Both the position numbers and the translations under genes were made by a program. The notes below the pieces were generated by a model, which saw only the letters and a program-made list of their open reading frames with translations, had not been told where the DNA came from and did not search any database. Below, piece after piece: positions 1-64,000 of a DNA stretch of 64,000 bases. This DNA comes from an uncultured Flavobacteriales bacterium. GTDB taxonomy: Bacteria > Bacteroidota > Bacteroidia > Flavobacteriales_D > Crocinitomicaceae. The stretch spans positions 1-64,000 of the forward strand of contig CAJXJK010000005.1 in the NCBI GenBank assembly GCA_913054135.1. The letters are read 5' to 3'. Position 1 is the first letter of the stretch. Every line of letters begins with the position of its first letter.

Positions 1-18
1 ACGACGCTCTTCCGATCT
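1..18 (+). other. Illumina adapter remnant at contig end
   Basis: These 18 bases match the 3' end of the Illumina TruSeq universal adapter exactly (it ends in GCTCTTCCGATCT). They are not genomic. Sequence from about base 19 onward looks native, and bases 19-126 hold nothing recognisable. Confidence 0.95.
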
Positions 19-126
19 ATAGTAAACGATTTATTGATAATATCTTGACAAACCAAACCTTTAGAAAGGAAGATGAAAAACAAGATGACAATAGTATTCA
101 AGTATCATTAAACTATATTAATAATT

Positions 127-1284
127 TTAATGATCCCAAGAAGCATAGTAGTCATCAACTTGCATGTTGATTGCTTCTTTTGTGATACTCATTGGCTTAA
201 ATGGATCAATCATTACTGCCAACTCTCCTGTTTCTTTTTTACCCAAACTTCTTTCAATTGCTCCTGGGTGGGGTCCGTGAGGAATTCCACCAGGATGCAG
301 TGTGATTTGACCTTTTTCAATTCCATTTCTACTCATGAAGTCGCCATCAACGTAATACAAAATCTCATCTGAATCTACATTACTGTGATGATAGGGAGCA
401 GGGATTGACTCCGGGTGATAATCATACAATCTCGGAACAAAAGAACATACAACGAATCCAGCCGCCTCAAAGGTTTGATGTACCGGAGGTGGTTGATGAA
501 CTCTTCCTGTAATAGGTTCAAAGTCATGAATTGAAAAGGCATATGGATAATTGAATCCATCCCATCCGACTGCGTCAAATGGATGATGTCCGTAAACATA
601 TTCCCACATCATTCCTTGTTTCTTGATGTATACTTTAAAAGCGCCTTTTTCATCATGAGTTTCTAAATTTTCAGGAACTCTCATGTCTCTCTCACAGAAT
701 GGTGAATGCTCAAGCATTTGTCCAAAATTGTTGCGATAGCGCTTTGGTGTATACATAGGATCAAAAGATTCTATATAGAGTAGGCGGTTATCTGTTCCAT
801 CAAAATCAATTTGATAAACTGTTCCTCTCGGAATAATGAGATAATCGCCATACTTAAATTCAATGCTACCATACATTGTTTTCAATTTTCCAGATCCCTG
901 ATGAATGAAAAGCATTTCATCTGCGTCTGCATTCTTATAGAAGTAATCTTTAGAAAACGACTTTGGTGCTGCCAATCCAATGTGTAATGAATTGTTCACC
1001 ATTAGCGTCTTACGACTTTCTAAAAAGTCATCTTCTGCTTTTAGAGAAAACCCTTCAAAGCTTAGTGCTTTCATGTTTTTCTCAATAGCAATTTCAGGTT
1101 CTACCGACCAAGATTTAACTGGGTTGGTAACTACTGTTGGTGGGTTTACATGATAGATGAGAGATGACATTCCTGCAAATCCGCAAGTGCCAAACAACTC
1201 TTCTTGATATAGGCCTCCATCAGGTTTTTTAAAAGTTGTGTGTCTTTTGTGGGGAATCTTCCCCACCTTATGATATCTAGGCAT
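127..1284 (-). CDS. hmgA: Homogentisate 1,2-dioxygenase
   Basis: This 385-residue protein is a homogentisate 1,2-dioxygenase of the shorter bacterial type. The enzyme opens the homogentisate ring with O2 and Fe(II) to give maleylacetoacetate, in tyrosine and phenylalanine breakdown in the cytoplasm. The N-terminus (MPRYHKVGKIPHKRHTTF) and the cupin-like C-terminal half fit the family. Candidate iron ligands are His299/His300, Glu307 and His336, the last in an IPHGPHPG loop equivalent to the family's PHGPD-type motif. The gene is divergent from the threonine dehydrogenase gene, and both feed amino-acid catabolism. No other tyrosine-pathway gene is visible, because the contig ends just downstream. 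Confidence 0.93.
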   Translation of the reverse strand: MPRYHKVGKIPHKRHTTFKKPDGGLYQEELFGTCGFAGMSSLIYHVNPPTVVTNPVKSWSVEPEIAIEKNMKALSFEGFSLKAEDDFLESRKTLMVNNSLHIGLAAPKSFSKDYFYKNADADEMLFIHQGSGKLKTMYGSIEFKYGDYLIIPRGTVYQIDFDGTDNRLLYIESFDPMYTPKRYRNNFGQMLEHSPFCERDMRVPENLETHDEKGAFKVYIKKQGMMWEYVYGHHPFDAVGWDGFNYPYAFSIHDFEPITGRVHQPPPVHQTFEAAGFVVCSFVPRLYDYHPESIPAPYHHSNVDSDEILYYVDGDFMSRNGIEKGQITLHPGGIPHGPHPGAIERSLGKKETGELAVMIDPFKPMSITKEAINMQVDDYYASWDH

Positions 1285-1420
1285 AATTTTTATGTTTAAA
1301 ATGAATAATTTGTTCCTTTAATGGAACACAATCATTCCGGGTTTCTCTTGATGAGAAACTTAAGCAGAGATAATAAGTAGTCATTAGCTATTGACATAGT
1401 TATTTGCTTTATGCACCCAA

Positions 1421-1428
1421 CAAAGATA
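1421..1428 (-). promoter_or_regulatory. Putative -7 element of the homogentisate dioxygenase gene
   Basis: On the minus strand this reads TATCTTTG, a perfect match to the Bacteroidota -7 consensus TAnnTTTG. It would give a 5' leader of roughly 130 nt. I found no well-spaced -33 TTG, so this is a weak call. Confidence 0.35.
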
Positions 1429-1456
1429 TAGCTTCTTTTGATTTTTTCCATGACAA

Positions 1457-1489
1457 TTGTCATCTAGCATTTTAAAAAACATATTTTTG
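1457..1489 (+). promoter_or_regulatory. Putative promoter of the threonine dehydrogenase gene
   Basis: TTG at 1457-1459 and TATTTTTG at 1482-1489, 22 bp apart, fit the Bacteroidota -33/-7 pattern (TTG, about 19-21 bp, TAnnTTTG). The -7 box lies 26 bp upstream of the start codon. Confidence 0.4.
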
Positions 1490-1515
1490 TTGTTCTCAAT
1501 TAACTGCAAAATAAG

Positions 1516-2448
1516 ATGAAGAAGATATTGGTTGTTGGCTCTTCGGGTCAAATCGGTACAGAATTAGTAAACGAACTTCGAAATCGATTTGGAAGAGAAA
1601 GCGTCATTGCTAGTGATATTCGATTACCTGAAGAGGATAATAGTCCTTTTGAAAAACTGGATATTATGGATGGGGCCGCTCTAAAAAGCGTAGTTGAAAA
1701 ACATGAAATAACAGAAGTTTATCTGTTAGCCGCTTTACTTTCAGCTACAGCTGAGAAAAATCCTGAATTTGCGTGGAAATTAAACATGGATGGACTGTTC
1801 AATGTTTTGAATTTGGCAAAAGACAAGGTAATTGATAAAATATTTTGGCCAAGTTCTATTGCCGTTTTTGGTCCTACAACACCAAGAACTAATACACCAC
1901 AATTCACGGTTATGGAGCCTTCTACAGTTTATGGCATCTCAAAGCTTGCTGGTGAAAGATGGTGTGAATACTATTCGGCTCAATATGGTGTTGACGTGAG
2001 GTCGATTAGATATCCTGGACTTATTTCTTATACATCTCTTCCAGGCGGCGGAACTACTGATTATGCCGTAGATATTTTCTATTCAGCAAAGAGAAAAGAA
2101 AAATACTCTTGTTTTTTGAAAGAAGATACACCTTTACCAATGATGTATATGGAAGATGCTATTAGAGCAACGATTGACTTAATGGAAGCTCCAGTAGAAC
2201 AAATTAAAATTAAATCTTCTTACAATTTGGCAGGAATATCATTCACGCCAAAAGATATTTATCAAGAAATAAAGAAATTAGATCAATCGTTTGAGATAGA
2301 ATATTCGCCAGATTTTAGACAGTCAATTGCAGACTCTTGGCCTGGGAGTATTGATGATACAAGGGCTTCAGAAGATTGGGGCTGGGAAGCGAAATATGAC
2401 TTACCCGCTTTGGCACACATTATGTTTAATAATGTCCAAACAGATTAG
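1516..2448 (+). CDS. L-threonine 3-dehydrogenase, epimerase (extended SDR) type
   Basis: This is a 310-residue NAD-dependent extended short-chain dehydrogenase. Known members of this GalE-like subgroup in Flavobacteria oxidise L-threonine to 2-amino-3-ketobutyrate. The Rossmann motif GSSGQIG is at residues 8-14, the catalytic serine region at Ser113/Ser114, and the YxxxK pair at Tyr139/Lys143. The subgroup blocks FWPSSIAVFGP and RYPGLISY are present and separate it from generic UDP-sugar epimerases. The length matches the usual 310-320 residues. It starts at an ATG without a clear Shine-Dalgarno sequence. The cofactor and substrate assignment comes from family knowledge. Confidence 0.88.
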   Translation: MKKILVVGSSGQIGTELVNELRNRFGRESVIASDIRLPEEDNSPFEKLDIMDGAALKSVVEKHEITEVYLLAALLSATAEKNPEFAWKLNMDGLFNVLNLAKDKVIDKIFWPSSIAVFGPTTPRTNTPQFTVMEPSTVYGISKLAGERWCEYYSAQYGVDVRSIRYPGLISYTSLPGGGTTDYAVDIFYSAKRKEKYSCFLKEDTPLPMMYMEDAIRATIDLMEAPVEQIKIKSSYNLAGISFTPKDIYQEIKKLDQSFEIEYSPDFRQSIADSWPGSIDDTRASEDWGWEAKYDLPALAHIMFNNVQTD

Positions 2449-2583
2449 TATTTAAAATTTATCAATTCAAGTAATCTTTGTTAAAGTTTTTTTTATCTTT
2501 AAAATCTGGCGGTTTATCGAAAACTTTTTTTAACCCCCGATTTTATTCGTAGATTGCTAGAAGAACAAGAAACAACCCTCATT

Positions 2584-3495
2584 ATGAAAAGAATTTATAC
2601 CATATTGGCTTTCGTAATACCAGTAATGGGATTTAGTAATACTATTGACGAAATTGACCCTATTTTGTTGACAGATATTGAACAAGAAGGAATTGATCCT
2701 GAAGGTTATCCCAATGAAACAGACGCAAACGGAATGAAACAAGGTATGTGGACCATCTGGGGACGCATGAAGCCAGAAAAGGGTTATCCAGAAGATGGGA
2801 AAATCGAAGAAGGTCCATATAAAGATAACCGTAAGAACGGTGAATGGATTAAATATCACAAAGACGGTAAAACACCACGTTTAATTGGAATCTATGTTAA
2901 TAATAGACCAAACGGTGGATACAAGAAATTCTATGAGCACGGTGGTGTTATGGAAGAAGGAACATTCTCAGGAGGTAAACAAAAAGAAGTTTACAAGAGA
3001 TATCACGAGAATGGAAACGTAGCTCAAGAGAAAACTTTCAATGAGAACGGAAAAGAAGATGGTAAAGTAGCTTTCTATTTTGAAGATGGTGTACCTGAGT
3101 TCGTTTTTAACAAGAAAGATGGTGTTACTGTTGGTACAGGAACAAGATACTATCCAAACGGAGACGTTAAAGAAGTTATCAATTATAATAATGATGGTTC
3201 TGTAGCATCTAAAACTCCGAAAGAAAGAGTTAATCCTCCTAAAGGTGAAACTGTTGCTGAGCAAAGTGGATCAGGTGGACCGAGTGGAGATAAATTCAAA
3301 ACTAAAAACGGTGAGAAATTCAACCGTGACGGTTACAACAAGCTTTACAATAAAGATGATGAGTTAGAAATGGATGGTAATTTCAAAAAAGGTAAACTTT
3401 GGAATGGTAAATTATACAAGTATGATTCAGACGGAATCTTATTAAAAATTGAAATCTGGAAAAAAGGTAAATACCATTCAGACGGACAACTTTAA
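2584..3495 (+). CDS. Secreted MORN/YwqK-like repeat protein
   Basis: This 303-residue exported protein begins with a signal peptide ([19 protein letters not shown]). The reading frame is open back to a TTG at 2554, but ATG 2584 puts the signal peptide at the N-terminus and is preferred. The mature part holds tandem beta-hairpin repeats of the form G.YK.....G.W..Y...G (residues about 40-200), as in the toxin-antitoxin YwqK/MORN superfamily. A low-complexity linker rich in Ser/Gly and a last pair of repeats follow. Such proteins are common in Bacteroidota envelopes; their function is unknown. The gene stands alone and ends at a strong terminator. Confidence 0.8.
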
Positions 3496-3518
3496 TAAAT
3501 AAAAAACTTAAATTTAGA

Positions 3519-3546
3519 CCTCTCGGCTCAGCCGAGGGGTTTTTTT
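3519..3546 (+). terminator. Rho-independent terminator
   Basis: A 9-bp GC-rich stem (3519-3527 with 3531-3539, one T.G wobble) and loop TCA are followed by a T tract at 3540-3546. It ends the MORN-like gene and separates it from cysS. Confidence 0.9.
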
Positions 3547-3563
3547 ATATCAAATTTTCAAGA

Positions 3564-5006
3564 ATGGACAGTCAACTCCACATATACAACACACTTAAGG
3601 GAGATAAAGAGTTATTTAAACCAATTACTGAGGGACAAATCGGAATGTATGTTTGCGGACCTACAGTATATAGTGATGTGCACTTAGGTAATTGCAGAAC
3701 ATTCATCTCGTTTGATATGATCTATAGATATCTCCTGCATAGCAACTATAAAGTGAGGTATGTGAGAAATATTACTGATGCAGGACATTTAGAAGCCAGC
3801 TTGGCAGGTAAAACTCGCTTAGATCAGCTAGAACCAATGGAAATAGTTCAGAAATACACCGTAGGCTTTCATGATGTCATGGGGATGTTTAATAATCATC
3901 CACCATCAATTGAACCTGCGGCGACTGGACATATTATTGAGCAGATTGAGATTGTTAAGACGATTCTAGATAAAGGATTGGCCTACGAAAGTAATGGGTC
4001 AGTTTATTTTGATGTTGAAAAATTCAATAAAGAAGAGAATTACGGAGAGCTTTCAGGTCGAAAGATAGAAGATTTACTTTCTGGAACTAGAGACCTAGAT
4101 GGCCAAGATGAAAAAAGAAGTCCGCTAGATTTTGCTCTTTGGAAAAAGGCTTCAGATTCACATATTATGAGGTGGCCTTCACCTTGGAGTGATGGTTTCC
4201 CTGGCTGGCATCTAGAATGTACGGCAATGTCGACCAAATATCTAGGTGATACTTTTGATATTCATGGAGGCGGAATGGATTTAAAATTCCCACATCATGA
4301 ATGTGAAGTGGCTCAAGGAAAGGCGTCTACTGGTAAATCTCCGGTAAATTATTGGCTACATGCTAATATGTTGACCTTAAATGGTCAAAAAATGAGTAAG
4401 TCTACTGGGAACACAATTCTTCCGGGTGAATTATTCTCTGGTGATAATGATATCATGGATAAAGCATATCATCCAACTGTTGTGAGGTTTTTTATGATGC
4501 AGGCGCATTATAGAAGTATTCTTGATTTCTCTTCAGCAGCATTAACAGCATCTGAAAAAGGATTTACAAAGTTGATGAATGCAATGGCAGAATTAGAATC
4601 TGTTGCGGGCGGAAGTGACAGTAGCTTTGAAGTTAAGGATCTTACAGAAAGTTTCTATGCTGCAATGAATGATGATTTTAATACACCTGTATTAGTGGCT
4701 AGATTATTTGATGCTGCTACTTGGATCAACAAAATTAAATCAGGAGAAGCTTCAATTTCTAATGCTGATTTAGAACTCCTCAAAAAGGAGATGAAGGCAT
4801 TTGTTTTTGATGTACTAGGGATAAGAACTCTAGATGCCTCTGGAGGCAATGAGTTAGATGCAGCCATGGATATTGTACTTGAGCTTAGAAAGAATGCAAG
4901 AGAACAAAAAGATTGGGGAACATCTGATTTAATCAGAGATAGATTAAAAGATGCTGGCATCACAGTTAAAGATTCAGCCGAAGGTTCTACTTGGTCTTCA
5001 AACTAA
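3564..5006 (+). CDS. cysS: Cysteine--tRNA ligase
   Basis: This 480-residue class I aminoacyl-tRNA synthetase charges tRNA-Cys. The HIGH-type signature is HLGN at 40-43 and KMSKS is at 276-280. The zinc site is complete: Cys31, Cys219, His244 and Glu248, with the same spacing as the well-studied bacterial enzyme. The C-terminal DALR-type helical region (about 350-470) is present. The start is the ATG 18 bp after the previous terminator. It is flanked by terminators on both sides, so it is probably monocistronic. Confidence 0.97.
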
Positions 5007-5025
5007 ATTCAAAAAAGTATAAACA

Positions 5026-5060
5026 TAAAAAAAGCCTCACGAATTTCGTGAGGCTTTTTT
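5026..5060. terminator. Bidirectional terminator between cysS and the pyrophosphatase gene
   Basis: A perfect inverted repeat (AGCCTCACGAA at 5033-5043 with its complement at 5045-5055) has an A tract on the left and a T tract on the right. It can serve cysS (plus) and the convergent pyrophosphatase gene (minus). Confidence 0.9.
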
Positions 5061-5078
5061 AGTATCTAGAATAAATGC

Positions 5079-7364
5079 TTACTCAGCATCCATAATTTCT
5101 GTCATATCTAAAGCCGCAGTTTCAACAGTTGTTGATTCAGCTTCAATAGTTGTACCGAAGTGAGCATCATCTGAAGAATCAGCTTTGTGGTCGCCACCTA
5201 AGATTGGTGCAATTACTAGTCCAATCAAACATGTAAGTTTAATCAAGATGTTCATTGAAGGACCTGATGTATCTTTGAAAGGATCACCAACTGTATCTCC
5301 AGTTACTGCCGCCTTGTGAGCGTCAGAACCTTTGTAAGTCATTTCTCCGTTGATTTCAACACCAGCTTCGAAAGATTTCTTAGCGTTATCCCAAGCACCA
5401 CCGGCATTGTTTTGGAAGATAGCCCAAAGAACACCTGATACAGTAACACCAGCCATATATCCACCTAACATCTCAGCAACAAGCTTAGAATTCTCAGGGT
5501 AGATTAATAAACCAACTAATACAATTACAATAGGGAATCCAATAGTTAAGATTCCTGGTAACAACATTTGTTTTAATGAAGCTTTTGTAGAAATGTCAAC
5601 ACATTTGTCATATTCCGGTTTTCCAGTTCCTTCCATAATTCCAGGAATTTCTTTGAACTGACGTCTAACCTCATATACCATTTCCATTGCTGCTTTACCA
5701 ACAGCTTTCATTGCTAATGCAGAGAATACTACTGGTACCATTCCACCAATAAATAACATAGCTAATACTGGTGCTTTGAATATGTTAATTCCGTGAATTC
5801 CTGTGAAAGTAACATAGGCAGCAAATAGTGCTAAAGCTGTTAATGCAGCAGAAGCAATTGCAAATCCTTTACCTGTTGCAGCAGTTGTGTTACCAACTGA
5901 ATCAAGAATATCAGTTCTTTCACGAACTTCTTCAGGTAATTCACTCATTTCAGCAATACCACCTGCGTTATCAGCAATTGGTCCGAATGCATCAATCGCT
6001 AATTGCATAGCAGTTGTAGCCATCATTGCAGAAGCGGCCATGGCAACACCATAGAATCCAGCAAATGCATATGAAGCCCAAATTGCGATTGCAAATAACA
6101 ATACAGAAGAGAAAGTAGAAATCATACCAGTCGCTAAACCAGCAATGATGTTTGTACCTGCTCCAGTACTTGATTGTTGTACAATGTTTAAGATAGGTTT
6201 CTTACCTAATCCAGTGTAGTACTCAGTAAATGAAGAAATAAGTGCTCCCACTACTAATCCAACTAATGTTGCATAGAATACATTCATTGCAGTCACCTCA
6301 ACTAATTCTGCTTCACCGAAGAAGTTCATTTGCATTGTTTCTGGTAACATGTAAACACAAAGTGCGAAACAAGCAACACCAACTAAAGCAATAGAAACCC
6401 AGTTTCCAATATTTAATGCTTTTTGTACTTGTGCCTCTTTAGCTTCATTTGAGCTAATTCTTACTAAGAAAGTTCCGATAATAGAAATGATGATTCCAAC
6501 TCCAGCAATTGCCATAGGCAATAAGATTGGTCCAATTCCACCAAATGCATCAGTGATTGCTCCTCCCATATCTTTAATGATATAGTTACCTAACACCATT
6601 GCAGCTAATACTGTTGCAACATAAGATCCGAATAAATCTGCTCCCATTCCGGCAACATCACCTACGTTATCTCCAACGTTATCAGCAATAGTTGCAGGGT
6701 TTCTTGGATCATCTTCAGGAATTCCTGCTTCAACTTTACCAACTAAATCAGCTCCAACATCTGCAGCTTTTGTATAGATACCTCCACCAACTCTTGCAAA
6801 TAATGCAATTGATTCAGCACCCAAAGAGAATCCAGCTAAAGTTTCAAGAACTAAAGTCATGTCATCTGTAGTTGTCCATTGTCCACCCATAAACATTTGG
6901 TAGAAAATGATAAAGAACGCAGTTAAACCTAATACAGCTAATCCTGCTACTCCTAGTCCCATTACAGTACCACCTCCGAAAGAGATGTTTAAAGCTTTTG
7001 GTAATGAAGTTCTAGCCGCTTGTGTTGTTCTAACATTTGTTTTAGTCGCGATTCTCATTCCTATATTACCTGCTACTGCAGAAAATATAGCTCCTATAAT
7101 AAAGGCTACAATAATTAAGTAGCTAGTCGTCTCTACGATAGTAGCGACTCCTGCAAGAACGATACTTGCACCAATCACGAAAAAAGTAAGTAACTTATAC
7201 TCAGCCTTTAAGAATGCTAATGCACCCTCGTATATGTGATCTGAAATTTCTTTCATCTTTCCATCTCCTGCATCTTGTTTCATTACAGAACCTCTTTTGA
7301 TGACCATATATATAAGGCCAAAAATTGCAAGGACGATTGGTAAGTAAATCATGAATTCTCCCAT
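5079..7364 (-). CDS. hppA: K+-stimulated membrane pyrophosphatase (Na+ or H+ pump)
   Basis: This 761-residue, roughly 16-helix membrane pyrophosphatase couples pyrophosphate hydrolysis to ion pumping across the inner membrane. The substrate-binding block [20 protein letters not shown] and the repeated DNVGDNVGD motif are present. Near residue 490 the sequence [10 protein letters not shown] has Ala where K+-independent enzymes have Lys, which marks the K+-dependent class; these pump Na+, H+ or both, and I cannot tell which. The frame is open to 7391, but a -7 promoter box overlaps that upstream stretch, so the start is the ATG at 7364 (MGEFMIYLP). The C-terminus carries an acidic tail rich in Thr and Glu. 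Confidence 0.95.
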
Positions 7365-7388
7365 TGTTCGATTTTTAATTTTAGAGGG

Positions 7389-7419
7389 CAAAAGTATATC
7401 TTAAAATTCGATTGTGCAA
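7389..7419 (-). promoter_or_regulatory. Promoter of the pyrophosphatase gene
   Basis: On the minus strand CTTG (7420-7417) and TACTTTTG (7396-7389) are separated by 20 bp, a very good match to the Bacteroidota promoter. The -7 box is 24 bp upstream of ATG 7364 and overlaps the alternative TTG start at 7391, which rules that start out. Confidence 0.6.
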
Positions 7420-7583
7420 GTTTGTCGCAATTAAGTGAGAAATAATATCTGAAAGTGCCGTAAAATGTGGCTTTTTCCTATGTAAGCATAAGAGAGCTGA
7501 AAATAGTCGCTAAAAAAGTCAACCTTTTACTATTTCTCTCGTTTAATTGGGTGTACAATGGGTTATTTCAGTAAAATTTTAGT

Positions 7584-7591
7584 TAATTTTG
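7584..7591 (+). promoter_or_regulatory. Putative -7 element of the T9SS type B cargo gene
   Basis: TAATTTTG matches TAnnTTTG and lies 30 bp upstream of ATG 7622. No convincing -33 element was found. Confidence 0.35.
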
Positions 7592-7621
7592 AGAATTGCC
7601 CTTTTCTTTAAAGAAATTAGA

Positions 7622-10039
7622 ATGAAGACGAAACTACTTTTAGCAGCTGCATCATTGATGTTTACTGTTTTCTCATTTTCTCAAACAGTTATTTATAGTG
7701 AAGATTTCACTTCAGGTGCCACATGGACGTTGAATACAGACATTGGCGCAGAAGGAGCTTTGCCAAACCCTTGGTTTATTTCTTGTCAAGAGGATGGACA
7801 AGATGCAGGTAACTGTGGAGTGCCAGCTAACTGTGCCGTTCCAGATAATACATTACATGTAGGTTCTGGTATTGGAGATTTGGGAGCTGCTTATGCTGAG
7901 GCAGGAGCAGGAACGACAAATACAGATAGACGTGCTGAGTCAGGAGATATTAGTACCGTTGGACAGACTAATCTTACATTGAATTTTGATATGATAGGTT
8001 GGGGTGGGAACGCTCAAGATTATTGCGAACTCTTTTATAGTACAGATGGCGGAGTTGCTTGGACATCTTTAGCAGGAACACTAACTTCAATGTGCTGTGG
8101 TGGTATAGCTTGTACTGGAGCAGAACAAGGCTTGTGGCAGAACAATACATATCCATTACCTGTGGCTTGTGAAAACATTCCTAATCTTAGAATTTCTTTT
8201 GTTTGGAAAAACATTGACGACTTAGTTGCGACTGATCCTTCATTTGCAGTAGATGATATAGAAATTACAACTCCATCAGTTGCTGGACCTACGGCGGCAT
8301 TTACAGTTGTTAATCAAAGTATTTGCGTTGGTGATTGTATTGATTTTACAGATGCAAGTACGGTTGGAGCCAACCCAAACTGGGCTTGGACATTTACAGG
8401 AGCTGATGCACCTGGTACTTCAACAGCACAAAATCCAACTGGGATTTGTTATAACACTGCAGGTAATTACCAAGTAGAGTTGACAGTTACAGATGATGAC
8501 GGAACAGATACTGAAACACAAGTTGGTTACATCACAGTTTCTGCAGCTGCCAATGGCGCAGGTGATGTCACTCAAAATGTTTGTCAACAATTCAATAATA
8601 CGAACAACCTGTTGAATGCAGGAGCTGACCCTGGAGGAACATGGGTTGAAACTTCAGGGACACCAACAGGTACTTTTAATGCCGGAACTGGAAATGTTGA
8701 CTTCACTGGCTTACCAATAGGTAACGTTTATACATTCACTTATACTGTTGGAACAGCACCTTGTGACGACATGATTACAATGACATTGACTGTGGTTGAC
8801 TGTAGTACGCCAACTTCTTCCTTTACACCATCTGCGACAAGTATTTGTGTGGGTGAATGTTTAACTTTCAACGAAAGTAGTACAGGTGCATTAATATCAT
8901 GGAATTGGACTTTCAATGGAGCTGATACACCTTCATCAATTGCACAAGACCCAGGGTCAATTTGCTGGTCAACTGCAGGGACATTTGATGTTGAATTAGA
9001 AGTAGGTGATGGAACAACTACTGACATATCAACGGTATCTATTACTGTTAATGCTGCTCCCAATGTAACGGCTACGGCAGCAGCTTCAGATACAATTTGT
9101 TCAGGTGACATGGTAACTTTAACTGGTGCTGGAGCAAATACTTACGTTTGGGACAATGGTGTAACTGACGGAGTTGCATTTGCGCCTACAATGACAACTA
9201 CTTATACTGTTACTGGTACAGATGCTAATATGTGTACAAGAGATTTTGCAATTGAGGTTGTCGTTGAGAATTGTGATTCATTACTTGCTGACTTCTTTAT
9301 TCCGGTCAACAATGTATGTGTTGGTCAATGTATTACTTTAGAAGATATGTCTAACGGTAACATTACCGACTGGGCTTGGGACTTCGGAGGAGGAGCTACA
9401 CCAAATACTTCTACAGAACAAAACCCAACAGTTTGTTTTGATGTTCCAGGCACATTCAATATTCAATTAACATTGACAGATAATCTTGGAGCCAATGCAT
9501 CAACTACGCAATCAGTGTCGGTATTTGCTTCACCATCTGTGAATGCACAATTAGATACTATTATTGATTTAGGTGGTTCAGCTGCCTTAATTGCTAACGG
9601 AAGTGTTCCGGGATCATATTCTTGGTTCCCGACATCAAATGTTGATTGCGATACTTGTGCTATCACATTTGCTGACCCTTGGACAACTACAACTTATACT
9701 GTTACACTTTCTGACATCAATGGATGTTCAGCAAATGATACGGTGAAGGTATTTGTTAACTTCATTGAAGGTCTTGGTGTTCCAACAGCATTTTCTCCGA
9801 ATGCAGATGACCAAAATGATGTACTGTTTGTAAAAGGAATAGGTATCAGTGCTCTTAATTTTAAAGTATACAATAGATATGGTGAGATGGTGTTTGAAAC
9901 CTTTGATCAGATGATCGGATGGGACGGAACCTTTAGAGGTAAAGACGAGAATTCTGGAGTTTTTACATGGGTACTTGAGTACAACATGGTGAACGGAAAC
10001 GCCGGTATTCTGAAAGGTAACACAACACTAATACGCTAA
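7622..10039 (+). CDS. PKD-domain protein with T9SS type B (gliding-type) sorting domain
   Basis: This 805-residue protein should be exported by Sec and then by the type IX system to the cell surface. It has a signal peptide ending near FSFSQ (about residue 21), a Cys-rich jelly-roll-like N-terminal domain (about 22-215), PKD-like domains (about 221-310, 398-480 and 556-640, each starting near an ICVG.C or VCVGQC motif) with Ig-like spacers, and a C-terminal type B sorting domain (about 720-805: PTAFSPNADDQNDVLFVKG, KVYNRYGEMVFE, GWDGTFRG). The start at 7622 puts the signal peptide first; the frame opens at a TTG 33 bp earlier. PorP/SprF follows by 27 bp, a pairing that is usual for type B cargo. 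Confidence 0.9.
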   Translation: MKTKLLLAAASLMFTVFSFSQTVIYSEDFTSGATWTLNTDIGAEGALPNPWFISCQEDGQDAGNCGVPANCAVPDNTLHVGSGIGDLGAAYAEAGAGTTNTDRRAESGDISTVGQTNLTLNFDMIGWGGNAQDYCELFYSTDGGVAWTSLAGTLTSMCCGGIACTGAEQGLWQNNTYPLPVACENIPNLRISFVWKNIDDLVATDPSFAVDDIEITTPSVAGPTAAFTVVNQSICVGDCIDFTDASTVGANPNWAWTFTGADAPGTSTAQNPTGICYNTAGNYQVELTVTDDDGTDTETQVGYITVSAAANGAGDVTQNVCQQFNNTNNLLNAGADPGGTWVETSGTPTGTFNAGTGNVDFTGLPIGNVYTFTYTVGTAPCDDMITMTLTVVDCSTPTSSFTPSATSICVGECLTFNESSTGALISWNWTFNGADTPSSIAQDPGSICWSTAGTFDVELEVGDGTTTDISTVSITVNAAPNVTATAAASDTICSGDMVTLTGAGANTYVWDNGVTDGVAFAPTMTTTYTVTGTDANMCTRDFAIEVVVENCDSLLADFFIPVNNVCVGQCITLEDMSNGNITDWAWDFGGGATPNTSTEQNPTVCFDVPGTFNIQLTLTDNLGANASTTQSVSVFASPSVNAQLDTIIDLGGSAALIANGSVPGSYSWFPTSNVDCDTCAITFADPWTTTTYTVTLSDINGCSANDTVKVFVNFIEGLGVPTAFSPNADDQNDVLFVKGIGISALNFKVYNRYGEMVFETFDQMIGWDGTFRGKDENSGVFTWVLEYNMVNGNAGILKGNTTLIR

Positions 10040-10066
10040 CCCCTTAGCCAAATTCACTAAAAAGAA

Positions 10067-11086
10067 ATGATGAAGAAATTAAGTTTATTCATATTGTCTG
10101 CCGGACTTGCACTAGGGGCAAATGCGCAGCAAGACAAGCATTTTTCAATGTTTGCCGAATCTCCAATTTATATGAATCCTGCCACTGCAGGGTTTGCGCC
10201 TGGAGCATTACAGTTGTTTACCAACTTTAAAATGCAATGGCTAACAATTTCTGACAATCCTTACAGGACTATTTCAGCAGCTGCAGATTGGAGAATGTTT
10301 GATGATGGAAATTTCATGGGAGCTGGTATCACCTTCTTTAATGATGTGGCCGGTGATGGACAATATCAAATTAACGAGGTAACAATACCACTTAATTATG
10401 CAGTACAAATAGGTAAAGACAACTTTTTGGCCGTCGGATTACAACCTGCATGGTATTCGCGAACTTTATTGAGTTCTAACCTAACATGGGATAACCAATG
10501 GACGGGAACCCAGTTTAGTGATGAGATATCTTCAAATGAAGCAATATTTGGTCAAAACTTGACCATTAGTAAGTTTGATGTTTCTGCGGGAATTCACTGG
10601 TACGCATATCTTAACAAGACTACTAAAATGAGTATGGGACTTGCAGGTCATCACTTGACGAAACAAAAAATTAACTTCCTAGGAGAAGATGATAAATTGT
10701 TTAGAAAGCTGACTTTCCATGGTCAATTTGATATAAAACAAGAGAACTCTAATTTGTCTATTGTACCAGCATGGTACGGATTTTGGCAAGGACCAAACCT
10801 TGAGTTTGTAGCTGGTTCTAACTTCAGATATTTATTAAGAGGAGCTTCTAGACATACTGGATACTTTAATGAAATTACAGGGTCTTTAGGAACATACTAT
10901 AGATTTGGAGATGCACTGATTTTTAACTTGATTTTTGATTTATCAGGATTTGCATTTGGTGGATCATATGACTTGAATGTATCCAACTTAAATTCAGCAA
11001 CAAATGGCGTTGGTGGGTTTGAAGTGTTCTTGAGATATAGAGCAAACTTCGGTGGACGTTCATTAGCGAATCCATCAATTCACTAA
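10067..11086 (+). CDS. PorP/SprF family T9SS outer-membrane protein
   Basis: This 339-residue beta-barrel protein of the PorP/SprF family works with the type IX machinery in surface attachment or export of type B cargo. It has a signal peptide (cleavage after GANAQ) and the family opening QDKHFSMFAESPIYMNPATAG, which is nearly diagnostic. The rest is a predicted barrel rich in alternating hydrophobic and aromatic residues. Two ATGs in a row (10067 and 10070) are possible starts. It probably forms a two-gene operon with the preceding PKD-domain cargo, and a terminator follows. Confidence 0.93.
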   Translation: MMKKLSLFILSAGLALGANAQQDKHFSMFAESPIYMNPATAGFAPGALQLFTNFKMQWLTISDNPYRTISAAADWRMFDDGNFMGAGITFFNDVAGDGQYQINEVTIPLNYAVQIGKDNFLAVGLQPAWYSRTLLSSNLTWDNQWTGTQFSDEISSNEAIFGQNLTISKFDVSAGIHWYAYLNKTTKMSMGLAGHHLTKQKINFLGEDDKLFRKLTFHGQFDIKQENSNLSIVPAWYGFWQGPNLEFVAGSNFRYLLRGASRHTGYFNEITGSLGTYYRFGDALIFNLIFDLSGFAFGGSYDLNVSNLNSATNGVGGFEVFLRYRANFGGRSLANPSIH

Positions 11087-11104
11087 AAAAACTTTTTTAA
11101 GAGG

Positions 11105-11136
11105 AATCCTCTCCATTATTGGAGGGGATTTTTTTT
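11105..11136 (+). terminator. Rho-independent terminator
   Basis: A 10-bp stem (11105-11114 with 11121-11130, one T.G wobble) and loop ATTATT are followed by a T tract. It ends the PKD protein/PorP operon. Confidence 0.88.
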
Positions 11137-11148
11137 GTCGTAAATTTG
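11119..11148 (+). promoter_or_regulatory. Putative promoter of dusB, overlapping a terminator
   Basis: TTG at 11119-11121 and TAAATTTG (then C) at 11141-11148 are 19 bp apart. The -33 part sits in the loop and arm of the upstream terminator hairpin. The -7 box lies 13 bp upstream of the dusB ATG. Confidence 0.5.
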
Positions 11149-11161
11149 CACTCAATTAAAG

Positions 11162-12160
11162 ATGGGAGTTAAGATTCGAGATATTGATTTAGGAGATTTT
11201 CCTTTGTTGCTTGCACCAATGGAAGATGTGAGTGACCCGCCATTTAGAGCTTTGTGTAAGCGCTATGGCGCCGACATGATGTATACTGAATTTATTTCTT
11301 CAGAGGGATTAATTAGAGATGCTGCCAAGTCTTTGATGAAGCTTGATATCTATGAATATGAACGCCCGGTGGGTATCCAGATTTTCGGTAACAACATTGA
11401 AAGCATGATCAAAACAACTGAAATTGTTGCAAAGACAAATCCAGATGTGATTGATATAAACTATGGTTGTCCTGTAAAAAAGGTGGCTTGCAAAGGCGCC
11501 GGAGCAGGAATTCTTCAAGATATCCCTAAAATGGTTGAAATGACCAAAAAGGTGGTTGAAGCCACATCACTTCCTGTAACTGTTAAGACAAGGTTGGGAT
11601 GGGATGAAAGCACGAAGTATATTGTTGATGCCGCAGAACGTTTGCAAGATATCGGAATAGAAGCCATATCAATTCATGGAAGGACGCGAAAGCAAATGTA
11701 TAAAGGCGAAGCTGACTGGTCATTAATTGCTGAGGTAAAGAACAATCCAAGAATGAAAATTCCAGTTTTCGGAAACGGAGATATTACTTCACCTGAGAAA
11801 GCAGTGGAGTATAAGGAGCGATATGGAGTAGATGGTGTAATGATTGGGAGAGCTGCAATAGGAAACCCTTGGTTCTTTAACGAAGTGAAACAATTCGTGA
11901 AGGATGGAACTCATAGAACGCCGCCAACCATTTCTGAAAGAGTGGCAGTGACCAAAGAGCATATCGATATGTCTATCAAATGGAAAGGGGAAATATTAGG
12001 AATCAATGAAATGAAACGTCATTATTCAAATTATTTCAAAGGCATTCCGAATTTTAAGCCTTTTAGAACCAAATTAGTGACCTCTATGGACCTACAAGAG
12101 GTTTATGACACACTTGCTGAGGTAGAAGAGAAGTTCTTATCAGGATTCTTTTCAGAGTGA
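11162..12160 (+). CDS. dusB: tRNA-dihydrouridine synthase
   Basis: This 332-residue FMN-dependent enzyme reduces uridine to dihydrouridine in tRNA. The TIM-barrel opening LLLAPMEDVSDPPFR, the catalytic cysteine Cys103 in INYGCPVKK and the phosphate-binding stretch VFGNGDI / GVMIGRAAIGNPW are all visible. It resembles the DusB/NifR3 branch most. It starts at an ATG just after a promoter-like box. The next gene begins 41 bp downstream and may be co-transcribed. Confidence 0.95.
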   Translation: MGVKIRDIDLGDFPLLLAPMEDVSDPPFRALCKRYGADMMYTEFISSEGLIRDAAKSLMKLDIYEYERPVGIQIFGNNIESMIKTTEIVAKTNPDVIDINYGCPVKKVACKGAGAGILQDIPKMVEMTKKVVEATSLPVTVKTRLGWDESTKYIVDAAERLQDIGIEAISIHGRTRKQMYKGEADWSLIAEVKNNPRMKIPVFGNGDITSPEKAVEYKERYGVDGVMIGRAAIGNPWFFNEVKQFVKDGTHRTPPTISERVAVTKEHIDMSIKWKGEILGINEMKRHYSNYFKGIPNFKPFRTKLVTSMDLQEVYDTLAEVEEKFLSGFFSE

Positions 12161-12201
12161 ACCAATGCGTCTTAAGGTTGTATCAATTAAAAATTGATGA
12201 T

Positions 12202-12639
12202 ATGAAATCGGCTTTATTCCTAATACTTGTATTCTTGAGTTCATCAATTTACTCGCAATCTGAACTCAAAGAGCCAAAACTTAAAGAGATATTGACGGCT
12301 TCAACATGGAAATCTGACAAGAATTTATTCAGTGACGAAGGCATTGATCGTTACTCGATCTTCAAGGACGCCAAAGATGAGTTTTACAGTTGGGGTAACT
12401 CAGTTACTTTTACCGACTCAAAATTCAACACAAATTACTCTGCTCCTTGCGGTAATGACTGTTTCACAAGCGTAAATGGAACCTACAAGTTTGTAGGGTC
12501 TAACAAAATTAAGGTCTTTGTCAATGACATTTCACGTTCTGGCTTTTGTCAGGATAAAAGTGAATCACCAAAAAAGAGCTTTGGCATTTTTCAAATCAAT
12601 AAAACAGACGAAGGTTACGAGATTGTCAAAGTTGACTAG
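12202..12639 (+). CDS. Small secreted protein of unknown function
   Basis: A 145-residue exported protein with a signal peptide (MKSALFLILVFLSSSIYSQ). The frame is open back to a GTG at 12157, which overlaps the dusB stop, but ATG 12202 starts directly with the signal peptide. The mature part has a W-rich start (LTASTWKSDKNLFSDEG), three or four Cys (CGNDC, FCQD) and a beta-rich pattern that could be a small lipocalin-like barrel; that fold is a guess. It ends tail-to-tail with the next gene, sharing a CTAG. Confidence 0.65.
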   Translation: MKSALFLILVFLSSSIYSQSELKEPKLKEILTASTWKSDKNLFSDEGIDRYSIFKDAKDEFYSWGNSVTFTDSKFNTNYSAPCGNDCFTSVNGTYKFVGSNKIKVFVNDISRSGFCQDKSESPKKSFGIFQINKTDEGYEIVKVD

Positions 12640-13541
12640 AAGTAGAAAGGTCTAAAACCTAATTTGCCCTGTGAAAGTTCTAAAGCAGGGAAAGGCACTT
12701 TGATAAAATTTAGTCCTCTAAAAATTAATTTCAACCATCTTTTATCCGTCTTGATCGCCTCAAAATTTACATCCAATGAGAGAAAGTATTGACGATAAGG
12801 TGTAAAAGATAATTGCTCACTTGCAACAACATAAGTTCCGCCATCACCCAATAACTGATTATTGATGCTATATCCTAACGAAAGGTTTAACCATTTCGGA
12901 ATTTTAGAGTCTTCTTTGAACCAAGAGATAGGGTTGAAGCTCATCCAATAGGTTTGGCCATTATAGTCTTTGAGCAACTTACTAGCAAAACTATTCCCTA
13001 AAACATTTGGACGATACTGCGCCAAGCCAGAGTCATGTGCCGAAAATTTAAAATGGCAATACTGTTCATTCCAAAAATACTCTTGGCTCCAATAGGTTAA
13101 AGTTCCTAAGGTGTTGAATCCAACATCTGACCATGAGAATCCCCATTGTTCGTTGGTAGCATCTAATAGTTCAAAAGTAGTCATGTAGCCAATTGAGAAT
13201 CCCGCCCCAATTAAGGATGATTTTTTATGATCTAACCCTGTCCATTCATAAAGGTCACCTACAAATCTTCCAAATTGCCATGAAGAATACATGTGTCCCA
13301 CTTTATCCATTTGTTGCCATTCATGGCTATCATCAAATGTGTGAAATTTTGATTTTGGGAAATCTTTGTACCAAACAAAGTAGAGTGCAGAAATGGAACC
13401 TGCCCAAGCTGCGGCACCTGTGGCACTGACTCCAATTAATCTCTTTTTATTTAGTGAATCAGAAGGCGTGAGAAATGATTGTGCTGATGACGAAGTCGAA
13501 AAGCAGAAGATGAATAACAGAAAGTAAATCAATTTTCTCAC
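12636..13541 (-). CDS. DUF2279 family envelope protein
   Basis: A 301-residue exported protein with a signal peptide (MRKLIYFLLFIFCFSTSSSAQ) that matches my memory of DUF2279, a Bacteroidota family of unknown function. Recognisable parts are a glycine-rich hydrophobic helix (about 34-53), the block HEWQQMDKVGHMYSSWQFGR (about 78-97) with His and Asp/Glu residues, and a second hydrophobic helix. The C-terminal 100 residues alternate in a way that suggests outer-membrane strands. Its stop codon shares the palindrome CTAG with the convergent gene. Confidence 0.78.
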   Translation of the reverse strand: MRKLIYFLLFIFCFSTSSSAQSFLTPSDSLNKKRLIGVSATGAAAWAGSISALYFVWYKDFPKSKFHTFDDSHEWQQMDKVGHMYSSWQFGRFVGDLYEWTGLDHKKSSLIGAGFSIGYMTTFELLDATNEQWGFSWSDVGFNTLGTLTYWSQEYFWNEQYCHFKFSAHDSGLAQYRPNVLGNSFASKLLKDYNGQTYWMSFNPISWFKEDSKIPKWLNLSLGYSINNQLLGDGGTYVVASEQLSFTPYRQYFLSLDVNFEAIKTDKRWLKLIFRGLNFIKVPFPALELSQGKLGFRPFYF

Positions 13542-13574
13542 AGAACGAAAATAAGGCTATTTACTCAGATTACG

Positions 13575-13582
13575 TAAATTAG
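13575..13582 (+). promoter_or_regulatory. Putative -7 element close to a start codon
   Basis: TAAATTAG (one mismatch from TAnnTTTG) ends 7 nt before ATG 13590, so the transcript would be leaderless or nearly so. Confidence 0.3.
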
Positions 13583-13589
13583 AGATGGA

Positions 13590-14195
13590 ATGAGACCAAT
13601 TCTTCTCTTGATATTTGTTGTCTTAACTTCTTTGAATGTTCAATCAAAAGAGAAGGAAAAAGTCTTTGTTTACTTCAAAAAAAAAGAATCAAGAAGAAGC
13701 GTAAAATTGAAATTGCCGATTGCCTGCAGAATGTATGAAAAGGGAAAGAGCAAACGTTCAGGACGAATTGAAAAGGTTAAAGAATCAGAAATCGTCTTTT
13801 CATATTATAGCTACGATACTTCAGATGTGAATGTCATCATGAATCAAGATATTTCAAGAAGAGAAAAAGACAAGCAGCTTGATTCCTTGATTAACTCAAC
13901 AAAGGTGTTTAAATCTATTGCTTTTCAAGATCTAGAAAAGATTGAGATCTTATCTTCAGATGCGAGTCTCAAGCGAAAATTATTCATGTTAATTGGGTCC
14001 GTCACATTTTTAGGGAGCGGATTAGCCTTTATGTCAAGTACATCTACCCATGTAGGGCAAAAACTCACTCTTTTGAATTGGATTGAAATAGGCGGAATGG
14101 CAGCCGGCGCGGGAACCATGGCGCTCTTAGCCAAGCAAACTTTTGATATGAAAAAATGGCGAATCGAGCCTGTGCCCACCAGCTCTTCTGATTGA
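13590..14195 (+). CDS. Membrane protein of unknown function with signal peptide
   Basis: A 201-residue protein I do not recognise. It has an N-terminal signal peptide or anchor (MRPILLLIFVVLTSLNVQS), a very basic Lys/Arg-rich middle (about 20-60), a region of charged beta strands and a helical part (about 60-125), and two C-terminal hydrophobic segments (about 130-150 and 157-177) that probably span the inner membrane. Its neighbours give no functional hint. Confidence 0.6.
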   Translation: MRPILLLIFVVLTSLNVQSKEKEKVFVYFKKKESRRSVKLKLPIACRMYEKGKSKRSGRIEKVKESEIVFSYYSYDTSDVNVIMNQDISRREKDKQLDSLINSTKVFKSIAFQDLEKIEILSSDASLKRKLFMLIGSVTFLGSGLAFMSSTSTHVGQKLTLLNWIEIGGMAAGAGTMALLAKQTFDMKKWRIEPVPTSSSD

Positions 14196-14204
14196 GATAT
14201 TGAT

Positions 14205-15272
14205 TCAGGTCATATCAAAACCACTCAAGTACTTTTTTGATTTTTTAATTTGATCAATTTCGGATGTCTCGAATCCATTGAACTTGGCAACAATATGAAT
14301 GAGATTATCTTTCTTAGATTTCTGAATAAAACCCCAATTGATTTGAAGTTCAGATAGCCTTGTGTTGTTCGTGTCTGTCCAAAGCAGCAAAGAATGATGT
14401 CCGCTTTGATGTAAAACGGCACCTAAAAGTTCTTCGACTCTGTTCTCAAAACCTTTTTTCCAAAACAATCCCTCAGTAGCTAAGAATTTATGGTTCTTAG
14501 GATTGATCAATTTTCTAATTCGAGGAATATATGGGGCGGCATTCATCAAGATTTTGCCTTTTAAACCTGGCAGTGATTTAATCTTCCAGTGAACTGGGTT
14601 TGCTTGAATTCCCGCAACAATCTCATTGTTTTCTTTCAAAACATAATAGTCGCCATTGTCAAATAAATGTACATCTGAGAAGAAACTATATTCCTCATTA
14701 AATGATTTGATTGCAGCCAAAACTCCTTCTCTTTCGTTCTTTTGGATTCTTGAAACCTTCACTGAGTTTTTTGGAGTAACCCTTGAAAATGCTGTTGTTC
14801 TAAACTTGCCTATTGTCTCAAACCCAAACTGCTCATTCATGTTAAAAGAGCGCGCGTTTTCGGGGTCAATAAAGGCCCAATAAACACTCTTATTAGCTTC
14901 AGGTTCTAAAGGGTCAAGATTGCTGGTGTTGAATAAAGTCTTGAGATAATGATGAAATGCAGATATTCCATTTCCTTTTTTTGATCCACCCTGATAAACT
15001 TCGTCAAATGCGAAATATCTAATGTAAAGGGAGTCTTGAGTTCGACCATTCATTGAGATTGGACGCTCGCATATGGTGACATTCCCTATTGCTTTTTCAT
15101 TTCTTTCTAAGTAAAGAAAATGAGGCTTATGTAATTGATGGATTTTCTCTTTTGTATCTAACAGTTGATACAATGATCCTGCAGTACCAATGGTGGTATT
15201 GCTCAATAATTCAATTACCGAATTAGGTGGATTCGTTTCATGTTTGATTAAACGGTGAATGCGTTCAATCAT
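14205..15272 (-). CDS. GNAT-like N-acetyltransferase family protein
   Basis: A 355-residue cytoplasmic protein that I place tentatively in the GNAT superfamily. The N-terminal half shows a GNAT-like order: hydrophobic strand FLYLERNEKAIGNVTICER (about 52-70), a strand IRYFAFDEVYQGG leading into a glycine-rich turn and helix, then ENARSFNMNEQFGFETIGK, which resembles the usual N..A...Y...GF end of the fold. The second half could be another degenerate GNAT domain. It lies 6 bp downstream of pdhB and is probably co-transcribed with it. The substrate is unknown. Confidence 0.55.
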   Translation of the reverse strand: MIERIHRLIKHETNPPNSVIELLSNTTIGTAGSLYQLLDTKEKIHQLHKPHFLYLERNEKAIGNVTICERPISMNGRTQDSLYIRYFAFDEVYQGGSKKGNGISAFHHYLKTLFNTSNLDPLEPEANKSVYWAFIDPENARSFNMNEQFGFETIGKFRTTAFSRVTPKNSVKVSRIQKNEREGVLAAIKSFNEEYSFFSDVHLFDNGDYYVLKENNEIVAGIQANPVHWKIKSLPGLKGKILMNAAPYIPRIRKLINPKNHKFLATEGLFWKKGFENRVEELLGAVLHQSGHHSLLLWTDTNNTRLSELQINWGFIQKSKKDNLIHIVAKFNGFETSEIDQIKKSKKYLSGFDMT

Positions 15273-15278
15273 GACATT

Positions 15279-16256
15279 TTACTTATACATAACCGACTTC
15301 ACAGCTGCTATAATTCTAGCAGGATTAGGAAGTGCTTCAGCCATTAAGCTAGGTGAGAACGGGAAAGGAGTATCTGATTGCATTACTCTTTTTACCGGCG
15401 CATCTAAATGATCAAAAGCATAGTTTTGTAAGTGATAAGCTATCTCAGAAGCAATCGAAGCCAATGGCCAAGATTCTTCAACCACAACACAACGATTAGT
15501 TTTCTTAACTGATTCAACTACTGCCGGGTAATCAATTGGTCTGATCGTTCTTAAATCAATGATTTCAGCCGAGATTCCTTCTTTAGCAAGTTCGTCTGCA
15601 GCTGCATGACATTCTTTGATGATTTTACCAAAAGACACTAAAGTGACATCTGTTCCAGCTCTTTTTACATCAGCTACTCCGATAGGAATGATGTATTCTC
15701 CTTCAGGAATTTCACCCTTATCTCCGTACATCTTTTCAGACTCTAAAAATACAACCGGGTCGTTATCTCTGATTGCAGCTTTCAATAAACCTTTTGCATC
15801 ATAAGGATTTGAAGGTGTGATTACTTTCAACCCTGGAACGTGAGCATAAAATGCTTCAAAACTTTGTGAGTGAGTTGCACCCAGCTGTCCTGCTGTTCCG
15901 TTACCTCCTCTAAATACGATTGGACATCCAATTTGTCCACCAGACATTTGTAAGATTTTAGCCGCTTCGTTAATGATTTGGTCAGCTGCTAAAATCGCAA
16001 AATTCCAAGTCATGAACTCAACTATTGGTCTCAATCCGTTCATTGCTGCTCCTACTGCAATTCCTGTAAACCCTAGCTCGGCTATAGGAGTGTCAATCAC
16101 TCTTTTTTCGCCAAACTCATCTAGCATTCCTTGTGATACTTTATAAGCACCATTGTATTCAGCAACTTCTTCTCCTAAAAGAAAAATGTTTTCATCCGCT
16201 CTCATTTCTTCGGACATTGCCTCTCTTAGGGCTTCTCTAAATTGAACCGTTTTCAT
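15279..16256 (-). CDS. pdhB: Pyruvate dehydrogenase E1 component, beta subunit
   Basis: This 325-residue thiamine-diphosphate enzyme subunit pairs with the E1 alpha chain to decarboxylate pyruvate and pass the acetyl group to the E2 lipoyl domain. Family blocks are clear: LLGEEVAEYNGAYKVSQG, IDTPIAELGFTGIAVGAA, GQLGATHSQSFEAFYAHVPG, and VESWP-like VVEESWPLASI. The frame is open to an ATG at 16328, but that lies inside a -7 promoter box, and family members begin at MKTVQFREALREAM, so ATG 16256 is chosen. The alpha subunit gene is not next to it. Confidence 0.93.
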   Translation of the reverse strand: MKTVQFREALREAMSEEMRADENIFLLGEEVAEYNGAYKVSQGMLDEFGEKRVIDTPIAELGFTGIAVGAAMNGLRPIVEFMTWNFAILAADQIINEAAKILQMSGGQIGCPIVFRGGNGTAGQLGATHSQSFEAFYAHVPGLKVITPSNPYDAKGLLKAAIRDNDPVVFLESEKMYGDKGEIPEGEYIIPIGVADVKRAGTDVTLVSFGKIIKECHAAADELAKEGISAEIIDLRTIRPIDYPAVVESVKKTNRCVVVEESWPLASIASEIAYHLQNYAFDHLDAPVKRVMQSDTPFPFSPSLMAEALPNPARIIAAVKSVMYK

Positions 16257-16325
16257 CTTAAAGTCTTTTAAAGGTGGACATCTAACAGTGTAAACATTGT
16301 TTAAATGCCGCTTAAAAATTTCGGT

Positions 16326-16333
16326 CAAAGCTA
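16326..16333 (-). promoter_or_regulatory. Putative -7 element of pdhB
   Basis: On the minus strand it reads TAGCTTTG, a perfect TAnnTTTG. It overlaps the upstream in-frame ATG at 16328, so translation should start at the inner ATG 16256 with a leader of about 65 nt. Confidence 0.45.
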
Positions 16334-16416
16334 CGAATTATTGTAATTATCAGATGAAAAGTATGGCACTTTTTATTTGGAGGGATTTTTTAGCAAAAAT
16401 TTAAGACTTACATGCT

Positions 16417-16446
16417 TTTAAAATTCAAGGATTAGGCTTATATTCG
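16417..16446 (+). promoter_or_regulatory. Putative promoter of the PpiD-like gene
   Basis: TTTA at 16417-16420 and TATATTCG at 16439-16446, 18 bp apart, resemble the Bacteroidota promoter with a C variant in the -7 box. Confidence 0.35.
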
Positions 16447-16486
16447 CAGCCCGTATTTAAAATAGTGCGGACTAAATTGAAATGTA

Positions 16487-18739
16487 ATGGCAGTAATTGG
16501 AAGAATCCAGAAAAACTCAGTTCTACTACTTATCGTAATTGGTGGAGCAATGTTGGCATTTATCTTCACAGATAACTTCAAAGGAGATGGCGCTCAAGAG
16601 ATAGTACCTAACGGAACTATTTATGACGAGCCTTTTGATGAGGATGAATTTGAGAGATTGACAGATTCATATGTGAATCGTGGACTGAATGATGCTTACC
16701 AACAGCAACAGCAAACAGCTCCAGGTCAACCTTTATCTCAAGAGAAACAAGATCAAATCAAGAATACAGGTGAAGATCAGGCTTTTAACGAAGTGGTGAG
16801 AAGAAACTTGATGAATAGAGAGTTTGATAAAATTGGAATCACTTGTACTGTTGATGAATTAAATGATATGCTTCACGGTAATCATGTTCACCCATGGGTA
16901 ATGGATGTTCCAATTTTCAGAGACTTGACTGGAGAATTTTCAAAAGATTCAGTAAGAAACTTCTTAATCAAAATGGAAGATGAGCCGATTGAAGAAGAAG
17001 CTAGAGTAAGATGGGAAGAAGGAAAGAACCAGTGGATGGAATTCGAAAGAGAATTGAAAGACACAAGAAAAGCTGACAAATATGTTTCGCTAATCAAAAA
17101 GGGTCTTTTTGTAAACTCATTAGAAGCTCAACACCAATATGATGGTGGAAATGAAATCAGAAACATCAGATTTGTGATGCAAAGATATTCTGACTTGAAT
17201 GTTGATGATTACGAAGTAACTGATGCTGACATTCAAGCTTACTATGATGAGCACAAAACTGAGAAGCAATACGAGATGGTTGAATCTAGAGATATAGAAT
17301 TTGTTTCTATTCCTGTAATTCCATCTGCTGAAGATTTTGATTCTTTAGCAAGCAAGATGTCTAAAATCAAAACGAAGTTTGAAAGCGTTGAAGATAATAT
17401 TGCTTTCATGAACTTAAACTCTGATGATGTAGCATCAAATGATTCTATTGAATATTCAATGGGAGACGCTACATTAAACTTACCACCAAATCAATTTGTA
17501 CCAACAGGAACTTATCCTGCTGTTGCTGATGAGGCAATTCAAGCTTCTGAAGTTGGTGACGTAATCGGACCATTCCAAACTAGAATTGTGAATCCTCAAG
17601 ATCAAAGTGAGAAAGACATCATGTTCTTAGGGAAAGTTACAGGAACAAGAGTTGAAAACCAATCATGGGTTAGACACATCTTAATTAGCATTGATGCTAC
17701 AAGAGGTGAAGAAGAAGCAAAAGTATTAGCTGATGAGATTATTGCTGATATTGAAGCTAACGACAACTTTGTAGCGAACGTAACAGAGCATTCTGAAGAT
17801 CCAGGTTCAATTGAAAATGGAGGAGAGTACAAGTGGTTCCCTGAAGGAAGAATGGTTCCTGAGTTTAATGATGCTTCATTTAACGGAGAGATCGGACAAT
17901 TACAATTGGTTAAAACAACATTCGGATTTCACATTGTTGAAGTATTAGCAAGAGCTGAAAGAGTTGTACCAAAAATGGCAATCGTAACTAAAGAAGTGAA
18001 GCCTTCTGATTTCACAATGAAGTATACTGAAGAGCAAGTGTTTGATTACATCTTCAGAATTAATGATAACAAAAGTGATTCTGCTTTTTACGAAGTAGCT
18101 GCTGACAGTGCTTATACTGTAATGAATTCAAGAATTTGGATTGGTCAAACTTATGTTACTGGAGTTAAGAAGTATAAGAGAATTATGAGATTCGCTTTCA
18201 ATGCAAATGCAATTGAGGGTGATATTTCAGATCCTATTCTTGATGGTAATCAGTACATAGTAGCTTATTTATCAAACATCATTGAAAAAGGAGAGCCTAA
18301 GTTCGAAGATGTAAAAGAGCAAATGAGATTCTCAGCATTGAAAGATGTTCAAGCTAGAGCTTACATGGAGAAAATGGCAAATAAGAATTCTTTAGCTGAT
18401 GTTGCAAAAGAAGTAACTAACGGAAACATTCTTAACGCTCAAATCACTTACGGAGCAAATGTAATTGCTGGTGGTGGCGGAAACGAGCCAGAAGTAATTG
18501 GAGCTTTATTTAGAGACGAGCTTACTGCTGGTGCTATGACAGTGCCGATTAAAGGTAGAACTGGTGTTTATGTAGCGATTTTGGATGAAATAACTCCAGC
18601 TGAAGCAAAAGAAGATGTTACAGTAGAAAGAGATTTCGTATTGCAAGCGAGAAGAAGCTCATCTGACAACTTGGTGATTAGAGCACTAAGAGAAAAAGCA
18701 GATGTGATTGACAATCGTAGAAAAAGAGAATATCAATAG
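16487..18739 (+). CDS. PpiD/SurA-like membrane-anchored peptidyl-prolyl isomerase
   Basis: This 750-residue periplasmic folding factor is held in the inner membrane by one N-terminal helix (SVLLLIVIGGAMLAFIFTDNF, about 11-31). A SurA_N-like helical chaperone region follows (about 60-240). The parvulin domain lies at about 390-490 with RHILI, the S.D.GS...GG.Y.WF block and FGFHIVEV, which is typical PPIC. The C-terminal part (about 510-750) is a second SurA/PpiD-like region without an obvious active isomerase motif. The layout fits Bacteroidota PpiD. It is monocistronic with its own terminator. Confidence 0.9.
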   Translation: MAVIGRIQKNSVLLLIVIGGAMLAFIFTDNFKGDGAQEIVPNGTIYDEPFDEDEFERLTDSYVNRGLNDAYQQQQQTAPGQPLSQEKQDQIKNTGEDQAFNEVVRRNLMNREFDKIGITCTVDELNDMLHGNHVHPWVMDVPIFRDLTGEFSKDSVRNFLIKMEDEPIEEEARVRWEEGKNQWMEFERELKDTRKADKYVSLIKKGLFVNSLEAQHQYDGGNEIRNIRFVMQRYSDLNVDDYEVTDADIQAYYDEHKTEKQYEMVESRDIEFVSIPVIPSAEDFDSLASKMSKIKTKFESVEDNIAFMNLNSDDVASNDSIEYSMGDATLNLPPNQFVPTGTYPAVADEAIQASEVGDVIGPFQTRIVNPQDQSEKDIMFLGKVTGTRVENQSWVRHILISIDATRGEEEAKVLADEIIADIEANDNFVANVTEHSEDPGSIENGGEYKWFPEGRMVPEFNDASFNGEIGQLQLVKTTFGFHIVEVLARAERVVPKMAIVTKEVKPSDFTMKYTEEQVFDYIFRINDNKSDSAFYEVAADSAYTVMNSRIWIGQTYVTGVKKYKRIMRFAFNANAIEGDISDPILDGNQYIVAYLSNIIEKGEPKFEDVKEQMRFSALKDVQARAYMEKMANKNSLADVAKEVTNGNILNAQITYGANVIAGGGGNEPEVIGALFRDELTAGAMTVPIKGRTGVYVAILDEITPAEAKEDVTVERDFVLQARRSSSDNLVIRALREKADVIDNRRKREYQ

Positions 18740-18758
18740 TCTAATTCAATATTAGAAG

Positions 18759-18792
18759 ATCCCTCTCGATTATTTCGTGAGGGATTTTTTTT
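18759..18792 (+). terminator. Rho-independent terminator
   Basis: ATCCCTC (18759-18765) pairs with GAGGGAT (18779-18785), with an inner CGA/TCG extension across a T.T mismatch, followed by a run of T. It ends the PpiD-like gene. Confidence 0.85.
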
Positions 18793-18814
18793 ATCCTCAT
18801 ATTTTAGAAATCAA

Positions 18815-18822
18815 TAACTTCG
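18815..18822 (+). promoter_or_regulatory. Putative -7 element, leaderless thioesterase gene
   Basis: TAACTTCG (TAnnTTTG with one change) ends 4 nt before ATG 18827. Transcription would begin at or next to the start codon. Confidence 0.35.
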
Positions 18823-18826
18823 TACT

Positions 18827-19336
18827 ATGAAATCTAAAACAGCAAAAGAGACTTTGGCGATATCAACCAAAGTTGTTCTGCCACATGAAACAAATACACT
18901 GGGTAAATTATTCGGAGGTGCTTTGTTAGCATGGATGGATGAAATAGCAGCAGTTTCTGCGCATAGGCATTCAAAGAGAGTTGTGGTAACAGCTTCAATT
19001 AATAATGTGTCTTTTGGTGAACCAATAGATTTGGGTGCAATTGTGACACTTGAGGCTAAAGTTTCAAGAGCCTATACTTCTTCAATGGAAGTGATGATTG
19101 ACGTTTTTGTAGAAGATAGATTGACCGGAGAGAAGAAGCAGGTGAATGAAGCGATTTATACTTTTGTGGCTGTTGATCAAAACGGAGGACCTATTCACGT
19201 GCCTGAATTGGTTCCTGAAACAGAACAAGAGAAGAAAAGATATCAAGCTGCTTTGAGAAGAAGACAGCTAAGTTTAGTATTGGCGGGTAAAATGAAACCG
19301 TCTGAAGCAACAGAATTAAAATCAATATTTAGTTAA
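18827..19336 (+). CDS. Acyl-CoA thioesterase, hotdog fold
   Basis: A 169-residue YciA/acyl-CoA hydrolase-type hotdog protein that cleaves acyl-CoA thioesters in the cytoplasm. The diagnostic block is NTLGKLFGGALLAWMDEIAA (about 23-42), where the Asp is the usual catalytic acid. RVVVTASINNVSF, GAIVTLEAKV and SSMEVMIDVFVE follow as the remaining beta sheet. The C-terminal 30 residues form a basic helix. The lipoprotein gene starts 2 bp after its stop, so the two are almost certainly co-transcribed. Chain-length preference cannot be read from sequence. Confidence 0.9.
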   Translation: MKSKTAKETLAISTKVVLPHETNTLGKLFGGALLAWMDEIAAVSAHRHSKRVVVTASINNVSFGEPIDLGAIVTLEAKVSRAYTSSMEVMIDVFVEDRLTGEKKQVNEAIYTFVAVDQNGGPIHVPELVPETEQEKKRYQAALRRRQLSLVLAGKMKPSEATELKSIFS

Positions 19337-19337
19337 G

Positions 19338-20057
19338 ATGAGAAAATTAGTTTATTTAATACCGGCAGCATTGCTTATGATGGCATGTTCAGGAGAAGAA
19401 AGCACAACCGAAGAAGTAAGTGATAACACTGATCAACTGACAGACACGACTGCTGTGGATACGGTGGCTGAATCTGTGGATGAAGGCATCATGCTTGAAT
19501 CAATTGAAGATTACATCACCATTATGTCTAAAGCTGAACTTTATGACCTCTTTGATTCTACGAACTTAAAAGATGATGAAAGCTGGTATGGTGAAGGTAC
19601 AATGAAGTATGATGTTACTTGGTTGACAAATCCTGTAAATGGACATAGAGTCAAATATGTTTGGGATCAAGAAAAAAGTGAAGACATCAATTTCGTAGAA
19701 TTCCATCACACAAACTATGATGCCGATTTTAATGTAACAGGTACGCAAGAGATTTTAAGCGCTACTGGGATTTACACTGGAATGCCTTTTGAAGAATTGA
19801 AAAGCTGGAATGATGATGAGCCTTTCGAATTCAGTGGTTTTGGATGGGATTATTCAGGCGGAGTTATGCCAAAGCCAGGAAGTAACATTGAGCAGAATCC
19901 ATACGGAATGACTTTAGATATTTCTTATGAAGAAAGTACTTATGAAAAGTGGCCTGATTTAATTGGAGATTCTAATTGGTCATCTGATGCTGATGAAGCC
20001 AAAGGTGCACCAATATTTTTAGGGACAATTACTTGGTGGGGACCTGAGGAAGACTAA
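19338..20057 (+). CDS. Lipoprotein of unknown function
   Basis: A 239-residue protein with a lipoprotein signal peptide: MRKLVYLIPAALLMMACSGE, lipid-modified Cys17. A low-complexity Thr/Glu/Asp linker (about 20-50) leads to a globular part with KAELYDLFDSTNL and several Trp. I do not recognise the family. The ATG is 2 bp after the thioesterase stop. The 3' end overlaps the convergent GT9 gene by 29 bp. Confidence 0.72.
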   Translation: MRKLVYLIPAALLMMACSGEESTTEEVSDNTDQLTDTTAVDTVAESVDEGIMLESIEDYITIMSKAELYDLFDSTNLKDDESWYGEGTMKYDVTWLTNPVNGHRVKYVWDQEKSEDINFVEFHHTNYDADFNVTGTQEILSATGIYTGMPFEELKSWNDDEPFEFSGFGWDYSGGVMPKPGSNIEQNPYGMTLDISYEESTYEKWPDLIGDSNWSSDADEAKGAPIFLGTITWWGPEED

Positions 20058-21006
20058 GAATAGCATCTAAATCTTGCTCATTCATGCACTTGAAGTGTTT
20101 CTTAGGACACTTTTGATAACCGATCTTAGAACAAGGTCGGCAGCCTAATTCTACTTGATGGTTTTCAAATAAGTCTTCATTTGAAGGCATGTAAGGATAC
20201 ATTCCTAATTGCGGAGTTGTATTTCCCCAAATAGCAGCTATTGGCCTTTGAAATGCAGCAGCAATATGCATCATACCGGTATCATGCGTGATTACCTTTG
20301 AAGACTGCTCAATAACTGAAGCTGTTTCGTGCCAAGATAACTCTCCAACAAGATTAATTACATCAGGGCAAGCTTTAGCAATTTGATCTGCTTCTTGCTT
20401 ATCGGTTGGTCCACCCAACAAAACCATTTGCTTATTTGATTTCTTAACCAATTCAATCATCTTATCAACCAGCAATCGTTTGGTTGCAAATTGCGCACCT
20501 ATGGCAAAGGCTATAAAGTCATCTTTTATGTCGTGATCTTGAAGCGTAATCTCACAGCCATCAGGAATAAAGTATTCTAATCCCTTGTGATCATTTAATA
20601 TCCCTAAAGAGCTTGTGGCCGCAAAATATCTGTCTACCACGTGAATGTCAGGCATGATGTTTCTGCGCTTAAACTTTGTGTAAAGCAACTTCTGCCTGTT
20701 CAATTTAGGAAAAGCAGCTGAAGGTCTTTTCAATGCTCTTCTTAATCTCAGACTTCTTAAGTTGTGATGTAAGTCAACAACAAAATCATATTTTTCAGCC
20801 TTTAAGGCCTTCGTTACTTCGTCAATCTCTTTTTCAATCGTAATGACCTTGCTAATGTGAGGATTGGCATCTAATACAATAGCATTAGCTTTCTTGGTGA
20901 TGAAGTGAATTTCACAATCAAGTTGATCCTTCAAACATCTCAGCACTGGGCTCGTGAGAACAATGTCTCCAATAGAACTAAACCGTATGACTAAGATTTT
21001 CTTCAT
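20029..21006 (-). CDS. Glycosyltransferase family 9 (heptosyltransferase-like)
   Basis: A 325-residue GT-B enzyme of family 9, the ADP-heptose:LPS heptosyltransferase family. It starts with MKKILVIRFSSIGDIVLTSPVLR, the classic N-terminal block. Later come the second-domain nucleotide-sugar motif VLLGGPTDKQEA and ITHDTGMMHIAAAFQRPIAAIWG. It most likely builds LPS core or another surface glycan at the inner membrane. The C-terminus has a Cys-rich stretch (CRPCSKIGYQKCPKKHFKC) seen in many Bacteroidota members. It lies downstream of the MBOAT pair but may have its own promoter. Confidence 0.9.
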   Translation of the reverse strand: MKKILVIRFSSIGDIVLTSPVLRCLKDQLDCEIHFITKKANAIVLDANPHISKVITIEKEIDEVTKALKAEKYDFVVDLHHNLRSLRLRRALKRPSAAFPKLNRQKLLYTKFKRRNIMPDIHVVDRYFAATSSLGILNDHKGLEYFIPDGCEITLQDHDIKDDFIAFAIGAQFATKRLLVDKMIELVKKSNKQMVLLGGPTDKQEADQIAKACPDVINLVGELSWHETASVIEQSSKVITHDTGMMHIAAAFQRPIAAIWGNTTPQLGMYPYMPSNEDLFENHQVELGCRPCSKIGYQKCPKKHFKCMNEQDLDAILSLPQVPTK

Positions 21007-21011
21007 TTAAA

Positions 21012-21019
21012 CAAATGTA
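21012..21019 (-). promoter_or_regulatory. Putative -7 element, leaderless GT9 gene
   Basis: On the minus strand it reads TACATTTG, a perfect TAnnTTTG, ending 5 nt before the ATG at 21006. It lies in the 19-bp gap after the upstream gene, so GT9 may be transcribed separately. Confidence 0.4.
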
Positions 21020-21025
21020 ATTAAT

Positions 21026-22012
21026 CTACTTCAAGACTTTTATAATTGATTTGGCAATCTCTTTTCTTCCATCTTCAAAGTAATGTTCTGAAGGGAAATT
21101 GCGCTCAAGAAAGTGTTCATCTCTGAGTAAATCAAAGTCATCAATTACAGTTACTCCTTGGTCTTCATATCGCTTTTTGAGCTGATCTTTGTTGTCTTTC
21201 ATCAAGTCAATGAGACCAACATCTACCAACGCTTCTCCTTCTTCTAAATTCTCAGGGAGGATTACAAAGTAAAGCTCTAAATTCTTCTTTTTGCAAATCT
21301 CAACTATCTCATCATAATCTTTCAATCTCTGATTGTCTTCAGATATGGTGAAGGCAAAATTCTTGATGTAATGGTCGGCTAATTGTCTTTTAGGATTTGT
21401 CCAATCTCCCCACTTTTCAACTGCGCACCACGTTTTTACCGTATTTCTTGGTGGATCAAATGGGAGGGGTTCTTTTTCCCAGCTCTCCAACATAATTCGT
21501 TCTCTTTCTTTACTTGAAACTGCGTCATAGGCATTGAGCCCTTGTAAGTATCTGTTCACGATTGCAGGGTAATTATTATAGAAAACCATTTCTTTTTGAA
21601 TGGCATTCTCTAATTCAGATTGAATCCAACCTTGACCAAAGCTTCGGTAATTGAGATGAACAACCACCTTTTTGACTTTTGAATTTGACGGAATCATTTT
21701 AATTAAATGTTTGAATACGCCTGCATGAATGGCGCCTGTATCAACTGACATTACTTTTAAATCAATTGAGTCATCCACCATTTGAGAAATTGATCTGTAA
21801 TCAGTGTCTTGCCAATCAGAATAGGTAGCGTTTGGTGAAGATGAGAAGTATAAGACATCCGCCTGTGATTCGGCATCTTCAAATTTACCCAACACATTTG
21901 CGCTTCCCTCTAAGTCAGATTCATAAGTGGTGGCTTTATAAATGAAATTCGAGATCACTACAATGATGGCAATCAATACAATTCTTGGCGCTATTTTCTT
22001 AATCATATCCAT
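21026..22012 (-). CDS. Membrane-anchored partner of MBOAT acyltransferase (DltD/SGNH-like by context)
   Basis: A 328-residue protein with one N-terminal membrane helix (IVLIAIIVVISNFIYKA) and a periplasmic domain. It is not a clear match to any family I can name. The context is that of a DltD or AlgX/J-type partner: its ATG overlaps the MBOAT stop in a TGATG, which implies translational coupling. The sequence ADVLYFSSSPNATYSDW near the domain start could hold a nucleophile serine, and SEHYFEDGRKEI near the C-terminus could hold an SGNH-type His; both are guesses. It probably takes part in O-acylation of a surface polymer. Confidence 0.6.
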   Translation of the reverse strand: MDMIKKIAPRIVLIAIIVVISNFIYKATTYESDLEGSANVLGKFEDAESQADVLYFSSSPNATYSDWQDTDYRSISQMVDDSIDLKVMSVDTGAIHAGVFKHLIKMIPSNSKVKKVVVHLNYRSFGQGWIQSELENAIQKEMVFYNNYPAIVNRYLQGLNAYDAVSSKERERIMLESWEKEPLPFDPPRNTVKTWCAVEKWGDWTNPKRQLADHYIKNFAFTISEDNQRLKDYDEIVEICKKKNLELYFVILPENLEEGEALVDVGLIDLMKDNKDQLKKRYEDQGVTVIDDFDLLRDEHFLERNFPSEHYFEDGRKEIAKSIIKVLK

Positions 22013-23514
22013 CAGAATTGAAAGTAAATGAATTGATAAAAATCAGCACCCGACATGGCCATTACGAAGTAAATCAAGAGACCATAAATTATCCATCTTA
22101 GCCAAAATGGGAACTTGTCTACGACACCATCAAATCTCTTTTGTTGGATGAGTAACTCCATTCCGATTAAGAATAATAACGGAATCAAATAAATTGAATT
22201 AAAGACTAAAGTTTTAGCTTCAAACGATCCGCCTGCTAAAATTCCTTCAATTGCTTCATGAGATTTTGCGTGCTCCACATCTCTTATCGATAGGTAAGTT
22301 TCGTTAGTAGGTTCAGCCCCAAACATTTTACATATTGACAAATACGCTTTCGCAACTGAATCTGATCTGAAAAACAACCAAGCCAAGTTGATGACGATTA
22401 GTGTTTTGATAAAGCCCAACCCTTTGAGAAAGGCTCCTTTTAATTCCAATATTTTTGCCCTTACCACCATCTGTTCGCTCAGATACATTAATCCGTGAAT
22501 GGCTCCCCAAATGATGAATGTGAAGTTGGCGCCGTGCCAGATGCCTGAAACGATAAATACAATGAGAATATTCGCCACCCATCTCAAATAAGAAACCTTG
22601 TTTCCTCCCAATGGGATGTAGAGATAATCTCTAAACCAATTAGACAAAGATATATGCCAACGAGACCAAAAGTCTTTAATTGAGAAGGCGAAATAAGGCG
22701 TTCTAAAATTATCCATTAGGTTAACACCCATGAGTTTTGCTACACCAATGGCAATTAAAGAATAGCCATGAAAATCGGCATAGATTTGAATAGAGAATAA
22801 CAATAAAGAAATGGTGTTGTCTCCTTGAGAATAGAGTAGCGGATTGTCAAAGACAGGATCAATGATTGGCGCGATATTATCGGCGATTACCATTTTGATA
22901 AACATTCCGTAAAGAATCAACCTGAATCCTTTTTGAAGCTTATCGTAATCAAGTGTGTGCTTCTTAAATATTTGGTGATGTAGTTTTGAGAAACGCTCAA
23001 TTGGGCCGGCAACTAATTGGGGAAAATAACTCACGAAAAGTGCAAATTTCCCAATGTTTCGCTCTGGTTTTACTTTGCCTTGATAAACATCAATGGTATA
23101 GGCGACAGTTTGAAAAGTATAAAATGAGATGCCGACAGGTATACCGTATTCAAGAAATGAAGTCAACCATTCAACTTTAGGGTGAGCGCCTTCAAATTTT
23201 TGAAAGAACGATCTGCTTCCGATAAAGAAATTAAAGTATTTAAATATGAAAAGCACTCCAAAATTGGAGCAGAGACTGACAATTAACCAGGCCTTCTTTT
23301 TAAATTGGGAGACGGCTTTGTCTATTTGTATGGCCGCAATGTAATCTACAATCGTAGAATACATAATCAATACCAAGAATTCTGCTTTCCATGATCCGTA
23401 AAAGAAATAACTAGCGGCTAAAAGTAAGAGCCATCTGAATTTATGAGGTATTATCCAGTACAGCAAAATGACTGCAGGCAGAAATAATAAAAACTCAAGT
23501 GAATCAAATAGCAT
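22012..23514 (-). CDS. MBOAT family O-acyltransferase (AlgI/DltB type)
   Basis: A 500-residue multi-pass membrane O-acyltransferase that moves acyl groups across the membrane onto a polysaccharide or other surface polymer. Family blocks are PVGISFYTFQTVAYTIDVYQG, YFPQLVAGPIERF, FWSRWHISLSNWFRDYLYIP and SGIWHGANFTFIIWGAIHGL; the last contains the catalytic His327. It is the first gene of a translationally coupled pair. Nearby GT9 suggests that the target is a cell-envelope glycan. Confidence 0.95.
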   Translation of the reverse strand: MLFDSLEFLLFLPAVILLYWIIPHKFRWLLLLAASYFFYGSWKAEFLVLIMYSTIVDYIAAIQIDKAVSQFKKKAWLIVSLCSNFGVLFIFKYFNFFIGSRSFFQKFEGAHPKVEWLTSFLEYGIPVGISFYTFQTVAYTIDVYQGKVKPERNIGKFALFVSYFPQLVAGPIERFSKLHHQIFKKHTLDYDKLQKGFRLILYGMFIKMVIADNIAPIIDPVFDNPLLYSQGDNTISLLLFSIQIYADFHGYSLIAIGVAKLMGVNLMDNFRTPYFAFSIKDFWSRWHISLSNWFRDYLYIPLGGNKVSYLRWVANILIVFIVSGIWHGANFTFIIWGAIHGLMYLSEQMVVRAKILELKGAFLKGLGFIKTLIVINLAWLFFRSDSVAKAYLSICKMFGAEPTNETYLSIRDVEHAKSHEAIEGILAGGSFEAKTLVFNSIYLIPLLFLIGMELLIQQKRFDGVVDKFPFWLRWIIYGLLIYFVMAMSGADFYQFIYFQF

Positions 23515-23592
23515 AGCTTCCCTTTACGGAGGTGCTAAATTAACGAAAAAAGAAGGCAGATGTTTTATGGAATTATCAGAGAGTCTTAACTA

Positions 23593-24189
23593 TCACTCAA
23601 CTCTAAATTTGATAATGGTTCTTCCGTACTTTGAAGAGATAATTTTGGCTGTATAATCCCCTTTAGGATATCCCGCCACGTGAAGGATATTTCTTTCTTT
23701 CGAAATAGCTGTTTTTTTCATGCTTTTCCCACTCGCATTGAATATTTCCATATGGTATGAACCTTCACGTTCTCCTATGATTTCAACTACCATAACGTCT
23801 TCTTGCTCGGTAGGGCTGATTTTAATGTTTAGACCAACCTCTGTTTTGTTGGTCCACGTTTCGGCAGGAGTTGTGTTCCCAGTGCCTTCAAATTTTACTG
23901 TGATACATTCTGAATCGTCTGTCAAAGAATCTAAGGTGATTTTCACTGAATACGTACCATCTTTTTTAGGTTTAAAAATTCTCTTTGTTGCACCCTCAAC
24001 TTCTACACCACTTCCGCAGTCAATCCATTGATACTTTGCGTTAGCCTGATTTGCTCGTAAAACTATATTGCAGTCTTCACTTGAAACAGTCAGTTTTGTA
24101 TTCAACTGAGAATTGTTTTGTGCGCTTGCATTAGATTGAATCATCACTAAGATGATCGAAAGAGAGAATAGATTTAATAGAGTCTTCAT
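23593..24189 (-). CDS. Small secreted protein with T9SS type A-like sorting domain
   Basis: A 198-residue protein with a signal peptide (MKTLLNLFSLSIILVMIQSNASAQ). A small Ig-like region (about 30-110, with two or three Cys) is followed by a C-terminal Por_Secre_tail-like domain (about 118-198): IKISPTEQEDVMVVEI, YHMEIFNASGKSMKKT, LHVAGYPKGDYTAKIIS, RTIIKFRVE. This fits export by the T9SS to the cell surface. Its function is not known and it lies alone between the MBOAT pair and dtd. Confidence 0.72.
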   Translation of the reverse strand: MKTLLNLFSLSIILVMIQSNASAQNNSQLNTKLTVSSEDCNIVLRANQANAKYQWIDCGSGVEVEGATKRIFKPKKDGTYSVKITLDSLTDDSECITVKFEGTGNTTPAETWTNKTEVGLNIKISPTEQEDVMVVEIIGEREGSYHMEIFNASGKSMKKTAISKERNILHVAGYPKGDYTAKIISSKYGRTIIKFRVE

Positions 24190-24234
24190 TTTTATGATCT
24201 TTTCAGAGGTAATTAAAGATAAGACTATTCTTCT

Positions 24235-24687
24235 TTATGCTTTGTTCTTAGTGTCAATTATTATGGTGACAGGTCCGTCATTCACTAATGCAACTTTCAT
24301 GTCTGCACCAAACTCACCCTTTTGAATTGACTTGCCTACAACAGCTTCTAAATTCTTGATAAACTCTTCGTACAAAGGAATGGCGATTTCTGGTTTAGCC
24401 GCATGTATGTATGATGGTCTGTTCCCCTTTTTAGTTTTTGCATGAAGCGTGAATTGGCTAATTAAAAGAACGTCTCCATTGACATCTGCCAAGTTTAAGT
24501 TCATGAGCCCGTTTTCGTCAGAGAAGATTCGAAGATTATTGATTTTGTTTGCCAACCATTTGATGTCTTCAGAAGTGTCATCATTGCCAATACCTAAGAG
24601 GACGACATAACCTTTTTCAATTGACCCTTTGATCTCTGAATCAATAGTCACAGAAGCAGAAGATACTCTTTGAATTACAGCTTTCAT
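24235..24687 (-). CDS. dtd: D-aminoacyl-tRNA deacylase
   Basis: A 150-residue cytoplasmic editing enzyme that removes D-amino acids (and glycine mischarged on tRNA-Ala) from tRNA. The family motifs are intact: MKAVIQRVSSASV at the N-terminus, SQFT at 77-80 and the cis Gly-Pro motif DGPVT at 137-141. Length is normal. An intergenic repeat region separates it from rsgA. Confidence 0.96.
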   Translation of the reverse strand: MKAVIQRVSSASVTIDSEIKGSIEKGYVVLLGIGNDDTSEDIKWLANKINNLRIFSDENGLMNLNLADVNGDVLLISQFTLHAKTKKGNRPSYIHAAKPEIAIPLYEEFIKNLEAVVGKSIQKGEFGADMKVALVNDGPVTIIIDTKNKA

Positions 24688-24715
24688 CTTATTTAATAAA
24701 CCGTTTTGTTTTCAA

Positions 24716-24867
24716 TTCATTTGCCTTCTCGCCCGAGTTTCCAGTTTCGAGTTTCGATTTGTCATCCTGAGCTTGTCGAAGGACATTTGTCATCTCGAAT
24801 CCGAAAAACGAAACACGAAGAACGTCATTTGTCATCTTGTCCGAAATTCATTTGTCATCTCGTCCGA
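24716..24867. repeat. Imperfect intergenic direct repeats (ATTTGTCATCTCG-type)
   Basis: At least four copies of ATTTGTCATC followed by CTG, TCG, TTG or TCG start at 24757, 24785, 24827 and 24850. A diverged fifth copy (ATTTGCCTTCTCGCCCGAG) starts at 24719. One copy continues as TGTCATCCTGAGCTTGTCGA, a repeat word that recurs between genes in many Bacteroidota genomes. Between copies there are GTTTCGAGTTTCGA-like and ACGAAACACGAAGAACG runs. No ORF lies here. Spacing is irregular. Confidence 0.8.
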
Positions 24868-24869
24868 GT

Positions 24870-25814
24870 CTACTTATAAATATCTTTCCGGTAATTCTCT
24901 TCTTGATCATCCTCGTGCATATTCACGTAATTGAAATAGCGCTCACCAGAAATTAAACCGGCTTCAACCGCATCTTTCACAGCACACTTAGGTTCATTCA
25001 AATGTTGACAATCGTTGAACTTACATTCGTTAATTAATTCGGCCATCTCAGGAAAGTGATGTGATAATTCTTTCTTATCAAAATCAATTAATCCAAATGC
25101 TCGTACTCCTGGTGTATCAATAATAAATCCACCCGATTGCAATCTAAACATTTCAGCAAATGTTGTGGTGTGTTGCCCAGCCATGTTTGCCATTGAGATC
25201 TCACCAGTTCTCAGGTCAAGGTTAGAGTCTAAAGTATTTATGAGTGTAGATTTACCTACGCCAGAATGACCGCCAAACATGACCTTTTTACCTTTAATTT
25301 CTTCTTTCAAAAACTCAACTGATGATTCTTGTTTTGCTGAGACCGTTAAGCATCTGTAGCCTGCACTTTGGTAGATAGCCATGAAGCTTTCTAAAATGTC
25401 CATGTCTTCAGGCGCATATAAATCTACTTTGTTAAAGAGGATGGTCGCAGGTATTTGATAAGCATCTGCTGTTACCAAAAAACGATCAATAAAACCTGTT
25501 GTTGTTTGCGGCGCAACAAGAGTCACGAGCAAGTAAACATGATCAATATTGGCAGCTAAAATTTGTGATCGCTTACTAAGATTGATTGATTTTCGAATGA
25601 TGTAATTCTTTCTAGGTAAGATGTTCTTGATAACCCCGGTCTCTTTATCATCTTCTAATTCAAACTCCACTTCATCTCCTACAGCTACAGGGTTTGTTGA
25701 TTTAATCCCGGCTAATCTTAGTTTACCTCTAATTCTGCAGTCGTATTCATTATCATTTTCGTCTAAGAGACGGTACCAACTTCCGGTTGATTTTATAATG
25801 ATTCCTTTCTGCAT
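24870..25814 (-). CDS. rsgA: Ribosome small-subunit-dependent GTPase A
   Basis: A 314-residue circularly permuted GTPase that helps late 30S maturation. The N-terminal OB-fold (about 1-65) binds the subunit. G motifs appear in permuted order: NKVD at 128-131, GHSGVGKST at 182-190, DTPG at 233-236. The C-terminal zinc site is Cys264, Cys269, His271 and Cys277. The frame is open to 25913, beyond the divergent GT2 start, but a -7 box just upstream and family length favour ATG 25814 (MQKGIIIKSTGSWY). Confidence 0.95.
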   Translation of the reverse strand: MQKGIIIKSTGSWYRLLDENDNEYDCRIRGKLRLAGIKSTNPVAVGDEVEFELEDDKETGVIKNILPRKNYIIRKSINLSKRSQILAANIDHVYLLVTLVAPQTTTGFIDRFLVTADAYQIPATILFNKVDLYAPEDMDILESFMAIYQSAGYRCLTVSAKQESSVEFLKEEIKGKKVMFGGHSGVGKSTLINTLDSNLDLRTGEISMANMAGQHTTTFAEMFRLQSGGFIIDTPGVRAFGLIDFDKKELSHHFPEMAELINECKFNDCQHLNEPKCAVKDAVEAGLISGERYFNYVNMHEDDQEENYRKDIYK

Positions 25815-25819
25815 TGGTA

Positions 25820-25827
25820 CAAAAATA
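25820..25827 (-). promoter_or_regulatory. Putative -7 element, leaderless rsgA
   Basis: On the minus strand it reads TATTTTTG, ending 5 nt before ATG 25814. It supports the shorter rsgA start. Confidence 0.4.
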
Positions 25828-25895
25828 GATAACAATAGGCTCATTCTGCCGTTTTTACTGAAAGTTATGAAGGATTTAAAGTCAATTGTTTCACT

Positions 25896-25903
25896 TATCT
25901 TCG
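25896..25903 (+). promoter_or_regulatory. Putative -7 element, leaderless GT2 gene
   Basis: TATCTTCG followed by C ends 4 nt before the GTG start of the GT2 gene, so the mRNA would start at or next to the initiation codon. Confidence 0.42.
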
Positions 25904-25907
25904 CGCC

Positions 25908-26621
25908 GTGCAAAAATTATCACTCATAATTCCTGTTTACAATGAGGCCGCTACAATTGGTGAGGTCATCAAAGTGATGGATAAATTGATGTTATTAAAT
26001 GACATTGAGAAAGAGGTGATAGTGATCAATGATGCTTCTACAGATGGTTCTGATGAAGAGATTAAAAAAGCAATTGAAGAGGTAGACCTTGATATTACCT
26101 ATTTCACTCATGAGGTGAATAAAGGTAAGGGTGGAGCAATTCATACCGGCATTCAAAAAGCCACAGGAGATTACACGATAATTCAGGATGCAGACTTAGA
26201 GCTTGAACCTGGAGAAATCAATTTATTGTTAGCCGTTGTAGATGCTAAAAAAGCTGATATAGTTTACGGTTCTCGCTTTTTGAAAGAGGATCAAAAAGGA
26301 GGCTCAAGAATGAGCAACATGGCCAATAGTTTTTTAACGAGTCTGTCAAATTTGCTTTTCGGCATTAAGATTACCGACATGGAGACTTGCTACAAGTTGG
26401 TGCCAACCAAAACCTTCAAATCACTCAATTTAGTGGAGCAAAGATTTGGCTTTGAACCTGAGATCACTGCTAAGTTGGCCAAGTTTAAAAAACTAAAATG
26501 GGCTGAGGTGCCAATTACTTACAATCCAAGAACAGAGGAGCAAGGAAAGAAGATTGGATGGAAAGATGGTTTTAGAGCAATATGGTGCATTTTGAAGTAC
26601 GGATTAAGCTCAAAAAAGTAG
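25908..26621 (+). CDS. Glycosyltransferase family 2 (dolichyl-phosphate mannosyltransferase-like)
   Basis: A 237-residue GT-A glycosyltransferase similar to polyprenyl/dolichyl-phosphate sugar synthases. It starts [20 protein letters not shown] from a GTG; no ATG lies nearby. The metal-binding DAD is at 94-96 in [13 protein letters not shown], followed by VYGSRF and the acceptor-region block [11 protein letters not shown]. There is no C-terminal membrane helix. It probably transfers a sugar from a nucleotide donor to a lipid carrier or glycan. The caspase-like gene starts 3 bp after its stop. A truncated second copy lies at about 31.4 kb. Confidence 0.9.
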
Positions 26622-26624
26622 AAG

Positions 26625-29600
26625 ATGAATAATTTATTTTTAGGTATACTCTTAATCACGTTCTCGAATTATTCTTTATCCCAAGAAATTACAATTGACA
26701 CAAATTCTTGGGAAAACGAATGGAGTATTATTAAGCAAAAGGGAGATGTTTTAATTGACATTAAACATTATCAAGACAGCTCTATGACAGAGCACTTTGA
26801 ACAAATTGACGAAGTTTATTATTCTGGTCGAACCTTTTATCCAAATGGAGCCACTCATTGGAAATGGACATCTAAAAGAGTAGAACAAGAAGGCTTGGAA
26901 GCTGTAGCTTATTATGGTACAGTTAAGGTCGGTCAAGAAACAGAGTTTAGCGAAACTGGAGATACCCTGAATTTTAGACTTTACCCTGCAGAGCCAGAAT
27001 TAGATTTTTTTGAAGAATATGCAGAATTATTCGCTATCGAAGAAGTTTCATATCTCTACTACGATAACGGACGACTAGAAAAAAGAGAATCAAAATCAAG
27101 AATACCATCAGAGAAGAAAGCGAAGTCAGATCCATTTAATATGGCCATTCTTGGTTGGCAGAGAAAGTATTACGAAAATGGTCAACTTGAATACGAAGAA
27201 TTATTTGAAATCCCTGAAAACAAGAATCAAGAATATTTGACCCAATTTACTGAAAATGGGTTGAGTTATATGTCGATTAGAAATCGTTATTCTTCAGGCG
27301 GGTCTTTGTTAGATTCATTTGTTGTTCTTGAAAAAAAGATATTTGGCAAAGGATTTTATGATAATGGCCAGCCTTTTTACGAAGGCGAATCGAGCATAAG
27401 TTATTATGCTGAAAACGAAGAGTTCGAAGATATTCGAAAGTATGATGAAAATGGTTTCAGTAAGGTCGTAAATGAGAAATATGTTCGAAAATACAAAGGA
27501 GAAGATTTGATTTATGAAGAGAAGATAGGTAAGAATTTAGTTTCTGAATACATTAAGACTTTCTGGGAATCAGGAAATAAAAAATCGATAATAACTAAAA
27601 CAAGAAGGCAATATTTTAATAATCAAGGGGAGCTGTTGTATTCAGAAGAATATGATCCTGAAAGTTTAAGAAGGAATTCGAATGAGGAACCAAGCCTGTT
27701 TAGTAGCTACTACCAAGATGAGCTCATTGCCCTAGATCCATTTTATTCAGAAGATTTAAAGAAGTGCTCTACCGGAGAAGATTACAAGAAATCTCAAGTA
27801 CACTTTCTTAAAATAAAGGGTTTGGATACTGCTTTTTTCGTGAATGGAAAGCTGCTCTCCATCAAAGAGTATGAGAATACTGCTGACAGTTCTACCTATC
27901 TGAGCAAGTCGCAAAACTTTGCCTCTGGAGAAACTTTAAAAAATACAATTTGGAATAATGATACCACTATTAGTTGGTCAAAAGATTGCGGGAATGGATT
28001 TTTTGAAGAGAAAAGATACGAAAAATCGGTCCTAGTGAAAGAAAGGAAATTACTTGAACAAAAAGATGAGAAAATAATATTTGAAGAAAAGACATTCTAT
28101 TCAAATGGAGATCTCAAAACATATGAATATCGAAACTACTTAGATAGTATCTATTACGCAGTCGGTCCGGTATACGCTTCCTATAGCAAGGAGGAAATTG
28201 TCGATTCGCTAATTCTTAAAAAGTTTTTCGTTCCTGCCTATGATGAGGATTGGTCATTTATGGGCGGATCTGCAGACCCAAGAAAATATCCCATAGAATG
28301 GTATAGGCTTGAAAACAATAGAATCCTAAAAAAGACAGAGACGATTTGGCATGAAGAGAATAAATTCGTAGTTGGAATCTTTGATAGCACCTATTATGAT
28401 GACAATTTAATTAAATCGATAGTTGAATATAGTGATTCGACCATGACAAGGCGTTTTACATTAGAAGGTTATAATTATTATAAATCCTTGAAGAAAAAAA
28501 ATAATCGTTGGGATTATACCTTTAGTGAAAAATATTACTCCATTTTTGATGACAAGGATGCTAGATATGATCGTATCAGACAAGTTCTTCCTTACGCTCC
28601 ATCACAAGGAGGAATATATAAGGATTTAGTTTATACTCTTGACAGTTCCTTTGTATTGGTTGGCAATTCTTATGTCATTGAGAGAGCTTCAAATAATGTA
28701 CTTTACCAAAACCCCTTGAATTTAAAATATGTAAAAAGCGACTGGTGCCATTTATTTAAATATGATAACAGGCTGTTTTTGTTGTCGGAAAAAGCACTTT
28801 ATGATTTTGAGAATGACACGGAGTATCTAATTCCAAATCTAAAACGTACCTTACTAGTGAAAGATGATGAGGTATTCATTTTTGATGGATCAGATTTCGT
28901 AAAAAAAATAGAGATTAGTGGCATTGTAGAAAGACACTCGCTAAGTGCAATAGATTCAATACCTTTTACTCCATTGTCAGAGTGGAATCAATATTACTCA
29001 TTTGGAACAAATAAAATCGTAGAAGTCAATCAAAATTTTTACGATCGTGAAATTAAGACTTTGGACTTGGACAGTGAAGAAAATGTGTATGTCGATTTAT
29101 CTGCTTTGATAAAACCGGCCTATTTTCAAAAAGCGGGTGAAACGTTCTATTATTATGAAAGTAAAGAAGATCAAAGTATAAAGGCAGGGAAATTAATCGA
29201 TACCATTTTTTATTTTAATATTAATGACTCTGTCATTCGAGTTTGGCCGCTCAAAAATGTAATTAAATATCAAGATGGAGAGATCAGTAGTTCGCCAGAG
29301 GAAAATGGAAAGGTGATAAAATCTACTTCTGTTTATCCAAGTATCACAGAAGTTGACGGTGGTTTGCTCATCTCCACCACAACCTTTGATCAATTTGATG
29401 ATTTTTCTGAGTGGACGGTGGACCCAGAAAACTTTAGAGACTTCATTAATATCAGAATTAATTTTGTCAATAGAACAGTTGAGTATTTGAAGGATGCAAA
29501 AGATTACTCTCCTTTCAATATGGCGAATTCTATTACAGAGACAGAGCAATTAATCAAAAATATAAGAACGACCGATCAAATACAATATTCAGCAATTAAA

Positions 29601-31340
29601 AAGGAGAACCTTGCTAAGTTTCAGCTAGAATATGGCGGAGAACCGATCATTTTTGATTTAGCAAGCGGAAAAATGTTTACTGATAAGAAGCATGAATATT
29701 TTGACAATAATTTTTGGAAGAGAGAAACGAAAAATGAATCTAACGTTCATTTAGCTGCTTCAGATAAGGAGTTCATGATGCATTTTATTAACGGAACATA
29801 TAACCTTGATACAGCTGCCTTATCTAATCTTTTTTATTCAAATGATCTCGCTACATCCGATAAAAAAATGTTTTCAAATAACACAAGTAATCATCTAAGA
29901 CTCTTTTGGAATGGTGAAGAGCAAAACCCTCGAAACAGAATAGTAGGAATCAGCTTTCTTGATCAAAAACCAATTTTGTATACTCCAGATAGATATTATA
30001 TGTCTGGCTATGGTGCCGAAAAACACCTGTATTTTCAGAAAGAGCTGAGAACCTACAAATTCGAACAATTCGATCTTAAATACAATCGCCCGGACATTAT
30101 TTTAGAAAGATTGGGTTACGCAGATTCAGCTCTGGTTGGAGCTTATCATTCTGCTTATCTTAAACGTCTGAAAAAAATGGGATTTACTGAAAAAATGTTA
30201 GAGGATGACTTCCATTTACCTGAAATAGAAATTGAGAATTTTGAAGAATTGCCAACATTGCATGATCAAGGTAGTATTGATATCAAACTCAAAATAGAAG
30301 ACACTAAGTACAAGTTAGATCGTATCAATGTATGGGTAAATGATGTGGCAGTTTATGGGGCAGATGGAATCTCACTTCGTGATAAAGATGTCCAAGATTA
30401 CTCAACAGCATTGAAGGTTGATCTAGCTAAAGGAAAGAACAAAGTTCAAGTATCTGTGCTCAATCAAGCGGGTGCCGAGAGTTACAAAGAGACCTTTGAG
30501 ATTGAATGCTCAGCCGGTAAAAATGACCCTGACCTGTATCTCATTACCATTGGTGAAAGCGAATTCCAGCAGTCAGATTTTAACCTCACTTATGCGGCTA
30601 AAGATGCCAAAGACATTGCAGCACTATTTGATAAGAGCAAAGCTTATGGAGAAGTGAAAACAAAAACTTTGGTGAATCAAGAAGTGACCAAAGAGAATGT
30701 ATTAGGGCTTAAATCATTCTTAGCCGAAGCCGATATCAATGATGAGGTGATGATCTTCATTGCTGGTCATGGTGTGCTAGATGCCAACTTAGATTATTTC
30801 TTTGCGACTTATGATATGGATTTTCAACAACCTCAAAACAAAGGTTTAGCTTACGAAGATTTAGAAGGCCTGCTAGACGGAATCAAACCACTGAAAAAGA
30901 CTTTGATGATTGATGCTTGTCACTCAGGCGAAATAGATAAGGACGAAGTGGAGTTGGCAGAAGTTGATGCTCAAGAAGATGGAGATGTTCAGTTCAGAGC
31001 TGTTGGCAATACGGCTTCTCCAAAACTAGGAATGCAAAACACATCAGAGCTTACTAAATCATTGTTTACCGACCTTAGAAAAGGAACAGGTGCTACTGTC
31101 ATCTCATCTGCCGGCGGAATGGAGTTTGCAATGGAGGGAGACGATTGGAGTAATGGTTTGTTTACATATTGCTTTATCAAAGGAATCAAATCAAAAGCAG
31201 CTGACTACGATAAAAACGGAGAAATCTGGTTGTCGGAAATAAAGCGCTATGTGAGTGAGCAGGTAACCGAATTGTCAAATGGTAAACAACAACCTACTTC
31301 CCGAATTGAGAATCAGGTGGTTGATTTTAGAGTGTGGTAG
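26625..31340 (+). CDS. Large secreted caspase-like (C14) protein, paralog 1
   Basis: A 1571-residue exported protein with a signal peptide (MNNLFLGILLITFSNYSLSQ). Residues about 30-560 contain scattered MORN/YwqK-type hairpins (YYDNGRLE, YYENGQLE, YSNGDLK). About 640-1100 looks like a divergent beta-propeller. The conserved C-terminal unit runs from 1146 to 1571: an Ig-like linker (INVWVNDVAVYG) and a caspase fold with His1382 in IFIAGHGVLD and Cys1432 in LMIDACHSGE. Both catalytic residues are present, so it may be an active Lys/Arg- or Asp-specific protease. No T9SS tail is seen, so it probably stays in the periplasm or envelope. It probably shares an mRNA with GT2. Substrate and trigger are unknown. 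Confidence 0.82.
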   Translation: MNNLFLGILLITFSNYSLSQEITIDTNSWENEWSIIKQKGDVLIDIKHYQDSSMTEHFEQIDEVYYSGRTFYPNGATHWKWTSKRVEQEGLEAVAYYGTVKVGQETEFSETGDTLNFRLYPAEPELDFFEEYAELFAIEEVSYLYYDNGRLEKRESKSRIPSEKKAKSDPFNMAILGWQRKYYENGQLEYEELFEIPENKNQEYLTQFTENGLSYMSIRNRYSSGGSLLDSFVVLEKKIFGKGFYDNGQPFYEGESSISYYAENEEFEDIRKYDENGFSKVVNEKYVRKYKGEDLIYEEKIGKNLVSEYIKTFWESGNKKSIITKTRRQYFNNQGELLYSEEYDPESLRRNSNEEPSLFSSYYQDELIALDPFYSEDLKKCSTGEDYKKSQVHFLKIKGLDTAFFVNGKLLSIKEYENTADSSTYLSKSQNFASGETLKNTIWNNDTTISWSKDCGNGFFEEKRYEKSVLVKERKLLEQKDEKIIFEEKTFYSNGDLKTYEYRNYLDSIYYAVGPVYASYSKEEIVDSLILKKFFVPAYDEDWSFMGGSADPRKYPIEWYRLENNRILKKTETIWHEENKFVVGIFDSTYYDDNLIKSIVEYSDSTMTRRFTLEGYNYYKSLKKKNNRWDYTFSEKYYSIFDDKDARYDRIRQVLPYAPSQGGIYKDLVYTLDSSFVLVGNSYVIERASNNVLYQNPLNLKYVKSDWCHLFKYDNRLFLLSEKALYDFENDTEYLIPNLKRTLLVKDDEVFIFDGSDFVKKIEISGIVERHSLSAIDSIPFTPLSEWNQYYSFGTNKIVEVNQNFYDREIKTLDLDSEENVYVDLSALIKPAYFQKAGETFYYYESKEDQSIKAGKLIDTIFYFNINDSVIRVWPLKNVIKYQDGEISSSPEENGKVIKSTSVYPSITEVDGGLLISTTTFDQFDDFSEWTVDPENFRDFINIRINFVNRTVEYLKDAKDYSPFNMANSITETEQLIKNIRTTDQIQYSAIKKENLAKFQLEYGGEPIIFDLASGKMFTDKKHEYFDNNFWKRETKNESNVHLAASDKEFMMHFINGTYNLDTAALSNLFYSNDLATSDKKMFSNNTSNHLRLFWNGEEQNPRNRIVGISFLDQKPILYTPDRYYMSGYGAEKHLYFQKELRTYKFEQFDLKYNRPDIILERLGYADSALVGAYHSAYLKRLKKMGFTEKMLEDDFHLPEIEIENFEELPTLHDQGSIDIKLKIEDTKYKLDRINVWVNDVAVYGADGISLRDKDVQDYSTALKVDLAKGKNKVQVSVLNQAGAESYKETFEIECSAGKNDPDLYLITIGESEFQQSDFNLTYAAKDAKDIAALFDKSKAYGEVKTKTLVNQEVTKENVLGLKSFLAEADINDEVMIFIAGHGVLDANLDYFFATYDMDFQQPQNKGLAYEDLEGLLDGIKPLKKTLMIDACHSGEIDKDEVELAEVDAQEDGDVQFRAVGNTASPKLGMQNTSELTKSLFTDLRKGTGATVISSAGGMEFAMEGDDWSNGLFTYCFIKGIKSKAADYDKNGEIWLSEIKRYVSEQVTELSNGKQQPTSRIENQVVDFRVW
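30060..31340 (+). repeat. Duplicated caspase-coding segment, copy 1
   Basis: This 1281-bp stretch encodes the 426-residue linker-plus-caspase unit. It has a partner of the same length at 35608-36888. By eye there are about 34 amino-acid differences (about 92% identity) and no gap. Confidence 0.9.
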
Positions 31341-31360
31341 TTTCAAATATTCCCTTTCAC

Positions 31361-31396
31361 CAATCGTCTTATAAATTCCACTCATCAAATTTTAAC
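31361..31396 (+). repeat. 36-bp flank repeat downstream of caspase gene 1
   Basis: Bases 31361-31396 (starting CAATCGTCTTATAAATTCCA) match 36909-36944 downstream of caspase gene 2 with one mismatch. It marks the end of the tandem duplication unit. Confidence 0.9.
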
Positions 31397-31680
31397 GGAT
31401 TTTTAACTCGCCTGTCTAATTTGCTATTTGGAATCAAAATAACAGATATGGAGACCTGCTATAAGTTGGTGCCAACTGAGATTTTTAAGTCGTTAAATTT
31501 GGTTGAACAAAGATTTGGATTTGAGCCAGAAATTACGGCCAAGTTTAAAAAACTCAAATGGCTGAGGTGCCAATCACCTGCAATCCAAGAACCGAAGAAC
31601 AGGGCAAAAAAATCGGTTGGAAAGATGGCTTCAGAGCGATTTGGTGCATCTTGAAGTATGGCTTGAGTTCGAAGAAGTAG
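31397..31680 (+). pseudogene. Truncated, frameshifted GT2 glycosyltransferase copy
   Basis: This is a remnant of a second copy of the GT2 gene at 25908-26621. It matches residues about 143-237 ([20 protein letters not shown] onward) and still ends with LKYGLSSKK and a stop at 31678-31680. The first 60% of the gene is missing. There is a 9-nt in-frame deletion near 31540 and a 1-nt deletion at 31560-31561 (TGGGCT became TGGCT) that shifts the frame; after it the original frame reads through intact. An open frame from 31334 to 31654 over this region is an artefact. Confidence 0.9.
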
Positions 31681-31720
31681 CCTGAACACTATTTTGGGCT
31701 TTCGAGAAACATTTAAACGC

Positions 31721-31728
31721 TAAATTTG
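31721..31728 (+). promoter_or_regulatory. Putative -7 element of the alcohol dehydrogenase gene
   Basis: TAAATTTG, a perfect TAnnTTTG, lies 33 bp upstream of ATG 31762. It overlaps the upstream in-frame codon at 31726, which supports the shorter start. Confidence 0.4.
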
Positions 31729-31761
31729 TTCTTATTCAAAGACATCCAAATTCAAACTAAC

Positions 31762-32919
31762 ATGAACAATTTTGACTATAAAAACCCAACAAAAATCATT
31801 TTTGGAAAAGGTGAAATCTCTAAAATCGCTTCTGAGATACCTGAGAATTCAAAAGTATTAATGCTTTATGGTGGAGGAAGTATCAAGAAAAACGGAATCT
31901 ATGAACAGGTAATATCTGCTTTGAAAGACTTTGATTGTGTTGAATTTGGAGGGATACCAGCAAATCCTGAATACTCAGTATTAATGGATGCTTTAGCGGT
32001 AATCAAAGAACAAAAAATTGATTTTTTATTGGCTGTAGGTGGCGGATCTGTTATTGACGGCACCAAGTTTTTGTCCTCGGCTGCATTATTCGAAGGAGAC
32101 AATCCCTGGGATATATTGGATAAGAAAATAGCAACTCAAAAAGGAATGCCTTTCGGTACGGTTTTGACGCTTCCTGCAACAGGATCTGAAATGAATTCTG
32201 GAGCGGTAATTACAAGAAAAGAAACCAAACAAAAATTAGTGATGGGAGGTCCTGGTCTTTTTCCAGTGTTTTCAATTTTAGACCCTTCGGTAGTTGCCTC
32301 AATTCCAGAAAGACAAATTGCCAACGGTTTGGCAGATTCATTTACTCATGTTCTTGAACAGTACATGACGTATCCAATTGAAGCCAATCTTCAAGATAGA
32401 TTTGCAGAAAGCATTATGCAAACGATCATTGAAGTTGCGCCAAGAATATTGAAAGATCCATCTGACTACAAAGCGGCTGCAAACTTCATGTGGAGCTGCA
32501 CTATGGCATTGAACGGTTTAATTCAAAAGGGAGTGCCAACCGACTGGGCGATTCATATGATGGGCCATGAGCTAACGGCTCTTTTCGGAATCGATCATGC
32601 AAGAACTCTGGCAATTTTGACCGGGCCACACTATAATTATAACTTCGAAAACAAAAAAGCTAAACTAGCCCAATATGCTGAGCGCGTTTGGAATGTAGAT
32701 GGTTCATTAGAAGAAAAAGCAAAAGCAGGAATTCAAAAAACGACTGAATTCTTCAATTCAATCGGTATCCAAACTAAATTATCTGAGTACACATCTGACT
32801 TCGAGGGAACGGGGAAAGAAGTGGCAAGACGACTGGCCGAAAGAGGTATGAATGGCTTGGGCGAATATGGGAAATTGGCTCCAGAAGATGCGCAAAAGAT
32901 TGTGGAGAGTGCTTATTGA
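31762..32919 (+). CDS. Iron-containing alcohol dehydrogenase (YqhD/BDH type)
   Basis: A 385-residue NAD(P)-dependent group III alcohol dehydrogenase, reducing aldehydes or oxidising alcohols in the cytoplasm. The nucleotide-binding GGGS is at 93-96. Metal ligands fit the YqhD spacing exactly: Asp192, His196, His265 and His279. The closest named relatives are YqhD and clostridial butanol dehydrogenase. The ATG at 31762 is used because a -7 box overlaps the longer start. It sits between the GT2 remnant and caspase gene 2, inside the duplicated interval, but has no counterpart in the first unit. Confidence 0.93.
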   Translation: MNNFDYKNPTKIIFGKGEISKIASEIPENSKVLMLYGGGSIKKNGIYEQVISALKDFDCVEFGGIPANPEYSVLMDALAVIKEQKIDFLLAVGGGSVIDGTKFLSSAALFEGDNPWDILDKKIATQKGMPFGTVLTLPATGSEMNSGAVITRKETKQKLVMGGPGLFPVFSILDPSVVASIPERQIANGLADSFTHVLEQYMTYPIEANLQDRFAESIMQTIIEVAPRILKDPSDYKAAANFMWSCTMALNGLIQKGVPTDWAIHMMGHELTALFGIDHARTLAILTGPHYNYNFENKKAKLAQYAERVWNVDGSLEEKAKAGIQKTTEFFNSIGIQTKLSEYTSDFEGTGKEVARRLAERGMNGLGEYGKLAPEDAQKIVESAY

Positions 32920-32992
32920 TTCATTTTCAAATAGTTATTCTATTTGCTGATTTGAGTCGGTTTATTAGTTCCCAAATTTGTTGATTATTAAC

Positions 32993-33000
32993 TAGTTTTG
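32993..33000 (+). promoter_or_regulatory. Putative -7 element of caspase gene 2
   Basis: TAGTTTTG, a TAnnTTTG match, lies 18 bp upstream of ATG 33019. A TTTG at 32977-32980 is too close to be a normal -33 element. Confidence 0.3.
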
Positions 33001-33018
33001 TTGGCTAGACCTCAACAA

Positions 33019-36000
33019 ATGAAATACTTAATCTCTTCTTTATTATTCCTTTTTTGTGTTAGCCCTGTTTATGCTCAGCTAACATCAAGTGAATTGTCTT
33101 CTTTTTATGGCTCACTGGAACGGCAGAAGGAAGGATTTGTCGGCTTAGTTGATCAATTCAATACGAAATCAGTTCAGTTAATTGGCGAAGAGGATAAGGA
33201 AATGGTGGCAGAAGAGAGAGTTATGATGCTAGAGGAGCTTCAATACGTTAAAGAGGCTTTAGATGAAATGTTTGATGAATATGATTGGGAAGGATTTAAG
33301 TTAAAACAAAAGATTAGTAAAGACCTTCCTTATGTTTCTGAACCATATAAGAGATATTATGATTTCTATAGTCAGCTGGAGATATACCAGAATCAATTAA
33401 AGTCAGAATTTTATGCCTGTCACGAAAGCTTGGTATCAGCTTTTACCGATCATTTCGGAAAAAAAGACCTTAAAGAAGTTACGTTGAAAGAAACTGAGGC
33501 CTTGTTTGATGGCATCACTCGGTTCCCAGTGTTCCAGTCAAAAGAGGTTGTTGAATTTTATGCGAATAGAAAGCAAGGTGATCTTGACTTTCTTGGACGT
33601 GAAATGTACACTAATCAAGAGCTTTACGAAAATCAAGTAAGGTTCATGAAGAAAAAAAAATTGGATTCATTATGGGGGTTTTATCCAACTGAAGCGCCAA
33701 ATGCATTTTTTGTGCGCCACTTGAAAACAAAAAAAATCGGTTTTTATGAAGCCGGATATGACTTCGACCTGAAGAAGATTGAAGAGGTATTTGATCCAAC
33801 TTATGATTCGATTGATTTTGACCCAATGTATGATGATTGGGGAATTGAGTCCTGGACCACAGCAATTGCCTCAAAAGATGGGAAGTTTTATGTAGCGGAA
33901 AAGTCATGGAGAGATGATGAATCCAATGATGTTGTTAAACGGTTTTCAACCAAATATTCTCATTTAAGAATACCACGTATCCATGTAGGTCATTCCTACG
34001 GTTTTGTGGCTGCGAAAGATTCAACTGGACTATGGTGTTTAATAAATATTAGTGAGGATAGCATTGTTTCGCCCAAATATGTCCTTTATGAAATGATTCC
34101 AGGATTTGATGAAAAAGGTGAAGTACAAAGCTGGAAAGAAAGAAATGATAAGGCCATAGTGATGTATCATAACGATAACACTATAGATTATTATTTATCT
34201 GATCGTTTCAAGTACGAATATTATGAAAGTGGTCATTGTAAAGCGAAAGCTGCAAGACGGCGCGAAAGCGAGATATCTGATTACGTTTCATATTATGAAG
34301 ATGGCCAAGTTAACGCGATTGGAGAGATTGTCGGGTCACATTTAATTGGGGGTAGTTTTTTCGTGAATCGCTTGGTTGTGTTTGATAAAGAAGGAAATAA
34401 GTATAGATCAATGCAGTTTGACTCTACTGGACTTTGGAAAGATTCAACCTTCTTTCCAAATGGAACACTTCATGCTACGGGATATCAAAAAAATGAATAC
34501 ACTGGTTACATATATACAAGAGATTACTTGACCACAAGTTCTAGTATGGTTGGTTTTTATGATTATCACCGAGATTCTACATGGACCAGTTATTACTTTT
34601 CTGGAAAACCCAAAGCGAAAGGAAGCTACAGGAACAATAAACAATTAGAGGACTGGGAGTATTATAATCCATTTGGTGAAATGACGGATCAAATATATAA
34701 GAGAACTGTGAGTACTGAAATGATCTTTCCGTTTAGAATTCTAGACTTATCCGCAAGTACCATTAAAACCGTGCATAATAAGCAAAACAATTTGGGGATT
34801 ATTTACGATTACTATCATTTCAGCCCTCCGGTTTATGAACTTTGGGACACTAAGAATTATAGACAACTATCTGGAAACTATCTTATTCCTTTACAAGGAG
34901 TTAGCTTCGTCAGTGACACGGTCTTAATAGGTAACTCTTTGGAATATGACGGTCCGCATTGGTATGACATAAAAAATGAGATTTTATTCTTTCCCGAAGA
35001 AACATCTAATTGGCAAGCTGAAATGGAAGGAGATCATGCACTAAATGACACTTTGGATACAACAGGAGGGGTTTATGATCTGACGAAAAAGTTGGTGCTT
35101 GAAAATTTACAGTGTCAAGATGGACTATTAAGTATATCTGAGGACTCAGTAGTATACAATTTCAACTTGAATACTGGAACCCTGGGTTATGAAAAACACA
35201 GCTCACAACTCAATGAGATAGACACTATCTACAAAAAAGTGTTTGAGATTGAAGAGCTTTATTATGCAGAGTGTTACAACCAAACCATGTTTGTGGATAG
35301 GATGGGAGACAAGTTTGAGATAAAAGAAGAAGGCGGATATGTGCCTTCAGGAAACAATCGAAATAATTACCCTTTGGTTTTGGTCAAAAACAAACGTGAG
35401 AGTCAACATATTTATATTGATACTTACTATGGTCAGAATAAACTCATTTTTGAAAATGACAAAAAGGATTCAGTACTGCAACGTTACGTAAAATTTGAAG
35501 GATTAAAGAATGGGGAATATGTGTTTTATACTCCTGATAATTATTATTTGGGATCAAAAGACATCAAGGACATAGTTTTCTTCAAAAGACGAGATGAGTA
35601 TTTCGAATTCGAACAATTCGACCTCAAATACAATCGCCCTGACATCATCCTAGATCGATTAGGTTACGCAGATCAATCCTTAATTGATGCCTATCACTCC
35701 GCCTACCAAAAACGCCTCAAGAAAATGGGCTTCACAGAAGACATGCTGCAAGATGACTTCCATTTACCAGAAATCAAAATCGAGAACTTTGAAGAGATGC
35801 CGACTTTGCACGATCAAGGAAGCATTGATTTAAAACTCAAGTTAGAAGACACTAAATACAAATTGGATCGTATCAATGTGTGGGTAAATGATGTAGCGGT
35901 TTATGGTTCAAACGGAATCTCACTTCGTGATAAAGATGTTCAAGATTACTCCACAACATTGAAGGTTGATCTAGCTAAAGGAAAGAACAAAGTTCAAGTA

Positions 36001-36888
36001 TCTGTCTTAAACCAAGCAGGTGCCGAGAGTTATAAAGAGACCTTTGAAATTGAATGCACAACCGGTAAAAACGACCCTGACCTGTACCTCATTACCATTG
36101 GTGAAAGTGAATTTGAGCAATCAGATTTCAACCTCACTTATGCGGCTAAAGATGCCCAAGACATTGCCGTTCTTTTTGACAAGAGCAAAGCCTATCGAGC
36201 AGTGAAAACCAAAACCTTGGTGAACCAAGAGGTGACTAAAGAGAATGTAATGGCCCTTAAATCATTCTTAGCCGAAGCCGATATCAATGATGAGGTGATG
36301 ATTTTCATTGCAGGTCACGGTGTGCTAGATGCCAACCTGGATTATTTCTTTGCGACTTATGATATGGATTTCCAACAACCTCAAAACAGAGGTTTAGCAT
36401 ATGAAGATTTAGAAGGCTTATTAGACGGTATTAAACCACTGAAAAAGACATTGATGATTGACGCTTGCCACTCAGGTGAAATAGATAAGGATGAAGTTGA
36501 GCTAGCCGAAGCTGACTCAAACGAAGATGGAGATGTTCAGTTCAGAGCTGTTGGTAAAACAGCAACTCCAAAACTAGGAACTCAAAATACATCTGAGCTT
36601 ACAAAGTCATTATTTACAGATCTTAGAAAAGGAACAGGAGCAACAGTCATCTCATCTGCCGGCGGAATGGAATTCGCTATGGAAGGAGACGATTGGAGTA
36701 ACGGATTGTTTACCTATTGTTTTATTAAGGGCATCCAATCAAAAGCAGCCGATTATGACAAGAACGGAGAAATCTGGTTGTCAGAAATCAAACGCTATGT
36801 AAGCGAACAGGTGACTGAATTATCAAATGGCAAACAGCAGCCTACATCACGAATTGAAAACCAAGTAATTGATTTTAGGTTGTGGTAA
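33019..36888 (+). CDS. Large secreted caspase-like (C14) protein, paralog 2
   Basis: A 1289-residue paralog of the protein at 26625-31340. The signal peptide is MKYLISSLLFLFCVSPVYAQ; ATG 33019 is chosen over a TTG at 32998 because it starts the signal peptide. Residues about 22-200 are helical and charged, with no counterpart in paralog 1. About 400-560 holds MORN/YwqK-like hairpins (YYEDGQVN, YYFSGKPKAKG) and about 570-860 is propeller-like. From Phe864 to the end (426 residues) it matches paralog 1 at about 92%. Catalytic His1100 (FIAGHGVLD) and Cys1150 (DACHSGE) are 50 residues apart, as in paralog 1. No T9SS tail is seen. Function is unknown. Confidence 0.82.
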   Translation: MKYLISSLLFLFCVSPVYAQLTSSELSSFYGSLERQKEGFVGLVDQFNTKSVQLIGEEDKEMVAEERVMMLEELQYVKEALDEMFDEYDWEGFKLKQKISKDLPYVSEPYKRYYDFYSQLEIYQNQLKSEFYACHESLVSAFTDHFGKKDLKEVTLKETEALFDGITRFPVFQSKEVVEFYANRKQGDLDFLGREMYTNQELYENQVRFMKKKKLDSLWGFYPTEAPNAFFVRHLKTKKIGFYEAGYDFDLKKIEEVFDPTYDSIDFDPMYDDWGIESWTTAIASKDGKFYVAEKSWRDDESNDVVKRFSTKYSHLRIPRIHVGHSYGFVAAKDSTGLWCLINISEDSIVSPKYVLYEMIPGFDEKGEVQSWKERNDKAIVMYHNDNTIDYYLSDRFKYEYYESGHCKAKAARRRESEISDYVSYYEDGQVNAIGEIVGSHLIGGSFFVNRLVVFDKEGNKYRSMQFDSTGLWKDSTFFPNGTLHATGYQKNEYTGYIYTRDYLTTSSSMVGFYDYHRDSTWTSYYFSGKPKAKGSYRNNKQLEDWEYYNPFGEMTDQIYKRTVSTEMIFPFRILDLSASTIKTVHNKQNNLGIIYDYYHFSPPVYELWDTKNYRQLSGNYLIPLQGVSFVSDTVLIGNSLEYDGPHWYDIKNEILFFPEETSNWQAEMEGDHALNDTLDTTGGVYDLTKKLVLENLQCQDGLLSISEDSVVYNFNLNTGTLGYEKHSSQLNEIDTIYKKVFEIEELYYAECYNQTMFVDRMGDKFEIKEEGGYVPSGNNRNNYPLVLVKNKRESQHIYIDTYYGQNKLIFENDKKDSVLQRYVKFEGLKNGEYVFYTPDNYYLGSKDIKDIVFFKRRDEYFEFEQFDLKYNRPDIILDRLGYADQSLIDAYHSAYQKRLKKMGFTEDMLQDDFHLPEIKIENFEEMPTLHDQGSIDLKLKLEDTKYKLDRINVWVNDVAVYGSNGISLRDKDVQDYSTTLKVDLAKGKNKVQVSVLNQAGAESYKETFEIECTTGKNDPDLYLITIGESEFEQSDFNLTYAAKDAQDIAVLFDKSKAYRAVKTKTLVNQEVTKENVMALKSFLAEADINDEVMIFIAGHGVLDANLDYFFATYDMDFQQPQNRGLAYEDLEGLLDGIKPLKKTLMIDACHSGEIDKDEVELAEADSNEDGDVQFRAVGKTATPKLGTQNTSELTKSLFTDLRKGTGATVISSAGGMEFAMEGDDWSNGLFTYCFIKGIQSKAADYDKNGEIWLSEIKRYVSEQVTELSNGKQQPTSRIENQVIDFRLW
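35608..36888 (+). repeat. Duplicated caspase-coding segment, copy 2
   Basis: Partner of 30060-31340: equal length, with no indel. Nucleotide identity is patchy. Stretches such as 35914-36056 are nearly identical to copy 1, while others differ at many third codon positions. Confidence 0.9.
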
Positions 36889-36908
36889 AATGAAATTTTA
36901 GAACGCTT

Positions 36909-36944
36909 CAATCGTCTTATAAATTCCACTCATCAATTTTTAAC
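36909..36944 (+). repeat. 36-bp flank repeat downstream of caspase gene 2
   Basis: Matches 31361-31396 with a single mismatch. Similarity stops after TTTTTAAC. Confidence 0.9.
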
Positions 36945-36975
36945 TTTTATTAGCACATTCTATATGTTACATTAG

Positions 36976-36983
36976 TACATTTG
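36976..36983 (+). promoter_or_regulatory. Putative -7 element of the dCMP deaminase gene
   Basis: TACATTTG, a perfect TAnnTTTG, ends 10 nt before ATG 36994, giving a very short leader. Confidence 0.4.
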
Positions 36984-36993
36984 TGAGTTATCT

Positions 36994-37425
36994 ATGGTAG
37001 AAGTGACTGAAAAGCAATTGAAGTATGATACTGCTTATTTAAGAATGGCAGTTGAATGGGCAAAATTATCTCATTGTAATCGTAAACAAGTGGGTGCTCT
37101 TATTGTGAAAGACAATATGATTATATCTGATGGCTACAATGGTACGCCCTCTGGTTTTACCAATTGCTGTGAAGATGATGAAGGAGATACGCATTGGTAT
37201 GTATTACATGCTGAGGCAAATGCCATATTAAAGGTTGCTAAGTCTACCCAAAGTGCAGACGGAGCGACATTGTACATTACCTTGTCACCTTGCAAAGAAT
37301 GTAGTAAATTGATTATTCAAGCAGGGATAAAAAGAGTGGTGTACAAGAAAAAGTATAAAGACACTGAAGGAATTGATTTCTTAAATGAATACGGAATTCA
37401 GTCGACCCATATAAACGAATTTTAG
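36994..37425 (+). CDS. Deoxycytidylate deaminase family protein
   Basis: A 143-residue zinc deaminase, most like dCMP deaminase (ComEB type), which converts dCMP to dUMP for thymidylate synthesis. The zinc and proton-relay motif HAE is at 72-74 and the second zinc motif PCKEC has Cys100 and Cys103. SDGYNGTPSGF (about 45-55) is the usual nucleotide-binding loop. The S41 protease gene starts 1 bp after its stop, so they form an operon. Confidence 0.92.
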   Translation: MVEVTEKQLKYDTAYLRMAVEWAKLSHCNRKQVGALIVKDNMIISDGYNGTPSGFTNCCEDDEGDTHWYVLHAEANAILKVAKSTQSADGATLYITLSPCKECSKLIIQAGIKRVVYKKKYKDTEGIDFLNEYGIQSTHINEF

Positions 37426-37426
37426 A

Positions 37427-39040
37427 ATGGAAGAGAACCAAAATAAAAATGCATTCTTAACTCCAATTTTAGTTGCAGTAGCACTAGCCGTTGGGGTGTG
37501 GGTAGGAACTATGTTTGTACCTCAAGGTACTATTGGTGCTGGAGATCCTATTGCAGAAAACAGCAACAAGTTCAATACAATTCTAGAGCTGATTGAAGAC
37601 AAGTATGTAGATTCAGTTGATCACGAAATGTTAATTGAGAGCTCAATTGAAGGCATGATAAAAAAGCTGGATCCGCATTCAGCGTATATTCCACCAGCAG
37701 ATTTAGGTTTGGTAAATGAGCAATTACAAGGAAATTTCGGAGGTGTTGGAATTCGTTTTTTAATTCATGATGATACCTTAACCACAACACATGTGATTCC
37801 AGGTTCGCCTTCTGAAAGAGCAGGGATGTTACCAGGAGATAGAATCGTTGAAATTGACGATACCACATTCACAGGTTGGGATATTGGAAATGAGGATGTT
37901 CAAGATTACTTGAAAGGTGAAGCCGGAACAAATGTGAAAGTAAAAGTTTACCGAAAAGGAGATTTCAAAACATTAAATATTACAAGAGGATCAATTCCGA
38001 TTAGCAGTATTGATGCTGCTGTAATGCTTACTGATAAGGTTGGCTTCATCAAACTAAATGGTTTCACTTATAATTCGGCTGAAGAGTTTCATACGGCTGC
38101 CGTGAAGTTGAAAGAGAAGGGCATGACCAAATTAGTTTTTGATCTTAGAAACAATGGTGGAGGATTCTTGAACACTGCAATTGATATTGCGGATGAATTC
38201 TTAGAATCAGGGAAGTTGATTGTATATACTGAGGGTCGTAAGAACCCTAAACAAGAGTATTATTCAACCTCAAAAGGAATCTTAGAAGAGACTGAAGTAG
38301 TGATTTTGATTAACTCTTTATCGGCTTCGGCATCTGAGATTGTTGCAGGCGCTATTCAAGATAATGATAGAGGATTAATCATGGGAAGAAGATCATTTGG
38401 TAAAGGATTGGTTCAAGACCAGTCAGAGTTTACTGATGGATCTGCATTAAGACTTACAATTTCAAGATACTACACGCCAACTGGTAGATCAATCCAAAAG
38501 CCTTATGGAGAAGATGTTGATTATGAAAACGACTACTACGCAAGATATGAAAGCGGAGAGTTGATGAACGAAGACAGCATTAAGTATGATGAGAATTTAA
38601 AATACACAACCAAAGGCGGTAGAACAGTTTATGGTGGAGGTGGAATTTACCCAGACGACTTTGTTCCTAATGACACTGTTGGGGCATCTTATTACTTATC
38701 ATCTCTTTACTACAAAAGTGCATTCAATCATTATGCAATTAAGGTGTTAGACACTAAAAGATCATCTTTTACTGACTTCGCTAAATTCAAAAAGGGATTC
38801 AGAATTACACCTACAATCTTTGAAGATTTCATTGCTTATGCAGGTACGCTTGGCATTGAAGAAGATCCTATTGATATAGTGACTTCGAGAGCTACGATAA
38901 AGAATCGTCTTAAAGCCGAAATTGCTCGCCATGTATGGCAAGAGAATGGCTATTACTCTATCTACCTTCAAGATGACCTTGATGTGCAAGAAGCACTTTC
39001 ATGGTTTAGATCGGGAGAAAAGTTAATGTCCCTGAGATAA
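37427..39040 (+). CDS. S41 family C-terminal processing peptidase
   Basis: A 537-residue CtpA-like serine protease with an N-terminal membrane anchor (LTPILVAVALAVGVWVGTMF, about 11-30), so the protease faces the periplasm. A PDZ domain lies at about 100-190. The catalytic Ser-Lys dyad is Ser301 (LSASASEIVAGA) and Lys326 (FGKGLVQ), with the 25-residue spacing of known CTPs. The C-terminal extension (about 400-537) is usual in Bacteroidota. It probably trims envelope protein C-termini; its target is unknown. It is in an operon with the deaminase. Confidence 0.94.
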   Translation: MEENQNKNAFLTPILVAVALAVGVWVGTMFVPQGTIGAGDPIAENSNKFNTILELIEDKYVDSVDHEMLIESSIEGMIKKLDPHSAYIPPADLGLVNEQLQGNFGGVGIRFLIHDDTLTTTHVIPGSPSERAGMLPGDRIVEIDDTTFTGWDIGNEDVQDYLKGEAGTNVKVKVYRKGDFKTLNITRGSIPISSIDAAVMLTDKVGFIKLNGFTYNSAEEFHTAAVKLKEKGMTKLVFDLRNNGGGFLNTAIDIADEFLESGKLIVYTEGRKNPKQEYYSTSKGILEETEVVILINSLSASASEIVAGAIQDNDRGLIMGRRSFGKGLVQDQSEFTDGSALRLTISRYYTPTGRSIQKPYGEDVDYENDYYARYESGELMNEDSIKYDENLKYTTKGGRTVYGGGGIYPDDFVPNDTVGASYYLSSLYYKSAFNHYAIKVLDTKRSSFTDFAKFKKGFRITPTIFEDFIAYAGTLGIEEDPIDIVTSRATIKNRLKAEIARHVWQENGYYSIYLQDDLDVQEALSWFRSGEKLMSLR

Positions 39041-39099
39041 TAATCTGATTTTCTTAAAGAATAAACAGCTAAAAAGTTCTAACAAGCAATCTTTTATCG

Positions 39100-39107
39100 T
39101 AATATTG
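39100..39107 (+). promoter_or_regulatory. Putative -7 element, near-leaderless aquaporin gene
   Basis: TAATATTG followed by C ends 7 nt before ATG 39115. Confidence 0.35.
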
Positions 39108-39114
39108 CGATTGA

Positions 39115-39831
39115 ATGAAAAGAGCACTTTTTGGTGAGTTTTTGGGAACCTTCATTCTAGTTTTTGTGGGATGTGGTTCTGTGGCTTGGTCATTATTTAT
39201 TGATCCGCTATTGCTTTGGCAAATTGCACTCATATGGGGCTTCGGAGTTTGTTTAGCTATTATTTTATCATCTCCTTTTTCAAAAGCACATCTTAACCCT
39301 GCTGTGACAATAGGTTTTTGGATGAGTGCCGATTTTAAGCGGAAAGACATCTTACCATATATCATAGGGCAGCTTTCAGGAGCTTTTCTTGCAGCTGCGA
39401 GTTTGTTTCTGATCTTTCATTCTTACGCTCAGTTCCAAACTTCTGCAAATGCTCGATACTTAGGAGAGTATTATACTGAGACGTCCAACTTTGACATCTG
39501 GGCTGCAACAGGAGTTGAAGCAATTGGAACATTCTGTTTGATGTTCGGAATCTATTTAATCATCAAGATTGAGACGAAGCGAGCTAAGTTGATTCATCCT
39601 CTTTTAATAGGGGTATTACTATCTGTGCTAATCTTTTGGTTGGCGCCTTATACCCAAGCAGGTTTTAATCCGGCAAGAGATTTTATGCCAAGATTACTTA
39701 GTTATTTCGCAGGCTGGGATATGGCCTTTTCTTTTAACGGATTAGGCTGGTTAGTTGTCTACATTCTCGGGCCCATTGTTGGGGCAGGAGCTGCAGCAGT
39801 ATTGTATAGAATGATTATTGAGAGAAGGTAA
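39115..39831 (+). CDS. MIP family channel (aquaglyceroporin-like)
   Basis: A 238-residue, six-helix major intrinsic protein in the inner membrane. Both pore NPA motifs are present: HLNPAVT at 61-63 and GFNPARD at 185-187. Asp189 directly after the second NPA-Arg is the mark of glycerol facilitators rather than strict water channels. It starts at an ATG just after a -7-like box and ends 1 bp from the convergent zinc-ribbon gene. No glycerol kinase gene is nearby. Confidence 0.93.
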   Translation: MKRALFGEFLGTFILVFVGCGSVAWSLFIDPLLLWQIALIWGFGVCLAIILSSPFSKAHLNPAVTIGFWMSADFKRKDILPYIIGQLSGAFLAAASLFLIFHSYAQFQTSANARYLGEYYTETSNFDIWAATGVEAIGTFCLMFGIYLIIKIETKRAKLIHPLLIGVLLSVLIFWLAPYTQAGFNPARDFMPRLLSYFAGWDMAFSFNGLGWLVVYILGPIVGAGAAAVLYRMIIERR

Positions 39832-39832
39832 A

Positions 39833-40042
39833 TTAAGCCTGTGCCTCAAGCACTGTCTTATCCTTACATCCACCACACTTTCTAGTGTCTTTGTGTTTCG
39901 TTTTGATTGGGATGATTCCGAACAAACTGGTCACAGTTGTTTTTCTAGTGTCTTCGTAGCTTTGAGTGCTTCCACATTTCGTGCATTCGAATTCACCTGA
40001 TCCTAGAGAGTCTTTGCTCACTCTTACATTAATAGTTGCCAT
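39833..40042 (-). CDS. Small zinc-ribbon protein
   Basis: A 69-residue cytoplasmic protein with two CxxC pairs (ECTKCG near 19-24 and KCGGCK near 55-60) that would bind one zinc. The spacing is that of zinc-ribbon domains in small nucleic-acid-binding or transcription-factor-like proteins. I do not recognise a named family. It is convergent with the aquaporin gene (1-bp gap). Confidence 0.75.
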   Translation of the reverse strand: MATINVRVSKDSLGSGEFECTKCGSTQSYEDTRKTTVTSLFGIIPIKTKHKDTRKCGGCKDKTVLEAQA

Positions 40043-40119
40043 AATAGAGTTTTTGGTTTCTACAATGTAGCAATAAATAATTAGAAGAAAAGAAGGTGGA
40101 GGTAGCTTAGAAAGACTCC

Positions 40120-42537
40120 TTAATCTATGTTCCCAGTGAGCGCTTCAGAACAATTGATAACGTGATCTCCAACTTTCTCGCATGAAGAGAAAAGATTGTT
40201 GAATACCATTCCGCTACCCATATTGTATTCCTTGCTTCCAAGATTTTTGAGGTGTGCTTTACGCATTTCATCTCTCTTGGCATTAATCTCATTCTCAATT
40301 TCAATTGCCTTCTCAATAGATGCATCACCCCAATCAGCATTTAAATTCTCTACCATTACTTCAAGAGACTTGTCTACTAATGCAAAGATTTCTTGTAGAC
40401 TTTTTCTTTGCTCAGGAATGAAGTAAACTTTGTCGTTATCCTTACGCTCAATTGCTTTTGACATTTGGTAAAAGATATCTCCAATTCTTTCAAGGTCGTT
40501 CACAATTGAATTCATTGATCGAATTCTACTCGCCGTTTCTTCAGTCATTGTACCCGAAGCTACTTTCGCTAAATAAGTGGCTACTTCAATTTCAACCCTA
40601 TCCGTAATCTCTTCATACTTGGCAATTTTCTCGTGAAGATTTTTCTTCGTTTTTCTATTGACCTCAGTTAACAATTGCTGCGTAAATGTTGACATGCGGG
40701 CCGTGATAGCTCCGAATTTGGCAACTTCCTTTTTAGCTTCGTAGATTGACAGTTCAGGGGTTCCCATAATACCAGCTCCGATATAATCCAAGTGGAATTC
40801 TTCATCTGCACCACCTTTAGATTTCACTGTTCTCTCGGCAAGAGAAACCAATTTAGGCACAAACCAAACTAAAAGTAGTACGTTGGCAATGTTAAAAGCA
40901 GAGTGGAAAATTGCGATTCCCATATTGGCTGCATCCGAATCATTGAAAGGGTCACCTTCCATAAAGTAGGCAATGCCTTCTAAAAAGAATTGGAAAACGA
41001 AAATACACCAAACAACTCCAATCAAATTGAACAAGGCATGAATTCGGGCAGCTCTTTTCGCATGCACGTTTCCAATTAATGCAGCTAATTGAGCAGTAAT
41101 TGTAGTACCGATATTTTCACCTAAGATCATAGCGGCTGCTACTTCAAATGGTAATACGTTTCCTGCAACCAAAGCCATTGTAAGGGCCATGGCAGCTGAT
41201 GAAGATTGAATAACAACTGTCACCAAAGTACCCAATGCAACAAACATCAATGTGCCCAGAATTCCAGAATCTTTATAGTCAACAAAGAATTGCACTAAAG
41301 GTGACTCTACATCTAAATCAGGAACATTTTGTTTTAAGAAGCCAAGCCCCATGAAGAGTAAAGAGAATCCAATTATTACTGAGGCCCAATTTTTAATTGA
41401 ATCTTTTGAGAAGAATAACATTGGAGCACCAACGGCTATAAGAACTAATGCATAAGCTGAGATATCTACTTTAAATCCGAAGAATAGAATCAACCAAGCA
41501 GTTAATGTTGTTCCGATATTCGCACCCATCAATACGCCGACAGATTGTTTTAAGGTCATCAAACCGGCATTTACGAAACTTACCGTCATTACCGTGGTAA
41601 CCGAGGACGATTGAACAACTGATGTAATTCCGAATCCCGTTAATATTCCTTTAAGTCTATTTTTGGTGATTGAGGCAAGCATGTTTCTCAATCTAGAACC
41701 TGCTGCTTTTTGTAATCCTTCAGACATGATTTTCATTCCGAAAATGAATAGACCTAAGGCACCAATTAAAATCAATGTTTTAAATACTCCCCAACTTCTT
41801 TTGGTTTTGAACTCACCTTTTTCTGACCAAACCGTTCCTTGATTGGTATGGAATCCAACTTTATAAACGTATTTTTCACCACCTACTAAGCTGTCAAGCT
41901 TACATGTAACTAGGTCTGTTGAGAGTCCTTCTATTTTGGTCCATTTAGAAACGGAGTGATCAGCTTTGTTTTGTTTGGCTCCAATTGATGTATTATACTT
42001 TATTATGAATTCAGACTCAGGGAATGTAGTAGTCAATTCATTCAGTTTATTGTTTTGAAGTGCCCAAGAAAACTTAACTCCTTCAACCTTACCTTCGGCC
42101 GAGTTATTATCAAATAGGGTATAGCTTAATGTGTGAAGGAATCTTGACTCCGTCTCAAATTCTAACATTTTGGCACTTGGTCCTGAACCAAATTTGAATT
42201 CAAAGATTTCGTTCTCAGGCAAATTAACAACAGTAATTGCTGTACCATTGGCAACAATTTCAGATTGCTTCCAGTCTTGTTCACCAGATTGTCTATATTG
42301 AATTCCGTAAAATTTGTCAGCAGCTGAAGCAGAGTCCCATTGAATGGTTAAATCACCATAGTCAAAAGCTTCAAGGGTTTTGTCGTGAGTTGCATTTTCA
42401 AATTCAATTTCAATTGAATCAAGTTTAACTGAGATTGTTTGAATTTGTTCAACTGGATTTAGAGAGTCTTGAAAGCTCAGTGCATTTGGAGCGAATCCTA
42501 AAAGGCAAGCAAATAAAACAAAATAAAACTTAGACAT
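40120..42537 (-). CDS. Na/Pi cotransporter with fibronectin-III N-terminus and PhoU C-terminus
   Basis: An 805-residue inner-membrane transporter. It has a signal peptide (MSKFYFVLFACLLGFAPNALS), then about 220 residues with two fibronectin-III-like domains (WDSASAADKFYGIQYRQSG and YNTSIGAKQNKADHSVSKW regions). The Na_Pi_cotrans core runs from about 250 to 555, with the paired pore motifs QSSSVTT (about 309) and QSSSAAM (about 449) and GANIGTT/GENIGTT. A PhoU-like helical domain follows (about 580-800). It should import phosphate with Na+. Exported FnIII domains in front are unusual. It is divergent from a PhoB-like regulator and has a repeat array upstream. Confidence 0.9.
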   Translation of the reverse strand: MSKFYFVLFACLLGFAPNALSFQDSLNPVEQIQTISVKLDSIEIEFENATHDKTLEAFDYGDLTIQWDSASAADKFYGIQYRQSGEQDWKQSEIVANGTAITVVNLPENEIFEFKFGSGPSAKMLEFETESRFLHTLSYTLFDNNSAEGKVEGVKFSWALQNNKLNELTTTFPESEFIIKYNTSIGAKQNKADHSVSKWTKIEGLSTDLVTCKLDSLVGGEKYVYKVGFHTNQGTVWSEKGEFKTKRSWGVFKTLILIGALGLFIFGMKIMSEGLQKAAGSRLRNMLASITKNRLKGILTGFGITSVVQSSSVTTVMTVSFVNAGLMTLKQSVGVLMGANIGTTLTAWLILFFGFKVDISAYALVLIAVGAPMLFFSKDSIKNWASVIIGFSLLFMGLGFLKQNVPDLDVESPLVQFFVDYKDSGILGTLMFVALGTLVTVVIQSSSAAMALTMALVAGNVLPFEVAAAMILGENIGTTITAQLAALIGNVHAKRAARIHALFNLIGVVWCIFVFQFFLEGIAYFMEGDPFNDSDAANMGIAIFHSAFNIANVLLLVWFVPKLVSLAERTVKSKGGADEEFHLDYIGAGIMGTPELSIYEAKKEVAKFGAITARMSTFTQQLLTEVNRKTKKNLHEKIAKYEEITDRVEIEVATYLAKVASGTMTEETASRIRSMNSIVNDLERIGDIFYQMSKAIERKDNDKVYFIPEQRKSLQEIFALVDKSLEVMVENLNADWGDASIEKAIEIENEINAKRDEMRKAHLKNLGSKEYNMGSGMVFNNLFSSCEKVGDHVINCSEALTGNID

Positions 42538-42557
42538 TCTCTATTTAAAAGTGCAGA

Positions 42558-42565
42558 CAAAAATA
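42558..42565 (-). promoter_or_regulatory. -7 element of the Na/Pi cotransporter gene
   Basis: On the minus strand it reads TATTTTTG, a perfect TAnnTTTG, 20 bp upstream of the ATG. The direct repeats at 42596-42612 lie 30 bp upstream of it. Confidence 0.5.
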
Positions 42566-42595
42566 GTTAATAAAAACTGAATCTCTTTTATCCAA

Positions 42596-42612
42596 TGTTA
42601 AGCATGTGTTAA
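42596..42612 (-). promoter_or_regulatory. Putative response-regulator box A (two 11-bp-phased TTAAC repeats)
   Basis: On the minus strand this reads TTAACACATGCTTAACA: two TTAAC words exactly 11 bp apart, pointing toward the Na/Pi cotransporter gene. A weaker GTAAA word lies one more turn upstream. PHO boxes have the same layout (7-bp direct repeats spaced by 4 bp). Confidence 0.5.
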
Positions 42613-42711
42613 TTAAATTTACGTATAATCGTATTAAATCTATTTCTTATTTTTTTAGTCTTTTTGATTAGACTATTGAAGTAGAGAGTTTTATGATGGA
42701 AATATAGCGCT

Positions 42712-43386
42712 ATGGCCAAAAAGATCTTGATTATTGATGACGAATTGGATATTCGTATTCTCTTGAAATTCAACCTTGAAAAGGCGGGTTTTGAGGTAGA
42801 GGTAGCTGAAAATGGATTGATAGGTCTTGATTTGGCTCAAAAAATTAGACCCGACCTCATAATTTTGGATGTCATGATGCCAGAAATGGATGGTATTGAA
42901 ACCTGCGAAAAAATCAAGGCTTTACCAGATCTGAAACAAACTATGATTTGTTTTTTAACGGCTAGAGGAGAAGATTATTCTCAATTGGCTGGTTTTGAAG
43001 CTGGGGCAGATGATTATATCACCAAGCCGGTTAAACCCAAAATTTTAGTCAGTAAAATAAATGCACTGCTAAGAAGATCACTCCCAAAAGTAGAAGAGAA
43101 TCAATCTGATGCGAACTCGCGTGTTCGAATTAACCGAGAGCGCTACTTAGTTTATGTGGAAGATGAGAAAATTGTACTTCCGCGAAAAGAATTTGAATTG
43201 CTGGCGCTTTTAATGTCTGAACCGGGGAAAGTATTTCAAAGAGAAGAGATCATGAATCGTGTTTGGGGTTCCGAAGTTGTCGTAGGCGACAGAACGATTG
43301 ATGTTCATATCAGAAAGCTTAGGAAGAAACTTGGCGAAAATCACATTGAAACTATCAAAGGTGTGGGTTATAAGTTTGAAGCTTAA
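42712..43386 (+). CDS. OmpR/PhoB-family response regulator 1
   Basis: A 224-residue DNA-binding response regulator. The receiver domain (1-120) is complete: acidic pocket Asp9/Asp10, phospho-acceptor Asp53 in ILDVMMPEMDG, switch Thr in FLTARGEDYS and Lys105 in TKPVKP. The winged-helix C-terminal domain (about 130-224) has the PhoB-like recognition stretch DRTIDVHIRKLRKKLG and KGVGYKF. It is divergent from the Na/Pi cotransporter and shares a 174-bp regulatory region with it, which suggests a phosphate-related role. No histidine kinase gene is adjacent. Confidence 0.92.
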   Translation: MAKKILIIDDELDIRILLKFNLEKAGFEVEVAENGLIGLDLAQKIRPDLIILDVMMPEMDGIETCEKIKALPDLKQTMICFLTARGEDYSQLAGFEAGADDYITKPVKPKILVSKINALLRRSLPKVEENQSDANSRVRINRERYLVYVEDEKIVLPRKEFELLALLMSEPGKVFQREEIMNRVWGSEVVVGDRTIDVHIRKLRKKLGENHIETIKGVGYKFEA

Positions 43387-43772
43387 TCGTATCTCCAGCC
43401 TTTTCCTTTAGAATGTACATGGCCAGTAGAGTCTATTGTGAGACCAAACTCACACCAAGCATAACCTGACGACATGTACCATGGTGTTTCTTTATCCATT
43501 AGTTTTCCGTCTTGAGTAAATGTGAACTTTGTTAATGAGTCATAAGTGACTTCTCTATAGAGTGGTTGACCCAAGAATTCAAGAACCAATGTCGAATCAT
43601 GACGGGCTTCAATTAAGTCAAATTTTTCAGGTGAGAATTTATCATTCCATTGCGTATCAACATAGGGGTCAAAAATGTAGTACTGATCTGGTCCGAAGAA
43701 GTATACCCAAGCTATTATAAGACTGAGTAAACTGAGAACTGAGATCAAGAAAATTTTTAAGATTAGCCGCAC
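43383..43772 (-). CDS. Small membrane-anchored protein of unknown function
   Basis: A 129-residue protein with one N-terminal membrane helix (ILKIFLISVLSLLSLIIAWVYFF) and an extracytoplasmic domain rich in aromatic residues. It starts at a GTG. Its 3' end overlaps the end of response regulator 1 by 4 bp (convergent). I do not recognise it. Confidence 0.6.
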   Translation of the reverse strand: MRLILKIFLISVLSLLSLIIAWVYFFGPDQYYIFDPYVDTQWNDKFSPEKFDLIEARHDSTLVLEFLGQPLYREVTYDSLTKFTFTQDGKLMDKETPWYMSSGYAWCEFGLTIDSTGHVHSKGKGWRYD

Positions 43773-43808
43773 TCATTTAGAACGGATTGCACAAAAGTTT
43801 ATTGCAAC

Positions 43809-43842
43809 AAAAAGGGCTGTCTCTCTCGAGAAACAGCCCTTA
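43809..43842 (-). terminator. Terminator of beta-helix lipoprotein gene 1
   Basis: AAGGGCTGT (43812-43820) pairs with ACAGCCCTT (43833-43841). On the minus strand the hairpin is followed by TTTTTG. It lies just downstream of the lipoprotein stop at 43867. Confidence 0.85.
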
Positions 43843-43866
43843 GCTTTGTTATGATAGGTTGGTGGC

Positions 43867-45099
43867 TTAAAGCGCTTTAGTCCATCCTGTGTTCCATCCT
43901 GCATCAGCACCAACTCCTGAACCGTTAACAGCATTTGTTAACATAGTTGCAGTGTTAGTTGAATCAGTTCCAGCAGTGATGTTAGCAACACCATCATTAG
44001 TTACGTTAGTAGTAGTTACGTTAGTGATAACCAAAGTACCAGCAGTAACGTTTGCACCAGTAACATCATGTTGGATGTCGATACCGTCTTGAGCACCATC
44101 AATTGAGATGTTGTCTAAGTTACCAGCAGTTCCTTCTCTTAATTTGATAGCATCTTTACCTGCAGCAATTCCTCTACCAATAATAGTAAGTTTAGAAATT
44201 GTTGGAGTTGACATTGGAGTCGCAGCATTGTTTGATCCATTGTTGTCAGCTTCGATAGCTCTATCACCTAATGTTGGGTCTTGCTCAACGATCCAGTTAG
44301 TTCCTGTTCCTGACCATCCGTGTGTCCAGTCAAAAGAATCATCACCATTTCCTGTAGATACTGCGTAAGATAAGTTAGCAGTTCCTCCGAAGAATTCGAA
44401 TCCGTCATCATTTCCTCTGTACGCTTGTAAGTGGTTTAATGTAGTTCCTGATCCAACTCCGTTGAAAGAAAATCCGTTCAATTCGTTATCAGTAGAAAGT
44501 AATTTACCAGCATACTCAACTCTTATGTAACACATTGTTCCTGAGTTGTCAGCAGAATTTGTTCCACCATAAATACCAGTTCCACCTTCACCTTCGGCAG
44601 TAGCACCTGTATTGATTGGAGCATATCCATTTAAGATAATTCCTCCCCAGTCACCAGCAGCTGGTGTAGAAGAAGCAGGAGTAAAGATGATTGGCGCAGC
44701 AGCAGTTCCACATGCGTTGATTGTTCCTCCTTGAGAAACTGATAAAAATGGAACGGTTCCATCATCTGCAGTATTAACTGTTGTTCCAGCTTCAATAGTT
44801 AAAGTAACACCAGCATCAACAAAAACACCACCTGATAATAACCAGTTTGAAGCAGCATCCAATGTTAAGTCTGCATCAATGTTACCTGTTAATTGGTTGT
44901 AAGTTGTACCGTCATAAACAACTTCTGTCCATGGGTTAGATACATACGTACAAGGGTTATCTGGATCATCTTTTTTAGCTTCTTCGTTATAGTTGGTAGC
45001 TGTTGGATCTGTACATCCTTTTTTCTTACAAGATGGAGTGATTGCAACTAATCCTCCTACTAATGCCATTCCTAAAATGGCTGACTTATTGATTTTCAT
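43867..45099 (-). CDS. Beta-helix-like lipoprotein 1, partner of a TonB-dependent receptor
   Basis: A 410-residue surface or periplasmic lipoprotein. The signal peptide ends at AITPSC, with lipidated Cys24 followed by KKK. The frame is open to 45153, but ATG 45099 starts the signal peptide. Directly after comes GCTDPTATNYNEEAKKDD, an Asp-rich Cys motif common in secreted Bacteroidota proteins. The rest (about 60-400) is Gly/Asn/Thr-rich with repeats like LTIEAGTTV, GDWGGIILNG and NELNGFSFNGVGSGTTL, which suggests a right-handed beta helix. It lies downstream of TonB receptor 1 and is a distant paralog of the protein at 49284-50540. I infer that the two proteins act together in capture or uptake; the ligand is unknown. 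Confidence 0.8.
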   Translation of the reverse strand: MKINKSAILGMALVGGLVAITPSCKKKGCTDPTATNYNEEAKKDDPDNPCTYVSNPWTEVVYDGTTYNQLTGNIDADLTLDAASNWLLSGGVFVDAGVTLTIEAGTTVNTADDGTVPFLSVSQGGTINACGTAAAPIIFTPASSTPAAGDWGGIILNGYAPINTGATAEGEGGTGIYGGTNSADNSGTMCYIRVEYAGKLLSTDNELNGFSFNGVGSGTTLNHLQAYRGNDDGFEFFGGTANLSYAVSTGNGDDSFDWTHGWSGTGTNWIVEQDPTLGDRAIEADNNGSNNAATPMSTPTISKLTIIGRGIAAGKDAIKLREGTAGNLDNISIDGAQDGIDIQHDVTGANVTAGTLVITNVTTTNVTNDGVANITAGTDSTNTATMLTNAVNGSGVGADAGWNTGWTKAL

Positions 45100-45139
45100 T
45101 TCTTTTAATTTTTTCTTTTGATTCAAATTATTTACACTG

Positions 45140-45147
45140 CAAATATC
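45140..45147 (-). promoter_or_regulatory. Putative -7 element of lipoprotein gene 1
   Basis: On the minus strand it reads GATATTTG (followed by C), one base from TAnnTTTG. The lipoprotein 2 gene has the same kind of variant (GACATTTG). Confidence 0.35.
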
Positions 45148-45177
45148 AGCCAATTACTCTGGAAAAAATTTACCCTC

Positions 45178-45233
45178 AAGTTATAGTTGTGTTACCAAAC
45201 AGTGAAGTTGAATTAACATTAAGGTAAAGTTGA
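45178..45233 (-). promoter_or_regulatory. Putative response-regulator box B (degenerate 11-bp-phased repeats)
   Basis: On the minus strand TCAAC, TTAAT and TCAAC start 11 bp apart (45233, 45222, 45211), and GTAAC and ATAAC start 11 bp apart (45195, 45184). The words are weaker than in the other arrays, but the pitch is the same. The array lies upstream of the lipoprotein 1 -7 box. Confidence 0.35.
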
Positions 45234-45235
45234 AA

Positions 45236-45268
45236 GCAAAAAAACTCCCACACTAAGTGCAGGAGTTT
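45236..45268 (-). terminator. Terminator of TonB-dependent receptor gene 1
   Basis: AAACTCCCACAC (45242-45253) pairs with GTGCAGGAGTTT (45257-45268), 10 of 12 positions. On the minus strand the hairpin is followed by a T run. It separates the receptor gene from lipoprotein gene 1. Confidence 0.8.
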
Positions 45269-45304
45269 AATAGAAAATATATGGTGATTTAAATTAAATC
45301 CAGA

Positions 45305-48271
45305 TTAATCAACCTTTACAGGTTTTTTGGTATTCTTGATGAATGTGTAAGAAACAGAAAGGCTTAAATCCATCCCTCTTCTGAAACTAGATACATTCAA
45401 CTCTTGTCCAACATTCACTCTGTCTTCTTGAACAACATTAATGTATGGGTTCAACAAGTTCTTTCCTTTAATTCCAATTGAGAATTTATCATTGAAAGTT
45501 ACTTTTGAAACCAAGTTCAATGTGCTAACTGGTTTTGCATATTGATCTCCAATTCCGTTTCCACCAACTGCAACTAATCTTTGTCCGAATACATTGTAAG
45601 CAAGAGCAACTAATACTGTTTTAGTATTTCCAGCTTCGTTTTCGAATGTTTGGTTATATCTCAAATCACAGTTTACTAAGAAAGGAGATGCTCCTTCTAG
45701 TGGTCTTCTGAAATTAGTACTGTTGTTTCCGCCGTCTAATGTGTCAATAGTAACTTGTGTCCACATGTAAGAAGCGTTGAATCCTAAACCAAAGTTCTTT
45801 AAGAACGAAGAATCTCTTTTTTCTTCTTTCAATAAAAAGTCTAAAGATCTTACATACTCAACTTCTATTCCTGCAACATGACCTTGCTTAGCATTTGAGA
45901 AAGAAGCTAATTGCCCTGAAGCCGTTCCTCTCATTGTTTGCTCAATTGGGTTTTGTAAGAATTTGTAGAATGCACCAACAGTCATCATTTCTCCTGGTCT
46001 TGCATATCTCTCGTATCTGAAATCAGCATTGTAGTTCGTTCCGTTTCTTAATTCAGGATTTCCTTGTGCTTTTGTTCCAGCAAAGAACTGAATGTATTGG
46101 AAAGGTGCAATCTCGTTAAACTTAGGTCTTGTAATTGTTTTACTTGCAACAAATCTTAAGATGTCTTTATCAGTTGCAGAATACTTCATGATTAATGATG
46201 GTAGTAATCCTTCAAGCATGCTGTTTGGTACAATAGTCTTGTTGAATTCAGAAGGTGTTACCTGATCTCTGTTAAAGATTGATTGGTAAGCATTTTCACA
46301 TCTTAATCCAGGAATCACTTCTAATTTGTTGAATCTGAATTTAGCATCAACATACAGTGCCATAACTGATTGCTCAGCAACATAAGAAGAACCGAAGTTA
46401 GATAACTCATCAATGTAGAATAATCCAGCTTGGTGATTTTCATTAGACAAGTAGTCATCTGTTCCGTAGATATCTACTGGTTGGATGCTATCCGCTAAGG
46501 CCTTTAAGTTATAGTTGTACTGCTTGTAATCAAACTCTCTGATTTTTTTCTTGTAATCAACACCACCTCTAATTGTGATAAGGTCAGTTACTTCAGTTTG
46601 TTTTCTGTCATTTAATTCTTCTTTGAACTTAACAACATAGGCAGCATGAACTTTCCCAGAAATTTCTCTTTCTCTTAAGATTGAGAAGAATCTGTGATTT
46701 TCGTTAACATCAAGTTCGTTCCAACGATCATAAGAATCTGTTGCCGCAGGATCACCAGTATAAAGAGCAACTAACTGCTTTCTGTCTGGCTCTTTGCTGC
46801 CTGTAAAGTTCACAGAAGCTCTCCAATCCACTACTAATCTAGCGAAATTCACATCTTCTTTATGTGTCATGAATTTGTGTGTTCCGATTAGTTGATTCAC
46901 ATTCAAATAATTTTGCTTGTAAGTCATTCTTCTTGAATACACATTGTACGGATCGTAATCAAAGTGATATCCCCAAGTTTCTCTTGTTTCATCATTTGAT
47001 TTGTTCACATATAAAGAGTTAAAGCTGATGTTGTGATCAGGATTGATTCTTACATACATGTTTAATAAACCAGTAGTTGAAGTTTCGTAGTTGTATTTAT
47101 ACACATCATAGTTTAAACGCTCTTCACTTTGTGCGTTAATGATTTTTACTACACCTTCTTGGTATTTTAAAGAGTTGTCATTTTTCAAAAGTGCTAACCA
47201 TCCAAATCCTTTTGATTTTTCAGTTGCTCCTTTAAAAGGTTTGAAGGCTCCAGCCGAAACTGAGAAGCTTGTGTTCGGACGGGCAGTTTGCTCAACTAAA
47301 CCAAAGTTGTTGGCAAAGCTTGATCCGATATCAGGGTTAGTGATATATAATTTATCTGGGAAGATGCTATTTACACCTGGGAAAGAAGTTAAGTCTTTTG
47401 AGTTTTCAAAAACTCCCATTGGAATGTTTCTTGATCCGTCATCAAATCCAAAGAAATCAAATTTACCACCATTGTAAGTTTTGAATGTCTTACCAATAGT
47501 TTGTGTATTTGCTCCAGTACCCATTGAGATTTTGAAGGTAGGATCATTGTAAAAGCTCTTAGTTGTAATGTTGAATGCTCCACCAGCAAAATCGCCATAT
47601 AATTCAGAGGACATTACTTTAGAAACTTGAACTGAACTTACAATATCAGTTGGGAATAAATCTAAAGGCACAACTCTAAAGTCAGGATCTGGAGAAGGAA
47701 GAGGAAGACCGTTGAAGTAAGCAACATTGTATCTGTCTCCTAAACCTCTTACGTAAAGTACATTTCCTACAGTTGAAAGACCAGTGATTTTCTTTACACC
47801 ACCTCCTACATCAGATTCTCCTTTTTCACTGAATTGTTTTGCAGTAACAACTTGAACAACCTTATCGTCATCTTTTGTGTCTTTTGCAGCTTTTGCTTCA
47901 CCTCCGCCATCTGGTTTTAATTTACCATTCACAACTACCATTGGTAATTCGTCATTAGCCGTCATTTGAACTTCAAGTACTTGATTTTCTCCTTCAACAA
48001 TATCAAAGGCGATTGTATCTTGATTTAAACCAGTGTAGCTTACAATGATGTGATGTACTCCCGGATTCAATGTAAAATTGAAGTTTCCTTCAAAATCAGT
48101 TTGAAAGAATTGACCTTCTTCAACCTCTCTAACTTTTGCAAAAACTAAAGGCTTCTTAGTTCCTTCGTCTATTTGGAAAAGGTTTCCGCTAACAGTTCCT
48201 GTTTGAGCAAAGCCTGAGCCGCCTGCAAGGAACGTTAAGATTAATAATAGATTTAACTTTTTCATTACCAT
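45305..48271 (-). CDS. TonB-dependent receptor 1 with CarboxypepD-reg-like N-terminus
   Basis: A 988-residue outer-membrane TonB-dependent transporter. It has a signal peptide (to GFAQ, about residue 23), a carboxypeptidase-regulatory-like beta domain (about 24-115), an Asp/Lys-rich linker and a plug domain (about 140-260) with the subgroup motif YVRGLGDRYN and DFAGGAFNITTKSF. A 22-strand-type barrel follows to the C-terminus. There is no SusD partner; instead a beta-helix lipoprotein gene follows and response regulator 2 is divergent. A start two codons later (48265) is equally possible. The substrate is unknown. Confidence 0.92.
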   Translation of the reverse strand: MVMKKLNLLLILTFLAGGSGFAQTGTVSGNLFQIDEGTKKPLVFAKVREVEEGQFFQTDFEGNFNFTLNPGVHHIIVSYTGLNQDTIAFDIVEGENQVLEVQMTANDELPMVVVNGKLKPDGGGEAKAAKDTKDDDKVVQVVTAKQFSEKGESDVGGGVKKITGLSTVGNVLYVRGLGDRYNVAYFNGLPLPSPDPDFRVVPLDLFPTDIVSSVQVSKVMSSELYGDFAGGAFNITTKSFYNDPTFKISMGTGANTQTIGKTFKTYNGGKFDFFGFDDGSRNIPMGVFENSKDLTSFPGVNSIFPDKLYITNPDIGSSFANNFGLVEQTARPNTSFSVSAGAFKPFKGATEKSKGFGWLALLKNDNSLKYQEGVVKIINAQSEERLNYDVYKYNYETSTTGLLNMYVRINPDHNISFNSLYVNKSNDETRETWGYHFDYDPYNVYSRRMTYKQNYLNVNQLIGTHKFMTHKEDVNFARLVVDWRASVNFTGSKEPDRKQLVALYTGDPAATDSYDRWNELDVNENHRFFSILREREISGKVHAAYVVKFKEELNDRKQTEVTDLITIRGGVDYKKKIREFDYKQYNYNLKALADSIQPVDIYGTDDYLSNENHQAGLFYIDELSNFGSSYVAEQSVMALYVDAKFRFNKLEVIPGLRCENAYQSIFNRDQVTPSEFNKTIVPNSMLEGLLPSLIMKYSATDKDILRFVASKTITRPKFNEIAPFQYIQFFAGTKAQGNPELRNGTNYNADFRYERYARPGEMMTVGAFYKFLQNPIEQTMRGTASGQLASFSNAKQGHVAGIEVEYVRSLDFLLKEEKRDSSFLKNFGLGFNASYMWTQVTIDTLDGGNNSTNFRRPLEGASPFLVNCDLRYNQTFENEAGNTKTVLVALAYNVFGQRLVAVGGNGIGDQYAKPVSTLNLVSKVTFNDKFSIGIKGKNLLNPYINVVQEDRVNVGQELNVSSFRRGMDLSLSVSYTFIKNTKKPVKVD

Positions 48272-48284
48272 TTATTTTCTGCCG

Positions 48285-48292
48285 CAAAGGTA
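48285..48292 (-). promoter_or_regulatory. -7 element of TonB-dependent receptor gene 1
   Basis: On the minus strand it reads TACCTTTG followed by C, a perfect TAnnTTTG, 13 bp upstream of the start codon. No good -33 TTG is seen, which would fit an activator-dependent promoter. Confidence 0.5.
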
Positions 48293-48337
48293 TGGTGAGA
48301 GCAAGTCTCTTTTTGGATTTTGGGTGTTATGGATTAG

Positions 48338-48386
48338 TTAAAATTCGGTAACATTGAGTTAACATAGTAGGTTATAATTATTTAAC
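48338..48386 (+). promoter_or_regulatory. Putative response-regulator box C (phased TTAAC repeats)
   Basis: TTAAA, GTAAC, TTAAC and TTAAC start at 48338, 48348, 48359 and 48382. The core GTAACATTGAGTTAACAT is a pair of 7-bp repeats separated by 4 bp. The array lies between divergent TonB receptor 1 and response regulator 2 and points toward the regulator. Confidence 0.5.
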
Positions 48387-48429
48387 TTATTATTAAAAAG
48401 GATTGAACATCAAGACAATATTAGTAAGG

Positions 48430-48437
48430 TACTTTTG
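48430..48437 (+). promoter_or_regulatory. -7 element of response regulator gene 2
   Basis: TACTTTTG followed by C, a perfect TAnnTTTG, lies 22 bp upstream of the GTG start. Confidence 0.45.
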
Positions 48438-48459
48438 CCCTTAAACTTTTAAAATCAAG

Positions 48460-49131
48460 GTGGACCTGAAAGTACTAATCGTTGATGATGAGCTCGGATA
48501 TTTATCTGAGGTAGCGCAGTATCTAAATAAAAAAGGTATTAGTACTTGTTGTTCTTCAACAGGAGAAGTTGCCATTTCTGATGTAATAAACACAAATCCA
48601 GATGTAGTTTTGATAAATTCAGAATTGCCAGATACAAGTGGGATAGAAATTTGCAAGCAGTTAAATGCCAATAAGTATCCAGGGGTGATTTTGGTGACTT
48701 CAGAAAAAGAAACGGAACAAATATTTTTGGACACTTATCATGCTGGAGGTATTGGCGTGGTGAATAGGAATGAAAGCGTCAATGTTCTTTACCATAAAAT
48801 TTTAGCTCTTGGAAGAAGATTGGATAAGGACTATGTGCAGGTGGGGTCAACTTTCTATTATTATGGTAACCTTAGCTTGTCTGACAATGAACGAGCTCGC
48901 GCTTTGCCTCGAATTGAATATCTCTTGCTAAAGATGTTTGTTGGTTCAGGAGGAAAAGTAATTACGAGAAAGAGGATAATGACTTCTATTTGGGAACATC
49001 AAGAAGAATCTAGTCGAAATATTGACATGTATATTTATAAGTTGCGCTCTATAATCGGAAAAGGAAAAATCATCACCATAACAGGTGTAGGCTATAAGTA
49101 TCAGCCAGATGAGCTAAAAGCTTGTTGCTAA
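48460..49131 (+). CDS. OmpR-family response regulator 2 with degenerate receiver
   Basis: A 223-residue regulator starting at a GTG. The receiver-like domain (1-115) keeps the acidic pair Asp9/Asp10, but the phospho-acceptor position is Asn53 (VVLINSELPDTSG instead of LLDxxLP). The conserved Lys of the KP motif is also missing (GVVNRNES). It therefore probably cannot be phosphorylated in the normal way. The winged-helix domain (about 130-223) is intact (ITRKRIMTSIWEHQ, IDMYIYKLRSIIG, ITGVGYKYQ), but its recognition helix differs from that of the other two regulators. It ends in a Cys pair. It is divergent from TonB receptor 1. Confidence 0.88.
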   Translation: MDLKVLIVDDELGYLSEVAQYLNKKGISTCCSSTGEVAISDVINTNPDVVLINSELPDTSGIEICKQLNANKYPGVILVTSEKETEQIFLDTYHAGGIGVVNRNESVNVLYHKILALGRRLDKDYVQVGSTFYYYGNLSLSDNERARALPRIEYLLLKMFVGSGGKVITRKRIMTSIWEHQEESSRNIDMYIYKLRSIIGKGKIITITGVGYKYQPDELKACC

Positions 49132-49144
49132 GAAGATTATTCTC

Positions 49145-49224
49145 TTGTTGCTACATTGATGTTTCCTTAACATTAAAGAGGTTCTCTTAACGGATTCTTA
49201 ATAGAAGAATAAAATGCTTCTAAC
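49145..49224 (+). promoter_or_regulatory. Putative response-regulator box D (phased TTAAC repeats)
   Basis: TTGTTGC, TTGATGT and TTAACAT start at 49145, 49156 and 49167 (11-bp steps). TTAACGG and TTAATAG start at 49187 and 49198 (11 bp), and CTAAC at 49220 (two turns further). The array lies upstream of lipoprotein gene 2. Confidence 0.45.
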
Positions 49225-49245
49225 AGCTCTAGAGTTTTAATGAAG

Positions 49246-49253
49246 GACATTTG
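49246..49253 (+). promoter_or_regulatory. Putative -7 element of lipoprotein gene 2
   Basis: GACATTTG, one base from TAnnTTTG, 30 bp upstream of ATG 49284. It resembles the box of lipoprotein gene 1. Confidence 0.35.
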
Positions 49254-49283
49254 TACCGAAAATTTAAATCAAAATAAAAAAAA

Positions 49284-50540
49284 ATGAAAAAAAATTTCAC
49301 ATTAGTAGCAATGGCCGTAATCGGATTAGCTGCTATTACTTCATCTTGTAAGAAAGAAGGATGTACTGATCCTACAGCCGCAAATTACAATGAAGAAATT
49401 AAAGAAAAGAATGATGATGGATCATGTGTTTACATCTGGGAGACTGTTGATACTGTTTATGTAGGTTCAAACATTTCTGCGAACACAACATGGGAAACAG
49501 GTAAAACTTACATCTTAACTGATAGAGTTGCAGTAACTGCTGGAGCTACTTTGACTATCGAGCCAGGTGTAGTTGTAAAAGGTGAAGCTGGAACTGGAGC
49601 TAATGCAACAGCTTTGATTATTGCTAGAGATGCAAAATTAATGGCTCAAGGAACTGCAGCTTCTCCAATTATCTTTACATCAGTTGCTGATGATATCGTG
49701 CCTGGACAAATTGCTTCTCCAAATTTATCAACTGACTTGGATGGTTTATGGGGTGGACTAATCGTATTAGGAAACGCTAAGATTTCTGTTGCCTCTGGAA
49801 CTGAAGCTCAAATTGAAGGAATTCCTGCTTCTGATTCAAACGGAAAATACGGTGGATCTGATGACGCGGACAACTCTGGAGTTATCCAATACATTTCAAT
49901 TCGTCACGGTGGAGCAAACATTGGAGACGGTAACGAAATTAACGGATTAACTTGTGGTGGTGTTGGTACTGGTACTACTATCGATCACGTTGAGATTATC
50001 TCTAACCAAGATGATGGTGTTGAAATGTTCGGTGGATCTGTAGACGTTTCTGATGTTGTTGTTTTAAACACAGGTGATGATGGATTAGATACTGACCAAG
50101 GTTATTCAGGAACTATCAGCAACTTTATCGTAATTAATGCTGGTGATGCTGCAATGGAGCTTGACGGAATCGAAGGTTCTGATTTAGGAAACGGAAACCA
50201 TACTTTCTCTAACGGTGGAGTTAAAGTTGATGGTGGTTCTGAGTTATGTGATACTGATGCTAACACTAACGTAAACATGAACAATATCTTCTGGTACGAT
50301 TTCGAATCAGGATCTGTTTTCACTGAGTTACCAACAACTTCAGTTGTAGCACCAGTGTTTTCTTCTTTCGAAGCTAACATTCCTGCAGGAGACGCAATCA
50401 CTGATTACTTTTTAAGTGGTTCTGATGCTGCTGTTACTGATGTAGCTGTAGGTTCTCAAACTGTTGGTCCAACTAAATCGGCTTTCGATACTTGGACTTG
50501 GACAGCAATTCATGCAGATGGATACTTAGCTGACTTTTAA
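49284..50540 (+). CDS. Beta-helix-like lipoprotein 2, partner of a TonB-dependent receptor
   Basis: A 418-residue lipoprotein with a signal peptide ending at AITSSC (lipidated Cys22), then CTDPTAANYNEEIKEKNDDG. The body has Gly/Asn-rich repeats typical of a parallel beta helix: LTIEPGVVVKGE, GLWGGLIVLGNAKI, YGGSDDADNSGVIQYISIRH, GNEINGLTCGGVGTGTTIDH. It is a paralog of lipoprotein 1, and alignable stretches share the NELNGF/NEINGL and DDGFEFFGG/DDGVEMFGG motifs. The TonB receptor 2 gene follows after a hairpin. I infer a cell-surface binding role beside the receptor. Confidence 0.82.
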   Translation: MKKNFTLVAMAVIGLAAITSSCKKEGCTDPTAANYNEEIKEKNDDGSCVYIWETVDTVYVGSNISANTTWETGKTYILTDRVAVTAGATLTIEPGVVVKGEAGTGANATALIIARDAKLMAQGTAASPIIFTSVADDIVPGQIASPNLSTDLDGLWGGLIVLGNAKISVASGTEAQIEGIPASDSNGKYGGSDDADNSGVIQYISIRHGGANIGDGNEINGLTCGGVGTGTTIDHVEIISNQDDGVEMFGGSVDVSDVVVLNTGDDGLDTDQGYSGTISNFIVINAGDAAMELDGIEGSDLGNGNHTFSNGGVKVDGGSELCDTDANTNVNMNNIFWYDFESGSVFTELPTTSVVAPVFSSFEANIPAGDAITDYFLSGSDAAVTDVAVGSQTVGPTKSAFDTWTWTAIHADGYLADF

Positions 50541-50562
50541 TATTTGATTCATATTAGAAATT

Positions 50563-50594
50563 AACTCGCAGGTCTTTTAGGCCTGCGAGTTTTT
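50563..50594 (+). terminator. Terminator between lipoprotein 2 and TonB receptor 2
   Basis: A perfect 10-bp stem AACTCGCAGG / CCTGCGAGTT (50563-50572, 50582-50591) with a 9-nt loop and a short T run. It may end the lipoprotein transcript or partly attenuate read-through into the receptor gene. Confidence 0.85.
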
Positions 50595-50632
50595 GATTTT
50601 CGAAAACAACTCTCAATAAACTTTCTCAACAA

Positions 50633-53554
50633 ATGAAAACTATGAAACACATATTGGTATTAATGTTTCTAATCCCAATTTCTTTATTTGGACAAGAAAA
50701 AGGTTCAATTAGAGGACAAGTATTTGATCAAGAATATGGTCAAACAATACTTGGAGCTAAAATTAGAGTTGTTGGACAACCAGCGGGTGGAATGTCTGAT
50801 CTTGATGGGAAGTTCAATATATCAATGAATCCTGGCGTTTACGAATTAAGGCTGACATTCACAGGCAAAGATACTATGCTGATCAATGATGTGAAGGTTA
50901 CTGCCAATGAGGTAACACTTTTAGATAACCTGCAAATGACAACGGGTAGCAACCAACTTAAAACGGTTGTAGTAACAGTTGAGAAGGTTGATAATACTGA
51001 GAATGCCGTATTGAATTTAAAAAAGACATCTACTAGTTTAATTGACGGTATATCATCAGCTAACTTTAGAAAAATTGGAGATTCAGATGCTGCCGGAGCT
51101 ATGAAAAGAGTGCCAGGAGTCTCAATTGTTGGAGGAAAGTACGTTTACGTAAGAGGGCTAGGAGACAGATACAGCAAAACAATACTAAATGGGATTGATA
51201 TCCCCGGGCTTGACCCAGACAGAAATGCTATTCAAATGGATATCTTCCCGACAAGTATCTTGGATAACATTATTGTAAATAAAACATTTATAGCAGAGCT
51301 TCCTGCTGATTTTACTGGAGGAATTGTAGATATAGGTCTAAAAAGTTTCCCAGATAAACAAAAAAGAAGTATTTCAATAAGTTCTGCATACAATCCAAAC
51401 TTTCATTTTCAATCAGAATATTTAGATTATGATGGTGGAAAATTAGATTTCTTAGGGTTTGATGATGGAACTAGAGAGATCCCTACCGCTGATATTAATG
51501 ATTCTGACATTCCTACATTTGTTGATGCCTTCACTAGTACAGAAGATTCCGCGGTATATGTAGGAATTTTAAGAGATTTTAATCCAACAATGGCTGCTAT
51601 GCAGAGAATGAGCTTGATGGATTTTGGAGTTTCTACTTCATTTGGTAATCAATTCAAAAAAGATAGCGGATTAACTATTGGATATAATGTGGTTGGGTCA
51701 TACAGCAATTCAACTGAATATTATGATGAGGCTACATTTGCGAGATACCTGCTTTCACCAACTCTTACGGAAACAAAGTTAGATTCAGGAGAGTACCAAA
51801 CAGGTAGCTTTGGAGTAAATAATGTCTTACTTACGGGAATGGCTGGATTTGCAGTTAAGTCTAAGTACTCAAAAGTTGTTGTAAATCTATTACACATTCA
51901 AAATGGTGAATCGAGAGCGGGTCAATATACCTATGATAACTATGCACAAGGTTCCACTTTTGAAGGTGTTCAAAATAACCTTTCATACACTCAAAGGTCA
52001 ATGACCAATTTATATATTGGAGGTAAACATGACTTTTATGATAAAGGAAAAGGATGGAAATTTGAATGGAAAGTTGCTCCAACACTATCTATAGTTAATG
52101 ATCCCGATATTCGCTTTACAAGATTCGAGCTTAGAAATGATTCATTGTTGATCGGAACCGAAGCAGGATTCCCTGAAAGAATTTGGAGAGAGTTAGTAGA
52201 GAAAAGTGTAGCATCAAAAGTGGATTGGCAAAAAGATTTTAAAAGTTTTGAAAATCCTGCTGTTTTAAAATTTGGTGGTGCTTATACATTCAAGATTAGA
52301 GATTATGCAATACGTAACTTCCAATTGAACCCAAGAAATATTTCCACTACAGGAGATCCTAATGAATTATTAAATGAGGATAATTTATGGCCTTATAATG
52401 GCGACTTCACTCAAGGAACCACTTATGAAGCTATGTTTATACCGAATAATCCTAATAAGTTTTCGTCCAACGCAATGACTGCTGGTGCATATGTTTCAAC
52501 GGCATTGAATCCTACGAAAAAATTTAAAATGACTTTGGGAGTGAGGTCTGAATACTATGTTCAAAGATATACAGGTACTGATCAGCTAGAAACAATTGTC
52601 TTGAACAATGATAAAGTGCTCGAGAAAATTGGAATTTTCCCAAGTGTGAATTTAGTTTATGCCGTAAATGATGAGCAAAATTTGAGATTCTCTTACGGAA
52701 GAACTGTTGCAAGACCTTCGTTTAAAGAATTGTCATACGCAGAGATTTATGACCCTATTACTGGTAGAACATTTATTGGTGGATTATTCCCTGACGTATT
52801 TACTTCAGGTGGAGATACTACAGTATTTTGGGATGGTAATTTAACTACTACAGACATTCATAATGTGGATTTAAGATGGGAATTATTCCACGGAGTAGGT
52901 CAAACAGTTTCTATTTCTTCTTTTTACAAAATGTTTATTAATCCTATAGAGATTGTACAGTTTGCTGTGCAGCCAGGTTCGTTTCAACCAAGAAATGTTG
53001 GAAACGGGACTGTGTTAGGTGCCGAATTAGAACTAAGACAATCTCTTGCATTTTTTGGAGATAAGTTGGAAAACTTTAATCTTTCCCTGAACGTCACCTA
53101 TGCTTACTCAAGAATCAAATTTTCAGAAACTGAAAAGCAATCACGAATTGATAATGCTAGAGTTGGTCAGGTAATTGGAGATTACCGTGAGATGGCCGGG
53201 CAGGCGCCATATGTGATAAATGCTGGATTTGCTTACAATGGTTCAAGAAAGAAAGATGCTAAATTCTTAAGAGGATTCGAAGCCGGAGCTTACTATAACG
53301 TTCAAGGCAAGACCCTTCAATATGTTGGAATCGCCAATTTACCAGATATCTATGCAGTACCTTTTCATAGCTTGAATGTTAATTTGAACAAATCGTTTGG
53401 TAAAAATCTGCAATGGAGATTAGGAATCAAAGTGACCAATTTATTAAATGATAAGAAAGAATCTATTTTTAATGCATACCAAGGTCAAGACGAATTTTTC
53501 CAAAGCTTGGCACCCGGAACGACTACAAGACTGAAGTTAGGGTTGAATTTCTAA
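50633..53554 (+). CDS. TonB-dependent receptor 2 with CarboxypepD-reg-like N-terminus
   Basis: A 973-residue outer-membrane transporter and paralog of TonB receptor 1. It has a signal peptide (to SLFGQ, about 21), a carboxypeptidase-regulatory-like domain (about 22-110), a plug (about 130-250) with YVRGLGDRYS and ELPADFTGGIVDIGLKSF, then a beta barrel. The shared GLGDRY motif and domain order place both receptors in one subgroup. No SusD homolog is near. A second in-frame ATG three codons in (50642) could also serve as the start. It lies between lipoprotein 2 and response regulator 3. The ligand is unknown. Confidence 0.92.
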   Translation: MKTMKHILVLMFLIPISLFGQEKGSIRGQVFDQEYGQTILGAKIRVVGQPAGGMSDLDGKFNISMNPGVYELRLTFTGKDTMLINDVKVTANEVTLLDNLQMTTGSNQLKTVVVTVEKVDNTENAVLNLKKTSTSLIDGISSANFRKIGDSDAAGAMKRVPGVSIVGGKYVYVRGLGDRYSKTILNGIDIPGLDPDRNAIQMDIFPTSILDNIIVNKTFIAELPADFTGGIVDIGLKSFPDKQKRSISISSAYNPNFHFQSEYLDYDGGKLDFLGFDDGTREIPTADINDSDIPTFVDAFTSTEDSAVYVGILRDFNPTMAAMQRMSLMDFGVSTSFGNQFKKDSGLTIGYNVVGSYSNSTEYYDEATFARYLLSPTLTETKLDSGEYQTGSFGVNNVLLTGMAGFAVKSKYSKVVVNLLHIQNGESRAGQYTYDNYAQGSTFEGVQNNLSYTQRSMTNLYIGGKHDFYDKGKGWKFEWKVAPTLSIVNDPDIRFTRFELRNDSLLIGTEAGFPERIWRELVEKSVASKVDWQKDFKSFENPAVLKFGGAYTFKIRDYAIRNFQLNPRNISTTGDPNELLNEDNLWPYNGDFTQGTTYEAMFIPNNPNKFSSNAMTAGAYVSTALNPTKKFKMTLGVRSEYYVQRYTGTDQLETIVLNNDKVLEKIGIFPSVNLVYAVNDEQNLRFSYGRTVARPSFKELSYAEIYDPITGRTFIGGLFPDVFTSGGDTTVFWDGNLTTTDIHNVDLRWELFHGVGQTVSISSFYKMFINPIEIVQFAVQPGSFQPRNVGNGTVLGAELELRQSLAFFGDKLENFNLSLNVTYAYSRIKFSETEKQSRIDNARVGQVIGDYREMAGQAPYVINAGFAYNGSRKKDAKFLRGFEAGAYYNVQGKTLQYVGIANLPDIYAVPFHSLNVNLNKSFGKNLQWRLGIKVTNLLNDKKESIFNAYQGQDEFFQSLAPGTTTRLKLGLNF

Positions 53555-53571
53555 GAGCTGCGAATAATTGT

Positions 53572-53610
53572 TTAACATTTGGTTAACCTTATAGCAACTT
53601 GCCTTAACCT
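53572..53610 (+). promoter_or_regulatory. Putative response-regulator box E (four phased repeats)
   Basis: TTAACAT, TTAACCT, GCAACTT and TTAACCT start at 53572, 53583, 53594 and 53604, i.e. steps of 11, 11 and 10 bp. It is the clearest array in the window. A -7-like TAATTTTA at 53620-53627 lies just downstream, before response regulator 3. Confidence 0.6.
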
Positions 53611-53645
53611 AAAATGGGATAATTTTATACAAACAAAAGAAAAGA

Positions 53646-54311
53646 ATGCAAGGATTAAAATTACTGATAGTAGATGATGAGCCGGATATTGTAGATATGT
53701 TAGCTTACAACTTTGAGCAGGAGGGCATGACGGTAAGTAAGGCTTACAATGGTACTGATGCAATTAGAATTGCTGAATCAGAAGTGCCACAAGTAATTTT
53801 ATTAGATGTTATGATGCCTGATGTGGATGGCATAGAAGTATGTGAAACCTTAAGACAAAACAGTGAACTTAAGAATACTTTGATCATTTTCTTGAGTGCG
53901 AGAGGAGAAGATTATTCTCAGGTTGCAGGATATAAAGCAGGTGCTGATGACTATGTGGTTAAGCCTGTAAGAGTGAAGATTTTAAAGCACAAAATTGAAG
54001 TGCTTCTCAATAGATTTGGGGCAAAGAATGAAAGTGTAGATGAAAGTAATATCACTATAAACAAACAGAGGTATACTGTATCACATTTAGGCGAAGAACA
54101 TATTATCCCCAAGAAAGAATTTGAATTATTAGCGCTATTGCTATCTTCTCCAGAGAGAGTGTATCGTAGAGATGAGATTTTGAGAGATGTTTGGGGAGAT
54201 GCTGTAATTGGAGATAGAACGATTGATGTTCATGTCAGAAAATTGCGTGAGCGTTTTGGAGATAATGTTATCCAAACCGTTAAGGGTGTGGGCTATAAGT
54301 TTGCAGGTTAA
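53646..54311 (+). CDS. OmpR/PhoB-family response regulator 3
   Basis: A 221-residue response regulator close in sequence to regulator 1 (shared ARGEDYSQ, AGADDY and RTIDVHVRKLRE blocks). The receiver is intact, with Asp10/Asp11, phospho-acceptor Asp54 (LLDVMMPDVDG) and Lys106. The winged helix is PhoB-like and ends KGVGYKFAG. The phased repeat array just upstream suggests autoregulation or control by a sister regulator. It ends at a bidirectional terminator. No cognate kinase is in the window. Confidence 0.92.
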   Translation: MQGLKLLIVDDEPDIVDMLAYNFEQEGMTVSKAYNGTDAIRIAESEVPQVILLDVMMPDVDGIEVCETLRQNSELKNTLIIFLSARGEDYSQVAGYKAGADDYVVKPVRVKILKHKIEVLLNRFGAKNESVDESNITINKQRYTVSHLGEEHIIPKKEFELLALLLSSPERVYRRDEILRDVWGDAVIGDRTIDVHVRKLRERFGDNVIQTVKGVGYKFAG

Positions 54312-54329
54312 GTTAATTTATTAGTTATG

Positions 54330-54363
54330 AAAAAGGCCGCTCAAATTGAGTGGCCTTTTTTGT
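54330..54363. terminator. Bidirectional terminator between regulator 3 and a T9SS cargo gene
   Basis: AAAGGCCGCTC (54332-54342) pairs with GAGTGGCCTTT (one G.T wobble), with A and T runs on the two sides. The same hairpin recurs at 55942-55971. Confidence 0.85.
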
Positions 54364-54606
54364 TTGATCAGGGTTAAGCCTATCTAATAATCATAAATCT
54401 CTTCGTCAATTTCGCACCATCATTATTAATGATATTCACGAAGTAAACGCCCTCAGCTAATGTTGAGGTTGAAATTTGCGTGTTAGTTGTGTTCGGAACT
54501 TGAGTTGAAATGATTTGACCCAAGTTATTTGTAATTTCAATAGAAGCTACTTCATTGATTTGCTCAATAGCAATCGTCACTTGATTTGAAGTAGGATTTG
54601 GATAAC
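54333..54606 (-). repeat. Duplicated sorting-domain/terminator cassette, copy 1
   Basis: This 274-bp stretch matches 55944-56217 with a constant offset of 1611 bp and no indel; I count about 18 mismatches by eye. It covers the terminator hairpin, the short 3' untranslated part and the codons of the last 70 or so residues of the T9SS sorting domain. Confidence 0.9.
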
Positions 54607-55039
54607 ATCTAAGTTTTTTTGAATTGTCGTAAAATTCATTTGATAGAACGGGGTCTACTTGAAAACTGAGTTGTACAGAGTTGGTGTCGCTGTGGGTACA
54701 ATTCGGACTAGAATTACTTTGATAGGCAATGAAATCTAAACCGTATGACCCGGCGTTTTTTACACCAAGGTTTATGGTGTCTACATAAGTTTGAGAAGCG
54801 GTAAGCAGTCCATTCCAATAGCAACCTTCAACGGTAATTAAGTTTCCATTCTGAGTTGTTTGATTTCCCAAAGAAAGACCCACATGAACGGTAGTAACGG
54901 TTGCAATTACATATACACTATCAATTGAGGTGGGGTTTGTTGGGAAGATTGTCACGGAATCAATCGTTGGCGAATTTTGTCCAAAAACCAACGGCATGTG
55001 AAATGTCCAAAGGAGAAATACAAATAAAAAGGATTTCAT
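54380..55039 (-). CDS. Small T9SS type A cargo protein
   Basis: A 219-residue secreted protein with a signal peptide (MKSFLFVFLLWTFHMPLVFGQ). An Ig-like region (about 22-135) shows PTIDSVTIFPTNPTSIDSVYV and two Cys. A C-terminal Por_Secre_tail sorting domain follows (about 145-219): YPNPTSNQVTIAIEQ, IEITNNLGQIIST, LAEGVYFVNIINNDG, TKRFMIIR. That tail is almost the same as in the M14 peptidase at 55991. Expected location is the cell surface or medium; the role is unknown. Confidence 0.82.
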   Translation of the reverse strand: MKSFLFVFLLWTFHMPLVFGQNSPTIDSVTIFPTNPTSIDSVYVIATVTTVHVGLSLGNQTTQNGNLITVEGCYWNGLLTASQTYVDTINLGVKNAGSYGLDFIAYQSNSSPNCTHSDTNSVQLSFQVDPVLSNEFYDNSKKLRCYPNPTSNQVTIAIEQINEVASIEITNNLGQIISTQVPNTTNTQISTSTLAEGVYFVNIINNDGAKLTKRFMIIR

Positions 55040-55141
55040 TTTTTGATTTTAAAATCAAGTTAAGATATTTTTTAAATGATGTTGAGGCTCGTCACCTAAA
55101 GTGGGTAAACCATTGATTTAAGAGTTATTGAACTTTTATAA

Positions 55142-55900
55142 TTATTCGGGAAGTTCAGCGCCCCATTCCTCAACTAATTCAACATTACAATTGTAATCAA
55201 CTCGAATTTTCCAATAATGATGCCCTGTGCATCCTGAAGGACAGTCACCAAAACCATAGTCAAAAATGAAGTCATCATAATATCCAGGGATATATGAAAT
55301 GCTATTTCCGTCAAGAAAATACTGACTTTCATAGACTTCAATTATTTCATCATCTTCTTTGAGTTTTCTTGAAATGTAGTTCATGTTGTGATGTTCTGAA
55401 CCAAAAACGTGAACGTTATTGTTGTAAGAGTTCGACTGATATTCTGTATAACCATAATCATTATAGAGCTGATTGAGAAAAGTGTTAGTTGTATTTCCTG
55501 GTTGAGTGAGAAATTCGTTTCTTAAACCAAGGGAGTCGGAAAATTTAATGGTCATTTCTTTTAAAGCCGGTGAGCCAGTTATATAATGAATCTTGTAATT
55601 AAAAATAATGTCGTGAAGAGCTGAATTCGTGTCAATTCCAGATTGATAAATGGTTGAAAGTTTAGAAAGAAAAAAAGTTTCAGATTCATGATCTAAAATC
55701 ACTTGATTATAACCTGCATGATTGGGGTCGGCAGCTATCAGATCTGCCGCCATTTTCTTGGCATCTTCTAAAAAATAGGCTGTAGAGGCCGAGTCAATCA
55801 TTGCATCACAGTTTTGACTTATAGGCAATAATGGGTCTCTGCGGCAAGAACTCAATTGAGTGATTAGTATGACCAAGATTGTGAATTGCAGGACTTTCAT
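55142..55900 (-). CDS. Lipoprotein of unknown function
   Basis: A 252-residue protein with a lipoprotein signal (MKVLQFTILVILITQLSSC, lipidated Cys19). ATG 55900 is preferred over the frame opening at 55915. The body has DAMIDSASTAYFLEDAKKMA and a Cys-rich end (DCPSGCTGHHYWKIRVDYNC) that may form disulfides. I recognise no family. It lies between the two T9SS cargo genes that share a duplicated tail. Confidence 0.68.
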   Translation of the reverse strand: MKVLQFTILVILITQLSSCRRDPLLPISQNCDAMIDSASTAYFLEDAKKMAADLIAADPNHAGYNQVILDHESETFFLSKLSTIYQSGIDTNSALHDIIFNYKIHYITGSPALKEMTIKFSDSLGLRNEFLTQPGNTTNTFLNQLYNDYGYTEYQSNSYNNNVHVFGSEHHNMNYISRKLKEDDEIIEVYESQYFLDGNSISYIPGYYDDFIFDYGFGDCPSGCTGHHYWKIRVDYNCNVELVEEWGAELPE

Positions 55901-55941
55901 ATCTAAAAGACTCAATAAACCTTATAAAAGTTGCAATAAAA

Positions 55942-55971
55942 ATAAGGCCGCTCATTTTGAGTGGCCTTTTT
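55942..55971 (-). terminator. Terminator of the M14 peptidase gene
   Basis: The hairpin AAGGCCGCTC / GAGTGGCCTT is followed on the minus strand by TATTTTTATT. It is the second copy of the hairpin at 54330. Confidence 0.75.
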
Positions 55972-56217
55972 TGTTTGATAAGGGTTAGGCTTATCTAATA
56001 ACCGTAAATCTCTTCGTCAATTTCGCACCATCATTATTAATGATATTCACGAAGTAAACTCCCTCGGCTAATGTTGAGGTTGAAATTTGCGTGTTAGTTG
56101 CGTTCGGAACTTGAGTTGAAATGATTTGACCCAAGTTATTTGTAATCTCAATAGAAGCTACTTCATTGATTTGCTCAATAGCAATAGTCACTTGGCTAGA
56201 AGTTGGGTTAGGGTAAA
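55944..56217 (-). repeat. Duplicated sorting-domain/terminator cassette, copy 2
   Basis: Partner of 54333-54606. It forms the 3' end of the M14 carboxypeptidase gene and its terminator. Confidence 0.9.
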
Positions 56218-58360
56218 CCAAAACATCTAATTGCGCTATTTCAGTAATGCTTTCAGTTGATTCGTCACCATCAGTTGAGAATGAGAAATCATCAAAGTAG
56301 AATCCATCTTCTGTAACACCACCGTCTGCAATAAAGTGGAATTTGAATTGTACATCACTCTCACCTAAATAATCACTTAGGTCTATTTCTTCGTATACCC
56401 AATCAGTTTGAAAGTTGTCGTAAAGCGGATTGTCATAATCTTGATTAGCTCCACCTTGGTTCGTGTATTTACCACAAAGTGGTGTCCAGCTTGCTCCATC
56501 ATCAATTGAAATCATGAATTGACAATAATCCCAATCGTTTTCTATTTCCCATTGCGCCCAGAAATTAACGTATCCGTAAGTAGCATTAACTAATGAGAAC
56601 GATTGAATTAATTCGCAATCAGAATCTGTGTTGTTATTGTACTCATCAAATGGGCTGTCAGTAATACAGTTCGCAGGTGAAACGAATTCTTCATTTGTGA
56701 AACTCCAGTCACCTGTCCAGTTGTCAAGGTTGGTAGCATCATCAGAAAAAACAACAGTACCAGCTCCGAAAGTTTTGAAAACAGTGTCTTTTCTCGTCCA
56801 TGTTCCGTTATCCGTTTCTAATAAGTAAATGATATCATCACCAAATGCGATACCTGGATTAAGCGTATAGCTTATTGTTCCAGCTTCAATTTCGGTTCTG
56901 TTCAATGAATGAACATTTCCTGTTCCTAACGATTGTATTCCTGCTACAGGAGTCATACTAACAGTGATGTCTCCGTTCATTCTTCCTAATCTTTCAATTT
57001 CATAATTAAAATCTCCTGTCATATCTGCAACTGTAGATAAATCTTGATCAGTGGCAACTCCAAATACATGAGGCATATGAGCAAGTGTTAAATTCATGTG
57101 GATGTTCGCTCTGCAGATATCTTCAATAGCTGAAGCTGGTGGCCAGAATTCATTTCCTGAACCGTAACTAGATACTTCTGGAGTCATTGCGAAAATGGTA
57201 TCCTTCGTTAATAAGTCATCAATGTACATCCAATCATCTGAGTCTCCTGATGCCGGGTACAAACCTGAACTTTTAATATTTGAATAACCGTTATGAATGA
57301 CCATATGGTCTCCATAAGCTTGGAAATAATCGTGATCTTCAGCATAAGCGACATCCGACCATCCTAATGGAAAAAGTAATAAGTTACCATGTGAATGAGC
57401 ATTGAATGCAAACTCAAATTCTCTGTTTTCACAAAACCATTTCATTGCTTGTGTTTCAACCTCAGTAAAGGCTGCAGTTCCTGGCCATGTATCATTGTTA
57501 GGATTGTTTGAAGTTCCTGATTCATCCCAGTGGAAAGCGTAATTTCTATTCAAATCAACACCTGGGTTTCCAGAACCACCACTCACTAAGTTTCTGTTTT
57601 TTCTGTGCATTCCACCTCCGTTGGGGTCAGTGAGCTCATTATGTCTGTATCCATCAGGATTAATCATTGGTACGAAATACATTTCAGTGTTGTCAACCAA
57701 GTAAGTCACTTCTGAGTCTGTTCCGTAATTCTCTAATAAATACCACATGTAATAAATGGTTTGCATTAAAGAGTTTGGTTCACGCGCGTGATGAATAGAA
57801 GTGTATAACACCTCTTTCTCTGCTTCATCAACTTCAGGATTATCTGAAATTCTTAGCCAATAAATTGGGTTGCCATCAACGGTTGTGTAAGTATCAATAG
57901 GTGCTTTGGTTGAAATCAAATTCGGATAAAGTGTTTTCATATCATCCAATTCATCCAAGAATTCTTGATATTTTAAATAGCCACCCATTGTTCCTTGATT
58001 CCAGTTTGCAGGAGTCGTTGGATTGTAAGGAGAACTTCCTACTGATTCACAAGCTGCTCGTTCATCACCTTTTAAGGCTGGTGCATAAGCATTGTCTTTA
58101 TAGTATTGCTTTACATCCTCAATCACGATTTCATAAGTGAAACCGTGTTGATCAAGCTTAGCAATATCGGCCGAAGAAAGGTCAGTCATAAAATGAGAAC
58201 CTTTTTTATGTTCTCCGTGGTCTACAGGTAGGCCAAGTTGACCTAATTGTTGAAGTTGTGCGTCCGTTCCGAATACTTTAACACGGCTCCAGCTTAACTG
58301 GGCTGTGCTAATTTGGGCCATTAGAATTAAGGCCAATAATGAGGTTAGTTTTTTAATCAC
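55991..58360 (-). CDS. Secreted M14 zinc carboxypeptidase with T9SS type A tail
   Basis: A 789-residue metallocarboxypeptidase starting at a GTG directly before the signal peptide (MIKKLTSLLALILMAQISTAQ). A pro-region (about 22-110) leads to the M14 domain (about 120-430). The zinc motif HxxE is His191/Glu194 in SIHHAREPNS, the third ligand is the His in FNAHSHGN, the substrate Arg is in VDLNRNY, and the catalytic Glu is in TPEVSS. A beta-rich, probably MAM/jelly-roll-like domain follows (about 540-700: WTGDWSFTNEEF, FYFDDFSFS). The C-terminal Por_Secre_tail has VYPNPTSSQVTIAIEQ and TKRFTVIR. It should be exported by the T9SS and degrade peptides outside the cell. Confidence 0.93.
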   Translation of the reverse strand: MIKKLTSLLALILMAQISTAQLSWSRVKVFGTDAQLQQLGQLGLPVDHGEHKKGSHFMTDLSSADIAKLDQHGFTYEIVIEDVKQYYKDNAYAPALKGDERAACESVGSSPYNPTTPANWNQGTMGGYLKYQEFLDELDDMKTLYPNLISTKAPIDTYTTVDGNPIYWLRISDNPEVDEAEKEVLYTSIHHAREPNSLMQTIYYMWYLLENYGTDSEVTYLVDNTEMYFVPMINPDGYRHNELTDPNGGGMHRKNRNLVSGGSGNPGVDLNRNYAFHWDESGTSNNPNNDTWPGTAAFTEVETQAMKWFCENREFEFAFNAHSHGNLLLFPLGWSDVAYAEDHDYFQAYGDHMVIHNGYSNIKSSGLYPASGDSDDWMYIDDLLTKDTIFAMTPEVSSYGSGNEFWPPASAIEDICRANIHMNLTLAHMPHVFGVATDQDLSTVADMTGDFNYEIERLGRMNGDITVSMTPVAGIQSLGTGNVHSLNRTEIEAGTISYTLNPGIAFGDDIIYLLETDNGTWTRKDTVFKTFGAGTVVFSDDATNLDNWTGDWSFTNEEFVSPANCITDSPFDEYNNNTDSDCELIQSFSLVNATYGYVNFWAQWEIENDWDYCQFMISIDDGASWTPLCGKYTNQGGANQDYDNPLYDNFQTDWVYEEIDLSDYLGESDVQFKFHFIADGGVTEDGFYFDDFSFSTDGDESTESITEIAQLDVLVYPNPTSSQVTIAIEQINEVASIEITNNLGQIISTQVPNATNTQISTSTLAEGVYFVNIINNDGAKLTKRFTVIR

Positions 58361-58566
58361 GGTAATAATTTTTCATGGTATGCAAAACAAATAATGCTTT
58401 GCAGATTTTTCAAGGACCTTAAATATACCAAAATTGAAGGTGAAATTCAATATTTGGGACGAATGGTGTTAATTATTGATTCTGTGGTCTTTGCTTTAGA
58501 ACGATTGACACAAAACATCCTTTCAATTCAGTGAATTAGGTCGTTTGAGTAAAATTTATGCTATGA

Positions 58567-58599
58567 TTTGCTCCATGTTTTCAAAAAGCCCTATCTTAG
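58567..58599 (+). promoter_or_regulatory. Promoter of a 38-residue membrane protein gene
   Basis: TTTG at 58567-58570 and TATCTTAG (then C) at 58592-58599, 21 bp apart, fit the Bacteroidota -33/-7 pattern well. The -7 box ends 16 nt before the ATG. Confidence 0.5.
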
Positions 58600-58615
58600 C
58601 AAAAAACTAGAAGCA

Positions 58616-58732
58616 ATGTCAGATAATAATTCAGAAGAAGGAAACTACTTTGATGATTCAACTTCAATCTTAGCACCAGTGTACATCATTGTTGCTTTAG
58701 GAGTAACATTCTTAGTATTGTTTTTCGGATAA
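58616..58732 (+). CDS. 38-residue single-pass membrane protein
   Basis: A short ORF (MSDNNSEEGNYFDDSTSILA then a hydrophobic helix PVYIIVALGVTFLVLFFG). The N-terminal half is acidic and hydrophilic; the last 18 residues would span the inner membrane. It has its own promoter-like pair and its own terminator, with nothing else in between, which argues that it is a real gene. It could be a small subunit or a regulator of a membrane complex. I cannot name the partner. Confidence 0.6.
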   Translation: MSDNNSEEGNYFDDSTSILAPVYIIVALGVTFLVLFFG

Positions 58733-58756
58733 AAACGACTATAAAAATCTTTATAT

Positions 58757-58792
58757 AGACTTCTTCCTCTGCTTGAGGAGAGGTCTTTTTTT
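58757..58792 (+). terminator. Rho-independent terminator
   Basis: AGACTTCTTCCTC pairs with GAGGAGAGGTCT (one bulged C and wobbles), followed by a run of T. It ends the 38-residue protein gene. Confidence 0.8.
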
Positions 58793-58813
58793 ATTTATAC
58801 CCCTGCTGTCAGT

Positions 58814-60328
58814 ATGAAAATGCCTTTCAATTCAATATTCTCATGGATCATCAAAAAGAGGATTCATCAGATTGATTTGTTTAAGCAATACCCCATTGAA
58901 GTGCAGCAAGATGTGCTGAATCAACTGATTGAAAACGGGAAGAACTCAGAGTGGGGGAGAAAGCACAACTTTTCTAAGATTAAGTCATACAAAGACTTTA
59001 AAGAGAATAATCCTTTAACAGATTACGCCACATTGAAACCCTACATTGAGCGCATGCTTAATAATGAGCAAGGCGTTTTGTGGGGGTCGGATGTGAATTG
59101 GTTTGCAAAATCTTCGGGTACCGCAACGGGAAAATCAAAGTTTTTACCGGTTTCTAAAGAAGCCTTAGAAGATTGTCATTACAAGGGAGGTAAAGATCTG
59201 TTGAGTTTGTATTACAATCAATTGCCTGGAAGAAAGTTGTTCAAGGGCAAACATCTAATTTTAGGTGGTTCTGCTGAAATCAACTACTTAGATAAGGATT
59301 CTTATTTCGGAGATCTGTCGGCAATTATTTTGAAAAACATGCCTTGGTGGGCTGAAATTAGAAGAACTCCTTCAAAGGATATTGCTTTAATGAGCGATTG
59401 GGAAGAGAAGATTGAAAAGTTGGCAAGAAATACGATTGATCAAGACATCTACATACTAGCCGGGGTGCCTAGTTGGACTCTAGTTTTATGCAAAAGGATT
59501 TTAGAGATAACCGGAAAGAAACATTTGAGAGAAGTATGGCCTAACCTTGAGTTATTCATGCACGGCGGAGTGAACTTTGATCCTTATAGAGAAGAGTTTA
59601 AAAAGCTGATTCCATTTGATGATATGAATTATGTGGAGACCTATAATGCCTCTGAAGGCTTTTTTGGTATTCAAGATGATTTCACAAAGAATGAGCTTTT
59701 GCTAATGCTGGATTATGGAGTATTCTTTGAATTCATTCCAATGTCAGAATTTGATGGATTAAATTCTAAGACGGTTATTTCATTAGAGGATGTAGAAATT
59801 GGAGTGAACTATGCCATGGTGATTTCAACCAATGCAGGTTTATGGCGACATATTATTGGAGATACGGTTAGATTCACTTCATCAAAACCTTATCGTTTTA
59901 AAATTACCGGTCGTACCAAGAGCTTTATTAATGCATTTGGTGAAGAATTGGTGGTTGAGAATGCTGAGGCTGCGGTGGCAGCTGCCAGTGCTAAAACCGG
60001 AGCAACAGTTTCAAATTACACGGCTGCACCTATTTATATGGAAGCTGAGAAGAAAGGCGGTCACGAATGGTTGATTGAATTTACGGTTGCACCTGATAAC
60101 TTAGAAGCTTTTACTCACATCTTAGATGGCGAATTGAAAGGGTTGAACTCTGATTATGAAGCCAAAAGAACGGGTGATTTATCATTGCAGATGCCTAAGG
60201 TTATTCAAGCTGAAAAAGGTTTGTTTGAAAAATGGTTAAAGTCAACAGGCAAGTTAGGTGGCCAACACAAGATTCCACGCTTAAGCAATAATCGTGAGTT
60301 TATCGAAGAAGTGTTGAAGTTAGCCTAG
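58814..60328 (+). CDS. GH3 family acyl-adenylate/amino-acid ligase-like protein
   Basis: A 504-residue protein of the GH3 auxin-responsive family. Plant members adenylate a carboxylic acid and join it to an amino acid; the role of bacterial ones is not settled. The ATP-binding P-loop-like block is WFAKSSGTATGKSKFLPVS (about 95-113), and YVETYNASEGFFGIQ (about 275-289) is the second adenylate motif. GLWRHIIGDTVRFTS and ITGRTKSFINAFGEELV are the C-terminal hinge region. A second ATG two codons later is possible. The gene stands alone. Confidence 0.9.
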   Translation: MKMPFNSIFSWIIKKRIHQIDLFKQYPIEVQQDVLNQLIENGKNSEWGRKHNFSKIKSYKDFKENNPLTDYATLKPYIERMLNNEQGVLWGSDVNWFAKSSGTATGKSKFLPVSKEALEDCHYKGGKDLLSLYYNQLPGRKLFKGKHLILGGSAEINYLDKDSYFGDLSAIILKNMPWWAEIRRTPSKDIALMSDWEEKIEKLARNTIDQDIYILAGVPSWTLVLCKRILEITGKKHLREVWPNLELFMHGGVNFDPYREEFKKLIPFDDMNYVETYNASEGFFGIQDDFTKNELLLMLDYGVFFEFIPMSEFDGLNSKTVISLEDVEIGVNYAMVISTNAGLWRHIIGDTVRFTSSKPYRFKITGRTKSFINAFGEELVVENAEAAVAAASAKTGATVSNYTAAPIYMEAEKKGGHEWLIEFTVAPDNLEAFTHILDGELKGLNSDYEAKRTGDLSLQMPKVIQAEKGLFEKWLKSTGKLGGQHKIPRLSNNREFIEEVLKLA

Positions 60329-60333
60329 GTTTT

Positions 60334-60723
60334 TCAACCCTTCAAATTCTTAATTACACGAGTCAAATTTCTCAAGAAGAAAAATACTGAGCCCGCCAAT
60401 AAGGCATATCTCCAAATTTTGTATTTGCTATCAGCTGCTTGATCCATTTCTAGAACTTGCATCAAAGAAAAATAAACGAGATAAGAAAAAAGTCCTGCTA
60501 AAACATAAGATATAGCCGGGTGGTTGAGTATCAGAGCAGGATTCGTTTTCTTTTTCTTCAGTCCAGATAATTCATCATCTGAAATAGTTCTACAGATTTT
60601 AGAGATCTCGGCAGTAGAAAACTTACCGTCTTCAGTCAGCTCTTTTCTGATCTCAGAGAGTGAAATTTCTGATTGAGATTTTCTCCCAGTATAATGCGCT
60701 ATGGCCTCTTCAATACTTTCCAT
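60334..60723 (-). CDS. Small two-helix membrane protein of unknown function
   Basis: A 129-residue protein with a cytoplasmic N-terminal part (about 1-65, helical and charged) and two membrane helices (about 68-90 and 103-120). Its ATG overlaps the stop of the upstream lipoprotein gene in a TAATG, which implies translational coupling. It is the last gene of the minus-strand run. I do not recognise it. Confidence 0.65.
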   Translation of the reverse strand: MESIEEAIAHYTGRKSQSEISLSEIRKELTEDGKFSTAEISKICRTISDDELSGLKKKKTNPALILNHPAISYVLAGLFSYLVYFSLMQVLEMDQAADSKYKIWRYALLAGSVFFFLRNLTRVIKNLKG

Positions 60724-61634
60724 TAAAGCTTTTTAATTTCTTCAACCGAAAATGTTCCTTTTGCTTCAACATCTAAAGGGTTGAAGGTTCCGAAGATTCT
60801 ATATTTACCTGAGGCAGCTTTTTGATCTTCACCATTGTAGTCATGCACGATAAAGTCTTTGTCAGTGAATCCGTCAGTGAGTTGGTTCATTCCGCCTGGT
60901 TTAGACCCAATAGTTATATAGGCAGACTTTAAATAGCTGTTGTTCTTTTGAGAAATGTTAACTGAATATCTTCCATCCCAAGGAGACATGTACATTGAAG
61001 TTTCCATTGATACATCCATATAGCTGTACGAATCATCAAGTGTTGTATCTTCTATTACTAGATTTGTTAATTCAACGGCTTTATCAAATATTGCTTCATC
61101 AAAGCCATCCTCAAGTAGCGTGATTTTTGTAAGATCAAGGTAATTGTAATAATCAGCAGTTGAGTTTGTGAAAACACCACGAACTTTTACGAAACTTCCA
61201 ACACCTGCAGTTTTACCTCCTTCGCAAACAATCTTTAAATCTTCTTGAGCGTATTCTTCTGGTAGTGATCGAACATGTCCAGGAGAAGTTCCGATTGTAA
61301 TATCTACCCTCATTTTCTCTCCTTGAACTTGATTTCTTCTAGGATAAAACTCTATAGTCATTTCTCTATTGTCGTAGTTGTACATAGTTGTTGGGAGCTT
61401 GCCTATGTATGCGTCAAAAATTACATTTTGATGGTCTACTAATTCATCTGAGATCAATTTTTCCCAACTCACATCAACAGGACTCAAGTCTACTTTTTCT
61501 TCTTCTTCAAAACTCTCGTCAAATTCATCCATCAAATCAGATAAATCGTCATCTGCTCTTGGGTCACCACCTCCACATGAGTATAGTGCGAAAGATGCAG
61601 TTAATAAAATGAAAGATGTCTTGAAAAAATTCAT
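60723..61634 (-). CDS. Lipoprotein with internal duplication, unknown function
   Basis: A 303-residue lipoprotein (MNFFKTSFILLTASFALYSC, lipidated Cys20) with an acidic linker of Asp and Glu (about 25-48). The body seems to hold two similar beta-rich units: one with VDITIGTSPGHVRSLPEEYA (about 109-128) and one with AYITIGSKPGGMNQLTDGFT (about 237-256), each followed by a conserved Gly-Val/Ile-Phe strand (VRGVFTN, IFGTFNP). An OB-like fold is a guess. The next gene overlaps its stop. Confidence 0.72.
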   Translation of the reverse strand: MNFFKTSFILLTASFALYSCGGGDPRADDDLSDLMDEFDESFEEEEKVDLSPVDVSWEKLISDELVDHQNVIFDAYIGKLPTTMYNYDNREMTIEFYPRRNQVQGEKMRVDITIGTSPGHVRSLPEEYAQEDLKIVCEGGKTAGVGSFVKVRGVFTNSTADYYNYLDLTKITLLEDGFDEAIFDKAVELTNLVIEDTTLDDSYSYMDVSMETSMYMSPWDGRYSVNISQKNNSYLKSAYITIGSKPGGMNQLTDGFTDKDFIVHDYNGEDQKAASGKYRIFGTFNPLDVEAKGTFSVEEIKKL

Positions 61635-61650
61635 AGTTGTTGATTTGAAA

Positions 61651-61658
61651 CAAATGTA
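61651..61658 (-). promoter_or_regulatory. Putative -7 element of the lipoprotein gene
   Basis: On the minus strand it reads TACATTTG, a perfect TAnnTTTG, 16 bp upstream of the ATG at 61634. Confidence 0.4.
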
Positions 61659-61695
61659 TTAATGATTCATCAAAACTTAAAAGAAAGAGCAGAAT

Positions 61696-62757
61696 TTACT
61701 CTACCATCTCAATGGTACTCAACATGGCTTCTACTTGACGAATGTATTCACGTTTACTGAATTTAGGAGCATAAACGTATCCGCATACAGTAATGATTTC
61801 ATTCGTTTTTTCGTTTATCATAGAATATTGAACGAAAGGTCCACCAGCAAATGCTCCCGGATTTCCGGCATATTTCCAAAGACCTCTTACCACGATTGTT
61901 TCTTGCCCATCTACCACAATTTTATCAGCCTCAGGCTTATAATATGGGTCGTATTCAGTTGCCATGTATGATCCATCCATATCTCCTGGCACGTTCTGTT
62001 TTAAAACGGAATCTCTGCGAGCCATGATATGATAAGGTTCAAAGTAAGAAGCGCTATCTAAAGGCTCTTTCCAAAATAGAATTCCTTCTTGAATCCAGAA
62101 AGTTTCATAGGTATATCCACTAGTACCAGATGTTTGATATTGTTGTTTTTGAGAGCGTTCATACTTCACCATCATAAAATCTTCGCTAGAGGCTTTCAGA
62201 ATACTTGTTCTTGGCAAGCTAATGCTGATTCCAAAATTGTCTTGTGAAATCTCATCAATTGCTTTGTGCGGATCTCCTTTAAATTCTTTGGTTAGTTGCT
62301 CTGCTTCAAAGGCATTGTATGCATCTAAAACGAAATCAAAATCATTCTTAATGTAATCATTCAGCCTATTTAAATCAGAATCTTTAATTACCACGAAGAG
62401 TTGACCTCTTGCAAAGTAGTTTTCCTTTACAGTCACTGCAGTCTCTTGGTAAGTTGAATCGTGATCAATTTTGATTTTTAAGATGAGGCGGGCTAATTTA
62501 TCAATGTGCGACATCTCAGTAGAACCCGTTCTGTAGTAATCAAATAAAGGTTCAGGACGCAAATAAGGTCCTTTACAATTTTGATCAAGCTGATCATGTA
62601 AATTTTGCTGTAGTGATGTTTCCCAGAGACCTTCTTCTATAACTAGTAATATTTTACCATGCTCTCCGCTTGCGTCTGGTAATAAGTCTTCTCTGCTTAC
62701 TTCTTCGTCACATGAGATGAAGAAAAGAGAAGTAAGTGCGATCATTAAATACTTCAT
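61696..62757 (-). CDS. DUF4837 family lipoprotein
   Basis: A 353-residue lipoprotein (MKYLMIALTSLFFISC, lipidated Cys16) that matches DUF4837, a Bacteroidota family. The typical start PDASGEHGKILLVIEEGLWE (about 27-46) and the block YLRPEPLFDYY are present. The function is unknown. It lies 33 bp downstream of the MltD-like gene; DUF4837 and LysM transglycosylase genes are often neighbours in this phylum, which hints at a cell-wall role. Confidence 0.8.
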   Translation of the reverse strand: MKYLMIALTSLFFISCDEEVSREDLLPDASGEHGKILLVIEEGLWETSLQQNLHDQLDQNCKGPYLRPEPLFDYYRTGSTEMSHIDKLARLILKIKIDHDSTYQETAVTVKENYFARGQLFVVIKDSDLNRLNDYIKNDFDFVLDAYNAFEAEQLTKEFKGDPHKAIDEISQDNFGISISLPRTSILKASSEDFMMVKYERSQKQQYQTSGTSGYTYETFWIQEGILFWKEPLDSASYFEPYHIMARRDSVLKQNVPGDMDGSYMATEYDPYYKPEADKIVVDGQETIVVRGLWKYAGNPGAFAGGPFVQYSMINEKTNEIITVCGYVYAPKFSKREYIRQVEAMLSTIEMVE

Positions 62758-62790
62758 TGTCGTGATGTTTTGGAAACCTCAAAAACGAAC

Positions 62791-64000
62791 TTAAACTTTC
62801 TTAATTCGGATTTTATCACCCGGTTGCATTCGTTTTGGATCAAGGTCTTTGTTTAGTTCTTGAATTTGTCCAAATGGTATGCCAAGTTTTTGTGAAACAG
62901 TCCATAAGCTCTCACCATTTTTTAAAGTGTAGTACTTATAGCTTCCATCATAGGTATAATTGATTTTACTGTTTGTTGAACTTGGTTTAGATGTGTTAGA
63001 TGATGGTTTACTTGAAGAAGATGAAGAAGTTCCTTCAATATATTTACGCTCCATCACCATAATAGTCAGTTTTTGACCTGGGTAAATGGTACTTGTTCTC
63101 ATGCCGTTCCAGCCTCTGATATCCTGCACTGTTACATCATACATCTTGGCTATTTTAGCCATGGTTTCATCTGGTTTTACTGTGTGTCTTTTCTTTTTCT
63201 CTAAAGCAACAAAGCTCAATTTCATTGAGTCTAAAACTCTTTCATAGTTGTAAATAGAATCTTCATTATCTAAAAACAATCCTATTTTCTCTAGTGGTAA
63301 AGTGATGCACTGAGGATCTTCAGTGTGAGGAATAATGTCTGTTTTATAAGTTGGATTCAAGTATCTAAAATCATCCTCTTCCATACCGATTATAGAATCT
63401 AAGTATGAGATGCGAACCACATTTGATAAGCAAACAGTATCAACTTCATGCTGATAAACTTTCGCCTCAGCCGGAACAATGTTGTGTTCAGGATAGTAGT
63501 TCATCATGTAAATCATGGCGATAAGGTTAGGCACATACATTTGCGTCTCTTTTGGTAAAAATGGTCTTAACTCCCAATAATTCATTTTACCACCTGATCT
63601 TCTAATCGCTTTGTTCACGTTTCCTGGTCCTGCGTTATAAGCAGCAAGGGCAATACTCCAATCTCCGTACATTCCGTATAAATACTTTAAGTATCTACAA
63701 GCGGCATCAGTTGCCAATTCAGGATTCATTCGCTCATCAACATATGAGTCATTGTCTAATCCGAACATTCTACCAGTACGATACATGAACTGCCATAAAC
63801 CAGCTGCTCCAACTCTTGATTTTACAGTTGGTCTTAATCCAGATTCGATTACAGAAAGATATTTAAGCTCCATTGGCATGTCATATCTATCAAGATACTC
63901 TTCATACATTGGGAAAAACAATTTAGAACGTCCGATACATACTGAAGTAAATCTTCTTCTTTTTGATGCAAAGTATTTTACTACTCTAATCATTTCAGGA
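62791..64000 (-). CDS. MltD-like lytic transglycosylase with LysM domains (5' end cut by window)
   Basis: A partial gene: the frame stays open to the window edge, and the ATG at 63993 is probably internal because family members have more residues upstream. The visible 400 residues begin with the SLT goose-lysozyme-like domain: catalytic Glu in LKYLSVIESGLRP, then SRVGAAGLWQFM, LAAYNAGPGNV and Y.PNLIAMIYM. A degenerate LysM (about 195-245) and two clear LysM domains follow (about 270-315 and 350-400), separated by a Ser-rich linker. It should cleave peptidoglycan in the periplasm during growth or division. The operon continues with DUF4837. Confidence 0.92.
   Translation of the reverse strand, partial: PEMIRVVKYFASKRRRFTSVCIGRSKLFFPMYEEYLDRYDMPMELKYLSVIESGLRPTVKSRVGAAGLWQFMYRTGRMFGLDNDSYVDERMNPELATDAACRYLKYLYGMYGDWSIALAAYNAGPGNVNKAIRRSGGKMNYWELRPFLPKETQMYVPNLIAMIYMMNYYPEHNIVPAEAKVYQHEVDTVCLSNVVRISYLDSIIGMEEDDFRYLNPTYKTDIIPHTEDPQCITLPLEKIGLFLDNEDSIYNYERVLDSMKLSFVALEKKKRHTVKPDETMAKIAKMYDVTVQDIRGWNGMRTSTIYPGQKLTIMVMERKYIEGTSSSSSSKPSSNTSKPSSTNSKINYTYDGSYKYYTLKNGESLWTVSQKLGIPFGQIQELNKDLDPKRMQPGDKIRIKKV

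Follow-up and report, generated by a model that had tools for sequence, protein, structure and literature searches.

TTAAC arrays at a fixed promoter spacing as probable PHO boxes in a Flavobacteriales genome

Arrays of TTAAC-type words at an 11-bp pitch precede transport and regulatory genes in the 64,000-nt window (the whole stretch of DNA that was analyzed), and their main units, one helical turn apart, precede the Bacteroidota −7 element TAnnTTTG by 26, 37, and 48 bp. The spacing of the units to this promoter element is the new result of the analysis. Because the TTAAC words keep a fixed distance to the start signals and are found in this arrangement before the phosphate-uptake genes of many relatives, they are very probably switch sites for PhoB-type regulators of phosphate starvation. 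Judged from sequence, it is highly likely that the arrays are the PHO boxes of Bacteroidota, where PhoB-like regulators would bind and activate the block in low phosphate, with a PhoR-like kinase as the phosphoryl donor. No written PHO-box definition for Bacteroidota was found in the literature searched. The arrays offer a testable definition for this group, including the spacing to TAnnTTTG, with which its phosphate regulons would become predictable from sequence.

Arrays and promoter elements in the window

An earlier note on this DNA had claimed five TTAAC arrays, and all of them were recovered in place. Array A (42587 to 42612, minus strand; TTAAC at 42612-42608, TTAAC at 42601-42597, and ATAAA at 42591-42587) faces the gene for an 805-aa Na/Pi cotransporter with a C-terminal PhoU domain (40120 to 42537, minus strand; Pfam PF02690, 3e-63, and PF01895, 5e-10; NCBIfam NF037997). 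The −7 element TATTTTTG (42558 to 42565, minus strand) follows its units at distances of 26, 36, and 47 bp, and array A is the single occurrence in the genome of the exact composite TTAAC-N6-TTAAC-N31-33-TAnnTTTG. Array B (45169 to 45195, minus strand; GTAAC at 45195, ATAAC at 45184, and GTAAA at 45173) faces lipoprotein 1 (43867 to 45099, minus strand; 410 aa from ATG), with units 26, 37, and 48 bp from the one-mismatch −7 element GATATTTG (45140 to 45147, minus strand). This promoter-phased array adjoins, rather than coincides with, the eye-catching TTAACATTAAG, and its composite score was equaled by 3 of 211 background promoters.

Region C consists of two arrays. Array C1 (48326 to 48362, minus strand; TTAAC at 48362, TTACC at 48351, TTAAC at 48341, and ATAAC at 48330) points toward TonB-dependent receptor 1 (45305 to 48271, minus strand; Pfam PF07715 and PF13715), whose −7 element TACCTTTG (48285 to 48292, minus strand) lies 70, 59, 49, and 38 bp downstream of the units. 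Array C2 (48382 to 48408, plus strand; TTAAC, TTAAA, and TGAAC) points toward regulator 2, with units 48, 37, and 26 bp upstream of the −7 element TACTTTTG (48430 to 48437, plus strand) and a score equaled by 0/211 background promoters. Array D (49167 to 49224, plus strand) comprises TTAAC at 49167, TTAAC at 49187, TTAAT at 49198, ATAAA at 49209, and CTAAC at 49220, the last four located 59, 48, 37, and 26 bp upstream of the one-mismatch −7 element GACATTTG of lipoprotein 2 (49246 to 49253, plus strand); it is weaker and moderately above background, with 11/211 background promoters scoring as high in the composite test. Array E (53572 to 53608, plus strand; TTAAC at 53572, TTAAC at 53583, GCAAC at 53594, and TTAAC at 53604) faces regulator 3, its units being 48, 37, 26, and 16 bp upstream of the one-mismatch −7 element TAATTTTA (53620 to 53627, plus strand); a single background promoter (1/211) scores as high. 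TTAAC is near-palindromic (GTTAAC), which makes the orientation of the units ambiguous.

Lipoprotein 2 (49284 to 50540, plus strand; 418 aa) is 38% identical to lipoprotein 1, and neither has a Pfam or NCBIfam match. The 92-bp gap between lipoprotein 2 and TonB-dependent receptor 2 (50633 to 53554, plus strand) lacks an array, and the two genes are therefore probably cotranscribed. A sixth high-scoring region in the window (55040-55141) was rejected because its promoter spacing does not match.

Background tests and conservation in relatives

By a three-unit TTAAC chain score (pitch, 10 to 12 bp), C, E, A, D, and B rank 1, 2, 3, 5, and 6 among the 31 intergenic regions of the window, and the cutoff that includes all five arrays is reached by 6 regions against 0.74 expected from Markov shuffles. 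This score is built on the earlier note's own word, TTAAC, and is thus partly circular; three independent tests were therefore used, namely, a matrix trained on relatives, a 5-mer ranking, and a motif search with random starts. The matrix, trained on relatives only, was applied to the arrays and to 175 background intergenic regions from this genome, 23 kb in total. C, A, and E outscore all 175 regions; 4 regions score above D and 5 above B, placing both in the top few percent (Mann-Whitney p = 6e-8). Of all 512 strand-collapsed 5-mers, TTAAC shows the strongest overrepresentation of pairs spaced 11 bp apart in promoters of the relatives, and the random-start search of the same promoters converged on an 11-bp tandem TTAAC. 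Autocorrelation in the relatives peaks at 11, 22, and 32 to 33 bp, so that the units form direct repeats at the 11-bp pitch of a PHO box, albeit with a near-palindromic core.

At about 20 related loci, arrays are present in 37/55 orthologous promoters compared to 10/91 other regions (Fisher p = 2e-12); the relatives are not mutually independent, and their gene calls are simple ORF calls. As in a PHO box, position and helical phase are fixed relative to the promoter: 23 of 34 promoters fall within two of the eleven phase classes with respect to TAnnTTTG (p = 3e-10), and background regions of the same genome display no phase preference. A blind search of 59 genomes returned 29 matches with the composite and 4 with its reversed control. 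Of the 29, 15 are directly before a Na/Pi-cotransporter gene, and 1 is before regulator 3. Operons were accepted as pst only if pstC, pstB, and phoU were all present, and in both of those examined, pstSCAB-phoU operons of sister genera, the same composite architecture is present as a 48/37/26 array before pstS. Like PHO boxes, the arrays thus precede phosphate-uptake genes, both Na/Pi cotransporters and the pstS/pstC genes of pst-phoU operons.

Several PBP_like_2 matches in relatives belong to other, non-pst operons, most of which lack a convincing array. At another locus (L246), genes for a PBP, a permease-like protein, and an ABC protein are present, but no phoU was seen and there is no array. 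A scan of genome contigs with regulator 3, from which near relatives are excluded, gave matches mostly in distant phyla and was not used.

Regulators, phosphate response, and alternative readings

Regulator 1 (42712 to 43386, plus strand) and regulator 3 (53646 to 54311, plus strand) both possess a receiver and a winged helix, the phospho-Asp, the conserved Lys, and a PhoB-like recognition helix. Their two best matches are the PhoB models TIGR02154 and NF053854; the scores (211/209 bits for regulator 1 and 189/181 bits for regulator 3) are below the equivalog cutoffs of 296 and 270, respectively, and both proteins are therefore classified as PhoB-like rather than as PhoB equivalogs. The recognition helix DRTIDVHIRKLR is near-identical to that of E. 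coli PhoB. For the DNA-binding domain of regulator 3, the best-matching solved structures are chains of E. coli PhoB, DNA complexes among them. Regulator 2 (48460 to 49131, plus strand) is a degenerate PhoB-like protein in which the phospho-Asp is replaced by Asn and the conserved Lys by Arg, so that the receiver is not phosphorylatable in the usual way, and in which the recognition helix is altered; no close relative was found in the 58 other genomes. In sister genera, the PhoB-like gene is followed immediately by a gene for a PhoR-like kinase, whereas in this genome the kinase gene is unlinked (contig 8).

These features suggest a response in which regulator 3, regulator 1, or both, in their phosphorylated form, would bind the 11-bp TTAAC-type units head to tail, one protomer per helical turn, and activate RNA polymerase when phosphate is scarce. 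The predicted targets are the promoters of the Na/Pi cotransporter, of both lipoprotein/TonB-receptor modules, and of regulator 3 itself, and the unlinked PhoR-like kinase would donate the phosphoryl group. The earlier note had read the arrays as operators of the regulators encoded here, forming a self-contained regulon. The operator reading withstood both checks that the note had proposed, as random intergenic DNA of this genome does not carry the arrays equally often and they are conserved upstream of orthologous genes, and the link to phosphate is strengthened because the Na/Pi cotransporter and pst-phoU promoters share the array architecture. The regulon is not self-contained, given the kinase on another contig and further good candidate sites elsewhere in the genome. 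Nor is it supported that the three regulators are equivalents, considering the degeneracy of regulator 2 and a region upstream of regulator 1 in which no convincing array was found.

It is extremely improbable that the repeats arose by chance in intergenic DNA rich in AT. The bare pair TTAAC-N6-TTAAC is not enriched genome-wide (18 sites versus 67 for the reversed control), and three-unit arrays with two mismatches allowed are common, mostly scattered, and of low specificity, as an accident would predict. The specificity of the arrays lies in the additional units and the promoter spacing, not in the bare pair, and the held-out ranking, the cross-genome conservation, the 11-bp harmonics, and a fixed promoter phase absent from background all argue against chance; for A, C, and E, the held-out matrix ranking already refutes it.

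It is also unlikely that the arrays are OmpR-family operators answering a signal other than phosphate, such as the envelope or redox stress proposed for PhoP of the flavobacterium Riemerella anatipestifer. That PhoP regulator has a DAP-seq motif with TTTAACA as its most conserved bases and is tied by the study mainly to virulence and redox genes rather than to phosphate, controlling GLPGLI, bat, and cytochrome genes (PMC9603813), and some high-scoring sites in the present genome precede genes without a known phosphate role. Against such a signal stand the 15 of 29 blind composite matches on Na/Pi cotransporters, the composite in bona fide pst-phoU operons, and the low-phosphate induction of the matching F. 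johnsoniae cluster (PMC8115612). A local circuit apart from the general PHO response, with the arrays bound mainly by regulator 2 or serving as its repressor or competition site, is very improbable. The gene is inside the block, array C2 has good promoter spacing, and the unusual receiver would suit such a role, but arrays are conserved in many of the genomes that lack a close relative of regulator 2, and its recognition helix is changed.

Within the favored PHO-box reading, the genome provides a setting, with neither PstS nor a separate PhoU detectable, for asking how phosphate is sensed; its only PhoU-domain matches are those in the Na/Pi cotransporter. One tentative and rather doubtful possibility is a Pst-less regulon in which the cotransporter's PhoU domain senses phosphate and restrains the unlinked PhoR kinase, the output is divided between two PhoB-like paralogues, and the nonphosphorylatable third regulator tunes promoters. 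The lack of PstS in the genus, PhoU present only as a cotransporter domain, the unlinked kinase, and the degenerate regulator 2 fit this arrangement.

Comparison with known systems

The PHO boxes of E. coli PhoB and of B. subtilis and Streptomyces PhoP are also tandem 11-bp direct repeats before phosphate genes (PMC4415409), and the E. coli box, with repeats 10 bp upstream of the −10 element (PMC1906773), agrees with the arrays to within 1 to 2 bp in the helical face that it presents relative to the promoter. The arrays described here differ in their core (TTAAC instead of CTGTCAT or GTTCACC), in usually having three or more units, in main units at 26/37/48, one turn further upstream than the approximately 17/28 of the known box, and in a promoter with the Bacteroidota −7 element TAnnTTTG. 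The cyanobacterial SphR box, CTTAACCT with 3-bp linkers (PMC1906773), shares the TTAAC core, the 11-bp pitch, and three or more repeats; it belongs to another phylum, promoter type, and set of target genes, and its extended consensus outside TTAAC is weaker here. R. anatipestifer PhoP is an OmpR-family regulator of the same phylum with the same core word, although the available part of that source compares its motif with ArcA and mentions neither an 11-bp array nor promoter spacing or phosphate genes (PMC9603813).

The locus resembles the Flavobacterium phoBR/TonB/lipoprotein cluster. Low phosphate induces the F. johnsoniae phoBR operon, which comes with a TonB receptor and lipoproteins (PMC8115612), and the gene content here likewise combines a phoB-like gene, a TonB receptor, and an outer-membrane lipoprotein. 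Shared with that phoBR/PUSIV cluster are phoB beside the TonB receptor and lipoproteins, an OprP-type porin nearby, and the frequent absence of PstS (PMC8115612). The block departs from it in carrying the lipoprotein/TonB module twice, in having a degenerate third paralogue besides two PhoB-like ones, in including a Na/Pi-PhoU cotransporter, and in lacking a linked phoR. Membership of the lipoproteins in the FI/FII/FIII family, with its pectin-lyase-like fold, was examined by Pfam, which gave no match, and by an AlphaFold model of lipoprotein 2 from a two-sequence alignment, which was too poor for a fold search (mean pLDDT, 42). In one relative, a Porin_O_P gene lies between the Na/Pi transporter and regulator 1.

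TTAAC arrays in the window and in the genome background

An earlier note reported five arrays of 11-bp TTAAC-type repeats upstream of the genes for the Na/Pi cotransporter (box A), lipoprotein 1 (B), regulator 2 and TonB receptor 1 (C), lipoprotein 2 (D), and regulator 3 (E), and all five are present in the sequence where it placed them. Regions C, E, A, D, and B held ranks 1, 2, 3, 5, and 6, respectively, among 31 intergenic regions by a chain score (three TTAAC-like units at a pitch of 10 to 12 bp). Because this score is built on the word proposed in that note, an 11-bp unit matrix was trained on promoters of relatives only and applied to 175 background intergenic regions found in 20 stretches (20 kb each) of the same genome. 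All 175 regions scored below boxes C, A, and E; box D was outscored by 4 of them and box B by 5. The units are near-palindromic, and their orientation is ambiguous.

Of the five background regions that score highest with the array matrix, four fall within 2.5 kb of contig C2 (206290-208807; L220:6290-8807), between genes for small lipoproteins, a protein with a lamin-tail domain, and a PadR-like regulator. Promoter spacing is fair in three of these four high-scoring regions, and the stretch is possibly another regulated locus. The genome's most perfect array, three exact TTAAC at 11 bp and a fourth unit, ATAAG, runs antisense to a 337-aa gene on contig C11 (138932-138969).

Conservation and promoter geometry

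Relatives of regulator 3 were found in 59/59 genomes examined. The locus (Na/Pi cotransporter, regulator 1, lipoprotein/TonB receptor module[s], regulator 3) was recognizable in 20 fetched neighbourhoods and most complete within the genus itself and in three other genera of the family. Among these relatives, which are phylogenetically linked and whose genes are plain ORF calls, scores of at least 7.5 occurred upstream of 37/55 target genes versus 10/91 other gaps in the same loci (Fisher p = 2e-12). TTAAC pairs in the relatives' target promoters, counted with one mismatch allowed, peaked at 11 bp (151, versus ∼25 at background spacings), with further peaks at 22 bp (85) and 32 to 33 bp (63 and 56). 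No other 5-mer had as large an 11-bp excess as TTAAC, and a random-start motif search recovered tandem TTAAC at 11 bp. In one relative (G032), the regulator 3 orthologue (L053:11136-11783) carries one in-frame TAA stop.

Bacteroidota promoters carry TAnnTTTG at -7. In relatives' target promoters, the units precede this element by 26 to 27, 37 to 38, 48 to 49, and 70 bp, and the array occupies phase classes 4 to 5 modulo 11 in 23/34 of these promoters (counted per promoter; p = 3e-10). The own-genome background showed no phase preference, with flat pooled counts and only 4 promoters qualifying per array. In the window, units stand at 26/37/48 bp before lipoprotein 1, regulator 2, lipoprotein 2, and regulator 3 (the last with another at 16, read off the sequence), at 26/36/47 bp before the cotransporter, and at 38/49/59/70 bp before TonB receptor 1 (59 and 70 read off the sequence). 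By composite score, the cotransporter and regulator 2 promoters surpassed all 211 background promoters; those of regulator 3, lipoprotein 1, TonB receptor 1, and lipoprotein 2 were matched by 1, 3, 6, and 11, respectively. The same scoring gave no convincing array for regulator 1 or TonB receptor 2 themselves. The top composite score among genome candidates, 23.6, belongs to contig C3, position 252859 (L234, gene 3998-6550), where the units are 12 and 11 bp apart, counted from an offset of 28; the gene product is a secreted protein of 851 aa, lamin-tail-domain-like by eye.

Association with phosphate genes

An exact search of 59 whole genomes for TTAAC-N6-TTAAC-N31-33-TAnnTTTG returned 29 matches versus 4 for the reversed pattern, box A being the sole match in this genome. 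The downstream gene was a Na/Pi cotransporter at 15/29 matches (13 by BLASTP and two more by tblastn) and a regulator 3 orthologue at one. In both pst operons tested (n = 2; L242 and L244, with pstC, pstB, and phoU present), pstS is preceded by an array at 48/37/26, and in one of them a further array precedes pstC. In one relative, the Na/Pi transporter and regulator 1 genes flank a gene for a phosphate-selective porin (Porin_O_P). The PstS family, with a match in 28/59 genomes, had none in this genome or its genus, and PhoU matched here only within the Na/Pi cotransporter; PstS absence has been reported in plant-associated Bacteroidetes (PMC8115612). An aquaporin-like gene (by eye; 39115-39831) adjoins the cotransporter and is kept in relatives (L049:3320-4057; L055:11643-12800). 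In L055 its neighbour is a gene similar to those of low-molecular-weight phosphatase/arsenate reductase proteins, a pairing that hints at arsenite export tied to phosphate uptake.

PHO boxes are direct repeats of 11 bp (PMC4415409), and the cyanobacterial word is CTTAACCT (PMC1906773). For one flavobacterium, a PhoP motif containing TTTAACA is known (PMC9603813). In F. johnsoniae, low phosphate induces a phoBR/TonB/lipoprotein cluster (PMC8115612), and the pstC promoter of Bacteroides fragilis is bound by PhoB (PMC3547664). Within the literature searched, no paper was found that defines a PHO box for Bacteroidota or the spacing of such a box to the promoter. The explicit definition of the predicted box, including promoter spacing, is new. 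So are the specificity for Na/Pi cotransporters that the box shows genome-wide and the unusual way in which the predicted regulon is wired in this genome.

Regulators and kinase

Regulators 1 (42712-43386, +) and 3 (53646-54311, +) are, as judged from their sequences, PhoB-like. PhoB models are their top NCBIfam matches, with scores below the equivalog cut-offs. Their recognition helices, DRTIDVHIRKLR and DRTIDVHVRKLR, are near-identical to DRTVDVHIRRLR of E. coli PhoB, a sequence that agrees with aligned PDB chains. In the tree, the two regulators fall into separate, well supported groups that occur in several genera. In regulator 2 (48460-49131, +), Asn replaces the phosphorylated Asp, Arg replaces the conserved Lys, and the recognition helix is altered; no close relative of it was found among 58 other genomes. 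Since it sits opposite TonB receptor 1, where the related genome G001 has regulator 3, it is probably a copy that has decayed or taken on a new role.

In sister genera, the gene after the PhoB-like one codes for a PhoR-like kinase. The kinase orthologue in this genome (51% identity, full length) lies on contig 8 (152432-153460; L236:4427-5470). It is distant from all PhoB-like genes and shares an operon-like row with genes resembling gldD and gldE (named by eye). The PhoR-like kinase of several sister genera is likewise unlinked to regulators 1 and 3.
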